A stretch of DNA of 64,000 nt, taken from positions 62,001 to 126,000 of the IMG/VR virus record IMGVR_UViG_3300031787_000016; one strand, 5' to 3'. Under the pieces are notes generated by a model. It was not told where the DNA came from. It made no database searches and saw nothing but the letters and a program-made list of their open reading frames with translations. This document shows, piece after piece, positions 1 to 64,000 of the stretch. The translations under genes and the position numbers were made by a program. Each line of letters starts with the position of its first letter. Position 1 is the stretch's first letter. This DNA comes from a virus.

Positions 1-44
1 ATTTTATAGATACCTTGGGTCGAGGGGTATTGTTGAATAGACAT
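1..44 (-). CDS. GIY-YIG homing endonuclease, N-terminal fragment cut by window edge
   Basis: Reading the minus strand from 44 gives MSIQQYPSTQGIYK, with the G-I-Y half of a GIY-YIG nuclease motif near residue 11, and the frame runs off the window. Fourteen residues alone would be weak. The support comes from the upstream leader, which closely matches the leader of the complete GIY-YIG gene at 56295-57008. It lies just downstream of the capsid gene and its terminator, a common place for free-standing homing endonucleases in phages. Inferred role: intron-less homing endonuclease. Confidence 0.6.
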   Translation of the reverse strand, partial: MSIQQYPSTQGIYK

Positions 45-125
45 AAATTTTTACTGGTAAGATTGGTAAATTTAAAAAGCGACAGGGCTACCAGACCTTT
101 TCGAGTTGCAATCTCTATTCGCTTA
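45..125 (-). promoter_or_regulatory. Structured leader shared with the second GIY-YIG gene
   Basis: The minus strand from about 125 reads AGCGAATAGAGATTGCAACT followed by CGAAAAGG, then CCCTGTCGCTTTT, and later TTACCAGTAAA just before the start codon. The same blocks in the same order stand before the GIY-YIG gene at 56295. AGCGA can pair with TCGCT, and this stem is followed by T residues, so it may be an attenuator or small-RNA-like element. A TATACT box lies about 10 bases upstream of the shared block. Confidence 0.6.
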
Positions 126-140
126 TTTTTAGTATAACAA

Positions 141-176
141 AAAACCCCCTAAAGAATATACTTCTAAAGAGGGATT
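141..176 (-). terminator. Probable terminator after the capsid gene
   Basis: On the minus strand a CCCTC...GGGGG imperfect hairpin is followed by six T residues. It sits between the end of the capsid gene and the GIY-YIG leader, so it would end the head-gene transcript. Confidence 0.55.
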
Positions 177-201
177 TTCTTTTTAGTTAAAATAACTAAG
201 A

Positions 202-1452
202 TTAGGAGATTACAGTGAGTCCGTCAGCAGAGTTGAAGGTAGTAAATTCAGCAAGATTTACTGAACTTTCCAAGTTAGCCAATTTCGCAAAACGTCTGGC
301 ACTTCCAGTGCGACCTATAGTAGGAGCCGAAATCAACTGCATTGAAGCAGTGTTCGTGATGGAAAGAGGCGGGTCGCCAGCTTTGGTGTAAGTATTGACG
401 TACACGCCACTGCGCCCACCATTTTCTAAAGTACCGCCCAAAATACGATTAAATTGACCTTGACGGCTTAAGAAAACGACAGTACCTTCATCTAGTACGC
501 GAGTAGGGACAGATTTTCCTTCGTTGTCAGTTAGTTCAACATAGTCGTCAACCAATACGAACTTAGGAAGGAATCTACGAGTCATGACTTCGTTAACTTG
601 GTCAATGCTAGGAGTGCCAGTAATGACATTGCCTAGAACATTAGCAGCAACTACAGCCTCTTTAACAGACTTACAGCGAACCATGTTCAGAAGCAAACGC
701 TCCGAGATAGCAATCTCGTCAGCAGGGAAGCCATTAACCCATTTGTAGTTCGAGTGCATATCTACAAGGTCTTGTAAAGGGTCAGCAGTTTCATGCTGAG
801 TCCAATCGCGCTTCAAGCTATCAACAGTTTCAGTTCCGTTGTAATCCGTTTGATAAACTGGCTGAGGGAACATATTGCGGCGGACGGGCATTGCCTTGCG
901 CCAGTCAAGTGAAACGTTCAAACCTGTACGACGGTCGGTATACGCCATCTTACCAGTTTGAAGAGTCTGCCAAGCAAGATAGTCAATCAAGTTGATGTGA
1001 CCACGTACAAGAGAAGCTACTGAACCGAAAATGACCTTAGCCAATTCGTTATCTTGACCCAACTGTACTTTACCTTCAGAAACTTGGATGTTCTGGATGG
1101 TGATGTTGCGGAGCTTAGCGATTTCACTAACTTCTTGCATACGCCATTGGGTATCTTCATCCCAGTGATACGAAGTTGCTGCTTTGAAGTTACGAGCTTG
1201 AATGCGAGAGAAGTCGCCTTTTTTCGCTTCAGGGTAATCTTGACCAGTGGCAACCAAAGATGCAATGGGGTCAACGGTTGTACCGATGTAAGCAAGCCAG
1301 TCACGACCTGTCTTTTCAATCAAAGGTACATAAGTGTTGAGAACTTTGCTGCGTTCTTTGGTCTGACGAAGAGTATTGTTGATAACCAAGTCAGCCGCTT
1401 TAGCAGCACGTGCTTCTTTTAAGAAAGCTTCAATAGGGGACATTGTTGCCAT
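202..1452 (-). CDS. Major capsid protein
   Basis: This 416-residue protein has the length and layout of HK97-fold major capsid proteins of the lambda gpE-like family: a helical N-terminal stretch, a central region with YLAWQTLQTGKM and the later segment AISERLLLNM, and a beta-rich end with PKFVLVDDYVEL. It lies directly downstream of a decoration-like and a scaffold-like gene, which is the usual head order, and is followed by a terminator. It would form the icosahedral shell. The family call rests on motif recognition and gene order. The C-terminus carries ARRFAKLANLESSVNLAEF, which resembles the short F-rich peptides in the neighbouring virion proteins. Confidence 0.75.
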   Translation of the reverse strand: MATMSPIEAFLKEARAAKAADLVINNTLRQTKERSKVLNTYVPLIEKTGRDWLAYIGTTVDPIASLVATGQDYPEAKKGDFSRIQARNFKAATSYHWDEDTQWRMQEVSEIAKLRNITIQNIQVSEGKVQLGQDNELAKVIFGSVASLVRGHINLIDYLAWQTLQTGKMAYTDRRTGLNVSLDWRKAMPVRRNMFPQPVYQTDYNGTETVDSLKRDWTQHETADPLQDLVDMHSNYKWVNGFPADEIAISERLLLNMVRCKSVKEAVVAANVLGNVITGTPSIDQVNEVMTRRFLPKFVLVDDYVELTDNEGKSVPTRVLDEGTVVFLSRQGQFNRILGGTLENGGRSGVYVNTYTKAGDPPLSITNTASMQLISAPTIGRTGSARRFAKLANLESSVNLAEFTTFNSADGLTVIS

Positions 1453-1470
1453 TTTTTTTATATTTCTCCG

Positions 1471-2379
1471 TTATTTGTTGAAGTATGGCTTAATATGCAA
1501 GTGCAAACCAAACAAACGCTTCAACTGTAAATCGATGTATGGCAGATTATTTTGGTAGATACCAGCGATTTCACTGATAACTGCAAAATGGCGCACAGGC
1601 TCGTTAGTGAGGTCTACAGGGTCAGGGTACAAGCCAAGGACTTCTTCGACATTGATACCAACAATAGAGTTAATAGGTAAAGCTTGAGCCGCATTCGCCG
1701 CCAAAGTTACCGAGCGAACACCAGTAGTAGCATTTTCAGCACCGATAGCGAGAATCGTACCTAAAGGAGTGAGATTGTCACCTAAGTAACCAGCTTCAGT
1801 AGTTTCAACAACAACTTGACCAGCAGCACCAGAGGTAGCGAAATACACATTATAGCTATCGTTAGCATAAATGGTAGCAACAGCAGTGGAACCAACTTGA
1901 GCGAAGGTAATACCAGCAGTCAATAGAGCAGCAGCGTTAGCAGTTGCGAAATCAGCAGCAGCACCAGCACCAGTCTGAGTAGCTCCTACAGTTGCAGAGT
2001 AAGTTACACCAGCAATTTTGGCAGTGATGATGTCGCCAGTTGCAAAAGTGCCAATAAACTTGACTTTAGCGTGGCAATGCTTAGCGTACAGTACATCACC
2101 AACCTTGAATTGAGCGCAAGGGCTTTTCAATTGAATTGTAGGAGAGTTAGTAGCAGTAGCAGCGTTTAGGCGAGTGCGAGGGAGAAAACGGGCAACTCTT
2201 TCGCCAGAAGTGCCAGTAGTAGCGATAAAAGAACCTTCAGGAATCGAAGCGACACCTAAAGAGTCGAGTTGGACATCAGCGCTCTTAATTTCAACACCAT
2301 CAATTGCAACTTTCTTAGCTGCGGCGTTAAAAATGATTGCCTTACCGTTACGAATAAATTTTTGAGTTGTTAAATACAT
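1471..2379 (-). CDS. Probable head decoration or capsid-stabilising protein
   Basis: A 302-residue protein rich in Ala, Thr, Val and Gly, with long beta-like stretches (such as AKVKFIGTFATGDIITAKIAG) and no membrane segment or enzyme motif that I can see. Phage heads often have a decoration gene next to the capsid gene, and this one lies 18 bases upstream of it and 15 bases downstream of the scaffold-like gene. It could instead be a tail-tube or adaptor protein. The call is from context and composition only. Confidence 0.45.
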   Translation of the reverse strand: MYLTTQKFIRNGKAIIFNAAAKKVAIDGVEIKSADVQLDSLGVASIPEGSFIATTGTSGERVARFLPRTRLNAATATNSPTIQLKSPCAQFKVGDVLYAKHCHAKVKFIGTFATGDIITAKIAGVTYSATVGATQTGAGAAADFATANAAALLTAGITFAQVGSTAVATIYANDSYNVYFATSGAAGQVVVETTEAGYLGDNLTPLGTILAIGAENATTGVRSVTLAANAAQALPINSIVGINVEEVLGLYPDPVDLTNEPVRHFAVISEIAGIYQNNLPYIDLQLKRLFGLHLHIKPYFNK

Positions 2380-2394
2380 TGTGTTTTTTGCTCC

Positions 2395-3282
2395 TTATAG
2401 TCCGAAATCCAGACCCATAGCCACAAGGTCGCCCTTAGCAGCTTCTTCGAGGCTAGCCGAGAAATTAGCAGTTGCAACTTCTTCAGCACTCACGGAGAAA
2501 TCGGTGAACTGAGTAACATTAGCAACATTACGAAGTAAGCTGTACGCAAACTCCGACATATTGAGTTGTTCTTGCAAATCACGCGCACCGTTAGTTTGAG
2601 CAATGCCAGTGAATTGTGCTACTCGTTGGCGAGGGTCAGAGAAGTTACCGATAAGAGCTTCCTTCATTGCAGGGGTGATAATACCGTCAACAACATCTTG
2701 GCTAATACGAGCGTTCAAATCAGTCAAAGCTTGAGAAAGATTAGCTTCAAATTGAGCTTTGGCAAAGTTTGCATGTAAAGCTTCATTTTCTGCACGTACT
2801 CGTTGAATTTCTTCAGCTACGCTACGGTTAAAGTTAGCTTGAATTGCGGGATTATAAGCAGCCGCATAGTCTGCGCCTTGTTGTGCCATTTCTGGGTCTA
2901 CGCCTCCTTCAGCGTCTTCGTTTCCTTCATATTGTGCTTCTAGAGCTTCTCGGTCAGCTTCTTCAACTCCGCTTGCAACTTCGATAATAGTTTGAATATC
3001 TTCGTCGTTAGCGTCAGGGAAAGCTCCAATCATTGCTTCGAGAATGTCAGCATCATCAACGATATTTTCACCGCTAATGTAGCCAGTTACGTCTTCTTCG
3101 CTCAAACCAGTAGCTTGAACGAGAGCTTGTACACCAGCATCAATGTCGCCTTCATATTGGGCTTCAATTAAGTCTAGAAGTAATTCGCCAAAAGCATTGG
3201 TAGGATTGAGTTCGGTCGCTCCTTCCATACCAGCGCCCTGAGCGCCTAAATCTTGTTCTTCATCCATTTTTATTATTTTCAT
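2395..3282 (-). CDS. Scaffold-like acidic protein
   Basis: A 295-residue, strongly acidic protein with an N-terminal half full of D and E and a helical C-terminal half (IQRVRAENEALHANFAKAQF and following) that looks like a coiled coil. This composition, and its place upstream of the decoration-like and capsid genes, fit a capsid scaffold. It carries several F-centred peptides (QANFNRS, HANFAKAQF, ATANFSASL) resembling those of the protease and internal proteins, which may be cleavage sites. The start could be residue 1 or the methionine at residue 6. Confidence 0.5.
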   Translation of the reverse strand: MKIIKMDEEQDLGAQGAGMEGATELNPTNAFGELLLDLIEAQYEGDIDAGVQALVQATGLSEEDVTGYISGENIVDDADILEAMIGAFPDANDEDIQTIIEVASGVEEADREALEAQYEGNEDAEGGVDPEMAQQGADYAAAYNPAIQANFNRSVAEEIQRVRAENEALHANFAKAQFEANLSQALTDLNARISQDVVDGIITPAMKEALIGNFSDPRQRVAQFTGIAQTNGARDLQEQLNMSEFAYSLLRNVANVTQFTDFSVSAEEVATANFSASLEEAAKGDLVAMGLDFGL

Positions 3283-3298
3283 TTTTTAGGATTAAAAC

Positions 3299-3334
3299 AA
3301 TAATGCCACACCGATTTCTCAGCATGGCATTATT
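3299..3334. promoter_or_regulatory. 10-bp perfect hairpin between divergent genes
   Basis: AATAATGCCA (3299-3308) and TGGCATTATT (3325-3334) pair perfectly around a 16-base loop. It lies between the starts of the scaffold-like gene (minus) and the glycine-zipper gene (plus), so it could be an operator or leader structure. A T run on the plus side could also make it a terminator. Confidence 0.5.
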
Positions 3335-3359
3335 TATGGGTTTTTGGCGTAAGGTATAA

Positions 3360-4490
3360 TTGATAAATACAAAAACAAATCTAATGAATAGAAGAAACTT
3401 TCTTAAAAATTTAGGTTCGGCTACATACGAAGCAACAAAAGCTCAAGTACCAACTACACCTAAAATTATACAAAAAGTTCGGGAGATAGACGACTTTGCT
3501 ACCAAAGCAAAAAAGTACGATAATTTCGCGGAAAATATAAACAGTGGTCTTGAAAAATCTGTTAGTAGGCGACAATTTCTTAAAAATTCTGCTAAACCTG
3601 CTGCTAGGGCTGCTATTAATACATTAGAGTCTGGAGCGAAAGGTGCTGCTTATCTAAGTGAAGGTAGTCTTATACCTAACCCACAAACAATGCAGCCTAT
3701 ATCCTCCTTGGCAGATAAGTTTCGTGAAGCTGTTAGATACATTAAATTTCAGAAAGGGGAAGATATGAAACATTTTGCGAATTTTGGTTTTGGTAATGAG
3801 GTGGCTAAAGGTGTTGGTAGAAATGCACTTTTAATCGGTGGTGGATTATTGGGTTACGGTGCAGGTAAAGCTCTAGCTGGCAACCCCCAAGAAACGCCTG
3901 AATACATAGGCTACAATCAGTCGCAAGAATCTTGGAACAAAGACCCACAAAATGATATCCTCAAAGAAAAAGCTTTAAGTGACTATGATAGATACATTAA
4001 TACACCAGAAGCCAGAAAAGAAAAGTATTTGACTCAAGGTGGGGCTTTAGTCGGAACTGGTGTAGGTCTTGTTTTAGGTAAAAAATATTTAAGGGGTAGA
4101 GCTAATTTTGGTATTGGTTCTACGATTGGTCTTGGGTTAGCTGGAGGTCTTGCAGGTAACTATATTGGTAATAAGATTGGACGTAAGCCTGAAATTGATA
4201 ACCAATTTAATGAGTTGAACACAAACTTTTGGAACCGACACGATAAAGCCCAAGAAAACCCTCAAGAACTTGATAACCTTTACAAAGAGTATACAGATAA
4301 AAATAATTCTTTAAGAGAACAAAATCAACCATACATTGATGAAGTCAATAAACGGTCTACAATTGGTCTAGTTGCTGGTACTGGACTTGGGCTACTTGCC
4401 GCTAATCGTAAAACGTTAGCTAATCCTGTCAAAGCTTATAAAAACTGGCAATGGCAACAAAACAGAAAAAACAGTATGCCAATTAGATAA
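3360..4490 (+). CDS. Glycine-zipper virion protein with MKHFANF peptide
   Basis: A 376-residue protein read from a TTG at 3360 preceded by AAGG; an ATG at 3384 is the other candidate. The N-terminal third contains two RR-[NQ]-F-L-K-N units (MNRRNFLKN and SRRQFLKN). The peptide MKHFANFGFG follows in mid-protein. The rest is glycine-rich zipper segments able to span or perturb membranes (LLIGGGLLGYGAGKALAG, and STIGLGLAGGLAGNYIGNK). The same MKHFA peptide begins the next gene, two bases downstream. Inferred role: an internal head protein, possibly injected or acting in membrane passage. It runs against the surrounding minus-strand genes. Confidence 0.5.
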   Translation: MINTKTNLMNRRNFLKNLGSATYEATKAQVPTTPKIIQKVREIDDFATKAKKYDNFAENINSGLEKSVSRRQFLKNSAKPAARAAINTLESGAKGAAYLSEGSLIPNPQTMQPISSLADKFREAVRYIKFQKGEDMKHFANFGFGNEVAKGVGRNALLIGGGLLGYGAGKALAGNPQETPEYIGYNQSQESWNKDPQNDILKEKALSDYDRYINTPEARKEKYLTQGGALVGTGVGLVLGKKYLRGRANFGIGSTIGLGLAGGLAGNYIGNKIGRKPEIDNQFNELNTNFWNRHDKAQENPQELDNLYKEYTDKNNSLREQNQPYIDEVNKRSTIGLVAGTGLGLLAANRKTLANPVKAYKNWQWQQNRKNSMPIR

Positions 4491-4491
4491 C

Positions 4492-5904
4492 ATGAAACAC
4501 TTTGCAGACTTTGCTGACGAGAGACAGCCAATTACACTTCAAGAACATCAACAGCGAGTAGCAGACAAACTTGCCAATCAACGTGGTCTTATTGCATATC
4601 ATGGTCTTGGTAGTGGTAAAACTATAACTGGCATCAATGCGGCGGAAAAGTATGGTACAAATGGCACTGTAGTTGTTACTCCTGCAAAGCTTCAGGATAA
4701 TTTTCGCAAAGAGCTAAAAACATACGGTGCAAAAGGTAATTACGATATTTATTCATACGAAAAATTTCTTAGGGATAACCCCGACACTACTGACAAATTT
4801 CTTCTAATTGACGAAGCTCATAAACTCCGCAACAGCAACACAGCTAGAAGCCAAGGGTTATTAGCAGCCTCACGTAAAGCAAACAAAACATTATTATTAA
4901 GCGGAACCCCCATACAAAATAACGCTTCAGACATAGCTCCTTTAGTTAACATAGCTAGTGGAGAAGATATATTGCCGAGTGGAAGAGCCTTTACAGATAC
5001 CTATACAGAAAAGAAAACTACTAACCCTAATTTTATCGACCGCACATTCAAAGGAGCGCGACCTACTACTACAATTCAGCCTAAGAATCTAGAGGACTAC
5101 TACAATAAGTCTAAACAATACGTTGACTATTACTCACCAGAAGACAGGAGCAACTACCCAAGTGTAAATGAGCAGCGTGTAGATGTAGACCTAGACCCTA
5201 ATCAACTTAAATTATATAAACAAACCTACTCGCAACTACCATCTAAAGTTAGAAACATCTTGAACAGTGGTGGTCAAGAAGCTGCAACCGAAAAAGACGC
5301 ACAACGACTCAATACTTTTCTCAACTTAAATAGGCAAGCCTCTAATACTGCAAGAAAATATTATCGAGCAGGTGAAAAACAATACGACTCTAAAAGTTCA
5401 CGAATTTTACAAAATATTGCAGAAAACAAGTATCAAAAGAACCTTATATATTCCAACTACCTAGATAGCGGTCTTGAGGATGTTAAGCAGCGTCTAGGCT
5501 CTGACCCAAATGTTAAGTATGGGGAAATTCGTGGAGACATTAAACCAGAAGACCAGCGCCGAGTTTTGGACGACTACAATAATGACAGATTGAATACCTT
5601 GCTTGTATCTTCTGCTGGCGGTGAAGGATTAGACCTAAAAGGAACCAGAAGCGTTCACATTCTTGAGCCGCACTTCAACGATGAGAAAATTAATCAAGTA
5701 ATTGGTAGAGCAGCGAGGTATAAGTCTCACGCCAATTTGCCTGAAAAAGACCGTAACGTTCAAGTGTATAAGTATCAGTCCAAGTTCCCTAAAAATTGGT
5801 TTGGGCAGGAAGATAAGCGACCTACCGCAGACCAGTATTTATATAATTTATCGGAACGTAAGTCAGACTTGAATAACAAGTTCTTAGAAGGATTTAGGAA
5901 TTAG
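4492..5904 (+). CDS. SNF2-type superfamily 2 helicase with N-terminal MKHFADF peptide
   Basis: A compact 470-residue ATPase. Walker A is HGLGSGKT (about 37-44), the DEAH box is at 107-110 (LIDEAHKLRN), motif III is SGTPIQNN (137 onward), and motifs V and VI lie near the end (SSAGGEGLDLKG and QVIGRAARYKSH). This order is that of SNF2-like DNA translocases or helicases. It opens with MKHFADF, the short peptide shared with neighbouring virion proteins, which suggests that it may be packaged and act on DNA early in infection. An ordinary replication or recombination helicase would more likely sit with the replication genes of the right arm. Confidence 0.8.
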   Translation: MKHFADFADERQPITLQEHQQRVADKLANQRGLIAYHGLGSGKTITGINAAEKYGTNGTVVVTPAKLQDNFRKELKTYGAKGNYDIYSYEKFLRDNPDTTDKFLLIDEAHKLRNSNTARSQGLLAASRKANKTLLLSGTPIQNNASDIAPLVNIASGEDILPSGRAFTDTYTEKKTTNPNFIDRTFKGARPTTTIQPKNLEDYYNKSKQYVDYYSPEDRSNYPSVNEQRVDVDLDPNQLKLYKQTYSQLPSKVRNILNSGGQEAATEKDAQRLNTFLNLNRQASNTARKYYRAGEKQYDSKSSRILQNIAENKYQKNLIYSNYLDSGLEDVKQRLGSDPNVKYGEIRGDIKPEDQRRVLDDYNNDRLNTLLVSSAGGEGLDLKGTRSVHILEPHFNDEKINQVIGRAARYKSHANLPEKDRNVQVYKYQSKFPKNWFGQEDKRPTADQYLYNLSERKSDLNNKFLEGFRN

Positions 5905-5907
5905 TAA

Positions 5908-6053
5908 TTATCTGCCAAGTTTTCTACTAAGTGCGAGACTCCCTAACAGACCAACTCCAGCCCCAATCCAGCAAGAGGTACTTTGAGCCTATTTAGGAAA
6001 GAGTTATTATCAGCTTGGGAAAGTGGGGATATAAAGCTTGCGAAGTGTTTCAT
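5908..6053 (-). pseudogene. Frame-interrupted mini gene: MKHFASF peptide plus glycine-zipper tail
   Basis: From the ATG at 6053 the minus strand reads MKHFASFISPLSQADNNSF and continues to a stop at 5943, giving 36 residues. A different frame continues from about there as IGAGVGLLGSLALSRKLGR to a stop at 5908. Together these look like the head and tail of one short protein, MKHFA peptide then glycine zipper, broken by a frameshift. It may be a decayed copy of the neighbouring family, or a real frameshifted gene. Confidence 0.45.
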
Positions 6054-6057
6054 GTTT

Positions 6058-7080
6058 TTATGTTGTCTTATTTTCAAGATTATCTTTTTTGCTTAGTAAT
6101 TTTGCACCAAGCAGCCCAGTACCAGCCACACCAACTCCAGTAGCAATTCTAGCAGCAGTATCGCTATCCAAAGCGTTAGCAGTGCCATGCAGACCTTCTT
6201 GAGCATAGCTGAGCATCTTTGCCTTCTGGTTGTAATTAGCAGCCTTACGGGTCACCCATCGAGCCGCTACATTTTCTCCGCCAACACGCTTAGATGCTTT
6301 TCTTACTGCATTTGCCAAAGGTTTAGTGACAACTCTACCAACATCCTCAACAATACCAAACTCCGCTTGCAGTTTCTGACGTTTTATAAAATTGGCAGAC
6401 TTACGGATGGTTCGCGACATACCCAACCAACCTTTGAGTATCTGCGTATCTTGTCTTGCTCTAGTTTTGATTTTGTCTTGCAATTCTCTAGACCTAGCTT
6501 CCCATTTCTCGCGCAATGAAATGGTTTCGGGTATAGGTTGACCAGTTTCAACAGCTTTTTGGCGCAAACCAATGATACGTTCTCTTTCTGCTTCTCTAGG
6601 GTCTAGTATGTTGCGAACAGCTTTGCGAACACCTTTAGACTTTTGTTGCTGCCTCTCTACTCTCTTTAAGGCTCCAGCACGTTCTTCTGGTGTTTTGGAC
6701 GGTGGTTGAGGTACATCGCGTTTAATAGGTGTTGGTTCAGGTGTTGCGACTGTTGGTGGTGTGGGGGATTTCAGTTCCTCTACAAACTCCTTATCCATAC
6801 TAACTGCTGGTTTACCAGTTACTTTTGATACATAAGGCTTTTGAAGTTCTTTTTCAAGCAAACGACCTCGAATAGTGTTTACGCCTAATCCAGCAGCAGC
6901 ACCTATCCCAGAACCAGCAGCCGCATTACTAAGTACTTTACCCAGACGCTCGTTTGCGGTGGTAGATTGACGCTCTTCTTCAGACTCGGCAATACCAGTG
7001 CCGCGAAGCAAACCTGCCGCAGCACCTACACCTGCGCCTAACTTGACTGCGTTCAATGCAAAGTTTGCAGATTTACGCAT
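6058..7080 (-). CDS. Glycine-zipper virion protein with KSANF peptides
   Basis: A 340-residue protein starting MRKSANFALNAVK. It then has a glycine-zipper module broken by an acidic turn (GTGIAESEEERQST), a proline-rich and then highly basic middle, a second copy of the peptide (IRKSANFIKRQK), and a hydrophobic glycine-rich C-terminal helix (ATGVGVAGTGLLGAKLL). The module is also present in the adjacent 696-residue protein and in the kinase-like protein at 24751-25854. Inferred role: internal or injected virion protein processed at the SANF sites. It overlaps the upstream gene by 8 bases. Confidence 0.55.
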   Translation of the reverse strand: MRKSANFALNAVKLGAGVGAAAGLLRGTGIAESEEERQSTTANERLGKVLSNAAAGSGIGAAAGLGVNTIRGRLLEKELQKPYVSKVTGKPAVSMDKEFVEELKSPTPPTVATPEPTPIKRDVPQPPSKTPEERAGALKRVERQQQKSKGVRKAVRNILDPREAERERIIGLRQKAVETGQPIPETISLREKWEARSRELQDKIKTRARQDTQILKGWLGMSRTIRKSANFIKRQKLQAEFGIVEDVGRVVTKPLANAVRKASKRVGGENVAARWVTRKAANYNQKAKMLSYAQEGLHGTANALDSDTAARIATGVGVAGTGLLGAKLLSKKDNLENKTT

Positions 7081-9163
7081 TCTCTTCCTCTTTCTTTTTC
7101 TTTTTCAGTAGAGAATTGGCTAACAGTAAACCACCACCTAAAGCAACGCCAGCACCAACAACACCTTTTAATGGTAATTTGGTTTTGGGATTGGCGGATT
7201 TTGTGGGGTCAGGGGCAGGACTAACTACCATAGCAGAGGAGTTATTAAAACTAGCAGATTTGCGAATAGTTTTAGAAAGCTCAATTCTTCCAGTTTTAGC
7301 ATAATTGAATCGTTCTCTGCCTAAATCTACAACACCACCAGCATGAGCGCCAAGGCTACCACCAACACCAGCAAGACCAACTACCTTAGCAGCGCGAGTA
7401 ATCAAACCAGTCTTTTCACGCTCTTCCTGAGACTCCCCAAGACCAGAACCTTCAATAGCTCCTGCTGTAGCCCCAGCGACACGACCAATGTTAGCAGCGT
7501 TCACAGCATCCCAGTCAGGATTTTTTACACGTTCATGTACGTTTTTTGCTATATTTTTACCTTTACTGAGAAGGCGAGTTGTACCATCCAAAAGACCAAA
7601 ACTAGCACTATAATTACTACTAGGGGGTAAAGCTTTCTTTGCAAACTTCTTACGGATAGCATCAGACGCACTTCCAGCAGCATTGCCGATTCCAGCACCT
7701 GCAACTCTACCCAAACCGCCATAACCAACTACTTTAGCTACTCTAGAAGCAACACCAGTAGCAGCTTTCTCCTCCTCAGACTCACCTACTCCAGCACCTC
7801 TAGCAATTCCAGCTAATAAGCCGATACGTGCGCCAAGATTTGCTGCATTAAACTCAGCAGACTTACGGATAGTTTTATTGAAGTACTTGCCTACGGGTTT
7901 ACCAGATTCAATCATTGCATTGATTTCCTTAACACCCATACTTGCAGGTAGGCGAGGCTCTCTCAACTTCTTTTTCTGCATCTTGCCGCGCAAGGTTTTC
8001 TCAAGGCTAACAACTCCAGTATTGTCTTGAGGGATGTAGGTGCTACCATGTTGAATCAAACGCTGAATAGTTGCAGGGTCTTGGAACTCAGCCACTGCTT
8101 TTTCATAAGAATTTAGAAAAGTAGCATAGATTGAGTCAGGTTTGCGGTTATATTTAGCCATTTCTTGTTGTAATTTGTTTTGTCTTTCTTTAATTATCGC
8201 ATCTCTGCGGTCTAGTACTGCTTGTCGTCTGATTTCGATTTCAGTTAGTTTTTTCTCTTCGTCTTTTTTACGTTGATAATCGTTGTACGCCAAAGTACCG
8301 ACTGCAATGGGGGCGACAGTAAGACCCGCAAGAGTTCCTGTAATTTGGTCTTCAGTCATCCCCTTAGCAATAAGAGGTTCAGCTACTGAACGACGAAAAG
8401 CATTACGTGCTGGTTTTACATATTTTTGGTAAGCATCCCCTATAAAATTAACTGCTGGAGTGACTAAAGGTACATTAGGCTTACCTTCACTGCCGACATA
8501 GTTTTCTCTTAGTTTTTCGCGCCGCAACCTTTCAGCTTCAGCCTTTTTTTCTGCATCAAATCTAGCTTTATCTGCTCCAGTAGGTTTAGATTCTTTTGGA
8601 AATTCTTCTTCAAAAGTTTGTTGAGCAGCAGTTCTTTTAGTCCCAGCAACTTGACCAGCTAATCTAGCTTTTTCAAGTTTTTCTTCTTGTGTAAGAGGTT
8701 TTTCTCGTTTAGTTTTAGGTTCTGTTCTAGTAGTCACAGTACCATCAAGATTTACAATAGGTCGGTCAACAGGCACTTCTCTTCTTTCAGAGCTTATTTT
8801 GTATTTAGCTCTGGTTACAGTTTCAGGCTTAGAGGTTGTGCCAGTACCTTTATCTTTCAAGTAAGTTTTTAGATACTCTTTTTTCTGTAAGGCATCAATC
8901 TGAGCTTGATTACGCTCTTGCATTACAGCTTTAGGGTTGACAGTTACACTTCCTTTGCTGGAAACTGCTCTGTTAGTAGGTGCAGGAGTAACCAAAGGCT
9001 TATCAGTATTAAACTCACGTTTGTTAGTGGGAATGTTGATTCGTCGAGCTAAGCCTAACCCTCTATCAGCAGCTCTATCTTTTACTGTAGATGGTCTAAC
9101 AGACTCTCCTGTTACAAATCTACTGCCTTTAATAGATTTAATAAATTCTGCATTATCTAACAT
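7073..9163 (-). CDS. Large internal virion protein with repeated KSA-x-F / glycine-zipper modules
   Basis: A 696-residue protein. The first half is basic, proline-rich and repetitive, followed by a short helix near 275-295. The second half holds two full modules of the form glycine zipper, GxGESxEEExxxT turn, RxAKVVGxxGxG zipper, with IRKSAEF and IRKSASF peptides before or after them and NYSASFG between. It ends with a hydrophobic helix and a lysine-rich tail. This is the largest member of the local family and is translated just after the protease gene, with which it overlaps by 7 bases. A role in the head interior or in passing DNA through membranes is inferred only. Confidence 0.55.
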   Translation of the reverse strand: MLDNAEFIKSIKGSRFVTGESVRPSTVKDRAADRGLGLARRINIPTNKREFNTDKPLVTPAPTNRAVSSKGSVTVNPKAVMQERNQAQIDALQKKEYLKTYLKDKGTGTTSKPETVTRAKYKISSERREVPVDRPIVNLDGTVTTRTEPKTKREKPLTQEEKLEKARLAGQVAGTKRTAAQQTFEEEFPKESKPTGADKARFDAEKKAEAERLRREKLRENYVGSEGKPNVPLVTPAVNFIGDAYQKYVKPARNAFRRSVAEPLIAKGMTEDQITGTLAGLTVAPIAVGTLAYNDYQRKKDEEKKLTEIEIRRQAVLDRRDAIIKERQNKLQQEMAKYNRKPDSIYATFLNSYEKAVAEFQDPATIQRLIQHGSTYIPQDNTGVVSLEKTLRGKMQKKKLREPRLPASMGVKEINAMIESGKPVGKYFNKTIRKSAEFNAANLGARIGLLAGIARGAGVGESEEEKAATGVASRVAKVVGYGGLGRVAGAGIGNAAGSASDAIRKKFAKKALPPSSNYSASFGLLDGTTRLLSKGKNIAKNVHERVKNPDWDAVNAANIGRVAGATAGAIEGSGLGESQEEREKTGLITRAAKVVGLAGVGGSLGAHAGGVVDLGRERFNYAKTGRIELSKTIRKSASFNNSSAMVVSPAPDPTKSANPKTKLPLKGVVGAGVALGGGLLLANSLLKKKKKEEENA

Positions 9164-10176
9164 TTGGCTCCGCTTCCTCTTACATACTTCTTGGTTGTCC
9201 TTATCGACAAGTTGAACTGAGCCAATCTATTGTTGCCACGTTTATAGGTAGTCTGTTGCTGCAACTGAGGAATTGTCATGCCACTTTCAGCGCCGCCTTG
9301 TAGTTGTGCCTGAGTCTGCGCTGCTTGGTCTTGTGGGGTTTGTACACCAGCTTGTGCTTGTTGATTCATTTGTTGCATCAACTGAGTCAGACCGAGTAGT
9401 TCGATAATTTTGACGCTGAATCCATTTAACTGAGAGTAAATCAGTTGCAACAAAACTTCAGGGCTATCAATGTTAATCGCATCGTTATCATAGGCATTCT
9501 TTAGTAGAAGCCACAGTTTCTGGCAAATTTCGTTGTATTCGTCTTGAAGGTCGTCAATCGCTTGGTCATTAGCATCAAGCTCGTCCCAAGTCACCGCGTT
9601 GCCGCTATCAGGGATGCCTGAGAAATTAGCGGTCATTGCTTTGCTCACTTTCTTATGAAACAAGCCCATGTTAGGGATAGCAGGAATAGGTACAAGAGAC
9701 AATTCCATAATTCGGTGTTCGTTAGGGTCGAGGTTAAGCCCCATGCTAACCGACTTAACTCCAGATTTAAGTGCTTCGACTCCTTTGGCTGCTGCAACTT
9801 TGACCCCTGATAAAAACATTCCAAGCTTTCCTACAAGGTGCTTGCTATTTGGATTAGGCAAATCTGCCTCGGTAATAACTTTAGTAAAAGCTCTTCCATT
9901 AATGCTTCCAATGGTATTTGGAATATCTTTTTTGTGGTCAGCGCAAACAGGTACAACTGTGCCGCTATCGATGGCTCGGTTGGTATGCTCAACGATTGTA
10001 TTGAGGCGTTCGGGACTAAATTCGTGTTCGACATCAGTGCTATCGGTAAATTTGCCTTCTGTGGCTACAAGGGCTGTATACTCTTCCTTAAGTGGACTGC
10101 CAGACACCAACACCTGCCCCAACTCGAAGTTGGCTGATGCTGGAGCTTTAAAATATGCGATGTTGGTCTTTTTCAT
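9157..10176 (-). CDS. Prohead maturation protease
   Basis: A 339-residue protein with the pattern of herpesvirus-like prohead proteases: a conserved His in VPVCADHKKDIPNTIGSI (H81), a likely nucleophile Ser in GVKSVSMGLN (S142 or S144), and the strand ELSLVPIPAIP (about 158-168). The C-terminal part is Gln-rich and may act as scaffold. Candidate cleavage peptides occur in the protein itself (ASANFEL near 13-19, TANFSG near 182-187) and resemble the F-rich peptides in the other virion proteins. It would mature the head by trimming scaffold and internal proteins. The nucleophile assignment is tentative. Confidence 0.7.
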   Translation of the reverse strand: MKKTNIAYFKAPASANFELGQVLVSGSPLKEEYTALVATEGKFTDSTDVEHEFSPERLNTIVEHTNRAIDSGTVVPVCADHKKDIPNTIGSINGRAFTKVITEADLPNPNSKHLVGKLGMFLSGVKVAAAKGVEALKSGVKSVSMGLNLDPNEHRIMELSLVPIPAIPNMGLFHKKVSKAMTANFSGIPDSGNAVTWDELDANDQAIDDLQDEYNEICQKLWLLLKNAYDNDAINIDSPEVLLQLIYSQLNGFSVKIIELLGLTQLMQQMNQQAQAGVQTPQDQAAQTQAQLQGGAESGMTIPQLQQQTTYKRGNNRLAQFNLSIRTTKKYVRGSGAKC

Positions 10177-10216
10177 GAAACGTTAAATTGTATATTGACT
10201 ATAATATCATTGTATG

Positions 10217-10969
10217 CTAGATGCCAAAAGCTGCCTTGGCTCGGACTAGGTAAGCCCATCGGTCGGACTCTCCGTTTGTTCCGCCATTGATAGTACGCAT
10301 GATTCTGTCAAAGTTATCTTGGTCAGCAAGAGCATTCAAATTTCTCGAAGACCAAAACCACCCTGCACTACTACAAGCCAGTTCAGGTTCAGCAACTAGT
10401 TCGGGATAAGCTTCGAGGTCGTAAATTTTAAGGTACTGGCTAAACTCACGATAGTTGGCTCTGCCAGTTAATTGAATAAGCCCACGACCCTTGAACTTCC
10501 TGCCGTCACCTTCATACACATTCCCCAAATCTTCGCGCCATTCATAGTCTGCTCCGCTTGCATACTCTTCAGTCGTATTGAAGCCGTCACTTTCATGGGC
10601 TAATTGAGCTAAGAAATGGCAAATTCGTAAAGGAGTATTGATTTCGTACTTGTGAAGTGTTTGATTAAGAGCATCGATTAAGTTGTCGAGCTTACTGTAG
10701 TCAGCATAAATTGCAATCGAATAAAGCTGTTCTTTTGTTAATAGCTCAGGAACTTCTTTAAAGTCAGGAACAGTTGCATGACCTTTCCACAAATAGATGA
10801 ATTGATTAGGGACAACTTCTAGCTTGTAGTGGTCATCTACTAAAGAGCAAGAAAGTAAACCATAAATCTCTTGCCCCTTATTCAATCTCAACTTTTCGTC
10901 ATCGGGCAACTCTGTAGACTGTACTGTACTAAGTTTTGCCCAAGTTGTATTGGTGATAATTGCTTCCAT
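10217..10969 (-). CDS. GH19 chitinase-type endolysin
   Basis: The C-terminal two thirds of this 250-residue protein match the lysozyme-like fold of glycoside hydrolase family 19: the likely catalytic Glu in LAHESDGF (E126), a second acidic site at TTEEYAS (E134/E135), and the hallmark GRGLIQLTGRANY (161-173). About 75 N-terminal residues (GQEIYGLLSCSLVDDHYKLE) look like a small SH3-type wall-binding domain. It would cut peptidoglycan during lysis. It lies 5 bases from the holin-like gene upstream. Confidence 0.85.
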   Translation of the reverse strand: MEAIITNTTWAKLSTVQSTELPDDEKLRLNKGQEIYGLLSCSLVDDHYKLEVVPNQFIYLWKGHATVPDFKEVPELLTKEQLYSIAIYADYSKLDNLIDALNQTLHKYEINTPLRICHFLAQLAHESDGFNTTEEYASGADYEWREDLGNVYEGDGRKFKGRGLIQLTGRANYREFSQYLKIYDLEAYPELVAEPELACSSAGWFWSSRNLNALADQDNFDRIMRTINGGTNGESDRWAYLVRAKAAFGI

Positions 10970-10974
10970 AATAA

Positions 10975-11376
10975 TTACTTCAACTTCAGCAGATTCAAAG
11001 GGTTTTTCAACACAGACTCAACTTTTGCCACTGTATCGTCAGCCTTACTAGCAATTTCGCTAACTTGCTCAGTAACTTCAACAATTTTTCCTGTACCTTG
11101 TTTAACAGGCTCGACTACAGTGTTTTGTTCTGCGTCTTCAGGATTACGCCCAAGAGGAAACCACTTTGGAGTATATACATTCTTTTCTTCTTTTAGCTTT
11201 TCTGCTGAAATACCTATAGCACCAAATAAAGTGATAATCAAATTAAAGTACTTCTCAAACGTACCCCCATTCTTGGAGATGTCTACAATACTAGGTTGTG
11301 CAGCACTTAACACTACAATAATTAGTGATATAAATGTATTGGAAGAAAATAAATTTGTAGGTTTTTGCTCGACCAT
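10975..11376 (-). CDS. Holin-like membrane protein
   Basis: A 133-residue protein with two hydrophobic stretches near the N-terminus (FISLIIVVLSAA, then FNLIITLFGAIGISAEKL) and a soluble helical C-terminal tail. Size, membrane topology and position immediately upstream of the endolysin gene all fit a holin. No family motif is recognised. Confidence 0.6.
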   Translation of the reverse strand: MVEQKPTNLFSSNTFISLIIVVLSAAQPSIVDISKNGGTFEKYFNLIITLFGAIGISAEKLKEEKNVYTPKWFPLGRNPEDAEQNTVVEPVKQGTGKIVEVTEQVSEIASKADDTVAKVESVLKNPLNLLKLK

Positions 11377-11416
11377 AATGAATACGCTATTATAGGTATA
11401 TAGTCTTTATTTTATC

Positions 11417-11656
11417 ATGGACAATAAATCACTCTTCAATCGGCAAGTAGGGGAAAAACTACGCAGTCTACGCAAAGCCAAGAATAAGTCTCAGGCTAGT
11501 GTTGGAGCAGATTTTTCATTCAGTCAGGATGTTGTTAGCGAAATCGAACGTGGCAAGCGACCTCTAGAGGCGTATGAGTTAGCGGCTTTTAGTAGTTATT
11601 ATGAAAAACCAATTACGTTTTTCTTCATGAACTCGACTTTACCAACTAAAAATTAG
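11417..11656 (+). CDS. Cro/CI-type helix-turn-helix regulator
   Basis: A 79-residue XRE-family protein: VGEKLRSLRKAKNKSQASVG, then SFSQDVVSEIERGKRPLEAYE forms the helix-turn-helix, followed by LAAFSSYYEKPITFFF. It stands alone on the plus strand, divergent from the holin-endolysin pair with a 40-base gap, so it may repress the lysis operon. A role in lysogeny is not supported, as no integrase is visible here. Confidence 0.8.
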   Translation: MDNKSLFNRQVGEKLRSLRKAKNKSQASVGADFSFSQDVVSEIERGKRPLEAYELAAFSSYYEKPITFFFMNSTLPTKN

Positions 11657-11748
11657 CCCCCAATCATGTGTGCATAATCTAAAAATTTCTTTGCTCCATA
11701 GCCTCCCGCCGCACCAAGACCAGCAGAAGAAGTAAAGCAACCCCAATA
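11653..11748 (-). pseudogene. Out-of-frame glycine-zipper tail after the MuF gene
   Basis: Downstream of the MuF stop codon another minus-strand frame reads CFTSSAGLGAAGGYGAKKF to a stop at 11653. It resembles the tail of the broken mini gene at 5908-6053. It has no start codon of its own, so it may be a decayed family member or a frameshifted extension of the MuF protein. Confidence 0.35.
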
Positions 11749-13344
11749 CTAAACGCGACTGATGATTTCAACACTCCGAGCCACCTTATTTACTATATTT
11801 TTTTCTGCCCCAACAAAGTTGAGTGCTTCGAGTCCAGATTCTACTATTCTCGGCAAGTTAGCTGGGTCTGGTACAGGTAGTCGTGGTGTTGTGAATGTCG
11901 AATAGATGGCTTTGGCTGTCGCATTGCCTAGTGACTTGTTAGATGCGAGTAATGCCAGTCCAGCAACAAATGCAGTTGCTGCGAGTGCAATCTTAATTGG
12001 TGTACCTAAGCCGCCTTGAGGTGGTCGATTTGGAGGTTGTTTTTTGGGGTCAAAATCTTCTTCATCAACGTCTTCCGATAACGACCAAAAACATTGGCAC
12101 ATCGGATGTAGGGGCATAATAGGTCTAGCTGAATTGCGCCAGACAGTAGGGTTTCCAGCTTTATAGTTAATAACATCTCCGCTACTTCTTTGGTTTTCAA
12201 TTATTTCAAATAAGTAGTATTCAAGACCATCTTGAAGTTCACAGTCTTCACATGGAACAGGGTCAGTTCTTTTGCTGCCGTTAGCTAGTCGCTTGTAGCG
12301 ACTAATCAGTGCATATTCTCTGTCAACATTCCATCTGAATCGCTTGTATCTATCTGCCTTACCTCCAAACGCCGCCACCTTACCGAAATTGTAAGCGATG
12401 TTCAATTCAGTCTTTACAATCACATCAGGTGACTGCTGCTTAAATGCGCCTTGTAGTCCAGCTTCATCCTTGTTGATGATATTCCTGATGCGTACTTTGA
12501 GAAGGTTGAGGTCGTATTCGTACTTATTACGTTGAGACTTGATATTAGTAATGTATTCTCGATTGTCTGCTAAAAATAATGCAATAGCCTTACGAATTTG
12601 TTTGTTACTTTCGGTTGAGTAGGATGCTTGCAATACTCGACGACGCTTGCCTAAATAGTTACTAGATATGAAGTTCTGCTTTTCATCGTTACTGCCATAT
12701 AGGAAGTTCATCATGGCAGCTTTGGCGCTGTTAGTGCTGTCACTTATCTTATTAAGCATATAGACATTGCGTGACACTTCATCGGCTATCTTGACGCGCT
12801 CTTGTATCTTAGCTACGTCGTTGATATTGATTTGTTCCCCGCGTTGTTTTAATAGATTTTCAACAGCTTTTTTAGTCAGGGCGTATCTGGCTCGATTTTG
12901 CATATTTTGCCCGTAGTCATCATTAGCAGCAAACTCTGCTGATAGTTCCTTAGTATCTTCAGTTATTACTTGCGTGTCGAAGTAATTGCGAATATCATCA
13001 TCTCCATACTCGTACAAGTAGTCGTACATTTGGTGTCTAAGCGCCAACTTAATCATTGACTCAAAATTGGTAGTTAATACCTTGTTGAACTCGACTTGCA
13101 CTTTGGCAAAGTATTTGGCAGTGATGTCACTTACATTCTTTTCTGCAAACTTATCAAAGATGGTATTTGGTACTTCATAGATGCTGGCATTCGATTTGGC
13201 AATCCACTTAGCTAGTTCATCGATAAAAGTAGTCTTAGCAAAGTCGCTATTGATTGCTCTACGAACTTGCAACACTGATTCAGCTAGTGCTTTGAAATAT
13301 TCTTGTGTCTTGAACTCTTTGAAACTATTTGACTGCTTTCGCAT
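11749..13344 (-). CDS. MuF-type minor head protein
   Basis: About 531 residues from the ATG at 13344; a GTG at 13380 would add 12. The first 400 residues are mostly helical. Then comes the MuF signature: CEDCELQDGLEYY, a spacer and PLHPMCQCFW, which give the paired Cys and His residues of the SPP1 gp7 / Mu gpF family. Such proteins attach near the portal and are packaged in a few copies. A Pro-rich linker and a hydrophobic Ala-rich segment (IALAATAFVAGLALLAS) follow, unusual for the family and perhaps tied to the glycine-zipper theme of its neighbours. Confidence 0.65.
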   Translation of the reverse strand: MRKQSNSFKEFKTQEYFKALAESVLQVRRAINSDFAKTTFIDELAKWIAKSNASIYEVPNTIFDKFAEKNVSDITAKYFAKVQVEFNKVLTTNFESMIKLALRHQMYDYLYEYGDDDIRNYFDTQVITEDTKELSAEFAANDDYGQNMQNRARYALTKKAVENLLKQRGEQININDVAKIQERVKIADEVSRNVYMLNKISDSTNSAKAAMMNFLYGSNDEKQNFISSNYLGKRRRVLQASYSTESNKQIRKAIALFLADNREYITNIKSQRNKYEYDLNLLKVRIRNIINKDEAGLQGAFKQQSPDVIVKTELNIAYNFGKVAAFGGKADRYKRFRWNVDREYALISRYKRLANGSKRTDPVPCEDCELQDGLEYYLFEIIENQRSSGDVINYKAGNPTVWRNSARPIMPLHPMCQCFWSLSEDVDEEDFDPKKQPPNRPPQGGLGTPIKIALAATAFVAGLALLASNKSLGNATAKAIYSTFTTPRLPVPDPANLPRIVESGLEALNFVGAEKNIVNKVARSVEIISRV

Positions 13345-13381
13345 GGTGCTAATATGAAATAGATATGTATATCTTAACACT

Positions 13382-13939
13382 ATGTCACAACTTACACCAG
13401 AACCTTACGTTGATACCGTAAGGAAGCAGAAAGAAAAAGACCTTATTAATGTCACTAAAAAGACACGCAAGCACATTCCTCCCTACGTTTTCCAAGCTCA
13501 TGCTAACCTACTAAACCGATTCCCAGATACAGGCAGCTTCTTGACACCAGCGTTCGTTTATCAAACACTCCGCGAGATTACCAAAGCAATAGAAGCCCAA
13601 TTATGTGCTGATGAAACTGCTCCTATCGATATTTTTGGTTTGGGTAAATTTGTACTGCTTCGCAAGAAAGCTTATAGAAGCGAAGACAAAACAAGAGAGC
13701 AACTGTACCTCAAGTTCAGGCACTCTCAAGTGTTCCTATATAAACTCAGACGGTATCATGGTACAGCTACCGCAGCCGAACTCAAGACACTGGAAAAGTC
13801 GGACAACTACATGAAAGAACTTCAAGCCAAACGTGAGAAGTTTTTGCGCGAACGGGAAATGAAGCGAAAGGGCGAACTCGACGAACTTGACCCTAGCAAT
13901 TACCTAAATAAGTTTTCAGGTATTCTTGAGCTTAACTAG
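13382..13939 (+). CDS. HU/IHF-like DNA-binding protein, divergent
   Basis: A 185-residue basic protein. The middle (FVYQTLREITKAIEAQL, then APIDIFGLGKFVLLRKKAYR) resembles the helices and first arm strand of HU/IHF-type proteins. A long charged helical tail follows (KREKFLREREMKRKGELDEL). It diverges from the MuF gene and overlaps the end of the fibre gene by 8 bases. Inferred role: packaging- or head-associated DNA binding. The HU link is by pattern only. Confidence 0.4.
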   Translation: MSQLTPEPYVDTVRKQKEKDLINVTKKTRKHIPPYVFQAHANLLNRFPDTGSFLTPAFVYQTLREITKAIEAQLCADETAPIDIFGLGKFVLLRKKAYRSEDKTREQLYLKFRHSQVFLYKLRRYHGTATAAELKTLEKSDNYMKELQAKREKFLREREMKRKGELDELDPSNYLNKFSGILELN

Positions 13940-16900
13940 CTACATAGGCACTGCTAGGCGGCGTAAAGCTTACACCGTTGTAAAGCGAAATCCTCCTGTA
14001 CACCACAAACGAATCTAAATTGATGTTCAAGCCACTTGTAGTAATTGCAGTGGCTTGCCCTATTTGTGCGTCAGTATTCCAGTCGCGGTACTCGTAATCA
14101 TCGGCAGCTTCATATACTCGAACTCCACCAACATACAACCTTAGCACTCCATTTTGTCTTGTCAGAGCAATGTGGCTGAACACAGTCGAAGATAAAGGCA
14201 AGGCGACAGAAAAGAGAGCGAGTCCAAGTATTAGTGAGCGACCTAAGTAAAGTCGGTCGGCAGAAAAGAATAGTGACAATCCTTGTTGTGTATAGATGTT
14301 AATAACTTCGGCTCCAGTAGTGGCACGGTCAGCCAACAACCAACCCGCAATAGTAAAATCACTTGACAGAAAAGAGAAATCTGAGTCGTTGGGTATTTGC
14401 ACATAGGCTGGCACACTATTTTTGGAAATAGGGAAGCTGGCGGCTCCGAACTTTTTGGTTACGGTGTCAAGCACAGAGATGTTGCTGGTCAAGGTCTTGG
14501 CGCGATAACTTCCATCCGTAATACTGCTATCGAAGTTGAGTAGTGTGATTATTTTGGCTGGCTGGTAGTAGTCGCGAATGCTTCGCTCGACGGCAGAAAA
14601 AGAAGATGGGCTTATTTTGTAGTCTACGATGCAAAACATAGCTACGCTCCCCTTTACACTTCTATCCTCAAATACTCTGTCCTTGGCGATGGAGTTAATA
14701 GTCACTAAGTCAGTTGAGTTGAATATAACCACACTGAGAGATTCTTCGGGCAGCACGTAACTCTTTTCCCTTTCTGCCCCGTTTACCCAAACATCACCAT
14801 AAAAGTCTGTCGCAAGAAGTTCGCCATTATTACCAGAGTTAAAGATATTGTTGCTATTCTGACCAAATAAGAAAGCTGCTCCAGTTTGCCCTTCTTTGCG
14901 AATATAAGCCATGACAAAGCAGTAGCCACTAGAACTACTAGGAGTACCGTAGTCGAGGTGTGAAGAGCCATCTATATTAAACCGAGCCACAGGTAGTCCA
15001 TCGGTTTGAGTTGGTGTTGTGTAATTTACTGCATTCACCCCAAGAAGTTCTTGACCATTGGTGCGATACTCATCAAGTTGCAGTATGTTGCCGCTTGATA
15101 GTGTTGCAGTTTCAGGAGTCACGATAAAGAATGAACTGAAAGTGTTGAGTAGACCTTTCAGATTGATGTAAAGCTGATTGGTAAGTAAGGTAATACTGAC
15201 ACTAAAACTGAAAGTAAGTGATTCGGTTGTTGTGTAGGCACGAATGGTGAAGCTAACAAAGTCATCGGTCGGACAAGTAAAGATGAGGTCGTTGCCTGAT
15301 ATAGTTGCTGAGTAGTGATTGACCAGTATCTCGTAGCTGACTGCGTTTCCCGCAATTTCAGTAACCTTTTTGTTGAGGTTAACAATAACAGATGATGTGT
15401 AGCGATATTCTATTGTCGTACTAAATAATAGGAGTGTCGATGCAAAGAACTTATTGGCAAGTAGATGTGTAGCTGCTGTAAGTTCAGCATCACTCAATGC
15501 AACCGACCAGCCGATGAAATATAGCAACTCCCCTTTAAGTTGTGAAGTGAATCCGCTAAATGGTATTGCAGTCGAAGCATTGGTTGCTGTAATAATTACG
15601 CCATACTCAATCGGAAGTTGGTAATTGAAAGCATTGACCCCAACTTTGTTGACCTTGGTATTCAACTGAGTGATTGCAGTTGTGCCAAACACTTCTTCAC
15701 TTGTAGGTGTAGTCCATAGAACGCCATTGGCAAATATATCTGGAAAAGCATTAGCCATGAAACGTTCGCCTATTTGTTTCTGCTTGTAGACCCAAATAAA
15801 GGTTTTGCAAGTTACCGATGTACCTGAAAGTGACCGAGGATTGAGAGAGCTATTAGTGATAAAAGATGAGGTTGTTCCATCGTATGTAATCTGGTTAACT
15901 GAATCGGCTGTGCTGGTGACGTAAAGAGGTTTGTCAGGCAAGCGGCGCGAGTCTTCCCACTTAGTTATGTTGCCAAAAGCGTCAGTATAGATGCCATAAG
16001 GTATGTCGTCAACATCTTTGAGAGTAGAGAGGGATACTGCAATGTTAGATTGTTGGGGGAAATTAAGAATAAAAGGGTCTGCTATTACAGTTTCTAGCGA
16101 AAAACTAAAATAAGACACCATACTATTGCTGTTAGTGATGCTAATATCGAAACTACCATCAAAAACTTCTGGCACATAACCTGATAGCACTGAACCTGTA
16201 AAGTTGAGTCCTAAACCACTAGGAGATACATAAGCGTAGGTGGTGATATCAAAGAATTCATCAATCGCAATAGTGGCAAAGTCAAAACTAAAATAAGCCC
16301 CAACAAATACTCGAAACGAAGGTTGGGATGAAATAGTTACGCCGTTGTAAGCAATATAAATTTGAGCCAACTTAGCTTCTACAGTTGCAAGTGTATCTAA
16401 AGGGCAAGGAGAAGAAGAAGTTATAATTGCTGCAATTTTGCCGCACACACTTTTCCCACCATCTCTGTAACTACCCCCAAAGCCACTGACGGACTCATAC
16501 TCATTGCTATTTGATATGTTAGTGACACTAAGTATTCTTGGGTTGTTGAGAGGGATAAATGTTGTAGGGGATACTGAGCGACTATTTATTCTTGATGTGG
16601 CATCATAAACAGAATTGTTTGCTAGAGGTTCTTGCGCCCAAAGACTAGAACCGCCCGAAGGAAAAGCGTCATACAACACTGGAGGGTTATTACCTATTTG
16701 CCGAGGCGCATAAACTAGATAACTACCAGAAACCCTTGTGAGATAAACGATAATCAAAGTACCAACTTGCACAGAGGTATTGAATAGTAGCTTCTGAGTA
16801 CCTGAATTGGCAAAATCTATACTGGGTTGATTGTTGAATTGGCTGTCACTGACTATTAGTGTAGGGTTGCCTCCAGAAGCATATAAAAAGTTGCCATCGA

Positions 16901-17087
16901 ACAGCAGATTGTAGACAGTCTGAACTTGATTGCTGTTGTTTACCCCTATTTTTGAGAACTCTAAATAGTCTGGGTCACATAGATAAAGCCCATTCAAATC
17001 TGGAATCAGTTTTGCAGCATCATAAACTTGGCTAGTATAAGAGTAACCAGCAGAAAAAGAATGATTAAATGCTGCCGATAATTTCAT
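13932..17087 (-). CDS. Large tail fibre or spike protein with LamG-like domains
   Basis: A 1051-residue protein, largest in the window. It repeats a module that begins with a date-like LYLCDPD/ITKWEDSR phrase followed by concanavalin A-like lectin strands (near 30-250, 365-560 and 675-830). The modules are separated by Ig- or cadherin-like stretches (FSFDFATIAIDEFFDITTYA, EYRYTSSVIVNLNKKVTEIA). The last 200 residues form the clearest LamG-type domain (DFTIAGWLLADRATTGAE, FSHIALTRQNGVLRLYVGG). It would bind host surface sugars. Four further structural genes follow upstream in the same orientation. Confidence 0.65.
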   Translation of the reverse strand: MKLSAAFNHSFSAGYSYTSQVYDAAKLIPDLNGLYLCDPDYLEFSKIGVNNSNQVQTVYNLLFDGNFLYASGGNPTLIVSDSQFNNQPSIDFANSGTQKLLFNTSVQVGTLIIVYLTRVSGSYLVYAPRQIGNNPPVLYDAFPSGGSSLWAQEPLANNSVYDATSRINSRSVSPTTFIPLNNPRILSVTNISNSNEYESVSGFGGSYRDGGKSVCGKIAAIITSSSPCPLDTLATVEAKLAQIYIAYNGVTISSQPSFRVFVGAYFSFDFATIAIDEFFDITTYAYVSPSGLGLNFTGSVLSGYVPEVFDGSFDISITNSNSMVSYFSFSLETVIADPFILNFPQQSNIAVSLSTLKDVDDIPYGIYTDAFGNITKWEDSRRLPDKPLYVTSTADSVNQITYDGTTSSFITNSSLNPRSLSGTSVTCKTFIWVYKQKQIGERFMANAFPDIFANGVLWTTPTSEEVFGTTAITQLNTKVNKVGVNAFNYQLPIEYGVIITATNASTAIPFSGFTSQLKGELLYFIGWSVALSDAELTAATHLLANKFFASTLLLFSTTIEYRYTSSVIVNLNKKVTEIAGNAVSYEILVNHYSATISGNDLIFTCPTDDFVSFTIRAYTTTESLTFSFSVSITLLTNQLYINLKGLLNTFSSFFIVTPETATLSSGNILQLDEYRTNGQELLGVNAVNYTTPTQTDGLPVARFNIDGSSHLDYGTPSSSSGYCFVMAYIRKEGQTGAAFLFGQNSNNIFNSGNNGELLATDFYGDVWVNGAEREKSYVLPEESLSVVIFNSTDLVTINSIAKDRVFEDRSVKGSVAMFCIVDYKISPSSFSAVERSIRDYYQPAKIITLLNFDSSITDGSYRAKTLTSNISVLDTVTKKFGAASFPISKNSVPAYVQIPNDSDFSFLSSDFTIAGWLLADRATTGAEVINIYTQQGLSLFFSADRLYLGRSLILGLALFSVALPLSSTVFSHIALTRQNGVLRLYVGGVRVYEAADDYEYRDWNTDAQIGQATAITTSGLNINLDSFVVYRRISLYNGVSFTPPSSAYVAS

Positions 17088-17592
17088 CGAGCTTCACTTT
17101 GGTATAGGCTATGAGAAGGTTAGCAACAATGTTTTTCGAGTCAGGGAATTGCAAATCTTTCCATGTTTGCAAGAACAAGAGCCAACCATCATCTTCGGTT
17201 ACATAATTCTTTATTGCATCAAGCTCTACTTCGTTTAGAGGTGAAGTTATTTTAGTCTTAGTAGCTACTAATTTAGGTAACGGGGGAAGTGCGGCGCAAT
17301 CAGGACAATCACGCACTACTGACCGCCAAGCTTCGACTGCATCTTTTGTTGCTTTGGTGAGATGTTTAGCGCCGCTTACCCAATCGACATTAGCCAACGC
17401 TTCTTTTCTGACCTCTTTACTTACACTTGTTTGTTGTGGTGCAATCTCCTCTGGCGCAGCAAGGAACCCGTACAAAGCCAAGGTATCGTCATCAATATAG
17501 GAAGGCTCAACTACCGTACCCAACTCGTTAAGCAGCAATAATATGGCTCTAGCACGACTTATTAATTGACCCTCTTTGTTCCTGTACAGCAT
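17065..17592 (-). CDS. Unknown protein between fibre genes
   Basis: A 175-residue soluble protein I do not recognise. It has a helical start (GQLISRARAILLLLNELG), a central Cys pair (VRDCPDCAALPP) and a helical end (NIVANLLIAYTKVKLDEIIG). It overlaps the large fibre gene by 23 bases, so the two are translationally linked. A fibre assembly chaperone is possible but not shown. Confidence 0.6.
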   Translation of the reverse strand: MLYRNKEGQLISRARAILLLLNELGTVVEPSYIDDDTLALYGFLAAPEEIAPQQTSVSKEVRKEALANVDWVSGAKHLTKATKDAVEAWRSVVRDCPDCAALPPLPKLVATKTKITSPLNEVELDAIKNYVTEDDGWLLFLQTWKDLQFPDSKNIVANLLIAYTKVKLDEIIGSI

Positions 17593-17598
17593 CGGCGG

Positions 17599-18354
17599 CT
17601 ACAAACCTAATTTTTTCTTTACCCAGTGTAGCACTTTAGTAGTCCTAGAAGTGCCTCTGTCATATATAAGACTGTTCACTCGCATCACTTTTTGATAAGC
17701 CGAGTTTGTAACAGAAGGAGTCCAACCAACTCCCTCCCCTCTAGATACTTCACATTTTTCAGGGCTGTCGTATTGAATGAAAATAGCTCCGTAAGGGTCG
17801 CTAAGAACGTCATCTTGAAGCAACATCACATATTGCCCAAACATATAGCAATTAATTAAGAATCTGCGTTGCTGGATAGATATAGTTGGCAAATCTCTAT
17901 TAATGTGAATAAAAGTTTTGTGAGCGCCAAGTGTTTTTAAAAATTCATAGTCATTAGAACTGAAAACAGAAATTGTATCTAAGTCTTTTGTCTTATGAAG
18001 TACAGGCTCTACACCAAATCTAGTAGATTCTGCAAGGGTCGAAATTCTGCGCCAGTGGTATAAAGTATTTTGCTTGCCATTATGGAAGCCTGTGACAAGT
18101 ACTCTATCTGCTTGGGTTAATTCACGTAATTCTACCGCTATATCATCAAGGTTTTCCAACAGTTGTAAGTCGGCTCCACGTAAGAGGTCGATAGCAAATC
18201 CTACTGGCTTAGACTTCAATATAAGAACTAAATTAGTTAGTGCAATGAACAACAGCAATATTGGTGTCGCTTGTGTAGGCACTTCTATGTTGAATCCATA
18301 CCCTTCGATAGAAGGTTGTTTTACTGGTTGACCTTCATATTGCTTAAGCCCCAT
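17599..18354 (-). CDS. Membrane-anchored GAF-like protein
   Basis: A 251-residue protein with a hydrophobic segment near 31-47 (TPILLLFIALTNLVLILK) followed by a soluble domain. That domain contains LTQADRVLVTGFHNGKQNT; the phrase FHNG is typical of GAF-type domains found in phages. It ends with a basic helix (TTKVLHWVKKKLGL). Ligand and role are unknown. It overlaps the upstream fibre gene by 11 bases, suggesting co-expression with adsorption proteins. Confidence 0.5.
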   Translation of the reverse strand: MGLKQYEGQPVKQPSIEGYGFNIEVPTQATPILLLFIALTNLVLILKSKPVGFAIDLLRGADLQLLENLDDIAVELRELTQADRVLVTGFHNGKQNTLYHWRRISTLAESTRFGVEPVLHKTKDLDTISVFSSNDYEFLKTLGAHKTFIHINRDLPTISIQQRRFLINCYMFGQYVMLLQDDVLSDPYGAIFIQYDSPEKCEVSRGEGVGWTPSVTNSAYQKVMRVNSLIYDRGTSRTTKVLHWVKKKLGL

Positions 18355-19327
18355 TAGAAAATGACTCCATATCCCGATTTTTGTGTAAAATAACTACTTT
18401 TATCTTAACATCATCCTTATATATCAGTAAGGTGTAAGTATTCTCTGGTTTGCTTATCTTAGGCAAGTACCCGTTCTCAAAGCTTATATCTGCATCTGCT
18501 TTAAAACTTACAATACCCGCAAAATTGCTTAGGTTGAGCGTGAAAAACTTGAGGTGGTTGTTATTTATAAGTAGTTGTATGTCCAGAACTTTGACTCCAT
18601 CGGAGCAGATTATATTGGCTTCGGAGTGCTGAATTGTGTCGATAACAAGACTTGAAAGTGGTTGTGCAGACGATATATTTTGGCAGTTATATCGTAAATT
18701 ACGGATAGTTTTTCCGTTGCAGTTAAGGTTCCCACCTAGTACTGGAGCTTTATCCCAATCGATAGTAAGAGGTAAAATTCGGTAGGTATTACCGAAACCA
18801 CCGACATTTGTAGGTGCGAAGTAAGATACAAAAACACCATAAGGAACAACTGCGTAGCTGACATCATCAAATCTGCCAAGAGCTGAGGCTTCAGGTGCAT
18901 ACCCCCAAACTCCACCGTTATATGTCAGTGCATATTTGTTGGGAGCTACTGTATCGACTACATCACTAAGCTCCTTCAATTGATATTCTTTTCTGTCTAC
19001 ATTTACTATATTTCCCAACGAAGTAACTGCAAGATAGTCTCCAACACCGCCTATATTAGTCCCACCGATATCTTGAAGATATATGTTTGGTACGACAGTA
19101 GTTAATTGACCTTTATAGTATCTGAGGATAGAGCCGTCAGAAAAAGAAGAGTACTCAATGAAGTCCTTAAGATTGCGTTTACTATTCCCTACAATTGCAA
19201 TATTGTTTTTGTATGTTTTTGTGGCGATATTTTTAGATACGAAACCTAAAAGTAAAGTACCTACTGGTATCAGATTGTAGTCGGCTGCACTCTCATCTGT
19301 AGTGTGGGGAAATATGGTGCTACTCAT
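18344..19327 (-). CDS. Tail fibre-associated structural protein
   Basis: A 327-residue beta-rich protein with the phrase LKELSDVVDTVAPNKYALTY followed by NGGVWGYAPE. That is a single copy of the LSDV...L-x-Y...W motif repeated in the adjacent 614-residue fibre protein. It touches that gene end to start, at base 19327. It is probably a distal fibre or collar piece. No enzymatic motif is seen. Confidence 0.5.
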   Translation of the reverse strand: MSSTIFPHTTDESAADYNLIPVGTLLLGFVSKNIATKTYKNNIAIVGNSKRNLKDFIEYSSFSDGSILRYYKGQLTTVVPNIYLQDIGGTNIGGVGDYLAVTSLGNIVNVDRKEYQLKELSDVVDTVAPNKYALTYNGGVWGYAPEASALGRFDDVSYAVVPYGVFVSYFAPTNVGGFGNTYRILPLTIDWDKAPVLGGNLNCNGKTIRNLRYNCQNISSAQPLSSLVIDTIQHSEANIICSDGVKVLDIQLLINNNHLKFFTLNLSNFAGIVSFKADADISFENGYLPKISKPENTYTLLIYKDDVKIKVVILHKNRDMESFSNGA

Positions 19328-21171
19328 TAGGAGAATATCTGATTACCAATACTGCGATGAAAGTAATTGAAGGACTGTGAGTGAACCACATCCTCAAGAC
19401 CGCCCAAACGACCAAACCTCATAGCTGGAGGTTGGTAGACTGCATCGGTGTATCGTCCCTTACCCACTGTCAAACGAACCGAATCAAGCCTACCAATCAT
19501 ACTTATAGTGGCAGAAGAGATAGCCAAATTAGTTAAGCCAGAATCAATTACAAGACCCTCTTTTTCTGTTAGTAACTGACCATCGCAATGTACCTTGATG
19601 CTCGTTCCAACTCGCGTGACAGAAAAGAATATGTAACGACTGTTTTGGTATTTAAAAAGTCGATTGGCGTTGTCGAATGTGTAGGTGTTAGTTCCAATTG
19701 TTACTGTAAGTGTGAGGTTCTGGGTACTGGTAGTTATCTGTCCTGTGTAGCTGATACTGAAATTAGCGGAACTGAAGTAGTCGTGGGTAAGTGTTGTTGC
19801 CGATTCGTAAAAGGCTGTGTCTTGGTATTGGAGATAGAACTCATAGGTAAAATCCCCAGTTACATTGATGGTCGCGGCTGGTGTGATGGTAATAGTGTCG
19901 ATTACATTATCGAACTCAGCAATTTGGTTGGGTATGCCAAACGTAGTGATGTCGGTGTCTTGTTGGGTTACTCCAAGTACAGTCACTGGAATATTGGCTG
20001 TACTTTTGTCTTCGTACCAAAGTTTACTGCGCCATGTCTGTGCCTCAAAGTCTAGCAGAAGTTTGACATACTTGAAATAATCGTCGTAGAGCTTAGGGGC
20101 TGCTAGAAGTTGGGCTTGATTGTCTTGGATATCGTAGCGCCACGCAGGTATGCCCCCTTCGCCTAGAGCAGCTATGTTGAGTGCAGTTGCGGTGACATAA
20201 GTAGTTATGACCCCGTTTATATTTTGAACAAGTACTGTGATGATATCGGTCTTACCAGCGCCAGACAACTTGATAGCTTTGCCATCTTCATATTTGACGT
20301 TTGTAAGTCCCCCTATTAAGATTTGCCCTGTGTTTTGGCGTATCTCAATGAGCATTACAGCCGCTTGATTGGTCGCTGGTGAGATTTGGGGTAACAAGAT
20401 ACACTGAGTCTGAGTAGCAAGGGAAACTCCCGTTACAATCCAATAATCCGCAGTAGCATAAGGCAGATTAACAGTGGAAGCGCTAGCCACCACTGAACCA
20501 ACATTAGTGAAAGAATTATAAAGATAATTACCATTAGCGTTGAGGCTTGCTCCTAGAGTGGGGTTGGGGTCACGCACAATTTGAAGGTCTTGGTTGCTCC
20601 ATACTGTTCCAGCAGCATCAAGCGAAAGTATCTGATGTCTGTGAGGGTCGAGTTCAGTTCCTGCTGTTGGTGTTAGTTCAACGTCGCTAAGCTCGTTTAC
20701 TAGATTAAGTCGGGTGCGAGGTTTCCATCTCCCTGCGGTCGAGTCCCAATACAACGTCTGATTATTTGTTAGACCTGTCAAATCTACGTCTGTAAGCTGC
20801 GACAAAGCATAATCTGGGCTTGCATTCACATACGCCTCTTTCAGAGCGTCGTAGCGCAAATACTGCCCATTTGTGGGATTGTTTATCTGAAGGTCGCTCA
20901 GTCGATTGAGATTTCCAATTTGTGAGGCTGCTGTAAACTCGTTCCCTTGCTTAACAAAGAAATCACCTTCACGCGCATTTGTTACGTTGACATCTTGAAG
21001 TTCAGTAAACTTTTGGACACCTTTGCCAATTTCCAGTACCTTGCCAGTGAAGTCTTTGGTGTATAGGACTGCGGCTTCGTCTTTGATTGCTAAGACAAGT
21101 TCACCAACAGCAATTTCGTGAGGTGCTGGTAGCGAGTCATTGTTTAGCGTGTGCTTAAGTATGGTTGGCAC
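19327..21171 (-). CDS. Tail fibre protein with LSD-V repeats and C-terminal LamG-like domain
   Basis: A 614-residue protein. The N-terminal third has four copies of a short fibre repeat (ELQDVNVTNAREGDFFVKQG, LSDLQINNPTNGQYLRYD, LTDVDLTGLTNNQTLYWD, LSDVELTPTAGTELDPHRHQ). The C-terminal 200 residues look like a LamG/concanavalin fold (FTYEFYLQYQDTAFYES, IFFSVTRVGTSIKVHCDGQL). Such proteins form trimeric fibres that recognise the host surface. Confidence 0.6.
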   Translation of the reverse strand: MPTILKHTLNNDSLPAPHEIAVGELVLAIKDEAAVLYTKDFTGKVLEIGKGVQKFTELQDVNVTNAREGDFFVKQGNEFTAASQIGNLNRLSDLQINNPTNGQYLRYDALKEAYVNASPDYALSQLTDVDLTGLTNNQTLYWDSTAGRWKPRTRLNLVNELSDVELTPTAGTELDPHRHQILSLDAAGTVWSNQDLQIVRDPNPTLGASLNANGNYLYNSFTNVGSVVASASTVNLPYATADYWIVTGVSLATQTQCILLPQISPATNQAAVMLIEIRQNTGQILIGGLTNVKYEDGKAIKLSGAGKTDIITVLVQNINGVITTYVTATALNIAALGEGGIPAWRYDIQDNQAQLLAAPKLYDDYFKYVKLLLDFEAQTWRSKLWYEDKSTANIPVTVLGVTQQDTDITTFGIPNQIAEFDNVIDTITITPAATINVTGDFTYEFYLQYQDTAFYESATTLTHDYFSSANFSISYTGQITTSTQNLTLTVTIGTNTYTFDNANRLFKYQNSRYIFFSVTRVGTSIKVHCDGQLLTEKEGLVIDSGLTNLAISSATISMIGRLDSVRLTVGKGRYTDAVYQPPAMRFGRLGGLEDVVHSQSFNYFHRSIGNQIFS

Positions 21172-21529
21172 AGGTCTGAGGCGTTAGTTGGTTGTGTAGA
21201 CGTTCGAGATATTCGAGGCTAGTCAAGTCATGCTCAATAGGACTAAGTATCCTAATGATGCCGTAGAGGTCGCCAATGTCAGCTAATCGGTTGAGGCTGT
21301 ATTTTTTCCACTCGTTTGCAAGTTTGTAGAGTAGGTCAAAGTCATTTTGGTACAGGAACTCGCCCGTCAGGTACAGCACCTGAGACAGAAAATAAAGTTG
21401 ACGCTGGATTGTGTTTAGTTCTAGCGCAACAACGATATCTTTCCAATGCAACATGAACATCTTCACCTTAGCCATCGGGAAGGAGAGTGAGGCACTGTAT
21501 ACGAGTTGGGCTGTGATTGGTGAGGTCAT
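21155..21529 (-). CDS. Small unknown structural-region protein
   Basis: A 124-residue protein. I start it at the ATG at 21529 because a longer upstream reading would lie antiparallel-free but inside the terminase frame's own end. It is helical (DIVVALELNTIQRQLYFLSQ) and ends PQTCANHT. It begins 5 bases after the terminase stop and overlaps the fibre gene start by 17 bases. Function unknown; a fibre connector or head-tail joining role is possible from position. Confidence 0.55.
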   Translation of the reverse strand: MTSPITAQLVYSASLSFPMAKVKMFMLHWKDIVVALELNTIQRQLYFLSQVLYLTGEFLYQNDFDLLYKLANEWKKYSLNRLADIGDLYGIIRILSPIEHDLTSLEYLERLHNQLTPQTCANHT

Positions 21530-21533
21530 GTGG

Positions 21534-23648
21534 TTAGAATTGAATAGAACTGATGTCTTCGCAGCTAGGTATGTTGTCGGTAAATATGAAAAGGTCGTTA
21601 CTTTCATTGTAGCTTGAGTCGTATCTTTGTTCATATTTCGCCCAGTACTCATCTTCACTAAGTTTGTGGTCACTATCGCCAAATAACATGATGGTGCTGT
21701 TGCTGGTTTTTTGACTGAGGTAGCCTATAGCATAACTTATATCGTCTACCCATTCGTTCGTAGAAAATAATGGGAAGCCAACAAGTTCGTTGATAGCATG
21801 GTCTGGGTCGTAAGTTTCATCGAGGGTGTAGTCAGTTGAGTGTGGTTTGTAGAAATATAGTTGACCATTTTTGATGTAAGGTACTGCCGCACCAAATCGC
21901 TTTTCTTTATCGGCTTGAGCCTTACCTCCCCACTCACTAGGTCTGAAAGGTACGATGTTTGGGAACTCAGCAGCTAGTAGCCGCATCACTGCTTCTCCAT
22001 TAGCTTTTGCCTCTACACCAATTTCAGCTTCAGGATACTTCTTGGCTAGTTTTTTGATAGCAGCCATTTGCCCCACAATATCCAGCTTAGCGCGAATACC
22101 ATCGATGACATAATAGCTGTCTTCTTTTCTGCCCACTACAGCGCCCAGATTCCACGATGTAGACGCTTCTGATGCCGCAAAGGTCAAATCCCACATGATG
22201 AGCATTGAATCCATCTTAGTTGGCTTCTGAGACACAATGCGAATATCTTTTTCATCAAGCGTGATACCCTTACCACCACCTGAAGGGTCTTGTTGAAATA
22301 ATGTCTTGCGTCTGATTGGGTTGATTGTGTTGAGATAGCTAAGAGGTAAGCGCTTTTTGTCCATAAGCTCACCTTCAGTCTTGCGTGGGTCATTCCAGCG
22401 CTCACCTAATGGAGAAAAATAGGTTTTGCGCTTGGCGAACTCGGCAGGTATACAAAGCTCGAAGAAGCCGTCCTCACCTTTATATTTCTCAAACAGATGT
22501 GCAATCAAGTCATCATCACCAAGACGCTGACAAATAGCCATCTTGACATCAGTGTTGACATCATTACTACGACCGAATAGCTGGTCAGTTACCCAGTTGT
22601 TGCGCTCACGACGAATACGCTCATTTTGGTACATCGTTTCATCGATAATGTCATCGATAAGAAAGACAGTGCCTCCATTACCGATAATTCCAGTGTCAGG
22701 TGAGGAGATGTTGATATCACCGCTAGCTGTGTTGCTGATTTTCTTTTTGGTTGATTGGTCTTCTGCTAAACGAAAAGAATATGTTGGACTATCGAGCTTA
22801 CAGTACCTATCCCCATATCTAGGGTTGTTAATGATGTTTCGACTTTTAATTAAGTTGGTAGTGCAAAGGTCAAGCTTGTGTGAGGACAGAAAAAAACGTT
22901 CTTCAGGGGTAGTTATCCAACGAAAAGCTGGTGTGCAAATAGATGCGATGCTTGTCTTGCTGTTGTGGCTGACTATACCGTTAGCTAGAATGAAATTGTC
23001 CCATTTATTCACAGAAATGTCGTAAACTCTGTGAGTACCAATGTATGCCAGTGAGATAATTTTGGAGTGATACTCTTCAGATTCACTCTCGTTGCCTTTG
23101 CGCCTACGGTCATGCATTGAGATTTTATCGCCCAAACTAAGTTCACTTACATGACGATATCCTCGGTCAGTAAAGAACCTGTGTTCCATAGTGGCTGTAA
23201 CTGAATATCCAGTGTCAAGTCCAATACGATATGTCTCTTGGTACTTATTATCTAAGTTAGCTGTTACAGTACCTTCTACTTTTATCTTTCGTTTGATATC
23301 AAATGAGGCAACTTTGTCGCCAACTTGTATTGCTTCGATTGGTTTAACAGAGCCGTCCCACATCCTTATTTCTGTGCCACGTTTTAGGCAACTACGAGGA
23401 GAGACAGTGATTGCCAGTTTTCTTATTTGTCTTTTGAGCGCGGCTTCAATATGCTCAGCAATAATATCGATGTGCCAATTACTTACTAGCGGAGTACCTT
23501 CATATAAATCCCAAGCCCAAGGTACAAAATGGCGAAGTTTTTTGCTTGCTTTTTCTGCCAACACATCGTCGAGCGCGTCACTCATCTTGCGAAGTTCGGC
23601 TTCGCTCATGTCGTTGGAATTTTTCTGTGTCGTTCGAGAGATTGCCAT
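21534..23648 (-). CDS. terL: Terminase large subunit interrupted by a mini-intein
   Basis: A 704-residue precursor; 561 residues after splicing. The extein has the ATPase motor: a Walker A loop rebuilt by splicing (SPRS joined to SKTSIAS), Walker B FLIDDIIDE, and the RNase H-like nuclease part with MWDLTFAAS, GVEAKANGEAVMRLL and a late acidic pair in WVDDISYAIGY. It packages DNA into the prohead and cuts the concatemer. The intein is listed separately. It starts 52 bases from the divergent gene at 23701. Confidence 0.85.
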   Translation of the reverse strand: MAISRTTQKNSNDMSEAELRKMSDALDDVLAEKASKKLRHFVPWAWDLYEGTPLVSNWHIDIIAEHIEAALKRQIRKLAITVSPRSCLKRGTEIRMWDGSVKPIEAIQVGDKVASFDIKRKIKVEGTVTANLDNKYQETYRIGLDTGYSVTATMEHRFFTDRGYRHVSELSLGDKISMHDRRRKGNESESEEYHSKIISLAYIGTHRVYDISVNKWDNFILANGIVSHNSKTSIASICTPAFRWITTPEERFFLSSHKLDLCTTNLIKSRNIINNPRYGDRYCKLDSPTYSFRLAEDQSTKKKISNTASGDINISSPDTGIIGNGGTVFLIDDIIDETMYQNERIRRERNNWVTDQLFGRSNDVNTDVKMAICQRLGDDDLIAHLFEKYKGEDGFFELCIPAEFAKRKTYFSPLGERWNDPRKTEGELMDKKRLPLSYLNTINPIRRKTLFQQDPSGGGKGITLDEKDIRIVSQKPTKMDSMLIMWDLTFAASEASTSWNLGAVVGRKEDSYYVIDGIRAKLDIVGQMAAIKKLAKKYPEAEIGVEAKANGEAVMRLLAAEFPNIVPFRPSEWGGKAQADKEKRFGAAVPYIKNGQLYFYKPHSTDYTLDETYDPDHAINELVGFPLFSTNEWVDDISYAIGYLSQKTSNSTIMLFGDSDHKLSEDEYWAKYEQRYDSSYNESNDLFIFTDNIPSCEDISSIQF
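22962..23390 (-). other. Mini-intein inside the terminase Walker A loop
   Basis: Residues 87-229 of the terminase precursor. It starts with Cys (CLKRGTEIRMWDGSVKPIEA), has the block B motif TATMEHRF (T-x-x-H), and ends with VYDISVNKWDNFILANGIV then S-H-N before a Ser that starts the second extein. At 143 residues it lacks a homing endonuclease domain. It sits exactly in the nucleotide-binding loop, so the motor can work only after splicing. Confidence 0.9.
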
Positions 23649-23700
23649 AGATATGTATATCGTGATATATTGGGTAGTATAGCATTCTGCCTAAACTCAC

Positions 23701-24030
23701 TTGGCTCGATTCAAAGTTCAAATTAAAGACAGTATACTCAAGCAGCCAGTCAAGCGCTACATTCCGCCTGAGACTATTGGTGTTCAGTTCTTGATTGACT
23801 TTGCTTTGTGCGATGCTAAGAATCCACTGACCATCGAGTACTTAAAGGTCATTATGCCATCAGAAAAGAATGTTGTGGCGGCTAATGCTGTGATGGTGTG
23901 GATAGTTCCGCATAAAAAACTTGACTTGAAGCTATATAGTCCGAAGCAGAGCGTGATAGAGTACATAGACAATAACCAAGTGCCTTACGGCGTGCAGAAA
24001 AAGGAAATCTTGAGAACTGATGAGCAATAA
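23701..24030 (+). CDS. Unknown protein next to the small terminase
   Basis: A 109-residue protein read from a TTG at 23701; the first ATG would lose half the protein. The composition is ordinary (VQIKDSILKQPVKRYIPPET) with one hydrophobic strand, and no family is recognised. It overlaps the following terminase small subunit-like gene by 11 bases, so the two are probably co-translated. Confidence 0.5.
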   Translation: MARFKVQIKDSILKQPVKRYIPPETIGVQFLIDFALCDAKNPLTIEYLKVIMPSEKNVVAANAVMVWIVPHKKLDLKLYSPKQSVIEYIDNNQVPYGVQKKEILRTDEQ

Positions 24031-24754
24031 TAACATTGAACAAAAGCTGCAATCACTACGCAATTTGAACAGTGACCAGCCCGAAATGCAAAAAATAACT
24101 ATCCATAAACTCAGCAAGACAAGCTGGGTTAATTGGACGGATATCAAACGTGCATATATTCTTGGTAAGCGTATTGAGGAGTTTGACGAGGAGACTGGGC
24201 ATACGCGAATTTGGTCTGAGAGCTACAACTTAGAGGAACTGGCGCGGGAGTTTGGAGTTGGTGTTAGTCAGTTAACCAAAAAATCTGCTATCGAAGGTTG
24301 GGGCGGATTGCGCGATAGCTACTTGGCGCGAGTACAGGAGGAAGCACTTGGTACTGAGCTTGGCTATTTCACTAATGAGGAGAGCGAGACTGAGGCAAAT
24401 TCGCTGGCTATTATTCGTAAGGGGATGAAGCTGATTAACTTGGGGCTAGAGCAAGAGTATGGTGACTTACTTGAGGCTGTGGACGCTGATGGAGATGTGG
24501 ATTTGCGTGAATATAGTAAGGTTAACTTGAAGGCGCTGACCGAAGGAATCAAAGGATTGAAGATGCTGCATGAGATGCATGGTAAGGTGATGGAGCAAGC
24601 ACCCAAAACTAATCAGGAGCTGCTTGACCAATTGAATCGTAGTAAGACGGTAGAAAGGTTGAAGAATCCTAAAGAACGTGAGAAATTGCAAAAGGAGCTA
24701 CAAAAGAAATTACAACTCCTTAGTCAGATAGAGGAGGACGATGATGAGGATTAA
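24020..24754 (+). CDS. Terminase small subunit-like protein
   Basis: A 244-residue protein with a helix-turn-helix of the type found in small terminases: YNLEELAREFGVGVSQLTKK followed by SAIEGWGGLRDSYL. A helical oligomerisation region and a very charged tail (QIEEDDDED) follow. It would recognise the phage packaging site and load the large subunit. It stands divergent from the terminase gene, with one gene between. The segment DADGDVDLREY looks like a calcium-binding loop but is probably chance. Confidence 0.6.
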   Translation: MSNNNIEQKLQSLRNLNSDQPEMQKITIHKLSKTSWVNWTDIKRAYILGKRIEEFDEETGHTRIWSESYNLEELAREFGVGVSQLTKKSAIEGWGGLRDSYLARVQEEALGTELGYFTNEESETEANSLAIIRKGMKLINLGLEQEYGDLLEAVDADGDVDLREYSKVNLKALTEGIKGLKMLHEMHGKVMEQAPKTNQELLDQLNRSKTVERLKNPKEREKLQKELQKKLQLLSQIEEDDDED

Positions 24755-25854
24755 TCTATTTCAATTGGGCGAGGTGGTTGTCCAGATTGTCTTGCAGAAT
24801 TGGCATAGGGGTCGGGAGTAGCTCCACGTTTATATTTCATTGCAGCTACACCAGCGCCAGTACCAATACCACGTTCATCTGCAAAGTCGTTACGTCGTTT
24901 AGTACCATAATCTTTCACTTTTTGATTTAGGTCTTGATATCCTTTAGCTGCTACTTGTTTGCCTTGCTCAGCTTTCTCTCTAATAAATCTGGAGTTACCA
25001 CCAATAGCAGTACCCAGTCCAGTACCGAGCGCATTACCAGCCAAACCATAACCTAACGTCTTGGCGGCTCTATCCCAACCGTTAGTATTGGCTCTTTCTT
25101 CTTCTGTCTCAAAAACTCCAGCGCCCTTAGCTACACCTAATCCTGTACCTATAGCACTACCTATTTGACCCCCTCTTAATGCTCCTCCAATACGAGTAGC
25201 TGCTGCATCGATGGCTGGGCTTACTGTAAATGGTGCGAAATTTGCATCCTGCGAACCGAAGTGAGCGAAATGTTGCATCTGTTTATGTTGCGAAAAGTTT
25301 ATTCTGCTATTATAGCCTGTCATAAATGGCTTACCCAACCAGTGACGAGAGTATGGATTTTTCATCTCGCCTGTATCATATTCAACTTCAATAGGTCTTA
25401 CTGAAGCATTATCCACCAATTTTAGTTGTTTTTTATTTGGGTTTGGTCTAACTACATTGCCTTCATGTATATCCATGTGACCCATACCTTTCTCGTATAG
25501 GCGATTTTGCATACGCCCTACTTGACTACCAATTTTATATTGTTCCTTTGGTGAGATTCCTTCTAGTTTGTCAGGTAATGGCTTACCAGCATAGTCTTGC
25601 GTGTAGGAGGTCATGTTCCCTCGTTCACGGTAGTTTTGCACTGGTGGAACTAACCCTGTCGTAGAGGCTGCTTTACTTGCGTTCTCATATTCTTTCACGC
25701 TGGCGCGTCTGGCTGCTGCTTTATAGTTGGGATTGTCAGGAAGTATGTTGTCGATGCGTACCTTGTTTGTGGCAGGGAAGTGCATTACACGCTTGTCTGA
25801 TGTGAGGAGAAGTGCTTTGGCGTTACGGATACGAGCGAATGAGGAAGTGTTCAT
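24751..25854 (-). CDS. Kinase-like protein with internal MQHFAHF peptide and glycine-zipper tail
   Basis: A 367-residue protein. Residues 118-150 hold what looks like a kinase catalytic loop, GHMDIHEGNVV (126-133), followed by LKLVDNAS (145-151), as in small-molecule or atypical protein kinases. A glycine-rich loop is not clear. The peptide MQHFAHFGSQDANF follows at 193-206, then a glycine-zipper module with the turn FETEEERANT, as in the proteins at 6058-9163. Processing at the peptide would split the kinase from the zipper part. Inferred role: packaged effector. Substrate unknown. Confidence 0.5.
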   Translation of the reverse strand: MNTSSFARIRNAKALLLTSDKRVMHFPATNKVRIDNILPDNPNYKAAARRASVKEYENASKAASTTGLVPPVQNYRERGNMTSYTQDYAGKPLPDKLEGISPKEQYKIGSQVGRMQNRLYEKGMGHMDIHEGNVVRPNPNKKQLKLVDNASVRPIEVEYDTGEMKNPYSRHWLGKPFMTGYNSRINFSQHKQMQHFAHFGSQDANFAPFTVSPAIDAAATRIGGALRGGQIGSAIGTGLGVAKGAGVFETEEERANTNGWDRAAKTLGYGLAGNALGTGLGTAIGGNSRFIREKAEQGKQVAAKGYQDLNQKVKDYGTKRRNDFADERGIGTGAGVAAMKYKRGATPDPYANSARQSGQPPRPIEID

Positions 25855-25858
25855 ATAG

Positions 25859-26215
25859 TTAGAATACTTTGTAGAGGATATCGGGATTCAAAGATAGAAC
25901 TTTTCGGGCTTCCTTGTTTAAGGGTGTGGGGTCGCTGGTACATATATACAATTTAGTATTTTTACCATAGTGGGTGGCGTAAGTTCTCAACTGACCCACT
26001 GCATTTTTGATTGAATTGCTGTCTCCATAACGTTTACACTCGATAATGTAGTTGGTAATTTCCCCGTTTGGTTTGTACTCTTTGACCAAAATATCGATAC
26101 GACCAGTTGGCACGACCACTTCTTGTTGGACAACAAATCCGCTTGCTCTCATGAAACTCGCCACTTTCTCTCTGGTAACTTTTTCGAGGGGGACTTTAGT
26201 TTTTTTACTTGACAT
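25859..26215 (-). CDS. PD-(D/E)XK-like nuclease, paralogue A
   Basis: About 118 residues from the ATG at 26215, chosen because the paralogue at 27088-27435 begins at the same point of the alignment; an upstream ATG at 26281 would add 22. The core is RIDILVKEYKPNGEITNYII then ECKRYGDSNSIKNAVGQL, giving the D...E-x-K active-site pattern of restriction-like nucleases. It lies 4 bases from the kinase-like gene, within the group of suspected packaged proteins. Substrate unknown. Confidence 0.6.
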   Translation of the reverse strand: MSSKKTKVPLEKVTREKVASFMRASGFVVQQEVVVPTGRIDILVKEYKPNGEITNYIIECKRYGDSNSIKNAVGQLRTYATHYGKNTKLYICTSDPTPLNKEARKVLSLNPDILYKVF

Positions 26216-26317
26216 TTTGACCAAGTAGTGTGGCTTGCTTTTGTCGTGTGAATGACTTACGAGCGCTGTTGCTGAAGTCACTCACTACGTTCGTTGGCAG
26301 AAAAGAAGTAAAGTGCA

Positions 26318-27064
26318 TCATCTTGGCATTAGTCCTGTTTGTCTATATTGGTTGAGTCGGTCTTCCCTTGCGCTCAAGTCTCTAGTCCAGTCAAATTGCT
26401 TGCTGTAATTTTTTCTGTCTTCGAGCTTAGCCCTTAAGCGTTGACCAGCACTGGCATTAGGCTGCAATTTCTCGGTCGCTAGTTTGGGTAGTCGCTCTTT
26501 CATTGCTGCACGTATTCTGCTATCGCGTTGTGCTGTGTCGAGATAGATGTTGCGAAACTCTTCATTGCTGCTGGTTGGTAGGAATGTCATGCTAATAGCC
26601 TCAGCAGCTAACCTATCTGCTGGCTTAGCTTTCTTGCGTATGTAAGGCATCACAGCGTCGAACTTGGTGTTAGGTAGTAACTCCATAGTATCTACGGGTA
26701 ATCTGCTGCGGTAGCTGGGGAAAGTACCTACATCTACCATCTTCTCGATAGTTTCGTTAAGGACATTGCGCCTGTCTCTTGAAATGCTGGGAGATTGTTG
26801 AACTAGCGGCATCATCTTGGTAGCTTGTTGAGGTGAGCCACTAGGAAATAGTGTATTGGGGTCTATGCCTGTTGCTGCTTTGAATATGGGTTTGTCAATG
26901 AGCCTATGCTGAAGTGTATCGTGTAGCTTCAGTGCTGATGGTGTGTTGTCGGATTTGAAGCCGCTTAGTTCTGTCCAGCCGTTAGGTTGCAACTCTGTGA
27001 TTTTCTTTCGGGCTGCATTGATGTTCTTGTCACTGAGGCGGATAAAATTGGCAAAATGTTGCAT
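26318..27064 (-). CDS. Unknown protein with N-terminal MQHFANF peptide
   Basis: A 248-residue soluble, basic, mostly helical protein starting MQHFANFIRLSDKNINAARK. The rest shows no motif I recognise (SGFKSDNTPSALKLHDTLQH, then MVDVGTFPSYRSRLPVDTME). The N-terminal peptide places it with the suspected internal virion proteins. It sits between the two nuclease paralogues, so a nuclease partner or cargo protein is possible. Confidence 0.6.
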   Translation of the reverse strand: MQHFANFIRLSDKNINAARKKITELQPNGWTELSGFKSDNTPSALKLHDTLQHRLIDKPIFKAATGIDPNTLFPSGSPQQATKMMPLVQQSPSISRDRRNVLNETIEKMVDVGTFPSYRSRLPVDTMELLPNTKFDAVMPYIRKKAKPADRLAAEAISMTFLPTSSNEEFRNIYLDTAQRDSRIRAAMKERLPKLATEKLQPNASAGQRLRAKLEDRKNYSKQFDWTRDLSAREDRLNQYRQTGLMPR

Positions 27065-27087
27065 GATTTTATTTATTCTGTATATTA

Positions 27088-27435
27088 CTAGAATACCTTA
27101 TAGAGGATGTCGGGGTTTGCTTGCATTATTCTGAGTGATTCCTGAGACAGAGGTTTTTTACAACTGGTGCAAAAATATAATTGCACTTGAGATTTAGGGA
27201 AGTGCTTAGCGTAGCAGATGAGTTGTCCTATACTATTTTTGATGGCTGTGCTGTCATTTTTTCTTTTACATTCAATTAGGTGATAAATGACTTCACCGCT
27301 TGGTTTATATTCTTTGAGAAGGATATCTATAAAACCGTAGGGGGTCTTGTATTCCATCTGCACAACGTAACCTTGAGATTTAAAGAAATTCGCAACTTTA
27401 TTTCTCGTTTCTTTTTCTAATGGGAGCTTATTCAC
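27088..27435 (-). CDS. PD-(D/E)XK-like nuclease, paralogue B
   Basis: A 115-residue protein clearly related to the gene at 25859-26215: LPLEKETRNKVANFF, FIDILLKEYKPSGE, LIECKRKNDSTAIKNSIGQL, and the identical ending NPDILYKVF. The D and E-x-K active-site residues are kept. The pair suggests a local duplication around the MQHFANF gene. Two paralogues with intact active sites may differ in target. Confidence 0.6.
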   Translation of the reverse strand: MNKLPLEKETRNKVANFFKSQGYVVQMEYKTPYGFIDILLKEYKPSGEVIYHLIECKRKNDSTAIKNSIGQLICYAKHFPKSQVQLYFCTSCKKPLSQESLRIMQANPDILYKVF

Positions 27436-27483
27436 TGATAGACTCCTCTAGTTGGTCATTATTGTTCCAGTATTCGCTTGCCA

Positions 27484-27699
27484 CTAACTTTTAATACGTT
27501 CGATGAGTTCTGCACTGGCATTTTTCTTTTGCAACGCCTTGGGCATAAGGGGCGGCTTTGCGATACTTTTCAGCATCTTCTTGTCAGCTTTTTTGCCCGT
27601 CAGTCCTTTGAGGTCGGTTAGTTTGGGAGGAAAGATGTCAGGCAGCTTGGTCGAGGGCTTCTTGGTTGTAGTGGGGGTGGTGGTGTCGTCAGTGTTCAT
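27484..27699 (-). CDS. Small Lys/Pro/Thr-rich protein
   Basis: A 71-residue protein with a Thr-rich start, then basic and proline-rich text (PDIFPPKLTDLKGLTGKKAD). It is probably disordered. It lies 9 bases downstream of the JAMM gene. No function can be assigned; a small DNA-binding head protein is one guess. Confidence 0.5.
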   Translation of the reverse strand: MNTDDTTTPTTTKKPSTKLPDIFPPKLTDLKGLTGKKADKKMLKSIAKPPLMPKALQKKNASAELIERIKS

Positions 27700-27708
27700 T
27701 TGTTTATA

Positions 27709-28620
27709 TTACTGATTAGTTTTATTGCTAATTACTTTATAGTCTCCGCCAAGATTTTTGACATTTTGCCTGTAATTTCTAAAAGTGTTTAGGAAATCCT
27801 GTCTATCAGTCTCAGCATAAGTTTGGTGATTGGCATCTGAATACATTTTTTCATCTAAATGCTTAGCAATTCTTGAAGAGGGGTGTTTGCTAGTTTTATA
27901 TTGTGTGATATGATTTTGACCAGTTATAGGGTTATTTGCTAAAATCAAAGATGTTGTATTAGGAGTATCGTATCTTTGATTAGCATCCATTTGAAAATCT
28001 CTAGGTGAGGGTGTGACACCTGCAATTGTTTTTGCGTATGGTGGGTGAGTATGGATATTGACCAACGATTTCTTATCTTGTTCTGTGTTTCCACTATAGA
28101 GCTTTATTGAATGACTACCACCTCCCGTTATAGGTGTGGTTTTTAAAGTGACTCTAGGGTCATCTTTATACAATAAAGCTCCATATTCATTTTTAGGGTC
28201 TACGCTGGCTGTCTTTCTTAATTTATCTATGGTTCCCGCCAGCACAGTGTTATCTTGAGGTGTGTTCATGTAACCCTGTCTGTCGATATAGCTGTTGGAT
28301 TTTATGGGGTTAGTACTACCTCTTCTGGCAGTTTGTATTGCATCTACATAACCTATCCTATCATTTAAAGGGTTTTCAGGTGTAAATTTTTCAGTTGCTG
28401 TGTAGGTTGCAGGTGTAGCAGGTTTCTTAGGGTTAAGGAAGGATAGAAGTCCTTTGTATTTAGGGGGAGGTGTAGGCACTTCTCTTGTAACTGTTCGCCT
28501 TTGTTCTTTAGGTACTGGCGCACCTTCCTTGACATTACCTAGACCACCAAGCAGGGTAGCTTGTTTTGTTCTTGTAAATGTTTTTCTAGCTGCGTTACTA
28601 AAATCTGCGAAGTGTTGCAT
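27709..28620 (-). CDS. JAMM/MPN-type metalloprotease with N-terminal MQHFADF peptide
   Basis: A 303-residue protein from the ATG at 28620, which opens MQHFADFSNAARKTF. The middle is proline-rich. Near residues 188-208 it has NIHTHPPYAKTIAGVTPSPR followed by D, the H-x-H...S-x-x-D zinc site of the JAMM family. Such domains cut isopeptide or peptide bonds, and some phage copies occur in tail or injected proteins. Here the shared peptide suggests packaging in the head. Confidence 0.65.
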   Translation of the reverse strand: MQHFADFSNAARKTFTRTKQATLLGGLGNVKEGAPVPKEQRRTVTREVPTPPPKYKGLLSFLNPKKPATPATYTATEKFTPENPLNDRIGYVDAIQTARRGSTNPIKSNSYIDRQGYMNTPQDNTVLAGTIDKLRKTASVDPKNEYGALLYKDDPRVTLKTTPITGGGSHSIKLYSGNTEQDKKSLVNIHTHPPYAKTIAGVTPSPRDFQMDANQRYDTPNTTSLILANNPITGQNHITQYKTSKHPSSRIAKHLDEKMYSDANHQTYAETDRQDFLNTFRNYRQNVKNLGGDYKVISNKTNQ

Positions 28621-28631
28621 AAGGGTGTTAG

Positions 28632-28742
28632 TTAGAACAAGTGTCTCCAATGTTTATTGTATCGCACTCGACTATGTAGGCGGGAGTCGGGGTATAGAAC
28701 TTGCGGATTACTACTTAGGGTCGCTAATATTAGCTTTTTCAT
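28632..28742 (-). CDS. Possible 36-residue protein
   Basis: An ATG at 28742 opens a 36-residue frame (MKKLILATLSSNPQVLYPDS then a basic end) that fills the gap between its neighbours. No clear ribosome binding site is seen. It could be a small protein or simply a gap. Confidence 0.25.
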   Translation of the reverse strand: MKKLILATLSSNPQVLYPDSRLHSRVRYNKHWRHLF

Positions 28743-28746
28743 ATTT

Positions 28747-29394
28747 TTATTTATTGGTGTACCATAATACTCGGTTAACGTCTGGTTTAGGATTGTATCC
28801 CAATTCTTCAAGCCACACTTTTAGTTTTTGTTCTGTGACATCAGGTAGTTCAGAGAAGATGTCTGCTATGACCTTGAACTTAATTCGCTTAGCTTTTTTA
28901 TGTTGGCTGAAGTATTCGTCCAACTCATTCTGCAATAGTAATTTATAGTCTTGATGCACGTTATCACGTTTGGTTAAGGCTCGGCGCAATCCCTTGAACA
29001 GATTTGCAAAGTGGACATCCTTAGAACCAAAGAAGTCTTCGAGACGTATAGATAACTGCAAAATTACCGAATCACTCTGACCGCATATTTCTCCCCTGTA
29101 AGCCACTTTGTCGCCTATAAGGGTAAAGTCTTCGATAAGGTACTTGTAAGCGTCCATGATGAAGAACATACCTAGCTCTGTGGGTGTTACTGAATTGGTC
29201 TTGTTACTTGCAATAGCTGTTATCAGGGATTTTATTTCTGACAGTTGTTTTTGCATACTTACAACACCACCAAGAAGCACACTGGCTAATGGTTTATCTG
29301 AGTCACTGAAAAGTCCTAAAACCCCTTCTTCATCTGTGGGATTACGCCACAGGCTTTTTTCTAGTTGGGCTACAAGCGCCGAAGTCTCGTCCAT
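28747..29394 (-). CDS. Unknown protein, first minus-strand gene of the left arm
   Basis: A 215-residue soluble, helical protein. The middle has KDVHFANLFKGLRRALTKRD, a phrase resembling the HFANF peptide of the virion set. The end (IADIFSELPDVTEQKLKVWL) looks like a small winged-helix or HTH segment. It starts the minus-strand series next to the repeat-rich switch region, so a regulatory or early structural role is possible. Confidence 0.6.
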   Translation of the reverse strand: MDETSALVAQLEKSLWRNPTDEEGVLGLFSDSDKPLASVLLGGVVSMQKQLSEIKSLITAIASNKTNSVTPTELGMFFIMDAYKYLIEDFTLIGDKVAYRGEICGQSDSVILQLSIRLEDFFGSKDVHFANLFKGLRRALTKRDNVHQDYKLLLQNELDEYFSQHKKAKRIKFKVIADIFSELPDVTEQKLKVWLEELGYNPKPDVNRVLWYTNK

Positions 29395-29458
29395 ATTTAT
29401 TTAAGTAGCTTACTATTATTATATTAGCATACCTGTTAGCAGTATTTTTGCGATTATG

Positions 29459-29587
29459 TTGCTAATCAAATAGGGCAGTTTCATAATTGTTTGGGTTAGT
29501 TATGAAGAATTTGCTAATCGAATAAGCTGTTTTGCTAATCGATGTTGAGGCTGAAACCCTTACACAGTCGAGTTGCTAATCGAATAA
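29459..29587. repeat. Four direct TTGCTAATC repeats
   Basis: Copies start at 29459, 29511, 29532 and 29573. Copies two and four match over 15 bases (TTGCTAATCGAATAA), one varies after TTGCTAATC, and the third ends in GATG. Spacing is 52, 21 and 41 bases. They resemble iterons or operator sites. Confidence 0.7.
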
Positions 29588-29793
29588 ACTTAACCTATAT
29601 ACTTCTACTTCTTCTTCTGGAGGACAATCTTTGTGCATTTCACTGTATGTATGAATGTTCGAGTACTATCAAACAATGCTGTGATGGCGCAAACTCGTTG
29701 GTATATGTGTAGATGATTGCAGTTGCAACTATATGTTAGTGTCAGATTTACACTTAGTCGAAGCAAGTGGGGCATATTATTTCTCTCGTATAA

Positions 29794-29811
29794 TTCTCGT
29801 ATATACGAGAA
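29794..29811. promoter_or_regulatory. 18-bp perfect palindrome
   Basis: TTCTCGTATATACGAGAA reads the same on both strands. A half site, TCTCGTATAA, lies just upstream. This is what a dimeric repressor operator or a recombination site looks like. Confidence 0.6.
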
Positions 29812-30016
29812 GCACACGAACAAATCCGTTCTATCTCTCGCACAAACTTCACATTCTATCTCTTAACTCATCTACTTCCCTAAGACAAATATCAGCTTAT
29901 TCGTTTATATATCAGCATCAGATTGTATTATATGATACCGTATAACGTGTATATCCTACTGTATAATCATTTGAGATGATTGATATTAAATCACTCATCC
30001 TTTTAGATTATTATAT

Positions 30017-30358
30017 ATGTTTCACTCTAATGATTATTTAACGATACTTACTATATGCAATTTGTTGCATAGCTCTAAAATCGATTTTAAGACTAGCAAA
30101 ATTGCTAGGGTACAAATACTCCTGAATGTATGTAAACAAGTCTTACAGGTCAATCTAGAGGTAGCTGCTAAGCATATATACATCTCTAGCGAATACACAT
30201 ACAAGCATAGAAATACATACACGCTATATTATGTTAATACGAAAATTGCAGGACTAAAAAGAATTTTCAAACTTTTTTCTCTATACACTGTAAGACTTTT
30301 AACCACTTTTATCCGTTTACATACTGCGAGGGGGCTTTACATTCTAGAGATAACCTGA
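30017..30358 (+). CDS. Possible basic protein in the switch region
   Basis: A 113-residue open frame starting ATG at 30017, basic and hydrophobic (TSKIARVQILLNVCKQVLQV, then HKHRNTYTLYYVNTKIAGL-type text). It is the only frame of this size in the region and could be a regulator, but composition follows the local AT richness, there is no clear ribosome binding site and I recognise no family. Confidence 0.3.
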   Translation: MFHSNDYLTILTICNLLHSSKIDFKTSKIARVQILLNVCKQVLQVNLEVAAKHIYISSEYTYKHRNTYTLYYVNTKIAGLKRIFKLFSLYTVRLLTTFIRLHTARGLYILEIT

Positions 30359-30680
30359 TAACTTAATTTACATGAGATACGAGATAAGCAAAGCAAGCGG
30401 TAAGACGCAAGCCAAGCGGTCGCATCTCTAGTACCTTGAAAATTGAATACACATAATTCCGACAGTTGAAAAATGCTGTATGCCTGTAAAGGGCTGTAAG
30501 GGCGTGTCGTGATGATAGCAAGTCACTAAGATATAACACTTAAGCATAAAAGCTATGATTCTAAAGTAATTTAAGATATCTTTAGATAGCGGTTAGTTTG
30601 ATAGAGTACTGAAACTATCAGCGCTTGTAATACTGATTAGGGCGCTATAACAAAACACTGCGATGACCTTAAATAATCGC
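30359..30680. other. Leader region before the small plus-strand genes
   Basis: No gene. It holds several short hairpins and the AGCAAGCGGT / AGCCAAGCGGT repeat near 30385-30420. It probably carries the first plus-strand promoters and long leaders. Confidence 0.4.
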
Positions 30681-30934
30681 GTTACTTCTTTCTGTATTCC
30701 TTACTGCGATGTAATTCACTCGCTACTATAAGGAAAATAAGATAATGACTGAACAAAAACGAATTGAACTAACCAGAAAATTAGCTCAAGAGAGATTAGA
30801 AACCGCTATAGAGTATGCAAAATACTTAGCGGATAAATTCGGTATATACAATCAAGATTATTGGGATAACTACGATACGATACAAAGTATGTAAAATCAA
30901 CTACATCGCAGCAAAGAGTATGGAAAGAAGTAAC
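30681..30934. repeat. 33-bp inverted repeat around a 49-residue gene
   Basis: The left arm at 30681-30713 starts GTTACTTCTTTC and ends CTGCGATGTA. The right arm at 30902-30934 is its reverse complement with about six transitions. As RNA, most of these differences give G-U pairs, so the arms can form a long stem with two mismatches enclosing the whole gene. Confidence 0.75.
30745..30894 (+). CDS. 49-residue helical protein enclosed by the inverted repeat
   Basis: ATG at 30745 preceded by AAGGAAAATAAG. The protein is charged and helical (TEQKRIELTRKLAQERLETA) with a Tyr-rich end. It has the same general look as the next small protein at 31130-31294. No known family. The surrounding stem may control its expression. 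Confidence 0.55.
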   Translation: MTEQKRIELTRKLAQERLETAIEYAKYLADKFGIYNQDYWDNYDTIQSM

Positions 30935-31002
30935 TGAGACAAAAACTACTTAACCACGACTGTTCAGGCAAGCTATAGGCTATATAGCTGTAATACTGCT
31001 AG

Positions 31003-31024
31003 AGATTCTACAATTTTAGAATCT
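31003..31024 (+). promoter_or_regulatory. Hairpins between the two small genes
   Basis: AGATTCTA (31003-31010) and TAGAATCT (31017-31024) form a perfect 8-bp hairpin. A second perfect 7-bp hairpin, AGCTATA / TATAGCT, lies at 30971-30989. They follow the inverted repeat and may be terminators or processing sites. Confidence 0.5.
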
Positions 31025-31053
31025 ATTACTATCCTTGCTACTGTAACTTGGTT

Positions 31054-31331
31054 AAGTCTAGTCTAGTCCTAACTGTGCTGTAAAGCTAACTACCGTAAGG
31101 CATCACTTGAAAACATAGGAGATAAGACAATGAGTAATTTAGAAAAATTAAAGCGAATTGAAAAGTTAATATCTGAAATTGACTTTAAGATTAACGAATT
31201 TCCTAATGATGTCTGTAAAAGAGATTCTGAGAAAAGTCTACAGTACGCTAATAGCTATATAAGAATAGCAATCAATCATCTAGAACGATTATAAATAAGC
31301 TGACAGCACAGCTAAGACTAGCACTAGTCCG
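31054..31331. repeat. Second imperfect inverted repeat around a small gene
   Basis: The left arm near 31054-31088 contains CTGTGCTGT, which pairs with ACAGCACAG in the right arm near 31298-31331. Flanking CTAGTC / GACTAG blocks pair as well. The layout repeats that of 30681-30934: long stem arms outside one short gene. Confidence 0.55.
31130..31294 (+). CDS. 54-residue helical protein enclosed by the second inverted repeat
   Basis: ATG at 31130 after a good ribosome binding site (ATAGGAGATAAGACA). The product is charged and helical (SNLEKLKRIEKLISEIDFKI, then SEKSLQYANSYIRIAINHLE), a likely two-helix coiled-coil protein. No family recognised. Confidence 0.6.
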   Translation: MSNLEKLKRIEKLISEIDFKINEFPNDVCKRDSEKSLQYANSYIRIAINHLERL

Positions 31332-31454
31332 TACAAGTGGAAAGCTTGTAACATTATGTAGAGTACCCATAGGGGTTATTTACCCTATACAACTTTTCCA
31401 ATTCCCCCAAAAAAATTCTATCCTTTACGGCTTGCTTTTTAGCAAGATAGAAAA

Positions 31455-31895
31455 ATGTCAAATACTAAGTGCTTGTTGAAAGATATCTACATCCCTCTAA
31501 CTAATGATGAAGGTATTGAAGCTACTTCAATAGTGCTATCTGTGAGATTATCTTACAGTGTTCCTGTAGATTGTTTCCCTTACCCTGATTCTGTAATTTC
31601 TACAAAAGGGTATGATTGTGGTAGGTTTGTTGTCAAAATCAGTGAACTCAATGAAGAAACTTTAGAAAAGCTTAAAGCTAATCTTGCATTCACTGATTTT
31701 TCTAGACATTCTCATGAATGGTACAGGAATGAATTTCCAAAGGTTCTTGGTTACGATACTGAAAAATGTATTATCTGGTATAAAGATGGTACATGGGCAG
31801 AATTGCAAGAGCAACGTACTGATGATGAAGTTGGATATTATGTTTCTGGCTATGATTGGATAGAACACGGTTTAGCTCCTGTTTTCCCTGATTAA
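31455..31895 (+). CDS. Unknown acidic 146-residue protein
   Basis: Starts ATG at 31455, after a hairpin with CTTGC / GCAAG arms. It is acidic and aromatic-rich (VPVDCFPYPDSVISTKGYDC, and the ending YDWIEHGLAPVFPD). No family recognised. First larger gene of the plus-strand accessory block. Confidence 0.6.
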   Translation: MSNTKCLLKDIYIPLTNDEGIEATSIVLSVRLSYSVPVDCFPYPDSVISTKGYDCGRFVVKISELNEETLEKLKANLAFTDFSRHSHEWYRNEFPKVLGYDTEKCIIWYKDGTWAELQEQRTDDEVGYYVSGYDWIEHGLAPVFPD

Positions 31896-31907
31896 TTAAT
31901 ATCTTTC

Positions 31908-31956
31908 CCTACGGTAGCTAATAACTTGGCAACTAGCGTTAGCTATCGTGCGGAGT
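31908..31956 (+). promoter_or_regulatory. Long hairpin leader
   Basis: ACGGTAGCTAA and TTAGCTATCGT pair over 11 positions, with one G-U, around a loop of about 20 bases. GGAGTGAT follows, as it does after the hairpin at 37553-37588. Confidence 0.5.
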
Positions 31957-31996
31957 GATGCTAATAACATTACTTGCTACGCTTTCATCCTACTAA

Positions 31997-32020
31997 GGCT
32001 AGTCTATAAGGCTAGATGAT
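31997..32020 (+). promoter_or_regulatory. GGCTAGTCT...GGCTAGAT leader motif, copy 1
   Basis: GGCTAGTCTATAAGGCTAGA, then TGAT, lies just before the gene at 32024. A near copy lies at 32577-32600 just before the next larger gene. Probable shared translation or promoter signal. Confidence 0.5.
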
Positions 32021-32023
32021 ACG

Positions 32024-32329
32024 ATGCAAACACATCAAGTAACACTCGGTCGCAATGTTGGCGATACAGTTGACGCTATAGACGTTACTAGGGCTGTAGA
32101 CTATTTCGCTCTATGTCTCAAAACACTAGACTGCAATTCTTTCTCGGTCTATGAAGGGAAAGGTTATTGGCAAGGTATACCAGAAAATACAATTCGCTTT
32201 GAAGTGTTTGGTATTACTGACAGCCAAGCAAAACACCTTGCAGGATGGCTTGCTAAGCAATTCCACCAAGAAGCTGTAATGCTTCTTTCTGTGAATTCAC
32301 GCCCCAAATTTATTAGGGGGGATGCGTAA
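32024..32329 (+). CDS. Unknown 101-residue protein
   Basis: Acidic alpha/beta protein (TLGRNVGDTVDAIDVTRAVD, then SVYEGKGYWQGIPENTIRFE). The pattern VFGITDSQAKHLAGWLAKQF suggests a small ferredoxin-like fold. It overlaps the following membrane protein gene by one base. Function unknown. Confidence 0.6.
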   Translation: MQTHQVTLGRNVGDTVDAIDVTRAVDYFALCLKTLDCNSFSVYEGKGYWQGIPENTIRFEVFGITDSQAKHLAGWLAKQFHQEAVMLLSVNSRPKFIRGDA

Positions 32330-32496
32330 TGGGAACTCTAATTGGAGCTGCCCTATTCGGCGCTGTTGCTCCTAGCTTTGTAGCCTTGAATCTGTTTATT
32401 TCTGGTATGCAAAAAGATGACAAAATTCGGAATCTTGAAACAAAGGTAGAGACGTTTGAGACGGTTCTATCTGTAATGAAAAAGAAAGAATTTTAA
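32329..32496 (+). CDS. Small one-helix membrane protein
   Basis: Fifty-five residues: a hydrophobic N-terminal segment (GTLIGAALFGAVAPSFVALN then LFISG) and a charged helical tail (KIRNLETKVETFETVLSVMK). The start codon overlaps the stop of the upstream gene (TAATG). Could be a spanin- or superinfection-type membrane protein, but nothing decides it. Confidence 0.6.
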   Translation: MGTLIGAALFGAVAPSFVALNLFISGMQKDDKIRNLETKVETFETVLSVMKKKEF

Positions 32497-32576
32497 TAAT
32501 GAGTTCTCCTATGCGGATAGTGCAAGACTATCCCATTAAGAGCATTCATTCTGTTGAATGTCTCTACTATCCTTTA

Positions 32577-32600
32577 GGCTAGTCTGTATAGGCTAGATAG
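32577..32600 (+). promoter_or_regulatory. GGCTAGTCT...GGCTAGAT leader motif, copy 2
   Basis: GGCTAGTCTGTATAGGCTAG then ATAG, ending 2 bases before a GTG start. It differs from the copy at 31997 by a few bases. Confidence 0.5.
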
Positions 32601-32602
32601 TT

Positions 32603-33283
32603 GTGAAAAAAACCTCTGTAACATTAAAGCATCTCAATGAATCTGTCATTAGAAAACGTGTTGACTATTACTACAATCTGGCAATCAGGTATTATCCAGA
32701 ATGCAAAGACTGGTATTCTACAGAATTTCACGAAACTGCAAAATTCTGCCATAGCGTAAACCCCAAATTTTCGCTCTTGCAGTGGTGCGGTGTAATCTCT
32801 TGCCTTAGTCCCTCTACAAGCTGGGAAAAAAACAAAGAGTTCGCTCTGTTGTTATGTGAGTTGACGCAAACAGTTATAAATGACTGTGAGACGCTCTACA
32901 ACTCTGGTATTAGGTGTTTGTTCTCCCTGAACTTGAGAAAGTCTCTAGCAGTGCTTTCACTGCCGCAGGATGAGCTTTTAGAAACCAATATCTTGAAGAT
33001 TTTGAATGCGCCCAAAACATCCCATTTCTTTCTGAACGGGTTTTACCCTAAAGTTGAGACGGGTTGTACTCTAGACTCTCACATGGGACAAATCTTTGTA
33101 CCTGAAATTGTGGGTTCTGCTAGTTTCACTAAGGCGGCATATCGTGAATTTGAAGTAGTCTTCAACCGCATTGCTAGGGAAAAGGGATTGCTAAGCCACC
33201 AATTGCAAGCTATGATTTGGTGTGCTAAAGTCTACGGCATTCCTAAGCCTGTGCAACTTAAATTTGATTTGAATCTGGTATAA
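32603..33283 (+). CDS. Unknown phage protein, possibly DUF7178-like
   Basis: A 226-residue protein from a GTG at 32603. It has the phrases WCGVISCLSPSTSWEKN, LNAPKTSHFFLNGF and CTLDSHMGQIF, which recall a phage family of glycosylase-like (helix-hairpin-helix) fold that I know as DUF7178. The role is not established. The family match is from memory of the motif order and is moderate. Confidence 0.5.
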   Translation: MKKTSVTLKHLNESVIRKRVDYYYNLAIRYYPECKDWYSTEFHETAKFCHSVNPKFSLLQWCGVISCLSPSTSWEKNKEFALLLCELTQTVINDCETLYNSGIRCLFSLNLRKSLAVLSLPQDELLETNILKILNAPKTSHFFLNGFYPKVETGCTLDSHMGQIFVPEIVGSASFTKAAYREFEVVFNRIAREKGLLSHQLQAMIWCAKVYGIPKPVQLKFDLNLV

Positions 33284-33287
33284 AAAT

Positions 33288-33632
33288 ATGCTGAAACATT
33301 TTGACATTGATAGAAATTACAATTCACAATTTATCTTCCCTACTCTAGAACTTATCAAGAAATTCGGAATTATAGCCGCTAAAGTTCAAGCTAGTTATAA
33401 GGGCAGTTGGGAAACTGGTGAGTATGTATACACCCCTGACCGTGTATTGACTTTATCTAAAGGTTTCAGTGAACAAGAGAAAATCGATTTTCTTGCTGAC
33501 CTTGCATCAGCTAATTCGCTCCATAAAGGTGTTATCTACCATACAGATTCTACATGGTCTTTTTTAGATTCGTATGATGGTGATTATTTTTGGGCTTATG
33601 TAGAATACCCTGATATTAACACGGTGCTATAG
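33288..33632 (+). CDS. Unknown 114-residue protein
   Basis: A soluble, aromatic-rich protein (FIFPTLELIKKFGIIAAKVQ, then STWSFLDSYDGDYFWAYVEY). It starts 4 bases after the previous gene. No family recognised. Confidence 0.6.
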   Translation: MLKHFDIDRNYNSQFIFPTLELIKKFGIIAAKVQASYKGSWETGEYVYTPDRVLTLSKGFSEQEKIDFLADLASANSLHKGVIYHTDSTWSFLDSYDGDYFWAYVEYPDINTVL

Positions 33633-33738
33633 ACCTGAAACATATCGTTGATTATTCCTAGCTGTGTAGTGTAAGCTATTGCACAGCTAAGAGTATTCAC
33701 ACTACTCGTTAACCCTAAATTGGAGCTATAAAAAAAAG

Positions 33739-34257
33739 ATGTTAGAAGCATTAGCACAAAGATATCTAGACGGTGTTGACCAAACCCCAAACTTGCCTGA
33801 ACTTACAGGGGACATTTTGACAAAATGGATTAATCATGAATATGATGCCATTGTTGCCAAGGGCTTGAAAGTTGAGTTAACTGAACAAGCAGACAGCTAT
33901 GAAAACAGTAAAGCGCTGTTTGATGACATCGCTCAAAACAATCATGTATTCATTTTCTCGCTATTCAATGAGCATCCTTTGTGGGATGAAGCTACCAACC
34001 AGAAGTTTCGTGCTGTCCATGATTACAGACATCATTTTGAGTCTGGACGTTCTGAACTTGGGTTTAGCTTGCATAGTGAATTTGAAGCTTACCAGAAAGC
34101 AAAAGATGATTTGTTCGATTACTTGTGGAAACATGAAAACGTCCCTACGCTTGAGATATTCCCTATCTTGGACAAAATTCTCTTTTCTGAGATTGTCTTA
34201 CAAGCTGCTGTAAGGCATTACACAGGGGAATTTGCAGCCCAAAAAATCGTATTCTAG
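33739..34257 (+). CDS. Conserved-looking phage protein of unknown function
   Basis: A 172-residue helical protein. The core KFRAVHDYRHHFESGRSELG then FSLHSEFEAYQKAKDDLFDY has a His-rich helix of a kind I have seen in phage hypothetical proteins. Metal binding by the HDYRHH cluster is possible. A hairpin-containing leader precedes it. Confidence 0.6.
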   Translation: MLEALAQRYLDGVDQTPNLPELTGDILTKWINHEYDAIVAKGLKVELTEQADSYENSKALFDDIAQNNHVFIFSLFNEHPLWDEATNQKFRAVHDYRHHFESGRSELGFSLHSEFEAYQKAKDDLFDYLWKHENVPTLEIFPILDKILFSEIVLQAAVRHYTGEFAAQKIVF

Positions 34258-34264
34258 TTTTGGT

Positions 34265-34288
34265 GCTGACCTATCGGCTATACGGGGC
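34265..34288 (+). promoter_or_regulatory. GCTGACCTA-CGGCTA-ACGGGG leader motif, copy 1
   Basis: GCTGACCTATCGGCTATACG then GGGC, followed by an ATG 28 bases on. The same 24 bases with two changes stand at 39237-39260 before another gene. Confidence 0.55.
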
Positions 34289-34315
34289 ATTGATAAACTA
34301 TTAGAGATTAAAATC

Positions 34316-34720
34316 ATGGCAACATATAACAACACAACAGAACCCTACACTTTAGCTAGCTTCATCAACAATTTAGATATATTTCTAGCTTCGCTTCCTG
34401 TAGATTTTCAGCATGGCAATAAAAAGCACATCGCAGAATTGCCACATCCTGAAGCTGTCAAGACACAATATCGCTTTTGGCTTGAGAATATACAGCCAAA
34501 GTGTATTCGTGTCGTGGTGCGCGATTTATCGACACCTGACTTCGTTTGCTTGCGTGAGAGTAACAGTACAGTCAATCCAATTGTATGTCACATCACAAAA
34601 GATTTTGTTGATTTTCATTCTGGGCGCTACTTTGATGATGAAGAAAGTGCCAATCGTTTTCTAGACAATATCGAACGTTTGTCGAAGTCTGGTGCAAAAT
34701 TCGCAAGGAAAATTGATTAA
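34316..34720 (+). CDS. Unknown 134-residue protein
   Basis: The start is set at the ATG at 34316, after the leader motif; a longer reading from 34232 would overlap the upstream gene. Alpha/beta protein (YTLASFINNLDIFLASLPVD, then IRVVVRDLSTPDFVCLRESN). It ends one base into the next gene (TAATG). No family recognised. Confidence 0.55.
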   Translation: MATYNNTTEPYTLASFINNLDIFLASLPVDFQHGNKKHIAELPHPEAVKTQYRFWLENIQPKCIRVVVRDLSTPDFVCLRESNSTVNPIVCHITKDFVDFHSGRYFDDEESANRFLDNIERLSKSGAKFARKID

Positions 34721-35169
34721 TGTCTATAACCCATTGTTGCAACACTGAACCAATTGTGCAGAGAGGCATAGATGTTTTTGTGAATCGAACTATGCCTTAC
34801 GCTTATCTAGAGTGTCCTGTCTGCCAAAGAAAAGGGGGCAAACTTTGGGGCTACAAAGGAACTGTCGCCCAACAAGTCGAAATTAACGATATACAAATCA
34901 AGTTTTGGAATAAAGAAATGCTAAATATCAGAAAAAAGAATTTCAAGACGGCTTTGCGTAAGCTTCTTGAAGAATACAATGCGTCTATTAATTGGACTTG
35001 TGACCCTAGCTCTGATTTAGCTTGCGTCTTCGATGCTCATCTTGAGATTCTAGACAACTCAGATATTCAAGAAAAGCCTATCCTAGTTTTCAATAATGAG
35101 TATATCGATATTCATGAAATTGACGATAACTGTGAAGTAATTATTACATCACCAAAAGATATCCCCTAA
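34720..35169 (+). CDS. Zinc-ribbon-like protein with a repeated C-terminal domain
   Basis: A 149-residue protein. The N-terminal part (HCCNTEP ... YLECPVCQRKGGKLWGYKG) looks like a Lar-type zinc ribbon. The C-terminal part (LRKLLEEYNASINWTCDPSS then DL) is also found in the gene at 35735-36196 (LRKLLEKYNAQI...HQPSSDI), so a small domain has been shared between the two. Function unknown. Confidence 0.5.
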   Translation: MSITHCCNTEPIVQRGIDVFVNRTMPYAYLECPVCQRKGGKLWGYKGTVAQQVEINDIQIKFWNKEMLNIRKKNFKTALRKLLEEYNASINWTCDPSSDLACVFDAHLEILDNSDIQEKPILVFNNEYIDIHEIDDNCEVIITSPKDIP

Positions 35170-35286
35170 GAAATAGCCTACGCAGTTGACTTTTCCTATC
35201 TGTTCGTGAGAAGCTACCCTTAACGAACAGACAAGAGCAGTCAAACGCTCAACAACAAAAACATTCACATCACGGAGCATTACGTC

Positions 35287-35460
35287 ATGTCTCAACATTC
35301 ACCATCAAGAGAAGCATTTCTAAACCTTGAACACGCAAAGCTAACAGGTAATTTACCTGATGTAGCTATCGTCCGCAACAATTCACATCGCACAGCTTGG
35401 GAACTGCGCGAAGCATCGACACTGAACATCGAAGCATCACATCCGCTAATCAAATCTTGA
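35287..35460 (+). CDS. Small 57-residue protein
   Basis: ATG at 35287 follows CACGGAGCATTACGTC. The product is polar (QHSPSREAFLNLEHAKLTGN, then HRTAWELREASTLNIEASHP). No motif recognised. It continues the tight series of short accessory genes. Confidence 0.5.
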   Translation: MSQHSPSREAFLNLEHAKLTGNLPDVAIVRNNSHRTAWELREASTLNIEASHPLIKS

Positions 35461-35526
35461 AGCATTACTTGAGAGGGTACACCCCTTAACTCCCCTCTCT
35501 TTCTGCCAACTTTTTCGGAGAAAATT

Positions 35527-35733
35527 ATGCCACAAGACACTAGACTCCCTTTTCAAATCGAAGCTGACAAGCAATTACGCAAGAGTACAGCGAAGCTAAT
35601 CATGCCTTGCACTCCTGTATATCGCTTTGACACTACTAATCAACTAGAAGGTTTCTTGAACTTCACCAACTCACCCAACAAGGCTTTCGATTTCTCCCAA
35701 GACAATTATCACTATAACCAAAACTTTAAATAA
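35527..35733 (+). CDS. Small 68-residue protein
   Basis: ATG at 35527 after TTCGGAGAAAATT, a good ribosome binding site. Polar, no motif (RLPFQIEADKQLRKSTAKLI). It ends one base before the next ATG. Confidence 0.55.
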   Translation: MPQDTRLPFQIEADKQLRKSTAKLIMPCTPVYRFDTTNQLEGFLNFTNSPNKAFDFSQDNYHYNQNFK

Positions 35734-35734
35734 A

Positions 35735-36196
35735 ATGAAAGCAATTCAAGTTTCCTATTCCAGTATCACTCACAAGTATCGCGCTAAAGCTGAAGGTGTT
35801 CCCGCTATCTCTCGCAGCGTCGAACAAGACGGTGGCTATACTGCTTCGCGCATCGCTCAGGAGCTTGCAGATAAGTACAACTGGCTAACGTTCAACGGCG
35901 TAGTCAAGTATCGCCTAGAGCATGGTTTCCTGTCTAACGGTAATGATGTGTTCGTGTTTGTTGAACTCCCCAAAGAAGAGCCTAAGCCTGATATCCGCAG
36001 GGACTTGCGTAAGCTTCTCGAAAAATACAATGCTCAAATTGTAGTTCTGGATTACTGCCATCAACCCAGCAGCGATATAACACTACGAGTAGAGACTATT
36101 GGAAAATTCCCTAGAAAGGTATTGATTCAATTCACTTACTCTGTGGTTAACAGTGAGGATTACTGTCTATCAGAAGAAGATATAGCTGATGGCTAA
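35735..36196 (+). CDS. Unknown protein sharing a C-terminal domain with 34720-35169
   Basis: A 153-residue protein. N-terminal part: VSYSSITHKYRAKAEGVPAI followed by SRSVEQDGGYTASRIAQELA, which looks like a small alpha/beta domain. C-terminal part: IRRDLRKLLEKYNAQIVVLD, similar to the Lar-like neighbour. It overlaps the next gene by 8 bases. Confidence 0.55.
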   Translation: MKAIQVSYSSITHKYRAKAEGVPAISRSVEQDGGYTASRIAQELADKYNWLTFNGVVKYRLEHGFLSNGNDVFVFVELPKEEPKPDIRRDLRKLLEKYNAQIVVLDYCHQPSSDITLRVETIGKFPRKVLIQFTYSVVNSEDYCLSEEDIADG

Positions 36197-36584
36197 CAAA
36201 CATTCACCGAAAAAGAACTCGGCTGACTTTGGAAATACCGAACACTATTATTTTGAAATTGAACCTATACAATATTACTCCTACCATCTTGTAGACACAA
36301 TCGGCGCACAAGTGGTTAAGGCTCAGTCCTTAGCTGAAGCACAAGAGAAGGTCAAACATCTTCCCTATAGATGCTCTGGTCTGATTCAAATACCTAGAAG
36401 TGAATATCTAGAGATACTAAGCAGACCGTTCTTTAAAATTCAGCTAAGAACGAAGAATGGTTGGCAGTTTCTCGAAGAGATTTTCCAGACTACGAAAGCA
36501 GTAGAGTTGGCTTTAGATTACTGGAGGCAAGTCTCACCTGACTCTGAATACCAAGCAATCAAATGTGAGGCACTCGACCTATGA
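36189..36584 (+). CDS. Unknown 131-residue protein
   Basis: A mixed alpha/beta protein (YYFEIEPIQYYSYHLVDTIG, LIQIPRSEYLEIL). The phrase AQSLAEAQEKVKHLPY followed by GLIQIPRSEYLEI is echoed in the 58-residue protein that follows (APSIEQAEDCL...LHEITKEEYLKL), so the two may be paralogues. They overlap by 4 bases. Confidence 0.55.
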   Translation: MANKHSPKKNSADFGNTEHYYFEIEPIQYYSYHLVDTIGAQVVKAQSLAEAQEKVKHLPYRCSGLIQIPRSEYLEILSRPFFKIQLRTKNGWQFLEEIFQTTKAVELALDYWRQVSPDSEYQAIKCEALDL

Positions 36585-36757
36585 AATACTTTTCTTACTA
36601 CATTCCAGACTATTTCTATGCCAATACAATCACTGCCCCTAGTATTGAACAGGCTGAGGACTGCTTGACTCAAAATGTCACTCTTGGTAATCACTGGGGC
36701 TTACATGAAATTACTAAAGAAGAATACCTAAAACTACAATCTGATGGCAAAAACTAA
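36581..36757 (+). CDS. 58-residue protein, short paralogue of its upstream neighbour
   Basis: ATG at 36581 overlaps the upstream stop (ATGA). KYFSYYIPDYFYANTITAPS then IEQAEDCLTQNVTLG and ITKEEYLKLQSD follow the same plan as the middle of the protein at 36189-36584. It overlaps the next gene by 14 bases. Confidence 0.55.
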   Translation: MKYFSYYIPDYFYANTITAPSIEQAEDCLTQNVTLGNHWGLHEITKEEYLKLQSDGKN

Positions 36758-37334
36758 TCTCTCAAAAGAACAACTCATCGATTCTTTTCTGTTACGAAGT
36801 AAAGACCTTTCTTCCAGTGGCTTACAAATCGATTCTGAAGGCTATCTCTATGCTTCGGGCGAAATGATAGCAGCTTGGCAAAAAGATATCTTATTCATCG
36901 ACTGCGGTAGCTCTCAAGTATGCAATCGCAATCGAGTTCATTCGCTTCGCCTGATGGCAGAAGAGAAAAACATCCCTCACGTACCTTATAACGAATTTGC
37001 TCTTGCTCCGACTGCTGAATTTCTTTGGGTTGAGCGCTTAGTTACCTACCCAATTAGATGTACGCCTAAAGATGTAAATCCTATAAACATCTTCAAACAA
37101 GCTCAAAAAGTACTTGACAAAGCTATAGAAAAAAATATAAGCTATGAAAGCATTCACGCATTGATTGATTCAACACAATACATTGCAACGTTATTCAATT
37201 TTGAGTTCGATGCAACACAGTACGAAACAAAACAAAAACAACAAGAGCAACTTGAGCGCACTAAAAAACAAGTAGCGGCTCAGTATCACTTCCAAGAGTA
37301 CACAAGACTACAACAGGAGCTAGAAGCATCATGA
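36744..37334 (+). CDS. Unknown 196-residue protein
   Basis: An alpha/beta N-terminal half (SEGYLYASGEMIAAWQKDIL, FIDCGSSQVCNRNRVHSLRL) and a helical, Gln-rich C-terminal coiled-coil end (YETKQKQQEQLERTKKQVAA). No family recognised. Overlaps the next gene by 4 bases. Confidence 0.6.
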   Translation: MAKTNLSKEQLIDSFLLRSKDLSSSGLQIDSEGYLYASGEMIAAWQKDILFIDCGSSQVCNRNRVHSLRLMAEEKNIPHVPYNEFALAPTAEFLWVERLVTYPIRCTPKDVNPINIFKQAQKVLDKAIEKNISYESIHALIDSTQYIATLFNFEFDATQYETKQKQQEQLERTKKQVAAQYHFQEYTRLQQELEAS

Positions 37335-37546
37335 TTACAACAATCGCACAGGTCAAAGAATATGTAAAAAAGATTGAGCCTAGACCAAGATTTCCTATCG
37401 TAGTAGTAGAGCCAGAAAGCTACCCTAACGCAGTATCGCTTCACAATAAGTATTATTGGCAAACACTTCATCTCCCTACTGAAGATTCCTCTATAGATGA
37501 CGCAATCGAAGTAATTGAAAAAGTTGCCTCCGAATACTGTGATTAA
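37331..37546 (+). CDS. MITTI-type 71-residue protein, copy 1
   Basis: Starts MITTIAQVKEYVKKIEPRPR, then a short beta segment and an acidic helix (IDDAIEVIEKVASEYCD). A paralogue with the same start (MITTIEQVKEHI) and plan lies at 40058-40276. Function unknown. Confidence 0.6.
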   Translation: MITTIAQVKEYVKKIEPRPRFPIVVVEPESYPNAVSLHNKYYWQTLHLPTEDSSIDDAIEVIEKVASEYCD

Positions 37547-37552
37547 TCTTTC

Positions 37553-37588
37553 CACACGATGCATTAGCTTGTGTTAGTGCATCGTGTG
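37553..37588 (+). terminator. 11-bp perfect hairpin
   Basis: CACACGATGCA (37553-37563) and TGCATCGTGTG (37578-37588) pair perfectly, followed by GAGTGATTAGC. There is no T tail, so it may be an RNA processing or leader element rather than a terminator. Confidence 0.5.
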
Positions 37589-37639
37589 GAGTGATTAGCT
37601 GACGCTAGTTACCCTTTACCAATCACCCGAATAAAAAAC

Positions 37640-38026
37640 ATGACTATCTACAACGCAACACCACACCAAATCAACTTCTACAACAAGTCTGATGTAGAGT
37701 TCGATGTAGCCCAACGGAAATACATTGCTGCTGTTGGAGCAGAACCAATCTTCACAATTGCTAAAGGTACACCTGTCAACTGCAAGACAGCTAACGCCCC
37801 TACTCCAACCATTGAGAACTGCCCTGTACCTGTTGTTGGTGCTGTTCAGTTCACTTCCTACGATGCACTTCCAGACGGTTACGATATCTACATCGTGTCC
37901 AATCTCTATCGCTCTGCTGTGCAAGCTCTTGGCGGCGACACATCAAAGTTAGCTACTGTGACTGATACAGTTTACTCTGCTAGCGATATCAAGCCTTGCG
38001 GATGTTTAGCTCTGGCAGTAGGTTAA
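37640..38026 (+). CDS. Phage protein with N-terminal YNATPHQI motif
   Basis: A 128-residue protein starting MTIYNATPHQINFYNKSD. A start of the N-x-TPH-x-I type is common in a phage hypothetical family I know but cannot name. Beta-rich middle (NCPVPVVGAVQFTSYDALPD) and an end with YIVSNLYRSAVQALGGDTSK. Function unknown. Confidence 0.6.
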   Translation: MTIYNATPHQINFYNKSDVEFDVAQRKYIAAVGAEPIFTIAKGTPVNCKTANAPTPTIENCPVPVVGAVQFTSYDALPDGYDIYIVSNLYRSAVQALGGDTSKLATVTDTVYSASDIKPCGCLALAVG

Positions 38027-38033
38027 AACTTTG

Positions 38034-38058
38034 GAGGGAGTGACAACAAAGCTCCCTC
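38034..38058 (+). terminator. GAGGGAG/CTCCCTC hairpin, copy 1
   Basis: GAGGGAG then TGACAACAAAG then CTCCCTC, 8 bases after a stop codon. A sister hairpin with the same loop start (TGACA) follows the DUF932-like gene at 41743-41767. Confidence 0.55.
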
Positions 38059-38098
38059 TTGTTAGACTAATAAGACGAATAAAGCAGTAAATGATTTT

Positions 38099-38542
38099 AT
38101 GGACGATTGTATAAATTTCGAGGGTATTAAAGATAGGGATGGTTATGGAAGGGCAAGGTATCAAGGTAAAGAATGGAGAGCGCACCGTTTATCTTGGACT
38201 TTAGCTAATGGCGAAATTCCCAAAGGTATGCTTGTTTGCCATAAGTGTGATAACCCTGCTTGCACAAATACTGAACATTTGTTTCTTGGCAGTGTTTCAG
38301 ACAATTGCAAAGATAAGGTTAGAAAAGGGAGGGTAAAAGGCGAAAAAAATTCAATGTCAAAACTTACAGATTTTGATATACCCACAATTTTTGAATTGTT
38401 GCATTTAGGGTTTACTCAAGCCTCTATAGCTAAGATGTACAAAATAAATTCAAGTGTAATTTCTACTATTAAACTTGGTAAAAGTTGGACTCATATAGAA
38501 AATCACCATTCCCCTAACTATCCAGCTAGGCAATGTCAATAA
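38099..38542 (+). CDS. HNH homing endonuclease
   Basis: A 147-residue protein with the HNH core CHKCDNPACTNTEHLFLGSV (47-66), the Cys-rich HNH-3 type found in free-standing phage homing endonucleases. The N-terminal YGRARYQGKEWRAHRLSW and the C-terminal helix-turn-helix (FTQASIAKMYKINSSVISTI) bind the target. It sits as an insertion between accessory genes. Its codon use is AT-richer than that of its neighbours, in keeping with a mobile gene. Confidence 0.85.
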   Translation: MDDCINFEGIKDRDGYGRARYQGKEWRAHRLSWTLANGEIPKGMLVCHKCDNPACTNTEHLFLGSVSDNCKDKVRKGRVKGEKNSMSKLTDFDIPTIFELLHLGFTQASIAKMYKINSSVISTIKLGKSWTHIENHHSPNYPARQCQ

Positions 38543-38631
38543 GCCCTAGATTCTAAGTTACGTCTCATCACAACGCATACTAAAATCGCTTTCATTACTT
38601 CACACGTTAATTACTCAAGGAAACAAACACC

Positions 38632-39228
38632 GTGAAAACATACACAATTGAAAACGGAAAACCGACTGAAGGTATTCTTGTCCAAGCCCGTGAATTATCA
38701 AGTGGTATCAAAATCCCAGTCGTTCAAGTAGGGGAAGAAGGTCGAGGTAGACAACTCTCCTTTCTGCCTGTTGAACTAAACACCTCCAGTCGTGCTAAAT
38801 TCGATGCTGAAGGGCAAGTAAGTATCAATCATGTATCTCTAGGCAAAACTCAAAAAGGTGGTCAAAAGCTTATCGAAGCTGCCAATACGTTGACAAATGA
38901 TAAATGTCTAATTACTTTTCGTACCTCAATCGGATTTCGTGGCAGTAATTCTCACACAGGCGACTGTGTGCCAGACTACGACCCAGATAATATCGAGTTC
39001 CTTCCTTTCCCTTGTGAGATTCTTGCAGAGGGACGTATTGCTCAAGGTGCTGCTGGCTACATGGGTTCTGGTCAACAGTTGATTGCAGTAGCAGAAAAGA
39101 ATGTAGTCTTCCGCACTCGTTACTCTGGCAGACTCTACGGTGCGCCTAGCTCCCACTACTACCTCTACACTGGTTCACAAATCCTTTCAGCTACTTGGGA
39201 TGAACGGGTAGCAAGCGATTTATTTTAG
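38632..39228 (+). CDS. Unknown 198-residue protein
   Basis: From a GTG at 38632 after AAGGAAACAAACACC. Soluble beta-rich protein with a repeated glycine motif (FRTSIGFRGSNSHTGDCVPD, then GAAGYMGSGQQLIAVAEKNV). No enzyme signature recognised. Confidence 0.55.
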   Translation: MKTYTIENGKPTEGILVQARELSSGIKIPVVQVGEEGRGRQLSFLPVELNTSSRAKFDAEGQVSINHVSLGKTQKGGQKLIEAANTLTNDKCLITFRTSIGFRGSNSHTGDCVPDYDPDNIEFLPFPCEILAEGRIAQGAAGYMGSGQQLIAVAEKNVVFRTRYSGRLYGAPSSHYYLYTGSQILSATWDERVASDLF

Positions 39229-39236
39229 TCTCACAA

Positions 39237-39260
39237 GCTGACCTAGCGGCTAGACGGGGC
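39237..39260 (+). promoter_or_regulatory. GCTGACCTA-CGGCTA-ACGGGG leader motif, copy 2
   Basis: GCTGACCTAGCGGCTAGACG then GGGC, 32 bases before the ATG at 39292; it matches 34265-34288 except at two positions. Confidence 0.55.
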
Positions 39261-39291
39261 TATTCATTCCACTACTTCTCAGGAGAACAAA

Positions 39292-39579
39292 ATGACTCTC
39301 GCCACACTACCCAAAAACCCTCTCACACTTCAAGATTTCAGCCTCCACGACTTGTTCTTGCGTCAAAGCCTAGAATGTACCTTCGGCAAGCTTGCAACGG
39401 GCTACAAGCCGTCTAAAATCGCTGGTAGACCTCTCGCAGTAAAAGAGTTCATCCTCTTGCACACAGAAAAAGAATTGGTGCTGCTCTACAGACATTCAGG
39501 ACGCTTGATTGAGAAAGTGTTTACCGATGTTGACGCTACGCTCGAATTTGCAGAAAATAGATTTGGGGTGACACTGTAA
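39292..39579 (+). CDS. Unknown 95-residue protein
   Basis: ATG at 39292 after CAGGAGAACAAA. Alpha/beta protein (LTLQDFSLHDLFLRQSLECT, then VKEFILLHTEKELVLLYRHS). No family. Its stop overlaps the next start (TAATG). Confidence 0.55.
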   Translation: MTLATLPKNPLTLQDFSLHDLFLRQSLECTFGKLATGYKPSKIAGRPLAVKEFILLHTEKELVLLYRHSGRLIEKVFTDVDATLEFAENRFGVTL

Positions 39580-40061
39580 TGACTACATCCTTGCACCATC
39601 GCCTACTCGCGCCACGCAAGTTCTGCGACCCTTATATCATTGCCCAACAACTCGCGCTACTCACTCACGCACAGAAGTCTCTCATCATCTCCAATCATGC
39701 CAAACACAAGCATTTCAGCTACGTCTGGTCAGAGTATGGAGTCTACAAGAACAGTCAATGCTTTAACGTCAGCTACGCCGATGAACATTCCATTCGTAAC
39801 CTCACCCTCTTTTCTGCCCTTCTAGCGCAAGCGTCTCATGAAGACATCTTTGAGATTGTCTTGGATGTCAACTACGAGGTGACTAAACTAGCTCTGCGGG
39901 TAGATTTACCAACATCCCCTGATACCGATATCATACTGGTATTGGGAGGTAGACTTCAGGCTGACCGACTCGATTACCGATATGTACGATTGGTCACTTG
40001 GTACTTGAACGACAAGAATGATACTCACTCAACACTACAGAAAGATAGGTACAGCCGATGA
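39579..40061 (+). CDS. Unknown 160-residue protein
   Basis: Helical start (DPYIIAQQLALLTHAQKSLI) and a beta-rich core (EIVLDVNYEVTKLALRVDLP, IILVLGGRLQADRLDYRYVR). No family recognised. Overlaps the next gene by 4 bases. Confidence 0.55.
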   Translation: MTTSLHHRLLAPRKFCDPYIIAQQLALLTHAQKSLIISNHAKHKHFSYVWSEYGVYKNSQCFNVSYADEHSIRNLTLFSALLAQASHEDIFEIVLDVNYEVTKLALRVDLPTSPDTDIILVLGGRLQADRLDYRYVRLVTWYLNDKNDTHSTLQKDRYSR

Positions 40062-40276
40062 TTACTACAATTGAGCAAGTCAAAGAACACATCGTACAGA
40101 ATCACGAACGTAGCTTAGAGTACCCAATCACAGTAACTACTAGCTCATCAGGAGAATTTGTAGAACTTCGTAACGAGTACGACCACGAACTCATCGAGCT
40201 ACCAATTTCCGAGCAAGATTTAAGTTATGTTATCGAGTTCATCGAAGAAAACGCAATCGATTTTTCACAGGAATAA
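40058..40276 (+). CDS. MITTI-type 72-residue protein, copy 2
   Basis: Starts MITTIEQVKEHIVQNHERSL. The beta middle ends YDHELIELPISEQDLSYVIE, parallel to YYWQTLHLPTEDSSIDDAIE in the copy at 37331-37546. Both have an acidic C-terminal helix. Probably a small duplicated accessory gene. Confidence 0.6.
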   Translation: MITTIEQVKEHIVQNHERSLEYPITVTTSSSGEFVELRNEYDHELIELPISEQDLSYVIEFIEENAIDFSQE

Positions 40277-40278
40277 AT

Positions 40279-40479
40279 CATGACTTATGCCTTAGCCCGA
40301 CCTCCTCCGATATACAGGCAGAGCCTTTAAAGATTTTCAAAACTGGTAAAAAGACAACTCGCAGGAACTTAACTCTGAATAGGTCTGGTGAAACTTATGC
40401 GAACGCCCCTAAAAAGGGCAACACCATCTAACGATGGCTCCAAGCAAACTTTTAATAATCTCTAACTAGGTATTCCTGC
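40279..40479 (+). other. Gap with a short frame and a possible out-of-frame continuation
   Basis: An ATG at 40279 reads only 16 residues (MTYALARPPPIYRQSL). An adjacent frame then stays open to 40431 (EPLKIFKTGKKTTRRNLTLN and on). This could be a broken small gene. No terminator is visible. Confidence 0.35.
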
Positions 40480-40578
40480 ATGATGTTTTTCCCTATCTGG
40501 ACTTTCTACGCTGTTGTTTGGGTTGGTGCTGTCACTATTTGTTTACTCACACCATCTGACAAGAACGACGAAAAATAG
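40480..40578 (+). CDS. 32-residue membrane peptide
   Basis: ATG at 40480; MMFFPIWTFYAVVWVGAVTI followed by CLLTPSDKNDEK is a single membrane-spanning helix with a charged end. It may be a tiny membrane protein. There is no strong ribosome binding site. Confidence 0.4.
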   Translation: MMFFPIWTFYAVVWVGAVTICLLTPSDKNDEK

Positions 40579-40621
40579 TCTCGCTTTTCTTTTCTGCATC
40601 TATTCACTCAGGATTAAATAA

Positions 40622-41731
40622 ATGACCACAACCACTCCCACTATCGACAATACACCGAAGTCACTACACGTTAGTACGACTGGTGCTTTCGGTCAACTCG
40701 AAACCTCCAGAGTAGTCCCTAAGATGTTTCCAATCGACATCATCGCTGAAGCTAAACTCGAAGAGTGGCAAGCGTTCATGTACCCCAACATGAATGAAGA
40801 CAACACACCCGTAGACGCTCTCAAGTCCAACTACATTCGCCAAGAATTTCTGACAGAAGAGGCAGTTGGCATCAATCCAACCTATCTCGAACAAGAACAC
40901 ATCGACCATCACGGACGTAATTTTGCACTAAAAGTTCCCAGCAAATACCGTATCATCCAATATCAGGATGGCTTGCGCTGGCTAGAGAATTACACCGATG
41001 AAAGTCTGATTGAGATTCAAGACTGGCTCTTGCTTGACTCTGGTGCAATTCTCGCAGTCAACAATCTCATTCCCGACGAAGTTATCACAATCCAAGGTGA
41101 AGCAGATAAAATCACCCCTTATATGATTTTCACACTCTCCCATGACGGAACGACACCTCGCGCAGTCTTTTTCAGTTCATTCCGAGCTATCTGCAAAAAC
41201 ACTTTGACGATGGCGTTAGCTTCGGCAAAAGGCACTGAGAAATTCTTCGGCTTTGACCCCAAAAAGGGCAGTCACAAGTCACCACAAGAACTCATGGCGA
41301 TGGCTAAACAGAACATCGACTTGGCTAAAACCCGATTCCATAACGAGACTGCGCCGCACCTAGAGGCATTGCGTGACCTGAAGCTCGATGAAAAAGTGGT
41401 TGACACTCTCACTCGCGACCTCTTTGCAATTCGCCGCACACAAGAAATACCTGCGGTTCTAGACGAAGACGAGACTTACCCTTCCGCAGTCAAGAATTAC
41501 CACAAGTTCATGGACATCTATAGAAGCTTATCTGACGTTGATATCTTCGATGCAAATCAGCACACAGGATATCGCTATGCCAATGCTGCGACTTCCTATG
41601 TCAAAACCACTGGCAAGGACGCAGGTTTTGACCCGTTAGCTGGCTTCAAGGGCAATATGTTTGGCAAGGTTCGCAAGAATGCATTCGACTACCTAGACGA
41701 GCTATTACCTGCTAAGCACATTGGAGCATAG
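40622..41731 (+). CDS. DUF932-like protein
   Basis: A 369-residue protein with the DUF932 hallmark region FFSSFRAICKNTLTMALASA (about 185-204), preceded by DGTTPRAV and followed by a helical part (LMAMAKQNIDLAKTRFHNET). This family occurs widely in phages and plasmids and is often near recombination genes; its function is unknown. It is the largest of the accessory genes here and is followed by a hairpin. Confidence 0.7.
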   Translation: MTTTTPTIDNTPKSLHVSTTGAFGQLETSRVVPKMFPIDIIAEAKLEEWQAFMYPNMNEDNTPVDALKSNYIRQEFLTEEAVGINPTYLEQEHIDHHGRNFALKVPSKYRIIQYQDGLRWLENYTDESLIEIQDWLLLDSGAILAVNNLIPDEVITIQGEADKITPYMIFTLSHDGTTPRAVFFSSFRAICKNTLTMALASAKGTEKFFGFDPKKGSHKSPQELMAMAKQNIDLAKTRFHNETAPHLEALRDLKLDEKVVDTLTRDLFAIRRTQEIPAVLDEDETYPSAVKNYHKFMDIYRSLSDVDIFDANQHTGYRYANAATSYVKTTGKDAGFDPLAGFKGNMFGKVRKNAFDYLDELLPAKHIGA

Positions 41732-41742
41732 TTAAGTCTTCA

Positions 41743-41767
41743 GAGGGAGTGACACAAATCCTCCCTC
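41743..41767 (+). terminator. GAGGGAG/CTCCCTC hairpin, copy 2
   Basis: GAGGGAG then TGACACAAATC then CTCCCTC, 12 bases after the DUF932-like stop. A T-rich stretch follows within 15 bases. Sister of the hairpin at 38034-38058. Confidence 0.6.
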
Positions 41768-41802
41768 ACTCTACAATTTTTATTACCAATCAAAAAAGTA
41801 TT

Positions 41803-41967
41803 ATGACACAACAACAAGTAATCGATTTGATGAATAGTGCTACATCTGAAAGCGACTGGAACGACAAGTGTGACCAAGTTAAAGATGCTTGTCAGGGCTA
41901 TCCTAGTTTTTGGTATTCCTCAATCATTCTTTCTGGTCTAGCTTCAAAAGTTCAGGCTAAGTGGTAA
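41803..41967 (+). CDS. 54-residue protein
   Basis: Start set at the ATG at 41803 (MTQQQVIDLMNSATSESDWN) because the longer reading runs into the hairpin. Helical and polar, no family. Confidence 0.5.
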   Translation: MTQQQVIDLMNSATSESDWNDKCDQVKDACQGYPSFWYSSIILSGLASKVQAKW

Positions 41968-42119
41968 CATCTTCAGGCAATGTCAATAAGTCCTACCACA
42001 GAACCCGAAAAAGACGACTTGCGCTGAGCAAGAGTCGCAACTACCCGTATCCAACAAAGAACGGTTGGCGGTTGCTTATAGGTTCTTTCTTCTTCAACAC
42101 TTATTTAGGAGTATTCATT

Positions 42120-42554
42120 ATGTCTAGAGTTCGAGTCGAAAAGTTTGGTGACAATTTCTATCTACAAATCGATGGTCAGGCTAAACAGTTCAATCGTGAA
42201 TCATCTGACTTACTAACATCGCCTATTGAAGCTACCGAAGATTTTCGTAGTGGCATTTTCTCTTCTGGTTTCGTAGTCAAATTCTCTGATGGCGCAAGGA
42301 CACTAGCCATAGACTTTCAGCATTCCTTTAACTCCGATAAAACAAATGCTAACCCACTTGCAGAGATTCGGCGCAGAGTTCGTCTGGTGCAAGAGACTTT
42401 TGCTAAAGCAGAGGCAGAAAAAGAAGTGTGGGAAGGTGTTGTTGGTGAGTTGCCGCTAGTTGCTGACGATGATGGCGAAGCTGAGTTGTATGACATTCTT
42501 CTTATTGATTGGGACACTAAACCTGCCAAAGTGAAAAAAAATTGTTCAGACTAA
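42120..42554 (+). CDS. Unknown 144-residue protein
   Basis: Start set at the ATG at 42120, which follows TTAGGAGTATTCATT; the upstream frame from 41961 has no such signal. Beta-rich N-terminal half (VEKFGDNFYLQIDGQAKQFN) and a helical charged part (NPLAEIRRRVRLVQETFAKA). No family recognised. Confidence 0.55.
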   Translation: MSRVRVEKFGDNFYLQIDGQAKQFNRESSDLLTSPIEATEDFRSGIFSSGFVVKFSDGARTLAIDFQHSFNSDKTNANPLAEIRRRVRLVQETFAKAEAEKEVWEGVVGELPLVADDDGEAELYDILLIDWDTKPAKVKKNCSD

Positions 42555-42654
42555 ACTCGACCACCCCAATACCCTAGAATGGCTCAATTATTATGGTTTG
42601 AGTAGTTTTGTGATTGTTCCTTCTGGTTTGTATGGTGTCGGAGATAAATACTAA

Positions 42655-42801
42655 ATGAAAAAGTCACTTGGATTTGGTAAACGTAAGTACGGTATCGTAC
42701 CCAAACCTACAGTACCAACCCCAACCAAACTCAAGGTGCAGCGACCTCCTGTTACGCCTCTTGAAGAAATAGCTCAGATGTTTCGACTCATTACACGATA
42801 A
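42655..42801 (+). CDS. 48-residue basic protein
   Basis: ATG at 42655. Basic and proline-rich (KKSLGFGKRKYGIVPKPTVP). A terminator follows 9 bases later. Function unknown. Confidence 0.45.
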   Translation: MKKSLGFGKRKYGIVPKPTVPTPTKLKVQRPPVTPLEEIAQMFRLITR

Positions 42802-42809
42802 TCACTCTC

Positions 42810-42838
42810 GCGGTACTTAGAGTGCAAGTACCGCTTTA
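42810..42838 (+). terminator. 9-bp hairpin terminator
   Basis: GCGGTACTT (42810-42818) and AAGTACCGC (42826-42834) pair perfectly and are followed by TTTATTTAA. Confidence 0.65.
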
Positions 42839-42866
42839 TTTAACATAGGAGCTATAAGGAACTGAC

Positions 42867-43040
42867 ATGAAGCTCTACATATTCTTTTCTGCCCTAGCTG
42901 CACTGGCTCTGAAGTTGGCGCACGATGTTCTCCCCGAAGTTCGTTTCGAGTTTCAGATTGATTGGTATTGGTTCTGGGCGCTTCTTATTGTTGATGCTTG
43001 GATTATCTACTCAGTTGTTTTCTTTCTGCCTCAAGGATGA
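42867..43040 (+). CDS. 57-residue membrane protein
   Basis: ATG at 42867 after TAGGAGCTATAAGGAACTGAC. Two hydrophobic segments: IFFSALAALALKLA at the start and YWFWALLIVDAWIIYSVVFF at the end. It overlaps the acetyltransferase start by 4 bases (ATGA). Confidence 0.6.
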   Translation: MKLYIFFSALAALALKLAHDVLPEVRFEFQIDWYWFWALLIVDAWIIYSVVFFLPQG

Positions 43041-43381
43041 TGACTGCTTTACTACTTTCGCATTACATCATCACAACCATAAGTGACCCCCAAGGTCGCG
43101 GTAATGCTAGTTTACTCATTGACCACACCAACAAGAAAATTATCTTAGAAGAAATAGAAGTAGAGGCTCAGTATCGTGGCATGAAACTTGGCAGTCGTCT
43201 GTTAGCTCAAGTGTGTTGGTTAGCTGATTCACTTGGCTTCACGGTTGTATTAGTGCCTGTCTCGCTTGACGACCATTGCCCGACAGTTTTTCAACTTGAA
43301 AATTGGTATGAACGATACGGTTTCCACTTGCGCGATGATTACTCAGACGGATACCCCTATTTGCGAGAACCGAAAAAATGA
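43037..43381 (+). CDS. GNAT-type acetyltransferase
   Basis: 114 residues from the ATG at 43037. The acetyl-CoA loop is seen in EIEVEAQYRGMKLGSRLLAQ (the Q-x-x-G-x-G/A-like turn QYRGMKLG), then a strand (TVVLVPVS) and NWYERYGFHLRDD, the usual C-terminal GNAT motif. The target is unknown. Confidence 0.7.
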   Translation: MMTALLLSHYIITTISDPQGRGNASLLIDHTNKKIILEEIEVEAQYRGMKLGSRLLAQVCWLADSLGFTVVLVPVSLDDHCPTVFQLENWYERYGFHLRDDYSDGYPYLREPKK

Positions 43382-43439
43382 TTAGAAAAAACTACGTCAT
43401 CCCTTACCATCTAACCATGTGCTGAGCCTCAAGCCTACG

Positions 43440-43673
43440 ATGCCTCATGTCTATATGCTAAATAGCCCCTATGGACACTCACTCTCAACTATCAAACAAT
43501 TGGCAGAAGAGGCAAGGAAGGATTTCCCCACTTTGACAGATGACGATATTGAGTTTAGGACTTACCGTAATACTGGATACATTGATGGAATGTTGGGCTG
43601 TGAGTTCCAACTTCCTGAAGGTTGTTTAATTCCTAAAGATTATGTCGAAGCAGCAAAACTACCAAGTTACTAG
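43440..43673 (+). CDS. Unknown 77-residue protein
   Basis: Start set at the ATG at 43440 (MPHVYMLNSPYGHSLSTIKQ); a GTG 21 bases upstream is possible. Acidic, mixed fold, no motif. It overlaps the unused longer start of the next gene. Confidence 0.5.
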   Translation: MPHVYMLNSPYGHSLSTIKQLAEEARKDFPTLTDDDIEFRTYRNTGYIDGMLGCEFQLPEGCLIPKDYVEAAKLPSY

Positions 43674-43680
43674 GTGCAAC

Positions 43681-44157
43681 ATGAACATCTTCGTACTTCA
43701 CGAAACTCCAATCGAAGCTGCGCGTCTTGTTCCAGTTAAAGTAGCCAGCAAGATGGCTCTTGAAGCTGCTCAGATGCTTGCAGTCGCTTGCGCTCATCAC
43801 GGTCTGGCTCTACCCCACAAAAAAGATGGTAACGAGTATTCACCAAAATCGCACGTTAATCATCCTTGCACTAAATGGGCTTGCCAGAGTCGCGAAAATA
43901 TGCAATGGTTGGCTCTACACGGTATTGCTCTTTGTAAACGTCATCTAGAAGTTTACGGGAAAATGCCAGCACACTATCTTGCATTAAACGAAGTACTTGT
44001 ATCGATTGCTTTCAACACAATACAATGCTATTGGAGTAATCACACACCATTTGTTTCTGCCATGCCTGACGAGTTCAAGACTGATGATGTAGTTGAAAGT
44101 TATCGGGCTTATATCAAAACTAAACCATATTATGTAGAAGGAGAAGTGCAGCTATGA
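43681..44157 (+). CDS. Pyrimidine-dimer-glycosylase-like phage protein
   Basis: 158 residues from the ATG at 43681. MNIFVLHETPIEAARLVPVK, then MALEAAQMLAVACAHHG, HPCTKWACQSRENMQWL and LCKRHLEVYGKMPAH follow the order of a protein family often annotated in cyanophages as pyrimidine dimer DNA glycosylase. The name is by pattern and the activity is not tested for that branch as far as I know. Confidence 0.6.
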   Translation: MNIFVLHETPIEAARLVPVKVASKMALEAAQMLAVACAHHGLALPHKKDGNEYSPKSHVNHPCTKWACQSRENMQWLALHGIALCKRHLEVYGKMPAHYLALNEVLVSIAFNTIQCYWSNHTPFVSAMPDEFKTDDVVESYRAYIKTKPYYVEGEVQL

Positions 44158-44246
44158 GTGGAGTTTGTCACGTTGACGGTTCTTGCCCTTTTGCTTGTAG
44201 TGAAGAAACGAGAGAATACATCAAGAGTAAATTTTGGAGTTATTGA
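44154..44246 (+). CDS. 30-residue Cys-containing peptide
   Basis: ATG at 44154 overlaps the upstream stop. MSGVCHVDGSCPFACSEETR then EYIKSKFWSY. A similar short Cys-rich plan with a lysine-rich end is seen at 51859-52005. Could be a tiny metal-binding peptide; uncertain. Confidence 0.35.
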   Translation: MSGVCHVDGSCPFACSEETREYIKSKFWSY

Positions 44247-44247
44247 T

Positions 44248-44406
44248 ATGCCAGAAAAGAAGTGCGATTATACTTACCTGACCGCTATACAAAACTGCGG
44301 CTGGTGGTTCGTTATTGCTGTGCATCCTAGCGGCGAGAACGAATTTTTGGAAGCTTTCACGAATTTTGAAGATGCAGAATGGTACGGGACTACACAAGCA
44401 CTATGA
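44248..44406 (+). CDS. 52-residue protein
   Basis: ATG at 44248 (MPEKKCDYTYLTAIQNCGWW). Small alpha/beta protein, no motif. The CAGAAAAGAA repeat lies inside its second to fifth codons. Overlaps the next gene by 4 bases. Confidence 0.5.
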   Translation: MPEKKCDYTYLTAIQNCGWWFVIAVHPSGENEFLEAFTNFEDAEWYGTTQAL

Positions 44407-44813
44407 AAATGACACGATGGTTTATTCAGCACGACGATGCTAGAGGGCAATGGATTGACTCTGCCCACAACCCGCACGAAGGTTGGGAATCAAGAGAATC
44501 GGCAAGCTTAGGTGTTGCCAGTATTTTGAAAAGAACTAAAAATATCAGCATTAAAACAATCAGCCGCGAGGTCGAGGTCAGCGCGAAGGATGTCGTAAAG
44601 GTCATTAATCAAACAGTATCACTAGAGATAGCTGGTAGTGCTTGGCTGAGGAGAGAGGAGGAGGATTTGATTGTCTGGAATAGAGTGGATACAGTTCGTG
44701 GAGACATCTACAGATACAAAAATAAACGTTGGATTAGATGTGATGCTTTAGGTTACAGATTTGACTGCGAAGAACCTGAAGTCGAGCAAATTTGGCGGGA
44801 GTATTGCGAATAG
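44403..44813 (+). CDS. Unknown 136-residue protein with HTH-like region
   Basis: Start set at the ATG at 44403 (MKMTRWFIQHDDARGQWIDS). The middle SIKTISREVEVSAKDVVKVI has a helix-turn-helix look. The C-terminal half (YKNKRWIRCDALGYRFDCEE) is charged. Family not recognised. Confidence 0.5.
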   Translation: MKMTRWFIQHDDARGQWIDSAHNPHEGWESRESASLGVASILKRTKNISIKTISREVEVSAKDVVKVINQTVSLEIAGSAWLRREEEDLIVWNRVDTVRGDIYRYKNKRWIRCDALGYRFDCEEPEVEQIWREYCE

Positions 44814-44937
44814 TAGTGTGGAGGTGTTGTTATGCAGCATTTCCTTTTTCACTGTCGCTTACCTTCTTTTCTGCACACGAACGGAGTGAGTTCTAGCTCA
44901 TTGGCGCTTGCCTAGTCTCATGCGCCGACGGCTTAGT

Positions 44938-45081
44938 AATATCTAGTAACTATACCTGAAATATATAAAGGGACTGAAAGTATTTCCAAAAAGCAGATTG
45001 CAAACGCCTTAGAGAAGCTGGGATGGACTAAGAAGACTTACGCCAGTGGGAATGTAGTTTACCTTAAACCGAAAAAATAAC
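44938..45081 (+). pseudogene. Remnant of a C-terminal winged-helix domain
   Basis: One frame with no good start reads IPEIYKGTESISKKQIANAL then EKLGWTKKTYASGNVVYLKP to a stop at 45078-45080. This resembles the C-terminal winged helix of phage primase or replication proteins. The preceding 120 bases are not coding. It is probably the tail of a decayed gene. Confidence 0.4.
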
Positions 45082-45315
45082 ATGACACAACCCAACCGCA
45101 TCAATTCCTCTTCTGCACATATCACCGTAGACAGCCGAGATTGGCTCCGCAAGACTGATGGTGACAACATCATGTGGATTCCACTATTCGCAGATTACTA
45201 CTATGCCTACAGAGCCATCGAAAGGCAATGGTGGTACGTTGACCAAGAGAAGAAGTTCAAAGTCGATGCAGCACCAGATATTGAATCAACTTATAGAGAG
45301 ATGAAAAAGATATGA
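45082..45315 (+). CDS. Unknown 77-residue protein
   Basis: MTQPNRINSSSAHITVDSRD and WLRKTDGDNIMWIPLFADYY. Aromatic and polar, mixed fold, no family. It overlaps the next gene by 4 bases. Confidence 0.5.
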   Translation: MTQPNRINSSSAHITVDSRDWLRKTDGDNIMWIPLFADYYYAYRAIERQWWYVDQEKKFKVDAAPDIESTYREMKKI

Positions 45316-45524
45316 GTCAACCACAGTATCGCCTCGTTTCTCGCGGTCAGTCCTTCACTGGTCAAGAAGTAATCGAGCTTCACGTTTACAATCAGTCTCG
45401 TGGTATATATCAAAAAATGCCAGTGAAAGTTACATTAGAAGACGGAATCACACTTGATGACCTGAAACAAAAACACAAGCGAGATAATCTCGGAGGCTAC
45501 AGTTGTGGAATCGATGCGACCTAA
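45312..45524 (+). CDS. Unknown 70-residue protein
   Basis: Small beta-rich protein (QYRLVSRGQSFTGQEVIELH, then KMPVKVTLEDGITLDDLKQK). Overlaps the next frame by 20 bases. Confidence 0.5.
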   Translation: MSQPQYRLVSRGQSFTGQEVIELHVYNQSRGIYQKMPVKVTLEDGITLDDLKQKHKRDNLGGYSCGIDAT

Positions 45525-45759
45525 ACTATTTTTCGGGCTTGGAGGTTCTTGCGACATCACTAATAGCTTCCTGCCATTTTTCATTAACACACGACTCATC
45601 TTTTTCATGGTTGTCGATGCACTGTCTTACGTCCTAGAATGCGAACAAGATATGCGTGAGTGCTACAACTCAATGTCACCGCAAGAGCAAGCTTGGATTG
45701 ATGACAAATCGATGCTAAATTTACACACTGATGAGTTAGGTAGCAGTTATTATGTCTAA
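45505..45759 (+). CDS. Unknown 84-residue protein
   Basis: Read from a GTG at 45505 after GGAGG; an ATG at 45608 (MVVDALSYVLECEQDMRECY) is an alternative that removes a hydrophobic N-terminal stretch (NSFLPFFINTRLIFFM). The C-terminal part is acidic and helical. Confidence 0.45.
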   Translation: MESMRPKLFFGLGGSCDITNSFLPFFINTRLIFFMVVDALSYVLECEQDMRECYNSMSPQEQAWIDDKSMLNLHTDELGSSYYV

Positions 45760-46075
45760 CTACGAGCAAATGACGTTCTGTCAAGTCGAACAAGTGCCAA
45801 TCACTACACCCAAGAAAATTCACATCATCCGTTCTGAGCAGCAAGGTGCATTCAAAGTAGTACTTAGCTCCAGAGATGAGGCTAAAATCGTCTCTGAGCT
45901 TCAGAAGGGCAATCCGAGTACTTTGTCAGCTTATATGAGCTTCGGCGGTACTAACGATACAAAATGGACTATCCTGAACGACTGCAAGGAGTACAGCTTG
46001 CATGGCGACTGGATAGCTGATAATGCGGCTGTTCGAGAATACTTGAACTCTCAACTAAATGTTTTGGTGTGTTAA
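45752..46075 (+). CDS. Unknown 107-residue protein
   Basis: A mixed alpha/beta protein (KIHIIRSEQQGAFKVVLSSR, then EAKIVSELQKGNPSTLSAYM). Overlaps the previous gene by 8 bases and is followed directly by the phosphoesterase ATG. Confidence 0.55.
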   Translation: MSNYEQMTFCQVEQVPITTPKKIHIIRSEQQGAFKVVLSSRDEAKIVSELQKGNPSTLSAYMSFGGTNDTKWTILNDCKEYSLHGDWIADNAAVREYLNSQLNVLVC

Positions 46076-46837
46076 ATGAAAATCCTAGCTCTTTCAGACC
46101 TTCATCTCGAATTTTCAGCCCTACACATCCCCAGCACCGACAAAGCCGATGTCACTATACTGCTTGGCGACATCCACACAAGTATTAAAGGAGTTCAGTG
46201 GGCAGCTAATACCATCGAGTCGAAGCATATTATCTATATTCTTGGCAATCATGAGTACTATGGTGGCAAATACCCCGACACACCAGACAAAATTCGCGCC
46301 GAGGCGGAAAAATATAGCCCAAACTTTCACGTTCTTGAGAATGAGAGTGTGGTTATTGATGATGTCACCTTTTTTGGGGCAACCTTATGGACAGACTTCG
46401 CGCTTTTTGGTGATTCAACTATAGGGAAACTTGATTGTTACGATAAATTGAACGACTACAAGCAAATTCGACTCGGAAATGATGACCGATATCGAAAAAT
46501 AACACCTTCAGACACGGAAAAATGGCATCATCGTTCAGTTAATTGGCTACGACAGGCTTTATTTGACCGTACACCCGACTCTAAAAAGGTAATTTGCACT
46601 CATCATGCCCCCTCACCCAAGTCACTAAGCCCACAGTTCTTTTCTGACCCTGTTAGCGCAGCGTATGCAAGCAATCTCGATGGTTTTGTTGCATACTCTG
46701 GTGCAAAATATTGGTTTCATGGTCATCTACATGAGTCTGTGAACTACGAGCTAGGTGATACGCGAGTTATTAGTAATCCTAGAGGTTACAACGACAGTAA
46801 CGAACAGTTTGATACAACTACTTTATGGGAAATCTAG
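46076..46837 (+). CDS. Calcineurin-like metallophosphoesterase
   Basis: A 253-residue enzyme with the two-metal site motifs in order: SDLHLE (D8, H10), GDIH (D32), GNHE (N58, H59), a His pair in ICTHHAP, and GHLHES near the end. This is the pattern of calcineurin-like phosphoesterases. The substrate is unknown; nucleic-acid or cyclic-nucleotide cleavage is possible in phages. Confidence 0.9.
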   Translation: MKILALSDLHLEFSALHIPSTDKADVTILLGDIHTSIKGVQWAANTIESKHIIYILGNHEYYGGKYPDTPDKIRAEAEKYSPNFHVLENESVVIDDVTFFGATLWTDFALFGDSTIGKLDCYDKLNDYKQIRLGNDDRYRKITPSDTEKWHHRSVNWLRQALFDRTPDSKKVICTHHAPSPKSLSPQFFSDPVSAAYASNLDGFVAYSGAKYWFHGHLHESVNYELGDTRVISNPRGYNDSNEQFDTTTLWEI

Positions 46838-46839
46838 TT

Positions 46840-46995
46840 ATGCCACAGCAGCTACAAAACAATGTTCCGCTAGAGCTATTCACAATCGATGATAAAAAGA
46901 TTATCATTACTTATAATTCAGAAACAAAAGCGTTGGTTGTGAAAACACCACACAGAGAACTCAAGGCACTATTGGGAAAGTACGGAGAAAAGTAA
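46840..46995 (+). CDS. 51-residue protein
   Basis: ATG at 46840, 2 bases after the phosphoesterase stop. MPQQLQNNVPLELFTIDDKK then IIITYNSETKALVVKTPHRE: a small beta-hairpin domain. Function unknown. Confidence 0.5.
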   Translation: MPQQLQNNVPLELFTIDDKKIIITYNSETKALVVKTPHRELKALLGKYGEK

Positions 46996-46996
46996 C

Positions 46997-47230
46997 ATGG
47001 AAATAAAATCTGGTCAAACAATCGACATCTACACACAGGAAAACGAACATCTTGCTGTGACTTGGACTGAAGCTACTGGTTTTATTGTGAGTTCCGAAAA
47101 TTCTCAAGTGAAAATTTCAGACTCGCGTAAAAACATTCGCACAAACATTAAGGCTTCTGGCAATTCCAAGGTTATTAGCATCGGTACGGTCACTGGCAGT
47201 ATGCATATCGGAGATATTTTCAATGACTAA
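46997..47230 (+). CDS. Unknown 77-residue beta-rich protein
   Basis: EIKSGQTIDIYTQENEHLAV and SKVISIGTVTGSMHIGDIFN suggest a small beta protein. No family. It overlaps the next gene by 8 bases. Confidence 0.5.
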   Translation: MEIKSGQTIDIYTQENEHLAVTWTEATGFIVSSENSQVKISDSRKNIRTNIKASGNSKVISIGTVTGSMHIGDIFND

Positions 47231-47489
47231 AGCATATTTACTGCAAGTTTTGATAATCGACCATGACCATCTAGGAGCCGATGAAATCGAGCGTGTTATC
47301 GAAGATGCGAACTACCCGAACGATTGCATTGCCCCTAGCGTAATCAAGTCTCAGAGCGTTGAGGTTGGGGATTGGGACGACGATAACCCGTTGAATAACA
47401 GTGATACTCAAGCTAAAGAAGTTGACCGATTGTTTAGCGTTTATCAACCAACAGCAACTAAAGTACTTACTAAAGAAGAGTATGCTTAG
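47223..47489 (+). CDS. Unknown 88-residue acidic protein
   Basis: VLIIDHDHLGADEIERVIED followed by ANYPNDCIAPSVIKSQSVEV. A small alpha/beta protein with an acidic face. No family recognised. A 118-base gap without a clear gene follows. Confidence 0.5.
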   Translation: MTKAYLLQVLIIDHDHLGADEIERVIEDANYPNDCIAPSVIKSQSVEVGDWDDDNPLNNSDTQAKEVDRLFSVYQPTATKVLTKEEYA

Positions 47490-47607
47490 AAGTTAGAAAT
47501 TCTTCATCATAAGACTTTTAACGGTTTCATTTTCGCTAATGATTGTACAGACATATCTTCCTCTAGCTAGATGATGTTCTGAGTAAACTTATCTACCATT
47601 ATTTGCA

Positions 47608-47757
47608 ATGAATACCAAAAAATACGTCGTCGATGATTCCACCGCACAAACGATTTTCAAGACTATTCATAAACATCAAGTTACTCGTCGAGAGTGCATT
47701 CTCGCATCTCAGTATTGCCCAACTACCCACAGGAATCTCACATGGTTAGCCGCCTAA
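47608..47757 (+). CDS. 49-residue protein
   Basis: ATG at 47608. Basic with Cys and His residues (FKTIHKHQVTRRECILASQY), no clear motif. Overlaps the TPR-like gene by 16 bases. Confidence 0.45.
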   Translation: MNTKKYVVDDSTAQTIFKTIHKHQVTRRECILASQYCPTTHRNLTWLAA

Positions 47758-47957
47758 TCAATTGGCTCTTTCGCCGCCACACTGTCTCATACAAATTACA
47801 CTACATCGAGCGCCTGATTGCAGAAAAGAAGTATGTTGACGCTTCTGTGTATGTTTATACCGCTTTACAAGAATTTCCTAACCATCCCGAACTTCTGAAA
47901 CTGAAGGCTCAGGCAGAAAAGGAAATTTCTTATTACATCTACAATCAGGAGTTTTAG
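47742..47957 (+). CDS. Short TPR-like helical protein
   Basis: 71 residues from the ATG at 47742 (MVSRLINWLFRRHTVSYKLH). IERLIAEKKYVDASVYVYTA and LQEFPNHPELLKLKAQAEKE form a helix pair like one TPR unit. A CAGAAAAGAA copy encodes the AEKK within it. Role unknown. Confidence 0.5.
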   Translation: MVSRLINWLFRRHTVSYKLHYIERLIAEKKYVDASVYVYTALQEFPNHPELLKLKAQAEKEISYYIYNQEF

Positions 47958-47961
47958 CAAT

Positions 47962-48303
47962 ATGACTGATAAACTTCCCTCAATAACTTATTGTCAAAAA
48001 TGTGGTATCGCAAACATCGATGGCGTATTCCATTGGAGCTACAAGAATCGACCTACAACTCCTGAGCAAGTGTTGGCGAAAGTTTGTATTCCGACCGCAG
48101 GACATGGTGACAAGCAAAACGTACCTTGTCTCGCTAAGCAACTGCACGAATCTGATTTAGGGCTGCTGCAAAAGACACCCGCAGAGTTACATGAGTTTGT
48201 TCGTGTCAACAACAACGCAATTGAGCTGGATTTACCTAATGACGAGTACTATTTAGAGATGGCAAAAAAATTGCTAGGAGATAGACCAGATGAGCAATCC
48301 TAA
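47962..48303 (+). CDS. Unknown 113-residue protein
   Basis: An N-terminal Cys pair (ITYCQKCGIANIDGVFHWSY) suggests a metal site. Later CIPTAGHGDKQNVPCLAKQL. The rest is helical and acidic. Overlaps the next gene by 14 bases. Confidence 0.55.
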   Translation: MTDKLPSITYCQKCGIANIDGVFHWSYKNRPTTPEQVLAKVCIPTAGHGDKQNVPCLAKQLHESDLGLLQKTPAELHEFVRVNNNAIELDLPNDEYYLEMAKKLLGDRPDEQS

Positions 48304-48481
48304 ATTCAAATTCAGTGTAGGACAACGTGTACGGTTTGGCAAACAAGCAAGCATCTACGAAGTGTACTCGCACATCGCACCAGATGACGGCTCAGAGCAT
48401 CAATACTATCTAAAGAGTGTTGTAACTACACCCAGCTACCTTCAGTGGTCACTGGAGAGCGATTTGAGTGCCGTTACTTAG
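48290..48481 (+). CDS. Unknown 63-residue protein
   Basis: A small beta-barrel-like protein (KFKFSVGQRVRFGKQASIYE VYS in form; SVGQRVRFG recalls KOW/SH3-like openings, as does FKFAIGQAVYFI in the gene at 49034). It ends over the stop of the converging minus-strand gene. Confidence 0.5.
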   Translation: MSNPKFKFSVGQRVRFGKQASIYEVYSHIAPDDGSEHQYYLKSVVTTPSYLQWSLESDLSAVT

Positions 48482-48974
48482 ATTTATTAGATTCATAACG
48501 TTTTTCGCCAGTCTTGAAGCGCTTATCAAGTTCGAGCGTTCCATCGGCACTTGCACGGCTTAAATCTCGCGCCCCATTTTTCTCGTAATTCTCCTTACCT
48601 TCTTTTCTGTAGCGGTCAGCGATTTCCTTTGTGGGGTCGCTAGTTCCTGCTCCTGCGGTTGCTCTGGGTTTGCGAGGCTCAACATATTTCAAAGTGGTAT
48701 CCTTGGCAGTTTTCTCTCTTTCTGCCGCTTTGTTAGCTGCGTTTTTCTCGCTGAGAGCTTTGTTGGCACGACCCTTGGCTTCAGATGCACCTTTACCTAA
48801 ATCGGTGTAGCTGGCGTTCTTCTTGGGGTCTTTCCATGCTGCTTTGCTAGCGATGTCCTTAGCTGCACCGATGGTTGTTTTGATATCTGCTTTGGCGCGA
48901 GTTAGTAAACGGTCAAGATTGCCAATAGCAAAATCCGCTTCGAGTGGCGAGTTCATGAACTTATAATCTGTCAT
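48474..48974 (-). CDS. Lone minus-strand gene with virion-like ADF peptide
   Basis: A 166-residue, Ala/Lys-rich, helical protein. It opens MTDYKFMNSPLEADFAIGNL; an alternative ATG at 48956 starts MNSPLEADF. The ADF-type phrase and the basic repetitive body (KDIASKAAWKDPKKNASYTD) resemble the internal virion proteins of the left arm. It is the only clear minus-strand gene in the right arm, converging on its left neighbour and diverging from the gene at 49034. Confidence 0.6.
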   Translation of the reverse strand: MTDYKFMNSPLEADFAIGNLDRLLTRAKADIKTTIGAAKDIASKAAWKDPKKNASYTDLGKGASEAKGRANKALSEKNAANKAAEREKTAKDTTLKYVEPRKPRATAGAGTSDPTKEIADRYRKEGKENYEKNGARDLSRASADGTLELDKRFKTGEKRYESNKSK

Positions 48975-49033
48975 TTGATAGATGGAGTTTTTGTTATTTT
49001 TATACTAGTATATCAGGGTTAACGCGAGGTATT

Positions 49034-49426
49034 ATGCTGGAAGATAGAATCAAAGAATTATTCATTAAGTTGCGTCTTGAACTCACAAATGATGTAGTTA
49101 ATCAAGACGACTCTCTAATTGCCTACGATAATTTACGCGCAGCTTACAATAATCTACCCACAAACCCAACTTTCAAGTTTGCAATCGGTCAAGCGGTATA
49201 TTTTATCAAGAATGACAAGGTACAGACAGGAATTGTACGTCTTCGTCAAATTACCGAGAGCAGTCAAAATCTCAAAGAAGAGTCTGATTATTTTTCTCGA
49301 AACACTGATGCGAAAGTTCTGGTGTTGTATTGTCTTCAAAAAGGTAATCGAGAACTTGACCCAAATTGGCAAGTCGAGGAAGCTCGTTTGTTTGCAAGTA
49401 AAGCTGAATTGTTGGAGTCGTTGTAA
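49034..49426 (+). CDS. Unknown 130-residue protein
   Basis: A helical start (DRIKELFIKLRLELTNDVVN) then FKFAIGQAVYFIKNDKVQTG, an SH3/KOW-like beta segment. The end is acidic. Its stop overlaps the next start (TAATG). Confidence 0.5.
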   Translation: MLEDRIKELFIKLRLELTNDVVNQDDSLIAYDNLRAAYNNLPTNPTFKFAIGQAVYFIKNDKVQTGIVRLRQITESSQNLKEESDYFSRNTDAKVLVLYCLQKGNRELDPNWQVEEARLFASKAELLESL

Positions 49427-49848
49427 TGTTGGTTGTAGGGCATCTCAAAGAGCGTCAACGTGATTCCGACATCAGGTGTGACCGAGCAACCGCACTTGGC
49501 AACCCTTTTGACCTAGTTAGTGAAGAGTTTCGCGATAAAGTTTGTGATGCTCATGAAGCTTATTTGAAATTGGTAATTAGACGTTACAATGCTGGCATGA
49601 AAGACCAGTATGTTGACCCTAGAGAGATTAGTAAAACACTACCAATCTCGAAAGTTTGGAAAACACCCTCAACGAAAGATATCGTCTTCAAGTTACACCA
49701 GCTTGTTCCCTTGTATAAAGAGAAAAAAGTATACCGAGTACGTTGTTGGTGTCGTCGAAGTGATGCTGTCGAACTTGTACCTCGATGTCATTTAGATACG
49801 GTTGTACGTTGTGTAAAATATTGGAGTGAAAAAAGTGTCAGCAATTAA
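49426..49848 (+). CDS. DUF4326-like protein
   Basis: A 140-residue protein. IRCDRATALGNPFDLVSEEF then RDKVCDAHEAYLKLVI matches the pattern of DUF4326 (a small R...GNPF...R-x-x-x-x-A-x-x-x-Y motif in phage and bacterial proteins). A Cys/Arg-rich end (RVRCWCRRSDAVELVPRCHL) may bind metal. Function of the family is unknown. Confidence 0.6.
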   Translation: MLVVGHLKERQRDSDIRCDRATALGNPFDLVSEEFRDKVCDAHEAYLKLVIRRYNAGMKDQYVDPREISKTLPISKVWKTPSTKDIVFKLHQLVPLYKEKKVYRVRCWCRRSDAVELVPRCHLDTVVRCVKYWSEKSVSN

Positions 49849-50272
49849 TTGTCTCGGAGACGAAGAAGTGTATGGCGAAGTTGTCGAAGGTTGGACTCTT
49901 GTAAGATTGGTTCGACCTACCAACTACAAATCGCCTGAAGGTCTTACAAGCTATAATCAACACTCTACAAAACTGCACAATGATGTATATATGTTCTGGG
50001 GAGATTGGGGTTTGACACGAAGTAACGACCCAGATTTCATTTTCAGATGTGACCCGTTACCTAAAACCAGTCGCTCGAAGAAACAACTGCAACGGTTCCA
50101 ACACTATAGAGAACGCTTGACAGGCGATGTAGAGATTGGGTATAGTTTGATGGCTGCTTGCCTCAAGGCTGGCTACAACCCCAAGAAACTGCGTCTTGCA
50201 GAGTGGTTGATGGATAGAATGTATCATCACTTGAAAAATTTGGATTGGAAACCTTTGTATACTAATCACTGA
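49826..50272 (+). CDS. Unknown 148-residue protein
   Basis: Read from a GTG at 49826. Basic alpha/beta protein (VRPTNYKSPEGLTSYNQHST, then SKKQLQRFQHYRERLTGDVE). No family recognised. Overlaps the DUF4326-like gene by 23 bases. Confidence 0.5.
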   Translation: MKKVSAINCLGDEEVYGEVVEGWTLVRLVRPTNYKSPEGLTSYNQHSTKLHNDVYMFWGDWGLTRSNDPDFIFRCDPLPKTSRSKKQLQRFQHYRERLTGDVEIGYSLMAACLKAGYNPKKLRLAEWLMDRMYHHLKNLDWKPLYTNH

Positions 50273-50273
50273 A

Positions 50274-50498
50274 ATGAAAACACTTCGCAAATATATTCAA
50301 CAACTTGAAGCTCTTGCAGCTAAGTATGGCGACGACATTCCTGTAGTTCGCAAACAACGCTACCAGTTTGAAGGACAAGAAACTCAATACAGTCCAGTTT
50401 TAGCTCCTAAAGTTGTAACCAAAAACAAGAACCCTAGAGTAGTAATCGAAGGTGGTGATGCACAGATGAATGATTTGAGGAAATACTATGAGAGATAA
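50274..50498 (+). CDS. Unknown 74-residue protein
   Basis: TLRKYIQQLEALAAKYGDDI then PVVRKQRYQFEGQETQYSPV. Small basic protein; no family recognised. Overlaps the next gene by 11 bases. Confidence 0.5.
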   Translation: MKTLRKYIQQLEALAAKYGDDIPVVRKQRYQFEGQETQYSPVLAPKVVTKNKNPRVVIEGGDAQMNDLRKYYER

Positions 50499-50940
50499 AA
50501 GCAACGACTACCGACGCTACCGAACGTCAGCGTATGCTTGGTGTCGGCATCAGCGACCCAAAGGAAAACGTGGCGCTCACAAATTGAAACGGCTAGATTG
50601 GCGCGAAGAAATTGCTACACTTGTAGAAGAGAATCGACTCGAAAAAATCAACAGTATAGAAGACTTGGTTCTTGTGCTGGTGAAAGCTGGTTACAAAGTT
50701 AGCAAAACAAAACGAGATTTCCACTATCGATTCGAGAATGATACTATTTTTGGATTGTTTGGAGGTGAAGGTGATTACGCGATGTCTCCATATACCGAAA
50801 ATAAAATTTGTGCAGCAATTCGCGCCACCTTTGATAAGTGGAGTACTGCTGAAATTACCGACTTAGAATTTCTTGGTGTCGATGCAGAGGAAATCTTGTT
50901 GGTATTGAAAGACCTTGAACATGGAAGTTCGCAATTTTGA
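50488..50940 (+). CDS. Unknown 150-residue basic protein
   Basis: A basic start (DKSNDYRRYRTSAYAWCRHQ, RPKGKRGAHKLKRLDWREEI) and a helical region (KINSIEDLVLVLVKAGYKVS). Could bind nucleic acid. Overlaps the nuclease gene by 4 bases. Confidence 0.5.
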   Translation: MRDKSNDYRRYRTSAYAWCRHQRPKGKRGAHKLKRLDWREEIATLVEENRLEKINSIEDLVLVLVKAGYKVSKTKRDFHYRFENDTIFGLFGGEGDYAMSPYTENKICAAIRATFDKWSTAEITDLEFLGVDAEEILLVLKDLEHGSSQF

Positions 50941-51440
50941 CTAACTCTGAGCGCTCAAAGTCCTTCGCTAAAGGTAATTTCGGTGAAAAAGTCGTAAAAG
51001 AGTTCTTCCTCAGCAAAAAATACGAAGTAATTCCAGCTACTCTCGACCAACAAATCAATGAAAGCTGGGATTTTCGTGTGGTCGGCAAAAAAGACCTGCT
51101 AATTGAGGTAAAAACCGACTACGCAGCCGCTAAAACGGGCAATATATTCCTCGAAACTGAAGTTGGTGATGGTCTAGGCTTTATTCGTAAGATAAAACCT
51201 AATAGTAAGATTGTTTTTGCCTTTGTTTTTCCACAATCGCAGCAAATTGGCTTCATAGATGCTCAAATGTTGTTGTGTATTGAGTTAGAAAAGCTGCATT
51301 TCCGTAAATTTACGCATAAAAGCAACAATTATACGGCTGGAGGCTACTTATGTCCTTGGGCAGATTTCTTTTCTGCCTGTTTTACTCGATACTGTTTTGA
51401 GATTGAACAAGACGGCTTGAAAACATTTTGGAAGGATTAA
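50937..51440 (+). CDS. PD-(D/E)XK nuclease
   Basis: A 167-residue protein read from a TTG at 50937. FGEKVVKEFFLSKKYEVIPA, then WDFRVVGKKDLLIEVKTDYA gives the E...D...E-x-K active-site pattern of resolvase-like or restriction-like nucleases. Family not certain; a host-DNA degradation or recombination role is possible. The C-terminal half is unusual (a Cys- and Trp-containing tail). Confidence 0.65.
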   Translation: MTNSERSKSFAKGNFGEKVVKEFFLSKKYEVIPATLDQQINESWDFRVVGKKDLLIEVKTDYAAAKTGNIFLETEVGDGLGFIRKIKPNSKIVFAFVFPQSQQIGFIDAQMLLCIELEKLHFRKFTHKSNNYTAGGYLCPWADFFSACFTRYCFEIEQDGLKTFWKD

Positions 51441-51443
51441 GTT

Positions 51444-51857
51444 ATGTTAGACGATGGTGTTTTTGAATTACCTTTGAAGCAAAGAATTGCAGCAATACGC
51501 AAAGCAAAACCTGTATTAGAAATCCCAAAACCCCCTAAATCACCTGCGGGTACAGCTTTTAAGTCTGTAGATGAGGTAAGGAAAATGGCAGCATCTCTAT
51601 TAGAATATGCTGATAAACGGGAAGTGTTTGAAAAAGAGTTCACGGCGGCGAAAAAGGTTTATGATGAAGCGCAACCTCTATGTGCTTCTATAGAAAAACA
51701 AGTAACTGATTTGATTTTCAATGATGTAGGTCTATCAAAACTAGGATTGTCAGAAAAGAAGGCGACAAAGCTCTGGCAAAAAGCTTGGGACGGCGCTGAC
51801 AACGAAGATGAAGCTATCAGTAATTTGCGTGAACTTGTAGAACTTTTTAAGGATTAA
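51444..51857 (+). CDS. Unknown 137-residue helical protein
   Basis: Helical and charged (MAASLLEYADKREVFEKEFT, then AAKKVYDEAQPLCASIEKQV). A CAGAAAAGAA copy lies within it. No family recognised; a coiled-coil partner protein is likely. Confidence 0.55.
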   Translation: MLDDGVFELPLKQRIAAIRKAKPVLEIPKPPKSPAGTAFKSVDEVRKMAASLLEYADKREVFEKEFTAAKKVYDEAQPLCASIEKQVTDLIFNDVGLSKLGLSEKKATKLWQKAWDGADNEDEAISNLRELVELFKD

Positions 51858-51858
51858 C

Positions 51859-52005
51859 ATGGCAGTATCTTTCTCTCGGACTGATTGTATGTGTTTAGTA
51901 ACTGAAACTGAGTTTTGCCATGTAGATATCTGTCTTTGGATAGAGGCGCAGAAAAAGAAGTTGAGTTATATTAAAAGAGATGCAGCAATGCAGTGTAGCA
52001 AGTAA
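51859..52005 (+). CDS. 48-residue Cys-rich protein
   Basis: ATG at 51859. Four Cys residues near the start (DCMCLVTETEFCHVDICLWI) then a lysine-rich helix. Perhaps a small metal-binding protein. Confidence 0.45.
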   Translation: MAVSFSRTDCMCLVTETEFCHVDICLWIEAQKKKLSYIKRDAAMQCSK

Positions 52006-52440
52006 GTAAGGAGGTGACTCTTCAATTACCAGCTAAACAAAGCAAAGAGGTTGCGGTCTTAGGGTTCCCCTCTTTGCAATCTGGATATTTGCAAAATAGT
52101 CAATATGCAATCTGTGGGCGTGTTCCTGCTAACCCCAGCCGCAACTTGAGCCTAAGTAATCAAGCTCTGCGAAGTTGGGTCTAGGACAGGGCTATCCAGC
52201 AACAACCCAAGGTGTAGGTGCATATCGGCACGGGCTGAGGAACCTAACCACCCACTCTGTAGTGTATTGTTTTTAGGTTTTACAATACATGAAGCAGCAA
52301 GTAAGCTCTAGTCTTAGGGGAGAAGAGAAGTCATGAATCCGTTACTCCTTCGACATAACCTTACCACTTGGAGACAATTAGCACCATCTAAGATAACCTC
52401 AACGAGAAGCGCCCCTTGAACATTGGTTAGGGGCATTTTT
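52006..52440 (+). ncRNA. Candidate structured noncoding RNA
   Basis: About 430 bases with no gene and many strong pairings: CAAAGAGG / CCTCTTTG (perfect 8 bp), GTTGCGG / CCGCAAC, GTGC / GCAC and GGTGTAGGT / ACCTAACC. A terminator hairpin GCCCCT / AGGGGC with a T run closes it at 52411-52440. It starts just after AAGGAGGTGACTC. I could not match it to RNase P RNA, tmRNA, 6S RNA or a riboswitch class I know. Confidence 0.6.
52411..52440 (+). terminator. Terminator at the end of the candidate RNA
   Basis: GCCCCT (52411-52416), 12-base loop, AGGGGC (52429-52434), then A and TTTTT. Confidence 0.8.
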
Positions 52441-52457
52441 ATATCTAAACTTAACAA

Positions 52458-53027
52458 ATGAAAAACATTGCAGTGGGCGACATCCCAAAACACAAATATA
52501 TTTGGATAGACACTAATTTCACTCACAAGCAATTTATTGGCTACATCCCTGCTGTTTGGTTTGCTCTCAACAGTGTGTGTGGTCGGAGTTGGGGCTTACA
52601 CGTTATGTTGGAGTGTGGGGCATTTTTTCGTAATTTGCCACCTCATGCAATATTGTTTGAAGACCCGTTATCTTTCTCTGCCGACACTTGGGACATTAAG
52701 CAAGCTCAACGCTGGGACTGCTACAGCCAAAACTGGTCTGCAATTGAGTATAAGTATCTAGCCAACTTACGATGCAAAGCTGCCATTGACGCTGAAACAG
52801 CTCTTCTAGGCACTTATCTCTTTTCTGTCTGTCCTCTAGACGATGGTTTCACTGAGTACCCTGAGCAAGCCAAAGAGTTCATGTTTATTCGACTTGATAA
52901 TGGGAGATTAACAATTCAACCAACAAATTACGTTTTGTTCAAAGAGAGCAGTTTTACAACTAATACTGAGTTAGTATTCCCTAAAGATTTGAAAGTAAAC
53001 GATTTAATTTATACATCGGAGGTTTGA
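52458..53027 (+). CDS. Unknown 189-residue protein
   Basis: Soluble alpha/beta protein (VGDIPKHKYIWIDTNFTHKQ, YIPAVWFALNSVCGRSWGLH, and the acidic end KVNDLIYTSEV). No family recognised. It starts 17 bases after the candidate RNA terminator. Confidence 0.55.
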   Translation: MKNIAVGDIPKHKYIWIDTNFTHKQFIGYIPAVWFALNSVCGRSWGLHVMLECGAFFRNLPPHAILFEDPLSFSADTWDIKQAQRWDCYSQNWSAIEYKYLANLRCKAAIDAETALLGTYLFSVCPLDDGFTEYPEQAKEFMFIRLDNGRLTIQPTNYVLFKESSFTTNTELVFPKDLKVNDLIYTSEV

Positions 53028-53028
53028 T

Positions 53029-53178
53029 GTGAAGTTACCTTATCTTATACGCCCTTATTTCAACTTTGATGGTTTGTTAACTTTTTCAGTCGAAGACCCT
53101 GAATGTCCACTACCTTTCAAGACTTACGAGTACGCTAAACAATACGCTGATTACAGATGGAGCAGAAAAAATGGATGA
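53029..53178 (+). CDS. 49-residue protein from a GTG start
   Basis: GTG at 53029 after CGGAGGTTTGAT, a strong binding site that decides the start; the nearby ATG is out of frame and stops at once. KLPYLIRPYFNFDGLLTFSV then EDPECPLPFKTYEYAKQYAD. Unknown. Overlaps the next gene by 8 bases. Confidence 0.5.
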   Translation: MKLPYLIRPYFNFDGLLTFSVEDPECPLPFKTYEYAKQYADYRWSRKNG

Positions 53179-53350
53179 CCAATATGATGCTCAAGTCTAT
53201 TCATTAGCTTCAGGATGGTTGCAAGACCGCTTCGCTGAGGATTACATCTACTCGATTCAATATTCGGCAAGGTTGCTCCCGTTCATTACTTGTTTGCAGC
53301 AGATTGTTTTAGGACTACTCGCTGACCCTAACTACGAAGGAGATTTTTAA
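53171..53350 (+). CDS. 59-residue protein
   Basis: ATG at 53171 (DDQYDAQVYSLASGWLQDRF), acidic and helical with a hydrophobic middle. No family. Confidence 0.45.
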   Translation: MDDQYDAQVYSLASGWLQDRFAEDYIYSIQYSARLLPFITCLQQIVLGLLADPNYEGDF

Positions 53351-53351
53351 C

Positions 53352-53540
53352 ATGGCACGACTGACTGGCAAAAATGACATTTACTTACCCTACAAGTCAA
53401 CAGAAGAGATTGCGCGAGAAGCTGTAGAGGCACATGAAGCGCGATTCACCCAAAATGGCTGGCAACTTGCGAAAGTCATTATTCCTATTGCATTTTTAGT
53501 ATTGTTGGTCAACGACATTATTTTAGTTAAGGTGTTGTAA
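53352..53540 (+). CDS. 62-residue membrane protein
   Basis: A polar start and a C-terminal membrane helix (VIIPIAFLVLLVNDIILVKV), so probably tail-anchored. It begins 2 bases after the previous stop and overlaps the next start by one base (TAATG). Confidence 0.6.
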   Translation: MARLTGKNDIYLPYKSTEEIAREAVEAHEARFTQNGWQLAKVIIPIAFLVLLVNDIILVKVL

Positions 53541-53713
53541 TGTATCAAATACAATTCTTTTCTGCCAAACATAATCGTTGGCTTTTAATGTGGCATCGTG
53601 GAGAGGAAAGTCTAGCTAGACTAACCAGACTTTTTGAAGTTATGTGCTACTTTGAGCCTCGTATTAAGCGCCGCATCATCGACCTAAATACTGGCGCAAT
53701 TGTCTATACCTAA
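53540..53713 (+). CDS. 57-residue basic protein
   Basis: ATG at 53540 (MYQIQFFSAKHNRWLLMWHR), then arginine-rich text ending RRIIDLNTGAIVYT. The sequence spans a CAGAAAAGAA copy on the other strand. No family. It ends at the first GATAGATAC promoter. Confidence 0.5.
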   Translation: MYQIQFFSAKHNRWLLMWHRGEESLARLTRLFEVMCYFEPRIKRRIIDLNTGAIVYT

Positions 53714-53714
53714 C

Positions 53715-53760
53715 TTTAGATAGATACATTTCGACATTCTTTTCTGTAATCTAATTAAAC
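53715..53760 (+). promoter_or_regulatory. GATAGATAC-type promoter, copy 1
   Basis: TTTAGATAGATAC, 19 bases, then TAATCTAATTAAAC. The start codon at 53785 is about 25 bases further on. Confidence 0.6.
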
Positions 53761-53784
53761 TATCAAAATTAATCTAAAACTGTC

Positions 53785-54549
53785 ATGGCTAAATCAACTG
53801 CATCTGGACTTCTTCTACACCAATTGCTTGCCATCACCGAAGGCGTTAAATCTCGCGTCAGTAAGGCAAAGACTGAAATCTACAAGACAATTCAAAAGCG
53901 AGATTTGTTTGGTGGTTTGAGCAAAACTTATCGCCCCAATGCTGAAGATGGGTATGTGTATCCTCCTGAATCGAAGTTGACTCAAACTAATGTCAAAGAC
54001 CAAGTTGCAGCATTCACTTCGTTATTAACCGAGTTGTTCGACACAATCACAACACTCGACAAAACCAATCAAGCCGCAGTTGGCAACATTGTGGTTAACG
54101 GAGCTACAATCGCCGAGAATGTACCTGTCTCAAGCTTGTTGTTTCTCGAAAAGCAGTTAACTGACATCGTTACATTTTTCGATTCATTACCTGTCCTTGA
54201 CAGCGCAGAAAAGTGGAGTGTTGACCCCAACACTGGTTTGTATGAATCCGAAGTTCGCCGTACCAACAAGACCAAGAAAATCACCGATTGGAAAGTCATT
54301 GAAGGTACGCTGACCGACAAGCACCCTGCTCAAGTTAAAGAGTACAGTCAAGACATTAACGAAGGTGTGTGGGAGCAAATCAGCTACAGTGGTGCAATTT
54401 ATCAGACAACCAAGCAAGCACTCGTCAGTCGCGCTCAGAAGCTTCTAGAGGCTGTTGTAGTGGCAAGGGAAGGTGCAAATGCCATTGAGGTGATTCAATT
54501 CAAGATTGGAAAAGATATAACTAACTATCTGACTCAACCATTGCAATAA
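53785..54549 (+). CDS. DUF7873-like protein
   Basis: A 254-residue protein. TYRPNAEDGYVYPPESKLTQ, FLEKQLTDIVTFFDSLPVLD, DPNTGLYESEVRRTNKTKKI and KHPAQVKEYSQDINEGVWEQ follow the order of a family I know as DUF7873 from phages and actinobacterial elements. Its role is unknown. It has its own promoter and terminator, so it is probably strongly expressed. Confidence 0.6.
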   Translation: MAKSTASGLLLHQLLAITEGVKSRVSKAKTEIYKTIQKRDLFGGLSKTYRPNAEDGYVYPPESKLTQTNVKDQVAAFTSLLTELFDTITTLDKTNQAAVGNIVVNGATIAENVPVSSLLFLEKQLTDIVTFFDSLPVLDSAEKWSVDPNTGLYESEVRRTNKTKKITDWKVIEGTLTDKHPAQVKEYSQDINEGVWEQISYSGAIYQTTKQALVSRAQKLLEAVVVAREGANAIEVIQFKIGKDITNYLTQPLQ

Positions 54550-54560
54550 GAGAGAGAGAG

Positions 54561-54585
54561 AGCGTTCCTTCGGGAGCGCTTTTTT
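54561..54585 (+). terminator. Strong terminator
   Basis: AGCGTTCC / GGAGCGCT 8-bp stem with a TTCG loop, followed by six T residues. Confidence 0.9.
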
Positions 54586-54594
54586 ATATCTGTC

Positions 54595-54641
54595 TTTAGG
54601 TAGATGCGAGGTAGTAAGTTGGTCGAGTATATTAATTAAAG
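54595..54641 (+). promoter_or_regulatory. GATAGATAC-type promoter before the permuted tRNA genes, copy 2
   Basis: TTTAGGTAGATGC, 20 bases, then TATATTAATTAAAG. It starts about 25 bases before the first permuted tRNA and lies directly after the terminator, so the tRNA-like RNAs have their own transcript. Confidence 0.55.
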
Positions 54642-54660
54642 AGCGTAAGTTAAAGCTTAT

Positions 54661-54760
54661 ACAACACTTCTAAACCGCAGTCTTGTTCGTTCGAGCCGAA
54701 CTTCTCCGACTATCGGAGGGTGATGTAACTGGTAAACATCTGGGGTCTAGAGAAGTGGCT
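54661..54760 (+). tRNA. Circularly permuted tRNA-Arg (UCU) candidate
   Basis: The 3' half comes first: anticodon and following bases TCTAA, stem ACCGC, T arm GTTCG-TTCGAGC-CGAAC (54685-54701), acceptor strand TTCTCCG and A. After the linker CTAT the 5' half follows: acceptor strand CGGAGGG (54714-54720, pairs 7 of 7 with two G-U), D arm ATGT/ACAT with GG in its loop, then GGGGT-CT. Joining CT to TCTAA gives a 76-base tRNA with anticodon TCT. Outside the halves CACTTCT (54665-54671) pairs with AGAAGTG (54751-54757). One G-G mismatch lies in the anticodon stem. Confidence 0.65.
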
Positions 54761-54829
54761 CAATCTGAAAGTGAAATTGAAGTTATTGCTCCAAGTTCAT
54801 TTTAAAACCTTCCCTTTTGTATCGACGTT

Positions 54830-54930
54830 TCAAGCTTAATAATTAGCGATGTGAGTTCAATTCTCATTTCTGCCTTATCATGGCAGAATCAGTATAATGG
54901 TAATACGGCTAATATAAGTCTAAAGCTTGA
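54830..54930 (+). tRNA. Circularly permuted tRNA candidate, anticodon unresolved
   Basis: 3' half first: stem TTAGC (54843-54847), T arm GTGAG-TTCAATT-CTCAT (54851-54867), acceptor TTCTGCC (54868-54874). After a seven-base linker that includes the discriminator, the 5' half follows: acceptor GGCAGAA (54882-54888, perfect pairing), D arm with a GG loop, stem GCTAA (54908-54912, perfect with TTAGC). Outer clamp TCAAGCTT (54830-54837) pairs with AAGCTTGA (54923-54930). The join point in the anticodon loop cannot be fixed, so the amino acid is open. Confidence 0.65.
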
Positions 54931-55012
54931 CCACAGGATATTAACAAGGCAAAATCAGGAAGTAAAATATAAGTACTGTACACCTATATGTTTTAGTCGT
55001 ACAAACTAAAAA

Positions 55013-55043
55013 GAACCCTCGCATCGGATATTTGCGGGGGTTC
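55013..55043. terminator. 11-bp hairpin after the tRNA-like genes
   Basis: GAACCCTCGCA and TTGCGGGGGTTC pair over 11 positions with one G-U. The T-rich side lies on the minus strand, so it may be a bidirectional or processing element rather than a simple terminator. Confidence 0.6.
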
Positions 55044-55054
55044 ACTATATGTAC

Positions 55055-55101
55055 CTTAAGATAGATACAATCATCACCACAACCCTCTACACTTGTAAAA
55101 C
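55055..55101 (+). promoter_or_regulatory. GATAGATAC-type promoter, copy 3
   Basis: CTTAAGATAGATAC, 19 bases, then TACACTTGTAAAAC, ending 22 bases before the ATG at 55123. Confidence 0.6.
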
Positions 55102-55122
55102 AAACACAAAACAACTAATCAC

Positions 55123-55746
55123 ATGGCAACAGCTAAAACCAAGTCCGATAACACCGACGTAGTAATTTCCTCCGCAGCAGCAGCACTCGTCAAAGCAACA
55201 GCAAATATTCAAGAAGCATTCAAGTCAGTTGATAGTCTCACCGAAACCGCAGAGAATCTAACTCGCGACATCGCTAACAAGAGAGCTGAAATTGAAGGCT
55301 TGACCGAAGTATATCAGACCAAATACCGTCAGTCTGAAGTTGATTTCAATCTGAAGCTGGCAGAAAAGAAAGATGTGACCGTCAACGAGTACTTGAAGTC
55401 TGTTGGCAAGGAAGCAATTGAATCGGCAGCTTACAAAGCATTGCAGACCGAACTTGTTGCCGTCAAGCAAGAGCGTGATGCTGAAGTCAAAAAGGCAGTT
55501 ACAATCGAAAATAGCCGTTTGACTCGCGATTTTGCCTCCGAGAAAGCACTACTTCAAAGCCAGTTTGAAACGTCTACAGCCAAGCAACTTGCACAAATCG
55601 AATCTCTCACCGAACGTAACGGCGCGCTCAGTAATGAAATCGCCAAGTTGTTCAGAGAAATCGAAGCTCAACGTAACTTGACTGCGGAAGTGGCTAAGGC
55701 TGGCTCTGTTGGCTCTATTAACGTTGGCACACCCAATAACCGCTAG
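55123..55746 (+). CDS. Coiled-coil protein
   Basis: A 207-residue, mostly helical protein (NIQEAFKSVDSLTETAENLT, then SLTERNGALSNEIAKLFREI), likely a long coiled coil. A CAGAAAAGAA copy encodes its LAEKK. It has its own promoter and is probably abundant. No family recognised. Confidence 0.55.
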   Translation: MATAKTKSDNTDVVISSAAAALVKATANIQEAFKSVDSLTETAENLTRDIANKRAEIEGLTEVYQTKYRQSEVDFNLKLAEKKDVTVNEYLKSVGKEAIESAAYKALQTELVAVKQERDAEVKKAVTIENSRLTRDFASEKALLQSQFETSTAKQLAQIESLTERNGALSNEIAKLFREIEAQRNLTAEVAKAGSVGSINVGTPNNR

Positions 55747-55799
55747 TCTCACGCTTGATTTGGTACACATTACAGGGGGCTTTATGCCCCTTTAATATT

Positions 55800-56186
55800 A
55801 TGAATGACACAATCGAAAAAATCTCCTCGCTCATGGTAGAAGAAGAATGGGCATGGCGAGATGCTCAAGTAATAAAAACTGCTGAATCTACTGGCATTAT
55901 GGTTATGGATGAGCTAACTAAGCTTGGTTGGAGTTTTGTACTACAACGAGATGCTAGTACTGGTCAAAACGTGTTGATGTGGGGCAGAGTTGATTCTGAG
56001 CAGAACTTTATCGAGGAGTCGCGCTTCGAGTCGAAGGTAAAGCAGGAGTTTGAGGCTATTTGTAAAGATGCTGCGGAAAAGCAAAATATAGTTGATGATT
56101 TCGCTAAGAAGCTACTCGAAAAACAAAAGCCGATACCAGCAGAGTTTGCTAAGATTCTTTGCGATAATTTTTGGGACTTGGTGTAG
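55800..56186 (+). CDS. Unknown 128-residue helical protein
   Basis: Start set at the ATG at 55800 (MNDTIEKISSLMVEEEWAWR); the longer frame passes through a GGGGC / GCCCC hairpin. Helical and acidic (FESKVKQEFEAICKDAAEKQ). Function unknown. Confidence 0.55.
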   Translation: MNDTIEKISSLMVEEEWAWRDAQVIKTAESTGIMVMDELTKLGWSFVLQRDASTGQNVLMWGRVDSEQNFIEESRFESKVKQEFEAICKDAAEKQNIVDDFAKKLLEKQKPIPAEFAKILCDNFWDLV

Positions 56187-56213
56187 TCATTTTTATGTAT
56201 GTTACTATGGTAG

Positions 56214-56290
56214 TAAGCGAATAGAGATTGCAACTCGAAAAGGCTCTGGAACCCTGTCGCTTTTCCAACTACCAGATTAACCAGTAAAGA
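56214..56290 (+). promoter_or_regulatory. Structured leader of the GIY-YIG gene, copy 2
   Basis: TAAGCGAATAGAGATTGCAA, CTCGAAAAGG, CCCTGTCGCTTTT and AACCAGTAAA match the minus-strand leader at 45-125 in order. A TACTAT box lies just upstream at about 56203. Confidence 0.7.
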
Positions 56291-56294
56291 ATTA

Positions 56295-57008
56295 ATGACA
56301 ATAGGGATATACTACATAACTAATGTAGTCAATGGCAAGTATTATATCGGTTCTAGTCTTCATATTGAACGTAGATTTAAAGAGCATTTAAATGGACTAA
56401 ATAAAAACAAGCACCATAATCGTTCTCTGCAATTCGAGTGGAATAGTTTTGGTCAATCTTCGTTTGTATTCTCGATAGTAGACAAATTATCTTCAGCTAA
56501 CGCAGCTACGGTGTTTTCATTAGAGCAATTTTATTTAGATGCTGTTAAGGATTGGGCTTCGGTTTACAATATATCAAGAGACACTACAAATTGGGTATTA
56601 GGAATAAAATATAAAGACTCAAACTACTACTCTTGGAATAAAGAAAAGAAGGTATTTGTTGTAGCCTACAGAGTTAATGGAATCCAATTGAAATTCGGGT
56701 ATTTTGAAGATGAGGAAGACGCTAAATGTAAAGTAGACTATCTAAAGTCACTTACAAAATTACAACTTATTGAGTACCATAAAAATATTGACCCATGTAA
56801 ACTTACTAGGAAAAATAATAACAACTTGGTAATTATGGGAGAGGCTAGGCGGAGGTCTTTCAAGGGGTATTCTTTTGACAAGAAAAGAAATGTTTGGAGG
56901 GTAAGGTTTCCCGTAAAGGGTAAAACAGCCAACTTTGGAAGTTTTAAGTTTGAGAAAGATGCACAAAAGAAGGTTGAAGAAATTATTTCTAATGGTAGAT
57001 GTAATTAA
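56295..57008 (+). CDS. GIY-YIG homing endonuclease with two AP2-like repeats
   Basis: A 237-residue protein: GIY at 4-6, YIG at 17-19, the catalytic Arg in ERRFKEH (R27), and a conserved Glu in SLEQFYLD. The C-terminal part carries two repeats, YSWNKEKKVFVVAYRVNGIQ followed by LKFGYF, and YSFDKKRNVWRVRFPVKGKT followed by NFGSF, which look like AP2-type DNA-binding domains. It is inserted just before the tmRNA-like gene. Codons are AT-rich. Confidence 0.85.
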   Translation: MTIGIYYITNVVNGKYYIGSSLHIERRFKEHLNGLNKNKHHNRSLQFEWNSFGQSSFVFSIVDKLSSANAATVFSLEQFYLDAVKDWASVYNISRDTTNWVLGIKYKDSNYYSWNKEKKVFVVAYRVNGIQLKFGYFEDEEDAKCKVDYLKSLTKLQLIEYHKNIDPCKLTRKNNNNLVIMGEARRRSFKGYSFDKKRNVWRVRFPVKGKTANFGSFKFEKDAQKKVEEIISNGRCN

Positions 57009-57044
57009 TGGTAGTTGTGTTAGTATATAAGTGTTATTGAGAGT

Positions 57045-57270
57045 TTAGGTACTTCCTTGGCTGGACAAGAGTTCGACTCTCTTGCCTTACACTTCAAGTG
57101 AGGCTAACGGTTTCGACAGGTAAGGAAGCCTAGAACACGCTGGGACTTTACGAGCGACAGCTAAAATAGCGAAAAAATAAACGTCAACAACATCGTTTCT
57201 TTTTCTAGGAAAGCTACCCCTGTAGCCGCCTAGACCACCCGAAAGACAGTCCTAAAAACGCTGTCTTTCT
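57045..57270 (+). ncRNA. ssrA: Circularly permuted tmRNA candidate
   Basis: The acceptor-side half comes first: P2 strand CTTCCTT (57052-57058), T arm AAGAG-TTCGACT-CTCTT (57067-57083) and acceptor GCCTTAC. The linker ACTTCAA follows, then the 5' half: GTGAGGC (57098-57104, pairs with GCCTTAC), TAACGGTTTCGACAGG, and P2 strand AAGGAAG (57122-57128, perfect with CTTCCTT). A tag frame from 57183 gives VNNIVSFSRKATPVAA and a stop at 57231-57233. No CCA is encoded. A 9-bp hairpin GAAAGACAG / CTGTCTTTC ends it. Confidence 0.75.
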
Positions 57271-57288
57271 CTATATCTGGAGATAATT

Positions 57289-57510
57289 ATGAGAACAACT
57301 TGCGGTTTTCGCTTCCAAGGTCACTACGTCTACCGCCAAATATTCCCGAACGGTCGCTACAAAATAATGGTGTGGGTTGCCTCCAATCCCCCAGAAGAAG
57401 AGTCATGTGCTGATGTTGCTTTTTGTGGTGACTCTCATGTAAAATGTATGACTAAATTAAAAGAATGGCTTGAAATCAACAAAGATTGGGTAAACAAAAC
57501 AGATGAGTAA
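57289..57510 (+). CDS. Unknown 73-residue protein
   Basis: ATG at 57289 after CTGGAGATAATT. Beta-rich with several Cys (TCGFRFQGHYVYRQIFPNGR, CADVAFCGDSHVKCM). Function unknown. Overlaps the next gene by 8 bases. Confidence 0.5.
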   Translation: MRTTCGFRFQGHYVYRQIFPNGRYKIMVWVASNPPEEESCADVAFCGDSHVKCMTKLKEWLEINKDWVNKTDE

Positions 57511-57862
57511 CAATAAATTCCAACTGCCCGAAGACCTTAAAGAAATTACAGATTTTGGGTTCCAAGTATTCCCGCAGGACGTTACAGTCTATCCTCCTGA
57601 CACACTGGTTCTGACTTTAAATCACTATCCCCTAGAAGCTGTTGCTAGACTATTTTCATCTCTGAAAACAACGAAGATAAAATACTACGATATCAGTTTT
57701 GACGGAGTATGTCAGACTAAACTAAATCCAGACGGGACAATTACTTCAAATCCTTACTGCATGGAAATCAATGGCAAGCAAATAGCTAGAACCCCCATCA
57801 AACTGAAAATCTTGAAAGAGTTCAAATCAATAAATTGGAGAAAGACAGATGGCAACACTTAG
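57503..57862 (+). CDS. Unknown 119-residue protein
   Basis: Mixed alpha/beta (FQLPEDLKEITDFGFQVFPQ, then YDISFDGVCQTKLNPDGTIT). No family recognised. Overlaps the next gene by 14 bases. Confidence 0.5.
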   Translation: MSNNKFQLPEDLKEITDFGFQVFPQDVTVYPPDTLVLTLNHYPLEAVARLFSSLKTTKIKYYDISFDGVCQTKLNPDGTITSNPYCMEINGKQIARTPIKLKILKEFKSINWRKTDGNT

Positions 57863-58100
57863 AAATTTAAAACCCGACCAAATTCTATACAAGGTCAGAA
57901 AAGAGAAAGCTGGACACACAACAATGACTCGTCAAGTTCTCGATACTCTCCGAATCGTCAGCGTAGACCTCGAAAATGAGAAGGTAGTGGCTAGTTATCG
58001 TGGCAGAAAGGGGAACTACCGCGATTGGCAACTCAAGTCTTGGCGAGTCAAGGAGCCGCAAGTGAAGGGCAAAGATATTCTCGGAAATCCTCGGTACTAA
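57849..58100 (+). CDS. Unknown 83-residue basic protein
   Basis: NLKPDQILYKVRKEKAGHTT, then VSVDLENEKVVASYRGRKGN. A small basic beta protein, perhaps nucleic-acid binding. Its end is the start of the fourth promoter region. Confidence 0.5.
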   Translation: MATLRNLKPDQILYKVRKEKAGHTTMTRQVLDTLRIVSVDLENEKVVASYRGRKGNYRDWQLKSWRVKEPQVKGKDILGNPRY

Positions 58101-58105
58101 TCAGT

Positions 58106-58150
58106 CGCAAGATAGATGACCTACCCTGCTCAACACGATATATTAACTAA
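58106..58150 (+). promoter_or_regulatory. GATAGATAC-type promoter, copy 4
   Basis: CGCAAGATAGATGA, 19 bases, then TATATTAACTAAG. The ATG at 58177 is 27 bases on. Confidence 0.55.
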
Positions 58151-58176
58151 GCAATCGAGCAAAACACCGAAAACAA

Positions 58177-58500
58177 ATGCCTACACTAGAAACCAACGAA
58201 GTCGAAACCACAGTCGCATATCAGCCTGAAGTTGCACAACAAGCCTTAGCCGCAATTGAAGAAGCCGAGACAATCACCGAAGAACCCGAAGTTATCTCAA
58301 ACGATGAATATCGCGCACTTCTCATTCTTGCAATTAACGATGCTGAAGTTTGGGTATCTCAAGCAGAGCGCCTAGTTGAAAAAATTGACAATGGCGAGAA
58401 AATCAAAGGCACTAAATTGAATGGTGCAGTTCGCAATGGTCGCCTCGAAGCAGTTCGCAGCAGCTTGACCGATGTAAAGACCGCTAAACTAAACAGCTAG
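58177..58500 (+). CDS. Unknown 107-residue acidic protein
   Basis: Acidic and helical (QPEVAQQALAAIEEAETITE, then INDAEVWVSQAERLVEKIDN). No family recognised. Precedes the ERF gene. Confidence 0.5.
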   Translation: MPTLETNEVETTVAYQPEVAQQALAAIEEAETITEEPEVISNDEYRALLILAINDAEVWVSQAERLVEKIDNGEKIKGTKLNGAVRNGRLEAVRSSLTDVKTAKLNS

Positions 58501-58558
58501 ACCGCAACTAAATTGGGTAGGCGAGATACCTACCCCTACTATTACAAGGAAAAACAAA

Positions 58559-59266
58559 ATGGCTCCTAGAAAACCAGCTACGACCGACCAAATCGACGAC
58601 CGCCAAGAGTCGTCCGAACTCGTTGTCTCGCCGCAACCAGAAATTTACGCGCCATACTCACACCAGCCCGATAATCTCTTTTCTGCACTTGTCAAGGCAC
58701 AACTTGAGTTTACGCCAATCATCAAGGACAAACTCAACCCGCACTTCAAAAGCAAGTATGCCGATTTAGACTCTATCATGAAGTCTATTCGTGAACCTCT
58801 GCTGAGACATAACTTGGTTCTGTTCAGCTTTTTCGAGAAAATAGAAGAGCAAACGAATTTGGTGACGAGAATCACTTTTGCTCCAACTGGTGAAAGTTTT
58901 CAGATTGACTACCCAATCACACTCCCAGCTAACGAGCAACAAAAAGGTTCTGCACTAACCTACGCTCGACGCTACTCCATCTGTGCGCTGCTTAACTTGT
59001 CTGCTGATGCCGATGATGATGGTAATGCTGCTGTGACTGCTCAAGCTGAAGTACAACCTTTAGCGTACTCTAAAAAAGAGTGTTTGGAATGGGCAGAAAA
59101 GAATGCACCTTACTGTCATGCAAGTGCTGACGAACGCGCTCTCAAGTTCGACGCTTTCGCTAAGAAGGGTCACTACGATACAGCAGGTAAGTGGAAGATG
59201 CTTTGCTGGGAAAATCGTGACCGCTACAACCCTAACAAAAGCGCGGCTCCCGAAGTGGCTGCTTAA
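58559..59266 (+). CDS. ERF-type single-strand annealing protein
   Basis: A 235-residue recombinase of the ERF family: NLFSALVKAQLEFTPI, then NPHFKSKYADLDSIMKSI, and the signature QQKGSALTYARRYSICALLN followed by LSADADDDGN. It would anneal single strands in phage recombination, working with the SSB and the exonuclease of this block. A C-terminal helical part follows. Confidence 0.85.
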   Translation: MAPRKPATTDQIDDRQESSELVVSPQPEIYAPYSHQPDNLFSALVKAQLEFTPIIKDKLNPHFKSKYADLDSIMKSIREPLLRHNLVLFSFFEKIEEQTNLVTRITFAPTGESFQIDYPITLPANEQQKGSALTYARRYSICALLNLSADADDDGNAAVTAQAEVQPLAYSKKECLEWAEKNAPYCHASADERALKFDAFAKKGHYDTAGKWKMLCWENRDRYNPNKSAAPEVAA

Positions 59267-59271
59267 TCAGT

Positions 59272-59318
59272 CTTTCGATAGATACTTTTACTACTGACTC
59301 ACTGCTACATTAAATTTA
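59272..59318 (+). promoter_or_regulatory. GATAGATAC-type promoter, copy 5
   Basis: CTTTCGATAGATAC, 19 bases, then CTACATTAAATTTAC. The SSB start at 59341 follows after about 23 bases. Confidence 0.6.
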
Positions 59319-59340
59319 CTCAAACAAAAGACAAAAACAC

Positions 59341-59733
59341 ATGGCTCCTTTATTTTCTGCAATCGGTTCTGGCAAAGTTGAAAAGTTCTTCGGTCGTGTG
59401 ACTGGAACTAAGCAAGCTAACGGTAACTTCTCTGAATACACTGATGTCTCGGTTTCGGTAAACACTGCTGCAAAGCGAGATGGCGAACAGTACGCTCCAA
59501 GCATCTTCATCTCGGCACTCACCACTGACGACAGCATTGAGAAGGGAGATAAGGTTGTAATTGAAGGCATCCTGACAAGTCGGGAATACAACGGTAAAAC
59601 TTACTACCAACTTTCTCCTTTTCAGTTGTTCCCTATTGTTGTACTTGAAAAAGCTAAAGATGGTGCAGCTACTACTACCAAGACTGCAACTAAGTCTGCG
59701 GCTCCTGCGGTAGAGGACGACGAGGACTTTTAG
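59341..59733 (+). CDS. ssb: Single-stranded DNA-binding protein
   Basis: A 130-residue OB-fold protein: GSGKVEKFFGRVTGTKQANG, SIFISALTTDDSIEKGDKVV then IEGILTSREYNGKTYYQLSP, a linker, and the acidic tip VEDDEDF typical of bacterial and phage SSBs. It coats single strands for the ERF protein, exonuclease, primase and helicase nearby. Confidence 0.8.
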   Translation: MAPLFSAIGSGKVEKFFGRVTGTKQANGNFSEYTDVSVSVNTAAKRDGEQYAPSIFISALTTDDSIEKGDKVVIEGILTSREYNGKTYYQLSPFQLFPIVVLEKAKDGAATTTKTATKSAAPAVEDDEDF

Positions 59734-59795
59734 GTTTAATTCGTAATTGTAACATGGGCATTGGCTAGTCCTTTGCCCTTCACTCACCAACTAAA

Positions 59796-60062
59796 ATGAA
59801 AAACAAAATTACACCCCAAGACATTCAAGATTTACTAAACTCTGCCGAAACCCAAGAAGCTGTTTTTTGGAATAAGGAAGTTGTTGTCTCTTATCGATTC
59901 CCTACTCGCAATGGATTCTCTATTATCGGTCGTGGTGCTTGTGTTGACCCGCAAAACTTCGACATTGAAATTGGTCGTAAAGTTGCCAGAGAACAGGTCG
60001 AGAACAAGTTGTGGCAACTGGAAGGTTATTTACTTCAACAACAACTACCTACTACCATTTAA
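59796..60062 (+). CDS. Unknown 88-residue protein
   Basis: MKNKITPQDIQDLLNSAETQ, then VVSYRFPTRNGFSIIGRGAC; the helix-strand plan recalls small phage proteins of the Gp-type family with N-terminal HTH-like starts, but I do not recognise it. Precedes a short 43-residue frame. Confidence 0.5.
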   Translation: MKNKITPQDIQDLLNSAETQEAVFWNKEVVVSYRFPTRNGFSIIGRGACVDPQNFDIEIGRKVAREQVENKLWQLEGYLLQQQLPTTI

Positions 60063-60067
60063 TCTCA

Positions 60068-60199
60068 ATGTCGGCTGGCATGAAAAAAGCGACCTTCATT
60101 CTGTCCTACAGGATGGCATCCAGAAGCTGTTTGACAAGTGCTGTAACCAGTGACTCTCGACAAGGTTGGTTCGACATTTTAAAGAGGAGCGATGATTAA
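60068..60199 (+). CDS. 43-residue protein
   Basis: ATG at 60068 (MSAGMKKATFILSYRMASRS), basic and Ser-rich, with W-F-D near its end. The reading frame is open, but no clear ribosome binding site is seen. Confidence 0.35.
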   Translation: MSAGMKKATFILSYRMASRSCLTSAVTSDSRQGWFDILKRSDD

Positions 60200-60235
60200 G
60201 TTCTCGCCCTTTCAATTTATTTATTTTTAGGTACT

Positions 60236-60904
60236 ATGACTAAACTACTAATCTCCCTTCCTCTTTCTGACGCAGCACAGCGATTCTACGGTAGCTCTGC
60301 ACCTGCGTACAACAAAGTTGGTGATGCAGGTATTGACCTTCCATTTGTCACGGATGTGAAGCCTTATGATGCTGAAGTTGTCGAGACTATTGGTGTTATC
60401 AGTTTTGAGACTGTTTTTGCGATGTATGACAGTCTCTACCCTGCATTCATAGACAGCATTCAAAATAATATTACAAATTCAGAATCAGATTTGGATTATC
60501 TTCATTACTACCTAAAAGATAGACCTGAAACTGTATGCCCAACCCATTTCGATATCCGACCTCGCAGTAGTATTGGAAAATCTCCATTTCGTTTATCTAA
60601 TGCAGTAGGTACAATTGACAAGACCTATCGAGGAATTGAACTACAAGGCTCCTCTCTTATTTCTGGGGACACTTTAGGTTGCTATCTCGACTATCATCCC
60701 CAACTCGGTAAAGCTCCTCTACACAGACGTAAGCCATATATTGATGCTGGCGACCGATTGTTGCAGGTTGTGGCTCCTAGCCTTGACGACATACTGCATA
60801 TTAGGTTGGACTTCACGGAAGAGAATTGTGTGTTCTGGAGTGAAGTGATTGGTAACAAGAATAGAGGCGGATTTGGCAGCACTTCGGTTCGTACTAATGG
60901 CTAA
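60236..60904 (+). CDS. dut: dUTPase with an enlarged insert
   Basis: All five dUTPase motifs are visible: GDAGIDLP (29-36), RPRSSIGKSP (108-117), VGTIDKTYRG (124-133), GDRLLQVV (172-179) and NRGGFGSTS (209-217). It removes dUTP and supplies dUMP. About 70 residues lie between motifs 1 and 2, longer than I expect, with a helical and acidic insert (LYPAFIDSIQNNITNSESDL). Overlaps the exonuclease gene by 8 bases. Confidence 0.85.
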   Translation: MTKLLISLPLSDAAQRFYGSSAPAYNKVGDAGIDLPFVTDVKPYDAEVVETIGVISFETVFAMYDSLYPAFIDSIQNNITNSESDLDYLHYYLKDRPETVCPTHFDIRPRSSIGKSPFRLSNAVGTIDKTYRGIELQGSSLISGDTLGCYLDYHPQLGKAPLHRRKPYIDAGDRLLQVVAPSLDDILHIRLDFTEENCVFWSEVIGNKNRGGFGSTSVRTNG

Positions 60905-61835
60905 GAAACTGTTTGAATATCGTCCGTTCATTGAGTATGCTGGTGAAATAACTGAAGAATCAGGGAAACGCCAGTATACGAGTAAATGTGGTTTGTCCTG
61001 TGCCTCGACAACGACTGTGTTAAGCCAATACGAAGATTTAACGAATGATAAGGGGGAGGATATCCTTGAAGTGTGGGGTAACAAAATGCGAAAATTAGGT
61101 CAAGACCCAGATTTAATCAGTCAAGAGTCAGCGCGAGTGGGTACTGCTGCTCATGCTTTAATCGAAAGTTACTTGATAGATGGCGTATACCCTCTAGGAA
61201 GCCTTGTAGAGCAAAAGTTAGCCTGTACTGCCATTGATAACTTCTATAGTCACGTAGACCCCGAATACGCACAAGTCGAGCAACCATTATTTTTTCACGG
61301 TAATATCCAAAAAAATCCAGAAAATTTCATGTTAGCTGGTAGATATGATAATCTCGTAAAAATCCCAGATAATACTTTCAAAACCGTAAAAACAGGAGAA
61401 ATAATCTCAGAAAAATTTGTTATATGCGATTTAAAAACTAAAAGAAGCTACGAAAAACTTAAAAAAGGCGGTGTTAAGCTGAAGAGTCTAGGTCGCTCAG
61501 ACAATGTGGATTTTATGTTTAAAAATTGCTTACAGGCATCATTCTACGCTGCTGCTTTGACTTTAGGCACTGACTTTAAAGAAAGATACGGTGCTGGAAT
61601 AACGGGTGCAGTTCTCGTATACGTTAACGAAGAACGAAGTAAGCTGGCTTATCTATCACATTCGGATTTAAACTATTATTGGAGGATTTTCAAGGATATT
61701 CTACGAGATTTCTATGGTATTAAGCCACTAGAGAGAAATTGGAAGCAGATGATAAGTGATGCGAACTGGCGACCAGATTATGTTAATGGTGGGTATACAA
61801 GCAATATTCCTAAAGAGATTGAGTCAATAAAATGA
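60897..61835 (+). CDS. Cas4/RecB-like PD-(D/E)XK exonuclease
   Basis: 312 residues from the ATG at 60897. It carries the motifs of RecB-type exonucleases: VGTAAHALIESYL (H and E), LAGRYDNLVKI (D), FVICDLKTKRSY (D-x-K), and QASFYAAALTL. It probably resects DNA ends for the ERF annealing protein two genes upstream. The start codon overlaps the dUTPase end by 8 bases and the next gene starts 4 bases before its end. Confidence 0.8.
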   Translation: MAKKLFEYRPFIEYAGEITEESGKRQYTSKCGLSCASTTTVLSQYEDLTNDKGEDILEVWGNKMRKLGQDPDLISQESARVGTAAHALIESYLIDGVYPLGSLVEQKLACTAIDNFYSHVDPEYAQVEQPLFFHGNIQKNPENFMLAGRYDNLVKIPDNTFKTVKTGEIISEKFVICDLKTKRSYEKLKKGGVKLKSLGRSDNVDFMFKNCLQASFYAAALTLGTDFKERYGAGITGAVLVYVNEERSKLAYLSHSDLNYYWRIFKDILRDFYGIKPLERNWKQMISDANWRPDYVNGGYTSNIPKEIESIK

Positions 61836-62809
61836 GAATTAGACACTCTGACGGCAGAATAGAAGTAAAGCAGCATGACTTTCAAATCCTAACCTATTTG
61901 CACAAGCTGGAGAATGTCTCAAACCACAGGAGTTGGATATCAGCAGATTGCCCTATTTGCGGTGAACATAAGCTTAAAATCGTTGCGGAGGGAACCAAGA
62001 AAGGTGCATACTCATGCTATTCAAGCAGTCAATGTCATCTTCTCCGCAAAGAAGGCACAGGCTACCAACCGAGTCTGATTGCAGCCAAATTGCAAGAGGG
62101 TGAGTTTCGACCTCGCCGTAGCTCATCCCCAAGGCAGATACGCATACCAAAACTTCGCGATATTATAAAGCCTCTGCCACTTAACCTTAGTGAAATAGAT
62201 GTTACCCAATTTTTCTCTTCTATCTCTTACAAGAAACCTTGGTCTACCTACTTTGAGAATGAAACAAAGTTTACTATCTATCCCTACGACGATTTTCAAT
62301 TAATTAGGTGTGACCCAAGACATGAAAAAAAGTTTTTTTACTTTCGCATTAAAAAAGACAATGGAGAATGGTCAAATGAAGTTCCTACAAAGTTCAATCA
62401 TGTCCCAGTATACAGGTCTTGTTATTTGGCGGCTTTCGTGGTCTTTGTCGAGGGGGAAAAGGTCGCTTCTTATCTTCAAGAGCTTGGTATAAATGCTGTC
62501 AGTTTTCCTTCTTTTGTTTACCAACAGTCACACCTAGCTAAGTTCTTAAGATGCTTATCCTACAAAGTGAAAAACATTATCTATTTGGAAGACAATGATG
62601 AAACTGGAAAACAGAAAGCGCAGAAGTTCTTACAGGAAGCATGGAAAAGCGGCATCTCAGCATCAAGCTACAACATCGCGCAGTTACTCGGACGAGGTGC
62701 AGAAAAGAATTACGACGCGGCTGATGCAATTGAGAATTGGGAAATTTGTACTAGAGAAGAATTATTAGGATTATTAAAAGGATGCAATACACAGAAAGCC
62801 TTGGGTTAG
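61832..62809 (+). CDS. DNA primase with zinc ribbon and TOPRIM domain
   Basis: A 325-residue protein. N-terminal zinc ribbon: CPICGEHKLKI (C40, C43) with later Cys (C62, C68). TOPRIM domain: FVVFVEGEKVASYL (E207) and IIYLEDNDETGKQKA (D254, D256). The basic middle (EGEFRPRRSSSPRQIRIPKL) links them. It makes RNA primers for the replicative helicase that follows with a 28-base overlap. A CAGAAAAGAA copy lies in the end. Confidence 0.85.
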   Translation: MRIRHSDGRIEVKQHDFQILTYLHKLENVSNHRSWISADCPICGEHKLKIVAEGTKKGAYSCYSSSQCHLLRKEGTGYQPSLIAAKLQEGEFRPRRSSSPRQIRIPKLRDIIKPLPLNLSEIDVTQFFSSISYKKPWSTYFENETKFTIYPYDDFQLIRCDPRHEKKFFYFRIKKDNGEWSNEVPTKFNHVPVYRSCYLAAFVVFVEGEKVASYLQELGINAVSFPSFVYQQSHLAKFLRCLSYKVKNIIYLEDNDETGKQKAQKFLQEAWKSGISASSYNIAQLLGRGAEKNYDAADAIENWEICTREELLGLLKGCNTQKALG

Positions 62810-64000
62810 AGAAAATTGATTTCACACTTGATAACCACAAAGCATTATTGGCAGAGTATGCTCAAGACCTTCGAGGGTTTGTCAAGTTCATGGAGGAAGA
62901 GGGGGTTGAGAACAAAAAACAAGCTTTGAGGTTACTCCGCAACAAGATAGCCTCTAAGTGGTATCCTCTTCTTGGTTTCGAGCCTAAAAACATCAGTGCT
63001 GACATTCAAGAACTGATGAATCCTACTCCAGTATTTGAACGCAGCATGAACCTCAAAAAAATACTTGAGAGCTACGACCCCTCCGACCAGTGGCTTATTC
63101 CTAATCTCCTTCAAGCTGGCGGTATGTACATCTTCGGTGCTGAGCCAAAATGCGGAAAGTCGCTCCTAGCATACCAACTAGCTTATTCGTTCGCAATTTC
63201 TGGACGCTTTTTAGGTCTTCCAGTTAAAAAAGGTCGCGTACTTTATTGGCAATTGGAAGAAAACAGAAAAACTATTGCCAGCAGAGTCTACATGGCTGGG
63301 TTTGGTAACAAGAATGATAAAGGAACTAGCTTACTAGTCAACTTTGACCCTGATGCCTTAGTAGTCGAGAGAATTTTTGATGCGACGATTGAGATTCCAT
63401 ACTTGCAAAAGAGAATAATGGAGTATTCGCCCACACTTGTTATCATCGACAGTCTTCGAGCTTCAACAGCTAACAGCGAGTTTTCAGAAAATTCTAGTGA
63501 GTTCGGTAAAATTGTAGCTAAATTGAAGCAAGTTTTCACGCAGACAGATACTTGCGGGGTTGTGATTCACCATTTATCGAAAGAAGGAGCTAAAAACGGT
63601 CAAAAAGGTAGTTTGGTCAACGCTCTGAGTGGTTCAACCTCAATTTCATCTAATAGTGATGGCATTATTGCCCTTTTCAAGACTAAAAAAGAAGACTACA
63701 ACAAAGATACCAACTCCCCACTTACCCTAACAACGCTTCCAAGGCAAGGTAAGCCAATGACAATCGAATACAACATGGTTAAATTGGAAAACGGGCTAGA
63801 CGGGCTTGAAGTGCTATCTGAGAGTGCTGATTCTAATCATGAACTCACTGGAAAACTACTTAGACATTTTGCTGCGAATCATGGCAAAGCGTATATCGTG
63901 AAAGACCTACTATCTTTTGGAGGCACATTTGAAGTCAAGCAGAGTTTGGGATATTTAACTGAAAACCAGACAATTATTGCAGTTCATGATGGCACTCAAA
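62782..64000 (+). CDS. RepA/DnaB-like replicative helicase, cut by the window edge
   Basis: The ATG at 62782 opens a frame that is still open at base 64000 (at least 406 residues). Walker A is GAEPKCGKSLLAYQLA, Walker B is LVIIDSLRAS, and the later GVVIHHLSKEG matches the RecA-like RepA/AAA-25 helicase fold used by phages and plasmids. The N-terminal about 110 residues are helical (ALLAEYAQDLRGFVKFMEEE). It overlaps the primase gene and would be its partner at the fork. Confidence 0.8.
   Translation, partial: MQYTESLGLEKIDFTLDNHKALLAEYAQDLRGFVKFMEEEGVENKKQALRLLRNKIASKWYPLLGFEPKNISADIQELMNPTPVFERSMNLKKILESYDPSDQWLIPNLLQAGGMYIFGAEPKCGKSLLAYQLAYSFAISGRFLGLPVKKGRVLYWQLEENRKTIASRVYMAGFGNKNDKGTSLLVNFDPDALVVERIFDATIEIPYLQKRIMEYSPTLVIIDSLRASTANSEFSENSSEFGKIVAKLKQVFTQTDTCGVVIHHLSKEGAKNGQKGSLVNALSGSTSISSNSDGIIALFKTKKEDYNKDTNSPLTLTTLPRQGKPMTIEYNMVKLENGLDGLEVLSESADSNHELTGKLLRHFAANHGKAYIVKDLLSFGGTFEVKQSLGYLTENQTIIAVHDGTQ

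Follow-up and report, generated by a model that had tools for sequence, protein, structure and literature searches.

A Gene Cluster Between the Scaffold and Head Protease

The window analyzed in this study is a stretch of 64,000 nucleotides that spans bases 62001 to 126000 of a virus record 147,778 bases long. It encodes capsid, protease, and scaffold-like proteins with 87 to 96% identity to those of PA-SR01 and Pam2, two cultured Pseudanabaena siphoviruses with long tails of ~300 nm (PMC10286775, PMC9382816), and the region is also covered by further virus records. Herein, the genome carrying the window is called G000, and related virus records or contigs are labeled G004, G006, G009, L004, L093, and L125. 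All the relatives compared are close, with proteases that are 91 to 97% identical, and scans of viral contigs for distant relatives by protease, capsid, and tag returned the same close group only. In the annotated stretches that were compared, the terminase relatives S-CBS2 and S-CRES3 showed no gene set like this one.

Three head genes on the minus strand frame the region of interest. These encode the major capsid protein (202 to 1452; phrog_29), an acidic scaffold-like protein (2395 to 3282), and the head maturation protease (9157 to 10176; phrog_976, E 6.9e-5). The PA-SR01 orthologue of the protease has been assigned to Mu-like prophage I protein (PF10123 by HHpred, 4.5E-18) (PMC10286775). 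A direct hmmer search of the genome with PF10123 gave no match, and the controls gave none either. The protease gene is located near the scaffold and capsid genes, as is expected for a head protease, and its predicted structure has a pLDDT of 31.

Between the scaffold and protease genes are two genes on the plus strand, coding for a 376-aa protein (3360 to 4490) and an SNF2-type helicase (4492 to 5904), and two on the minus strand, coding for proteins of 340 aa (6058 to 7080) and 696 aa (7073 to 9163). The 696-aa gene has mosaic relatives and, like the 340-aa gene, resembles a polyprotein gene. We consider the 340-aa and 696-aa zipper genes to be tied to the virion on the grounds of context, because in all the relatives examined they are located between the genes for the scaffold-like protein and the protease, and because a short Ala-x-Phe (A-x-F) motif is common to the zipper proteins, the scaffold-like protein, and the protease.

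Several other features of the window and its relatives are worth recording. The gene for the terminase large subunit (21534 to 23648, minus strand) carries a ~140-residue insert at about residues 87 to 220 (CLKRGTEI...ILANGIVSHN) that is absent in PA-SR01 and that has the look of a mini-intein. The Pam2 gene at 2064 to 3905 of ON014754.1, which is the positional orthologue of 19327 to 21171 in the window, was deposited as "botulinum neurotoxin type B," a doubtful label because the gene sits among tail and head genes. Contig L004 (11,060 bases) encodes a 696-aa protein 100% identical to that of the window alongside a capsid protein with only 78% identity, which points to recent recombination or chimeric assembly. 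Finally, a tmRNA gene is located at 56998 to 57324 (plus strand), for which ARAGORN reports the tag VNNIVSFSRKATPVAA; in Rfam, permuted tmRNA scores above the cutoff and cyanobacterial tmRNA just below.

A Repeated Glycine-Zipper Module

The original prediction counted two copies of a glycine-zipper module in the 696-aa protein and single copies in the 340-aa protein and in a kinase-like protein encoded farther along. This proved correct, and the window contains four homologous copies, all on the minus strand. Two are in the 696-aa protein (SEEE module 1, 7658 to 7849, residues 439 to 502; SQEE module 2, 7325 to 7504, residues 554 to 613), one is in the 340-aa protein (SEEER, 6874 to 7056, residues 9 to 69), and one is in the kinase-like protein (TEEER, 25003 to 25176, residues 227 to 284), as assigned by HMM and alignment. 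Pairwise BLASTP gave E-values of 4e-18 to 3e-11 (from small comparisons), and the iterated HMM gave domain E-values of 1e-19 to 3e-24.

The module is a domain of ~60 residues in which an invariant GxxxGxxxGxxxGxG is followed by E...T....R..K and then by a second zipper. The glycines of the first zipper fall at i, i+4, i+8, i+12, and i+14, and the acidic turn that precedes the T, R, and K residues varies among ESEEE, ETEEQ, and ESDAE. Fifteen aligned modules have in common G9, G13, G17, G21, G23, E26, T34, R39, K42, G50, and G54, and a profile made from the four copies in the window identifies 29 copies in the phage group, relatives included. Each copy has an Ala-x-Phe (or Val-x-Phe) sequence 0 to 37 residues upstream, a feature that had escaped the original prediction.

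Two further sites had been proposed to carry fragments of the same pattern. The first, at 5908 to 6053 (minus strand), does begin with the tag MKHFASF (6033 to 6053), and its zipper-like tail IGAGVGLLGSLALSRKLGR sits in a different frame. Therefore, we read it as what is left of a tagged zipper gene after a frameshift; it looks like a decayed gene, and at that position PA-SR01 encodes a tagged zipper protein that is intact. The second, at 11653 to 11748, contains just one short open frame, with GLGAAGGYGAKK but neither tag nor acidic turn, and was rejected as a module copy.

The A-x-F (or V-x-F) sites split the 696-aa protein into units of 7, 233, 109, 11, 78, 84, 117, and 57 aa. The 78-aa unit (QDPATIQ...RKSAEF, 7850 to 8083, minus strand) is the best conserved, with 71 to 81% identity in relatives, and ends with the AEF site (FNKTIRKSAEF, 7850 to 7858) located ahead of module 1. 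On the same strand, an ASF site (SSNYSASF) is present at 7598 to 7606, and another (LSKTIRKSASF, 7247 to 7255) precedes the hydrophobic 57-aa unit at the C-terminus. The 340-aa protein starts with MRKSANF and has inner sites ANF (6388 to 6396) and AEF (6358 to 6366).

A-x-F Sites Are Enriched and Conserved

What was observed directly is the motif together with its statistics, where it lies, and how well it is conserved. Among short motifs, HFAxF shows the strongest enrichment in the proteome of G000, and M.HFA tops the G006 list. Occurrences of HF[AV]xF number 8 in G000 (0.15 expected) and 9 in G006 (0.17 expected). The genes running from capsid to protease, a set defined purely by location, contain 22 occurrences of A[NESDQ]F in G000 compared to 2.8 expected, and this pattern is enriched in all eight contigs (17 to 22 occurrences versus 2.7 to 3.8 expected). 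In the head and cargo set, no enrichment was seen for A[NESDQ]L, A[NESDQ]Y, G.F, S.F, or L.F.

Conservation singles out the same two residues. Across homologous cargo proteins (457 site comparisons), identity at the sites is 0.88 for A, 0.54 for x, and 0.89 for F, compared to values of 0.53, 0.51, and 0.54, respectively, when these residues occur elsewhere in the proteins. Some site sets were gathered with the motif itself (by Phe), and their logo gives context and not proof. Five A-x-F sites are present in the scaffold-like protein (2830 to 2838, 2764 to 2772, 2749 to 2757, 2611 to 2619, and 2461 to 2469), where A and F are kept while the middle residue swaps between N and Q. Three are in the protease at residues 15 to 17, 183 to 185, and 319 to 321 (10126 to 10134, 9622 to 9630, and 9214 to 9222), flanking the conserved core and the C-terminal region; among homologues, indels occur directly before two of these motifs, and A and F are invariant. 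The capsid protein has a single site (NLAEF, 1244 to 1252) near its C-terminus.

A scan of viruses for MQHFA[ND]F returned 27 stretches, about 20 of which are in this phage group; those outside the group are mostly short frames or are on contigs with hardly any or no homologues. In the literature searched, we found no mention of the HFANF tag.

The Tag Opens Many Unrelated Proteins

A short tag ending in Ala-x-Phe (IRKSANF, M[QK]HFA[ND]F) precedes the zipper module and about ten unrelated proteins. Specifically, M[QK]HFA[NDSH]F opens the SNF2-type helicase (MKHFADF, 4492 to 4512, plus strand), proteins of 248 and 313 aa, and small basic proteins encoded elsewhere in the genome. The 376-aa protein consists of a ~130-aa domain, MKHFANF (3765 to 3785), a zipper unit, RANF (ANF, 4101 to 4109), and another zipper unit. 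Its ~130-aa domain also includes two Tat-like motifs, NRRNFLKN and SRRQFLKN (within 3360 to 3600, plus strand), both of which are present in PA-SR01 too.

Three further tagged proteins of the window are encoded on the minus strand. The kinase-like protein (GHMDIHEGN; 24751 to 25854), whose match to the Bud32 type is weak (E 0.013), has an internal MQHFAHF (25258 to 25278) and an ANF (25237 to 25245). The 248-aa protein is basic (26318 to 27064; MQHFANF, 27044 to 27064), and the 313-aa frame (27709 to 28650) has MQHFADF at 28600 to 28620, which is its likelier start. These last two proteins are without firm family, and thus the label of enzyme cargo leans mainly on the helicase. The HTHP...PSPRD sequence of the 313-aa frame resembles a JAB/JAMM motif, with weak profile support. 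Tagged proteins with HTHP...S..D, namely that of the window and one encoded at L093:18979-19926, resemble JAB/JAMM metalloproteases, again with weak profile support (E 0.12 for a relative). Between the tagged genes are two untagged paralogues that are 56% identical (25859 to 26281 and 27088 to 27435, minus strand), one of which has a weak match to NucS endonuclease.

The cargo is mostly basic (its larger units have charges of +5 to +19), and the first 151 residues of the scaffold-like protein carry a charge of -34. Basic cargo and an acidic scaffold would be expected for proteins held in a prohead core. Two tagged JAMM-like proteins of relatives, however, are about neutral in charge, a point against the processing and loading proposal set out below.

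Gene Rearrangements Are Located at A-x-F Sites

The stretch from scaffold to protease is a mosaic in which the scaffold and protease are 78 to 98% identical between genomes and the cargo genes have been rearranged. A-x-F sites are where genes have fused or split and where one insertion is found. Of 49 gene starts that correspond to an internal position of a longer homologue, 23 proved to be near A-x-F, compared to 8.1 expected and a maximum of 17 in 1000 draws. For example, PA-SR01 divides its homologue of the 696-aa protein immediately before NYSASF, where a separate gene begins (MPPSNYSASF). Likewise, the 130-aa domain is joined directly to the helicase via MEHFANF in PA-SR01, whereas in G000 the order is 130-aa domain, MKHFANF, two zipper units, stop, and MKHFADF-helicase, such that the insertion has a tag on each side. 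Another gene stops at HF[AV]NF in G000, G009, and Pam2, and its G004 version continues into a zipper module.

A Candidate Signal for Prohead Processing and Loading

We consider it probable that A-x-F is a prohead processing and loading signal and that the zipper genes encode polyproteins that are cleaved and packaged along with the other tagged cargo. The head, as it assembles, would recruit proteins that carry the motif, whether it leads the protein (MQHFANF), separates units (IRKSANF), or closes the C-terminus (HFANF or KHFKNF); recruitment would probably depend on binding to the acidic scaffold or to the protease. Next, the Mu-I-like protease would cut after Phe, with Ala at P3, any residue at P2, and Phe at P1, and would also trim itself and break up the scaffold. 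In this manner, the 696-aa and 340-aa polyproteins would yield small basic internal proteins, several of which would be glycine-zipper hairpins, and the SNF2 helicase, the kinase-like protein, and other enzymes would be tagged cargo of the same head. All of this cargo would exit the head with the DNA, after which the zipper units may join the host membrane or DNA. That the proteins are cut, packaged, and ejected, and what the zippers finally do, are our inferences.

One alternative is that the tag serves solely as a docking peptide for scaffold, portal, or shell, is never cut, and leaves the long genes whole. A ~200-aa gene adjoining the protease ends with SFKHFK[ND]F-stop in seven genomes (L125:19531-20154 and six orthologues), although G000 is without this version, and such Phe-ending tags cannot act as cleavage leaders. 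Therefore, we have added a docking role to the processing proposal. The N-terminal capsid signal of P1 DarB, which is longer than 9 and shorter than 30 residues (PMC9024508), likewise favors docking. However, A-x-F recurs within the scaffold and flanks the protease core on either side, an arrangement that fits self-processing and hardly fits docking, and the pattern of fixed A and F with free x is like that of the A-X-E sites of SPN3US. Docking without cleavage is therefore unlikely in our judgment.

In the original prediction, the zippers can be membrane hairpins that may build a passage for DNA or protein across the cyanobacterial wall, and a second alternative is that this role is the main reason for the repeats. 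Its appeal lies in the perfect GxxxG spacing and polar turn, in weak matches of 11 of 15 copies to Gly-zipper_Omp (PF13488; best E 8.7e-6), in an AlphaFold2 model of one zipper unit that has a helix-loop-helix form, albeit with low confidence (pLDDT 54), and in two clearly hydrophobic segments located elsewhere in the 696-aa protein. However, on the 19-residue Kyte-Doolittle scale the units with zipper modules peak at 0.95 to 1.43, under the usual transmembrane cutoff of 1.6, and only the two other segments, the last unit (1.82) and residues near 274 to 290 (1.60), reach this value. A channel also leaves A-x-F, the tagged helicase, and the scaffold sites unexplained, and the long tails of the relatives make an extra DNA channel less needed than in short-tailed phages. 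We regard the channel as quite improbable as a substitute for processing and loading, with which it is compatible as a later step; after ejection the zippers may act on a membrane or, equally, bind DNA.

Least probable is that the tag is only a recombination seam, a shared coding sequence for swapping gene pieces that has no role in the protein: the fusions, fissions, and insertion located at the tag would suit this idea, but its codons vary freely (His CAC/CAT 20/15; first Phe TTC/TTT 17/18) while the amino acids are kept, and therefore selection acts on the protein, the peptide is what is kept, and a DNA-level explanation was rejected.

Beyond processing and loading, we lean modestly toward a broader proposal, in which one A-x-F peptide would serve as a phage-wide address code that governs both the loading and the release of injected proteins, the set of which would change. 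Any gene that gains the tag would become head cargo, the zipper polyproteins would be interchangeable units separated by the protease, and the protease would have an aromatic P1 specificity. If these proposals are true, the injected proteins of a cyanophage could be read from sequence alone, which normally needs proteomics, and a second P3-x-P1 head-protease code would stand next to A-X-E. Moreover, the phage would be an example of the use of multi-unit polyproteins within a head, and the tag would provide a short candidate signal with which to load proteins into a siphovirus. Because Pam2 and PA-SR01 are cultured, the A-x-F idea is directly testable.

Comparison with Known Systems

The internal proteins of T4 have an N-terminal signal of ~10 aa that is cut off (PMC7697877). 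As with these proteins and Alt, which are loaded into the prohead and reported to be cleaved by the head protease (PMC7697877, PMC7411985), a short N-terminal peptide is shared here by unrelated proteins. Unlike in T4, the motif ends with A-x-F, also occurs between units and at C-termini, and can delimit several units per gene.

A second parallel is offered by SPN3US gp245, which cleaves after A-X-E at P3-P2-P1 (PMC10052503). Both systems have Ala at P3, a free P2, and a fixed P1, as judged here from the conservation pattern alone, and both have sites within the protease and the internal proteins, as well as propeptides that contain several motifs (PMC10052503). In contrast, the third conserved residue here is Phe rather than Glu, the phage is a siphovirus with a Mu-I-like protease, and multi-unit chains replace long single propeptides.

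Phage P1 provides a precedent for the helicase. DarB is a large protein that, like the tagged protein described herein, has an SNF2-type helicase; it is packaged by an N-terminal signal and is believed to enter the cell, and DarA is cleaved by the head protease (PMC9024508, PMC12810830, PMC5512222). Unlike the Dar proteins, among which no common N-terminal consensus was found, many proteins here carry one tag. Podovirus ejectosomes (T7 gp14-16, P22 gp7/16/20) form a channel on account of a short tail, unlike the tails of these relatives, and no PHROG ejection-protein match was found. The polyvalent proteins described by Iyer et al. (2017) also join unrelated enzymatic domains in a polyprotein-like manner for delivery with phage DNA (PMC5512222). 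However, their release is credited to embedded peptidase domains, whereas here it would be due to a motif that recurs at each junction and a separate head protease. T4 internal proteins and P1 DarB are the closest working counterparts of the tagged cargo, and polyvalent proteins the closest concept.

Follow-up and report, generated by a model that had tools for sequence, protein, structure and literature searches.

A candidate family of phage RNAs with two permuted tRNA-like domains encoded next to DUF7873 genes

An RNA with two tRNA-shaped domains downstream of a DUF7873 gene

The window analyzed here is a 64-kb stretch of a 147,778-base virus record whose kin are the Pseudanabaena phages PA-SR01 and Pam2. 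It encodes a conserved structured RNA immediately downstream of a gene for a DUF7873 protein, and the permuted tRNA-like element that a first-pass annotation had recognized at 54661-54760 is one half of this larger non-coding RNA, which contains two tRNA-shaped domains. Sequence comparisons establish the layout of the RNA, the compensatory changes in its helices, its conserved tRNA core and its linkage to DUF7873. We lean towards the view that 54641-55043 of the window is one representative of an RNA family that seems not to have been described before, accompanies DUF7873 and is processed into a ribonucleoprotein carrying two tRNA mimics. The two tRNA-shaped domains lack a conserved anticodon, and the RNA is therefore probably a mimic of tRNA rather than a molecule that decodes. 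The features of the locus are:

53785-54549, + strand: gene for a DUF7873 (PF25283) protein of 254 aa (Pfam, 292.6 bits against a cut-off of 27, E 3.4e-87)
54562-54585, + strand: hairpin GCGTTCC-TTCG-GGAGCGC followed by T6, just 3' of the DUF7873 stop, read from the sequence
54628-54633, + strand: possible -10 hexamer TATATT, from the alignment (TATACT in L003 and Pam2), ahead of a putative RNA start
54641-55043, + strand: conserved structured non-coding RNA with an estimated extent of ~400 nt (alignment of seven phages, RNAalifold)
54641-54644, + strand: GAGC, pairing with GCTC at 54758-54761 and closing domain 1 (RNAalifold)
54646-54659, + strand: small hairpin TAAG...CTTA (RNAalifold)
54665-54757, + strand: permuted tRNA-like domain 1 (layout scan, ARAGORN, arm-by-arm reading)
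54665-54671 with 54751-54757: outer clamp of domain 1, CACTTCT/AGAAGTG, 7 bp
54685-54701: T arm of domain 1, GTTCG-TTCGAGC-CGAAC
54702-54708: 3' acceptor strand of domain 1, TTCTCCG
54709-54713: discriminator and linker of domain 1, ACTAT, 5 nt
54714-54720: 5' acceptor strand of domain 1, CGGAGGG (7/7 pairs, 2 of them G-U)
54723-54739: D arm of domain 1, ATGT/ACAT
54772-54799, + strand: segment B hairpin TGAAATTG...CAAGTTCA containing GAAGTTATTGCTCC (RNAalifold)
54830-54930, + strand: permuted tRNA-like domain 2 (strand-swap test, layout scan, covariance model), with clamp TCAAGCTT/AAGCTTGA and P2 helix ATTAGC/GCTAAT
54851-54867: T arm of domain 2
54868-54874 with 54882-54888: acceptor of domain 2
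54892-54906: D arm of domain 2
54931-54944, + strand: CCACAGGATATTAA, counterpart of the CTTAAACG motif conserved after domain 2 in other phages
55013-55043, + strand: terminal hairpin GAACCCTCGCA-TCGGATATT-TGCGGGGGTTC with a GGATA loop

Domain 1 reads in the order clamp, P2 (at the position of the anticodon stem), T arm, acceptor, linker, acceptor, D arm, P2' and clamp'. Across the family, an RNA normally has two domains of this kind, each with a variable region between the leading anticodon-side strand and the T arm. Thus, the 3' half of a tRNA-like structure indeed precedes its 5' half in this phage, as first proposed, and the paired acceptor, T and D stems and the 7-bp helix clamping the ends are all present within 54665-54757. 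A layout scan of the 64 kb, demanding a T stem of 5/5 pairs, an acceptor of 7/7 and a D arm with GG, matched exactly twice, at 54685-54740 and at 54851-54906; 100 dinucleotide-shuffled windows yielded no match, which places the arrangement far beyond chance. The initial observation was hence real but incomplete: the second match, belonging to domain 2, which starts 72 bases downstream of domain 1, had been missed.

The hairpin at 54562-54585 reads as an intrinsic terminator separating the DUF7873 gene from the RNA; a consensus scan listed neither this terminator nor, on the + strand, the -10 hexamer at 54628-54633. By its conserved adjacency, DUF7873 is a likely partner of the RNA. A structure model of the protein built from 35 sequences (pLDDT 86.2, pTM 0.63) predicts long helices and a long beta hairpin. 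Foldseek searches of PDB and BFVD returned nothing for it at E up to 0.001, and the best Z with VIA, 7.2, is not distinctive; these outcomes do not establish a new fold. Further DUF7873 leads are a copy in Deinobacterium chartae (control) and a plasmid match, H119.

Helices are maintained by compensatory changes in related cyanophages

The stretch from the DUF7873 gene to the next gene was aligned for the window, L003-L006, PA-SR01 (L008) and Pam2 (L009); L002 is identical to the window over this stretch, leaving seven distinct sequences. The same two layout matches recur in each of the seven, and the arrangement is accordingly shared by related phages, where the first-pass annotation had suggested looking for it. 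We then compared the pairs formed by each phage's own strands with those formed under all 5040 permutations of strands between phages. In domain 2, own strands form 52/56 pairs in the clamp (permutation mean 32.7; equalled by 2 permutations), 37/42 in P2 (mean 29.7; equalled by 12), 35/35 in the T stem (mean 24.7; equalled by 4) and 49/49 in the acceptor (mean 30.9; equalled by 2). The D stem of domain 2 shows no covariation among the cyanophages and is uninformative (24/28, with 4320/5040 permutations as good). In domain 1 the T stem retains 35/35 own pairs (equalled by 12 permutations) and the acceptor 49/49 (equalled by 24). Over the whole stretch RNAalifold predicts 91 pairs, 39 of them with two-sided change, including pairs of the 3'-end hairpin, while the GAGC/GCTC closure is without covariation support because it is invariant. 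By these sequence comparisons, helices of the RNA are kept by compensatory changes in the seven cyanophages.

The anticodon is not conserved

The first-pass annotation interpreted domain 1 as a gene for tRNA-Arg(UCU) whose halves are joined in the anticodon loop. When the window element is rotated, ARAGORN can call it Arg(UCU), Leu(UAA), Thr, Ser, CUA (printed as Pyl) or others, and the choice of joining point alone decides which; the anticodon called for the rotated L003 element likewise varies with the join. With the join that yields Arg(UCU), the anticodon stem has one G.G mismatch in the window and is fully paired in L003. These are also the two of the seven cyanophage sequences with an Arg-like domain 1 opened at the anticodon loop. 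L004, L005, L006 and PA-SR01 have, at this locus, a Leu-like domain 1 opened in the variable arm, with a whole anticodon arm but a 9-nt loop, read by ARAGORN as Phe(AAA). Pam2 has a Leu-like form devoid of an anticodon arm, which ARAGORN recognized for none of three loops. Flanking segments remain nearly identical while domain 1 swaps between the Arg-like and Leu-like forms at one locus. We take the labels Arg-, Leu- and Gly-like mainly from the arm sequences. The tRNA annotated as Leu in phage Phendrix begins with the D arm shared by many domain 1 elements.

A decodable anticodon after joining is thus not kept among the seven cyanophage sequences, and it follows that this is not a conserved tRNA-Arg gene; nor does joining in the anticodon loop describe the four relatives opened in the variable arm or the wider family. 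Across 103 elements of wider relatives, what follows the anticodon-stem position is not an anticodon loop but a helix-internal-loop arrangement. Since P2 runs into the body of the RNA through an internal loop, there is no conserved anticodon loop and, hence, probably no decoding. By inspection, the ends carry no canonical bulge-helix-bulge; those of the window form a 3/5-nt internal loop between helices. For the window and L003 only, a spliced Arg(UCU) product is conceivable. Among six records of the phage group, none encodes RtcB and five encode an RNA ligase of the PF09414 family. The corresponding feature in record G000, whose match to the DRB0094-type NCBIfam model falls below the cut-off, is:

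G000:143756-144301: relative of the RNA_ligase family

A gene for a macro-domain protein (DarG-antitoxin-like) lies close upstream of this phage RNA ligase gene (L144 3-383 and 949-2085; G000 ~143-145 kb).

The RNA accompanies DUF7873 across phages and actinobacterial replicons

DUF7873 matches were found in 88 phage records, 12 of which were examined besides PA-SR01 and Pam2. Two strict permuted elements lie directly 3' of DUF7873 in Phendrix, NiceHouse, Mimi, KpLz-2_45 and FBKp24, and the phages with the layout after DUF7873 infect Gordonia, Rhodococcus, Arthrobacter and Klebsiella. Only one strict domain is seen in Ziko, the Vibrio phages D517 and K479 and two Rhizobium phages. In a Microcoleus phage the layout scan finds none and a covariance model finds one ~2 kb downstream, beyond a HEARO RNA; this HEARO RNA, of an inserted element, sits between DUF7873 and the RNA (L149 3944-4153, phage My-WqHQDG). 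Three DUF7873 copies on Nonomuraea and Streptomyces replicons were inspected, and each is accompanied by both domains. No domain was found in Lak-B6, or in L160 even with covariance model R1 (see below). The DUF7873 match stretches in L160 (4001-4750) and L197 (4001-4714) have an in-frame stop, and these are possibly recoded phages.

In IMG/VR, 361 stretches encode DUF7873 relatives, of which 80 were kept. The linkage was counted over 76 loci, with near-duplicates kept and three of 79 left out for having <350 nt downstream (L179, L218, L226). At least one strict element occurs within 900 nt downstream of DUF7873 at 65/76 loci and at least two at 36/76, for 101 matches; equal stretches upstream gave 1 match, antisense 0 and shuffled sequence 0. 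The covariance model of domain 2, R1, was built from 22 sequences, none from cyanophages. Downstream of DUF7873 it matches 82/84 loci at E up to 0.05, and 60/62 that were not used in training, these matches including near relatives of training sequences. R1 failed at two loci, L160 and L218; the downstream sequence of L218 amounts to only 137 nt. The weakest matches (L150, L151, L152 and L227; 34-42 bits) overlap in score with some matches in tRNA arrays without DUF7873 (up to 39.9). In the window, R1 finds domain 2 at 54817-54946 (58.7 bits, E 8.2e-10); domain 1 of the window is not listed at E up to 0.05. An exact 22-nt match in L007 was in unrelated sequence and was dropped as chance, as were matches in L020, L021 and L022, around which there are no permuted elements. 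These sequences place the family in phages from seven or more host groups and on actinobacterial replicons.

Shared anatomy in the wide set

For the strand swaps in the wide set 11 loci were left out (eight near-duplicates along with L214, L166 and L157), as were elements without a recognizable D-loop GG. Here, the pairing of the T, acceptor and D stems is imposed by the scan and is therefore given no weight of its own. In each domain P2 beats 5000/5000 strand swaps, as does the domain 2 clamp, and the pairing of the 5' leader with segment B is reached by 0/5000; the clamp of domain 1 is not significant (reached by 197/5000). The alignment of 22 domain 2 sequences behind R1 has 86.6% of cells paired versus 57.2% on shuffling, with 207 double-sided changes versus 73; its weakest helix is P2, with 60.2% of cells paired. 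In 70 matches to the domain 2 model the tRNA core is nearly invariant: U8, A14, A21, U54 and R57 are present in 100%, C56 in 99%, G19 and A58 in 97%, U55 in 91% and G18 in 90%. Base 73 is U in 78% of the same matches.

Domains were classed by the downstream motif, which is imperfect and leaves some second domains in the domain 1 set; so classed, domain 1 has A73 in 38/57 rows and a Leu-type D arm in 39/57, and domain 2 has U73 in 34/44. G3-U70 is nearly absent (1/57 in domain 1, 0/44 in domain 2). CCA directly follows base 73 in 41/109 distinct elements; the cyanophage elements do not encode it. In a second count, it is seen in 27/55 elements where the ordinary tRNAs of the locus mostly lack CCA and in 12/15 where they have it. 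A GGATA-loop hairpin occurs within 300 nt after domain 2 at 37/81 loci versus 4/80 controls, and a motif related to segment B in 49/81 of the wider set, by a loose pattern run with no control.

Relationship to known RNAs

The permuted, two-piece form of tmRNA (RF04321) is found in alpha-proteobacteria and some cyanobacteria. The phage itself encodes one, and this is the only Rfam match in the window:

56998-57324: permuted tmRNA of the phage, with tag VNNIVSFSRKATPVAA (Rfam RF04321 match at 57030-57233)

A GIY-YIG intron-endonuclease-like gene (56295-57008) lies directly upstream of it. Like this tmRNA, the new RNA has its 3' acceptor piece encoded ahead of the 5' one and separated from it by a short loop, continues the anticodon position as a helix and would probably be opened by tRNA-processing enzymes. 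Unlike it, the new RNA has two tRNA-like domains, a full D stem and a G18G19 loop, lacks a conserved tag frame, has almost no G3-U70 and is neighbored by DUF7873; RF04321 has no match at 54540-55125 up to E 10, and the five Rfam matches in the RNA stretch are at chance level. Segment B was considered as a tmRNA tag and rejected, having no conserved stop and no third-position bias; the five variable sites of its frame in the seven cyanophages are all first or second codon positions. In eight DUF7873 phage loci Rfam detects ordinary tRNAs, one tRNA-Sec, one tmRNA and one HEARO, none of them on the RNA.

A second comparison is with the Y RNA YrlA (RF02553). YrlA is described as combining paired ends with a module of D, T and acceptor arms (PMC8394870), and the tRNA-like module on a stem of paired RNA flanks is likewise present here; in distinction from YrlA, the phage RNA has two modules and often encodes CCA. 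A YrlA/Ro60 assignment was rejected on finding no match to RF02553 at E up to 10 and none to TROVE in G000. The permuted tRNA genes of algae and Thermofilum, which are joined at a bulge-helix-bulge into working tRNAs (Soma 2014, PMC3978253), share the order of 3' half before 5' half and extra end pairing; they differ from the phage elements, which keep no conserved anticodon and are opened at varying points.

GOLLD and ROOL are large structured phage RNAs of unknown function that occur near tRNA genes or arrays; neither has an Rfam match in the window or the eight DUF7873 loci. A group I permuted intron-exon arrangement was rejected, there being only ~70 nt between the domains and no Rfam intron in the window. 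We found no description of the RNA in open-licence papers, Rfam or solved folds; nor did literature searches turn up a phage case of a permuted tRNA gene, in keeping with the first-pass annotation. The available portions of, e.g., PMC10085705, PMC7790460, PMC7824862, PMC9569102, PMC10286775 and PMC9382816 hold no description of it, and PMC9700779 is without relevant terms. In the parts available, PA-SR01 is reported with three tRNAs and Pam2 with four, and the RNA goes unmentioned.

Mechanistic interpretation and alternatives

By analogy with the permuted two-piece tmRNA, host tRNA-processing enzymes would cut the short acceptor loops, with RNase P making the 5' end and 3' trimming or CCA addition the other. 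Both the encoded CCA and the kept elbow hint at opening of the acceptor loop and maturation of the end in this fashion. The product would be a nicked RNA terminating in two tRNA-like acceptors, base 73 being mostly A in domain 1 and mostly U in domain 2; these ends may be charged. With DUF7873 it would probably form a ribonucleoprotein, whose two mimics might act during infection on the translation machinery or on tRNA enzymes. Such an RNA, which pairs two tRNA mimics in one molecule and has one linked DUF, would show that permuted tRNA-like domains are not confined to tmRNA, and makes DUF7873 a testable partner protein. In a more specific and unlikely elaboration, the tagless, two-headed RNA with both ends charged, mostly Leu-like then Gly-like, would hold two ribosomal tRNA sites or two tRNA-binding enzymes at once as a DUF7873 ribonucleoprotein, seizing or silencing translation in the course of infection; were this true, it would join tmRNA and Y RNA as a third class of tRNA mimic among bacterial RNAs.

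The anatomy also permits a reading, possible though rather less than probable, in which the acceptor loops stay uncut and the RNA is a closed tether comparable to YrlA, its domains docking a protein such as PNPase, DUF7873 or a tRNA-modifying enzyme. The paired ends with D, T and acceptor arms, as described for YrlA (PMC8394870), fit such a tether, as do the helices beyond P2, which make stable hairpin-like domains; it has against it the lack of a YrlA match or a Ro60/TROVE gene in the one record searched, G000, and the CCA after base 73, which would be without obvious use if the loop were never opened. The swap of domain 1 between Arg-like and Leu-like forms within nearly identical flanks could instead reflect an arms race, in which anticodon-less mimics soak up a host defense enzyme or toxin acting on tRNA and change domain identity in response. 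Defenses targeting tRNA are known and can be evaded by phage tRNAs (PMC10264068), and a decoy or sponge of this kind is compatible with the processed form that we favor. However, a decoy needs less than two ordered and spaced domains, segment B, internal loops and a terminal hairpin, no candidate target was identified, and the RNA is also present on Streptomyces and Nonomuraea replicons; we consider it improbable.

The original proposal, a permuted tRNA-Arg(UCU) gene whose product would be cut at its clamp, sealed within the anticodon loop and opened at its acceptor, could call on the ligase relative in G000 and on the window and L003 elements, which alone ARAGORN can join to an Arg(UCU) tRNA. 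Against this stand the Leu-like and anticodon-less forms at the same locus, the lack of RtcB in the six records and of a canonical bulge-helix-bulge, and the tandem second domain, which, as in the wider family, has no clear anticodon loop; we regard it as highly improbable. Scarcely credible is that the locus represents degenerate tRNA-gene debris or a DUF7873 leader element with no function in trans: the domains do resemble tRNAs that such phages often carry, but the compensatory changes, the near-invariant tRNA core and the wide linkage to DUF7873 oppose both versions, and the RNA is located after, not before, the DUF7873 gene.

Further permuted tRNA-like elements

Permuted tRNA-like elements also occur in tRNA arrays at loci without DUF7873. 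In L042 (7520-7860), L090 (200-520) and L119 (5700-6070), the arrays show a tRNA-in-tRNA organization of the order A5'-B3'-B5'-A3', with the outer anticodon stem (e.g. TCGTC/GACGA) and the inner one (TAAGG/CCTTA) paired across. The arrays of L090 and L119 contain, in addition, tRNA-like genes whose anticodon loops carry long insertions, where Rfam calls no introns. More elements of the permuted type are found in the tRNA arrays of L046, L083, L086, L114 and L129, the last of which has a repeated AACAGCAAWTTTAAA motif. Finally, the tRNA-Sup-TTA annotated in Klebsiella phage FBKp24 (L151 4009-4088) overlaps domain 2 of the RNA and is probably a miscall; the RNA family may explain doubtful tRNA calls of this kind in such phages.
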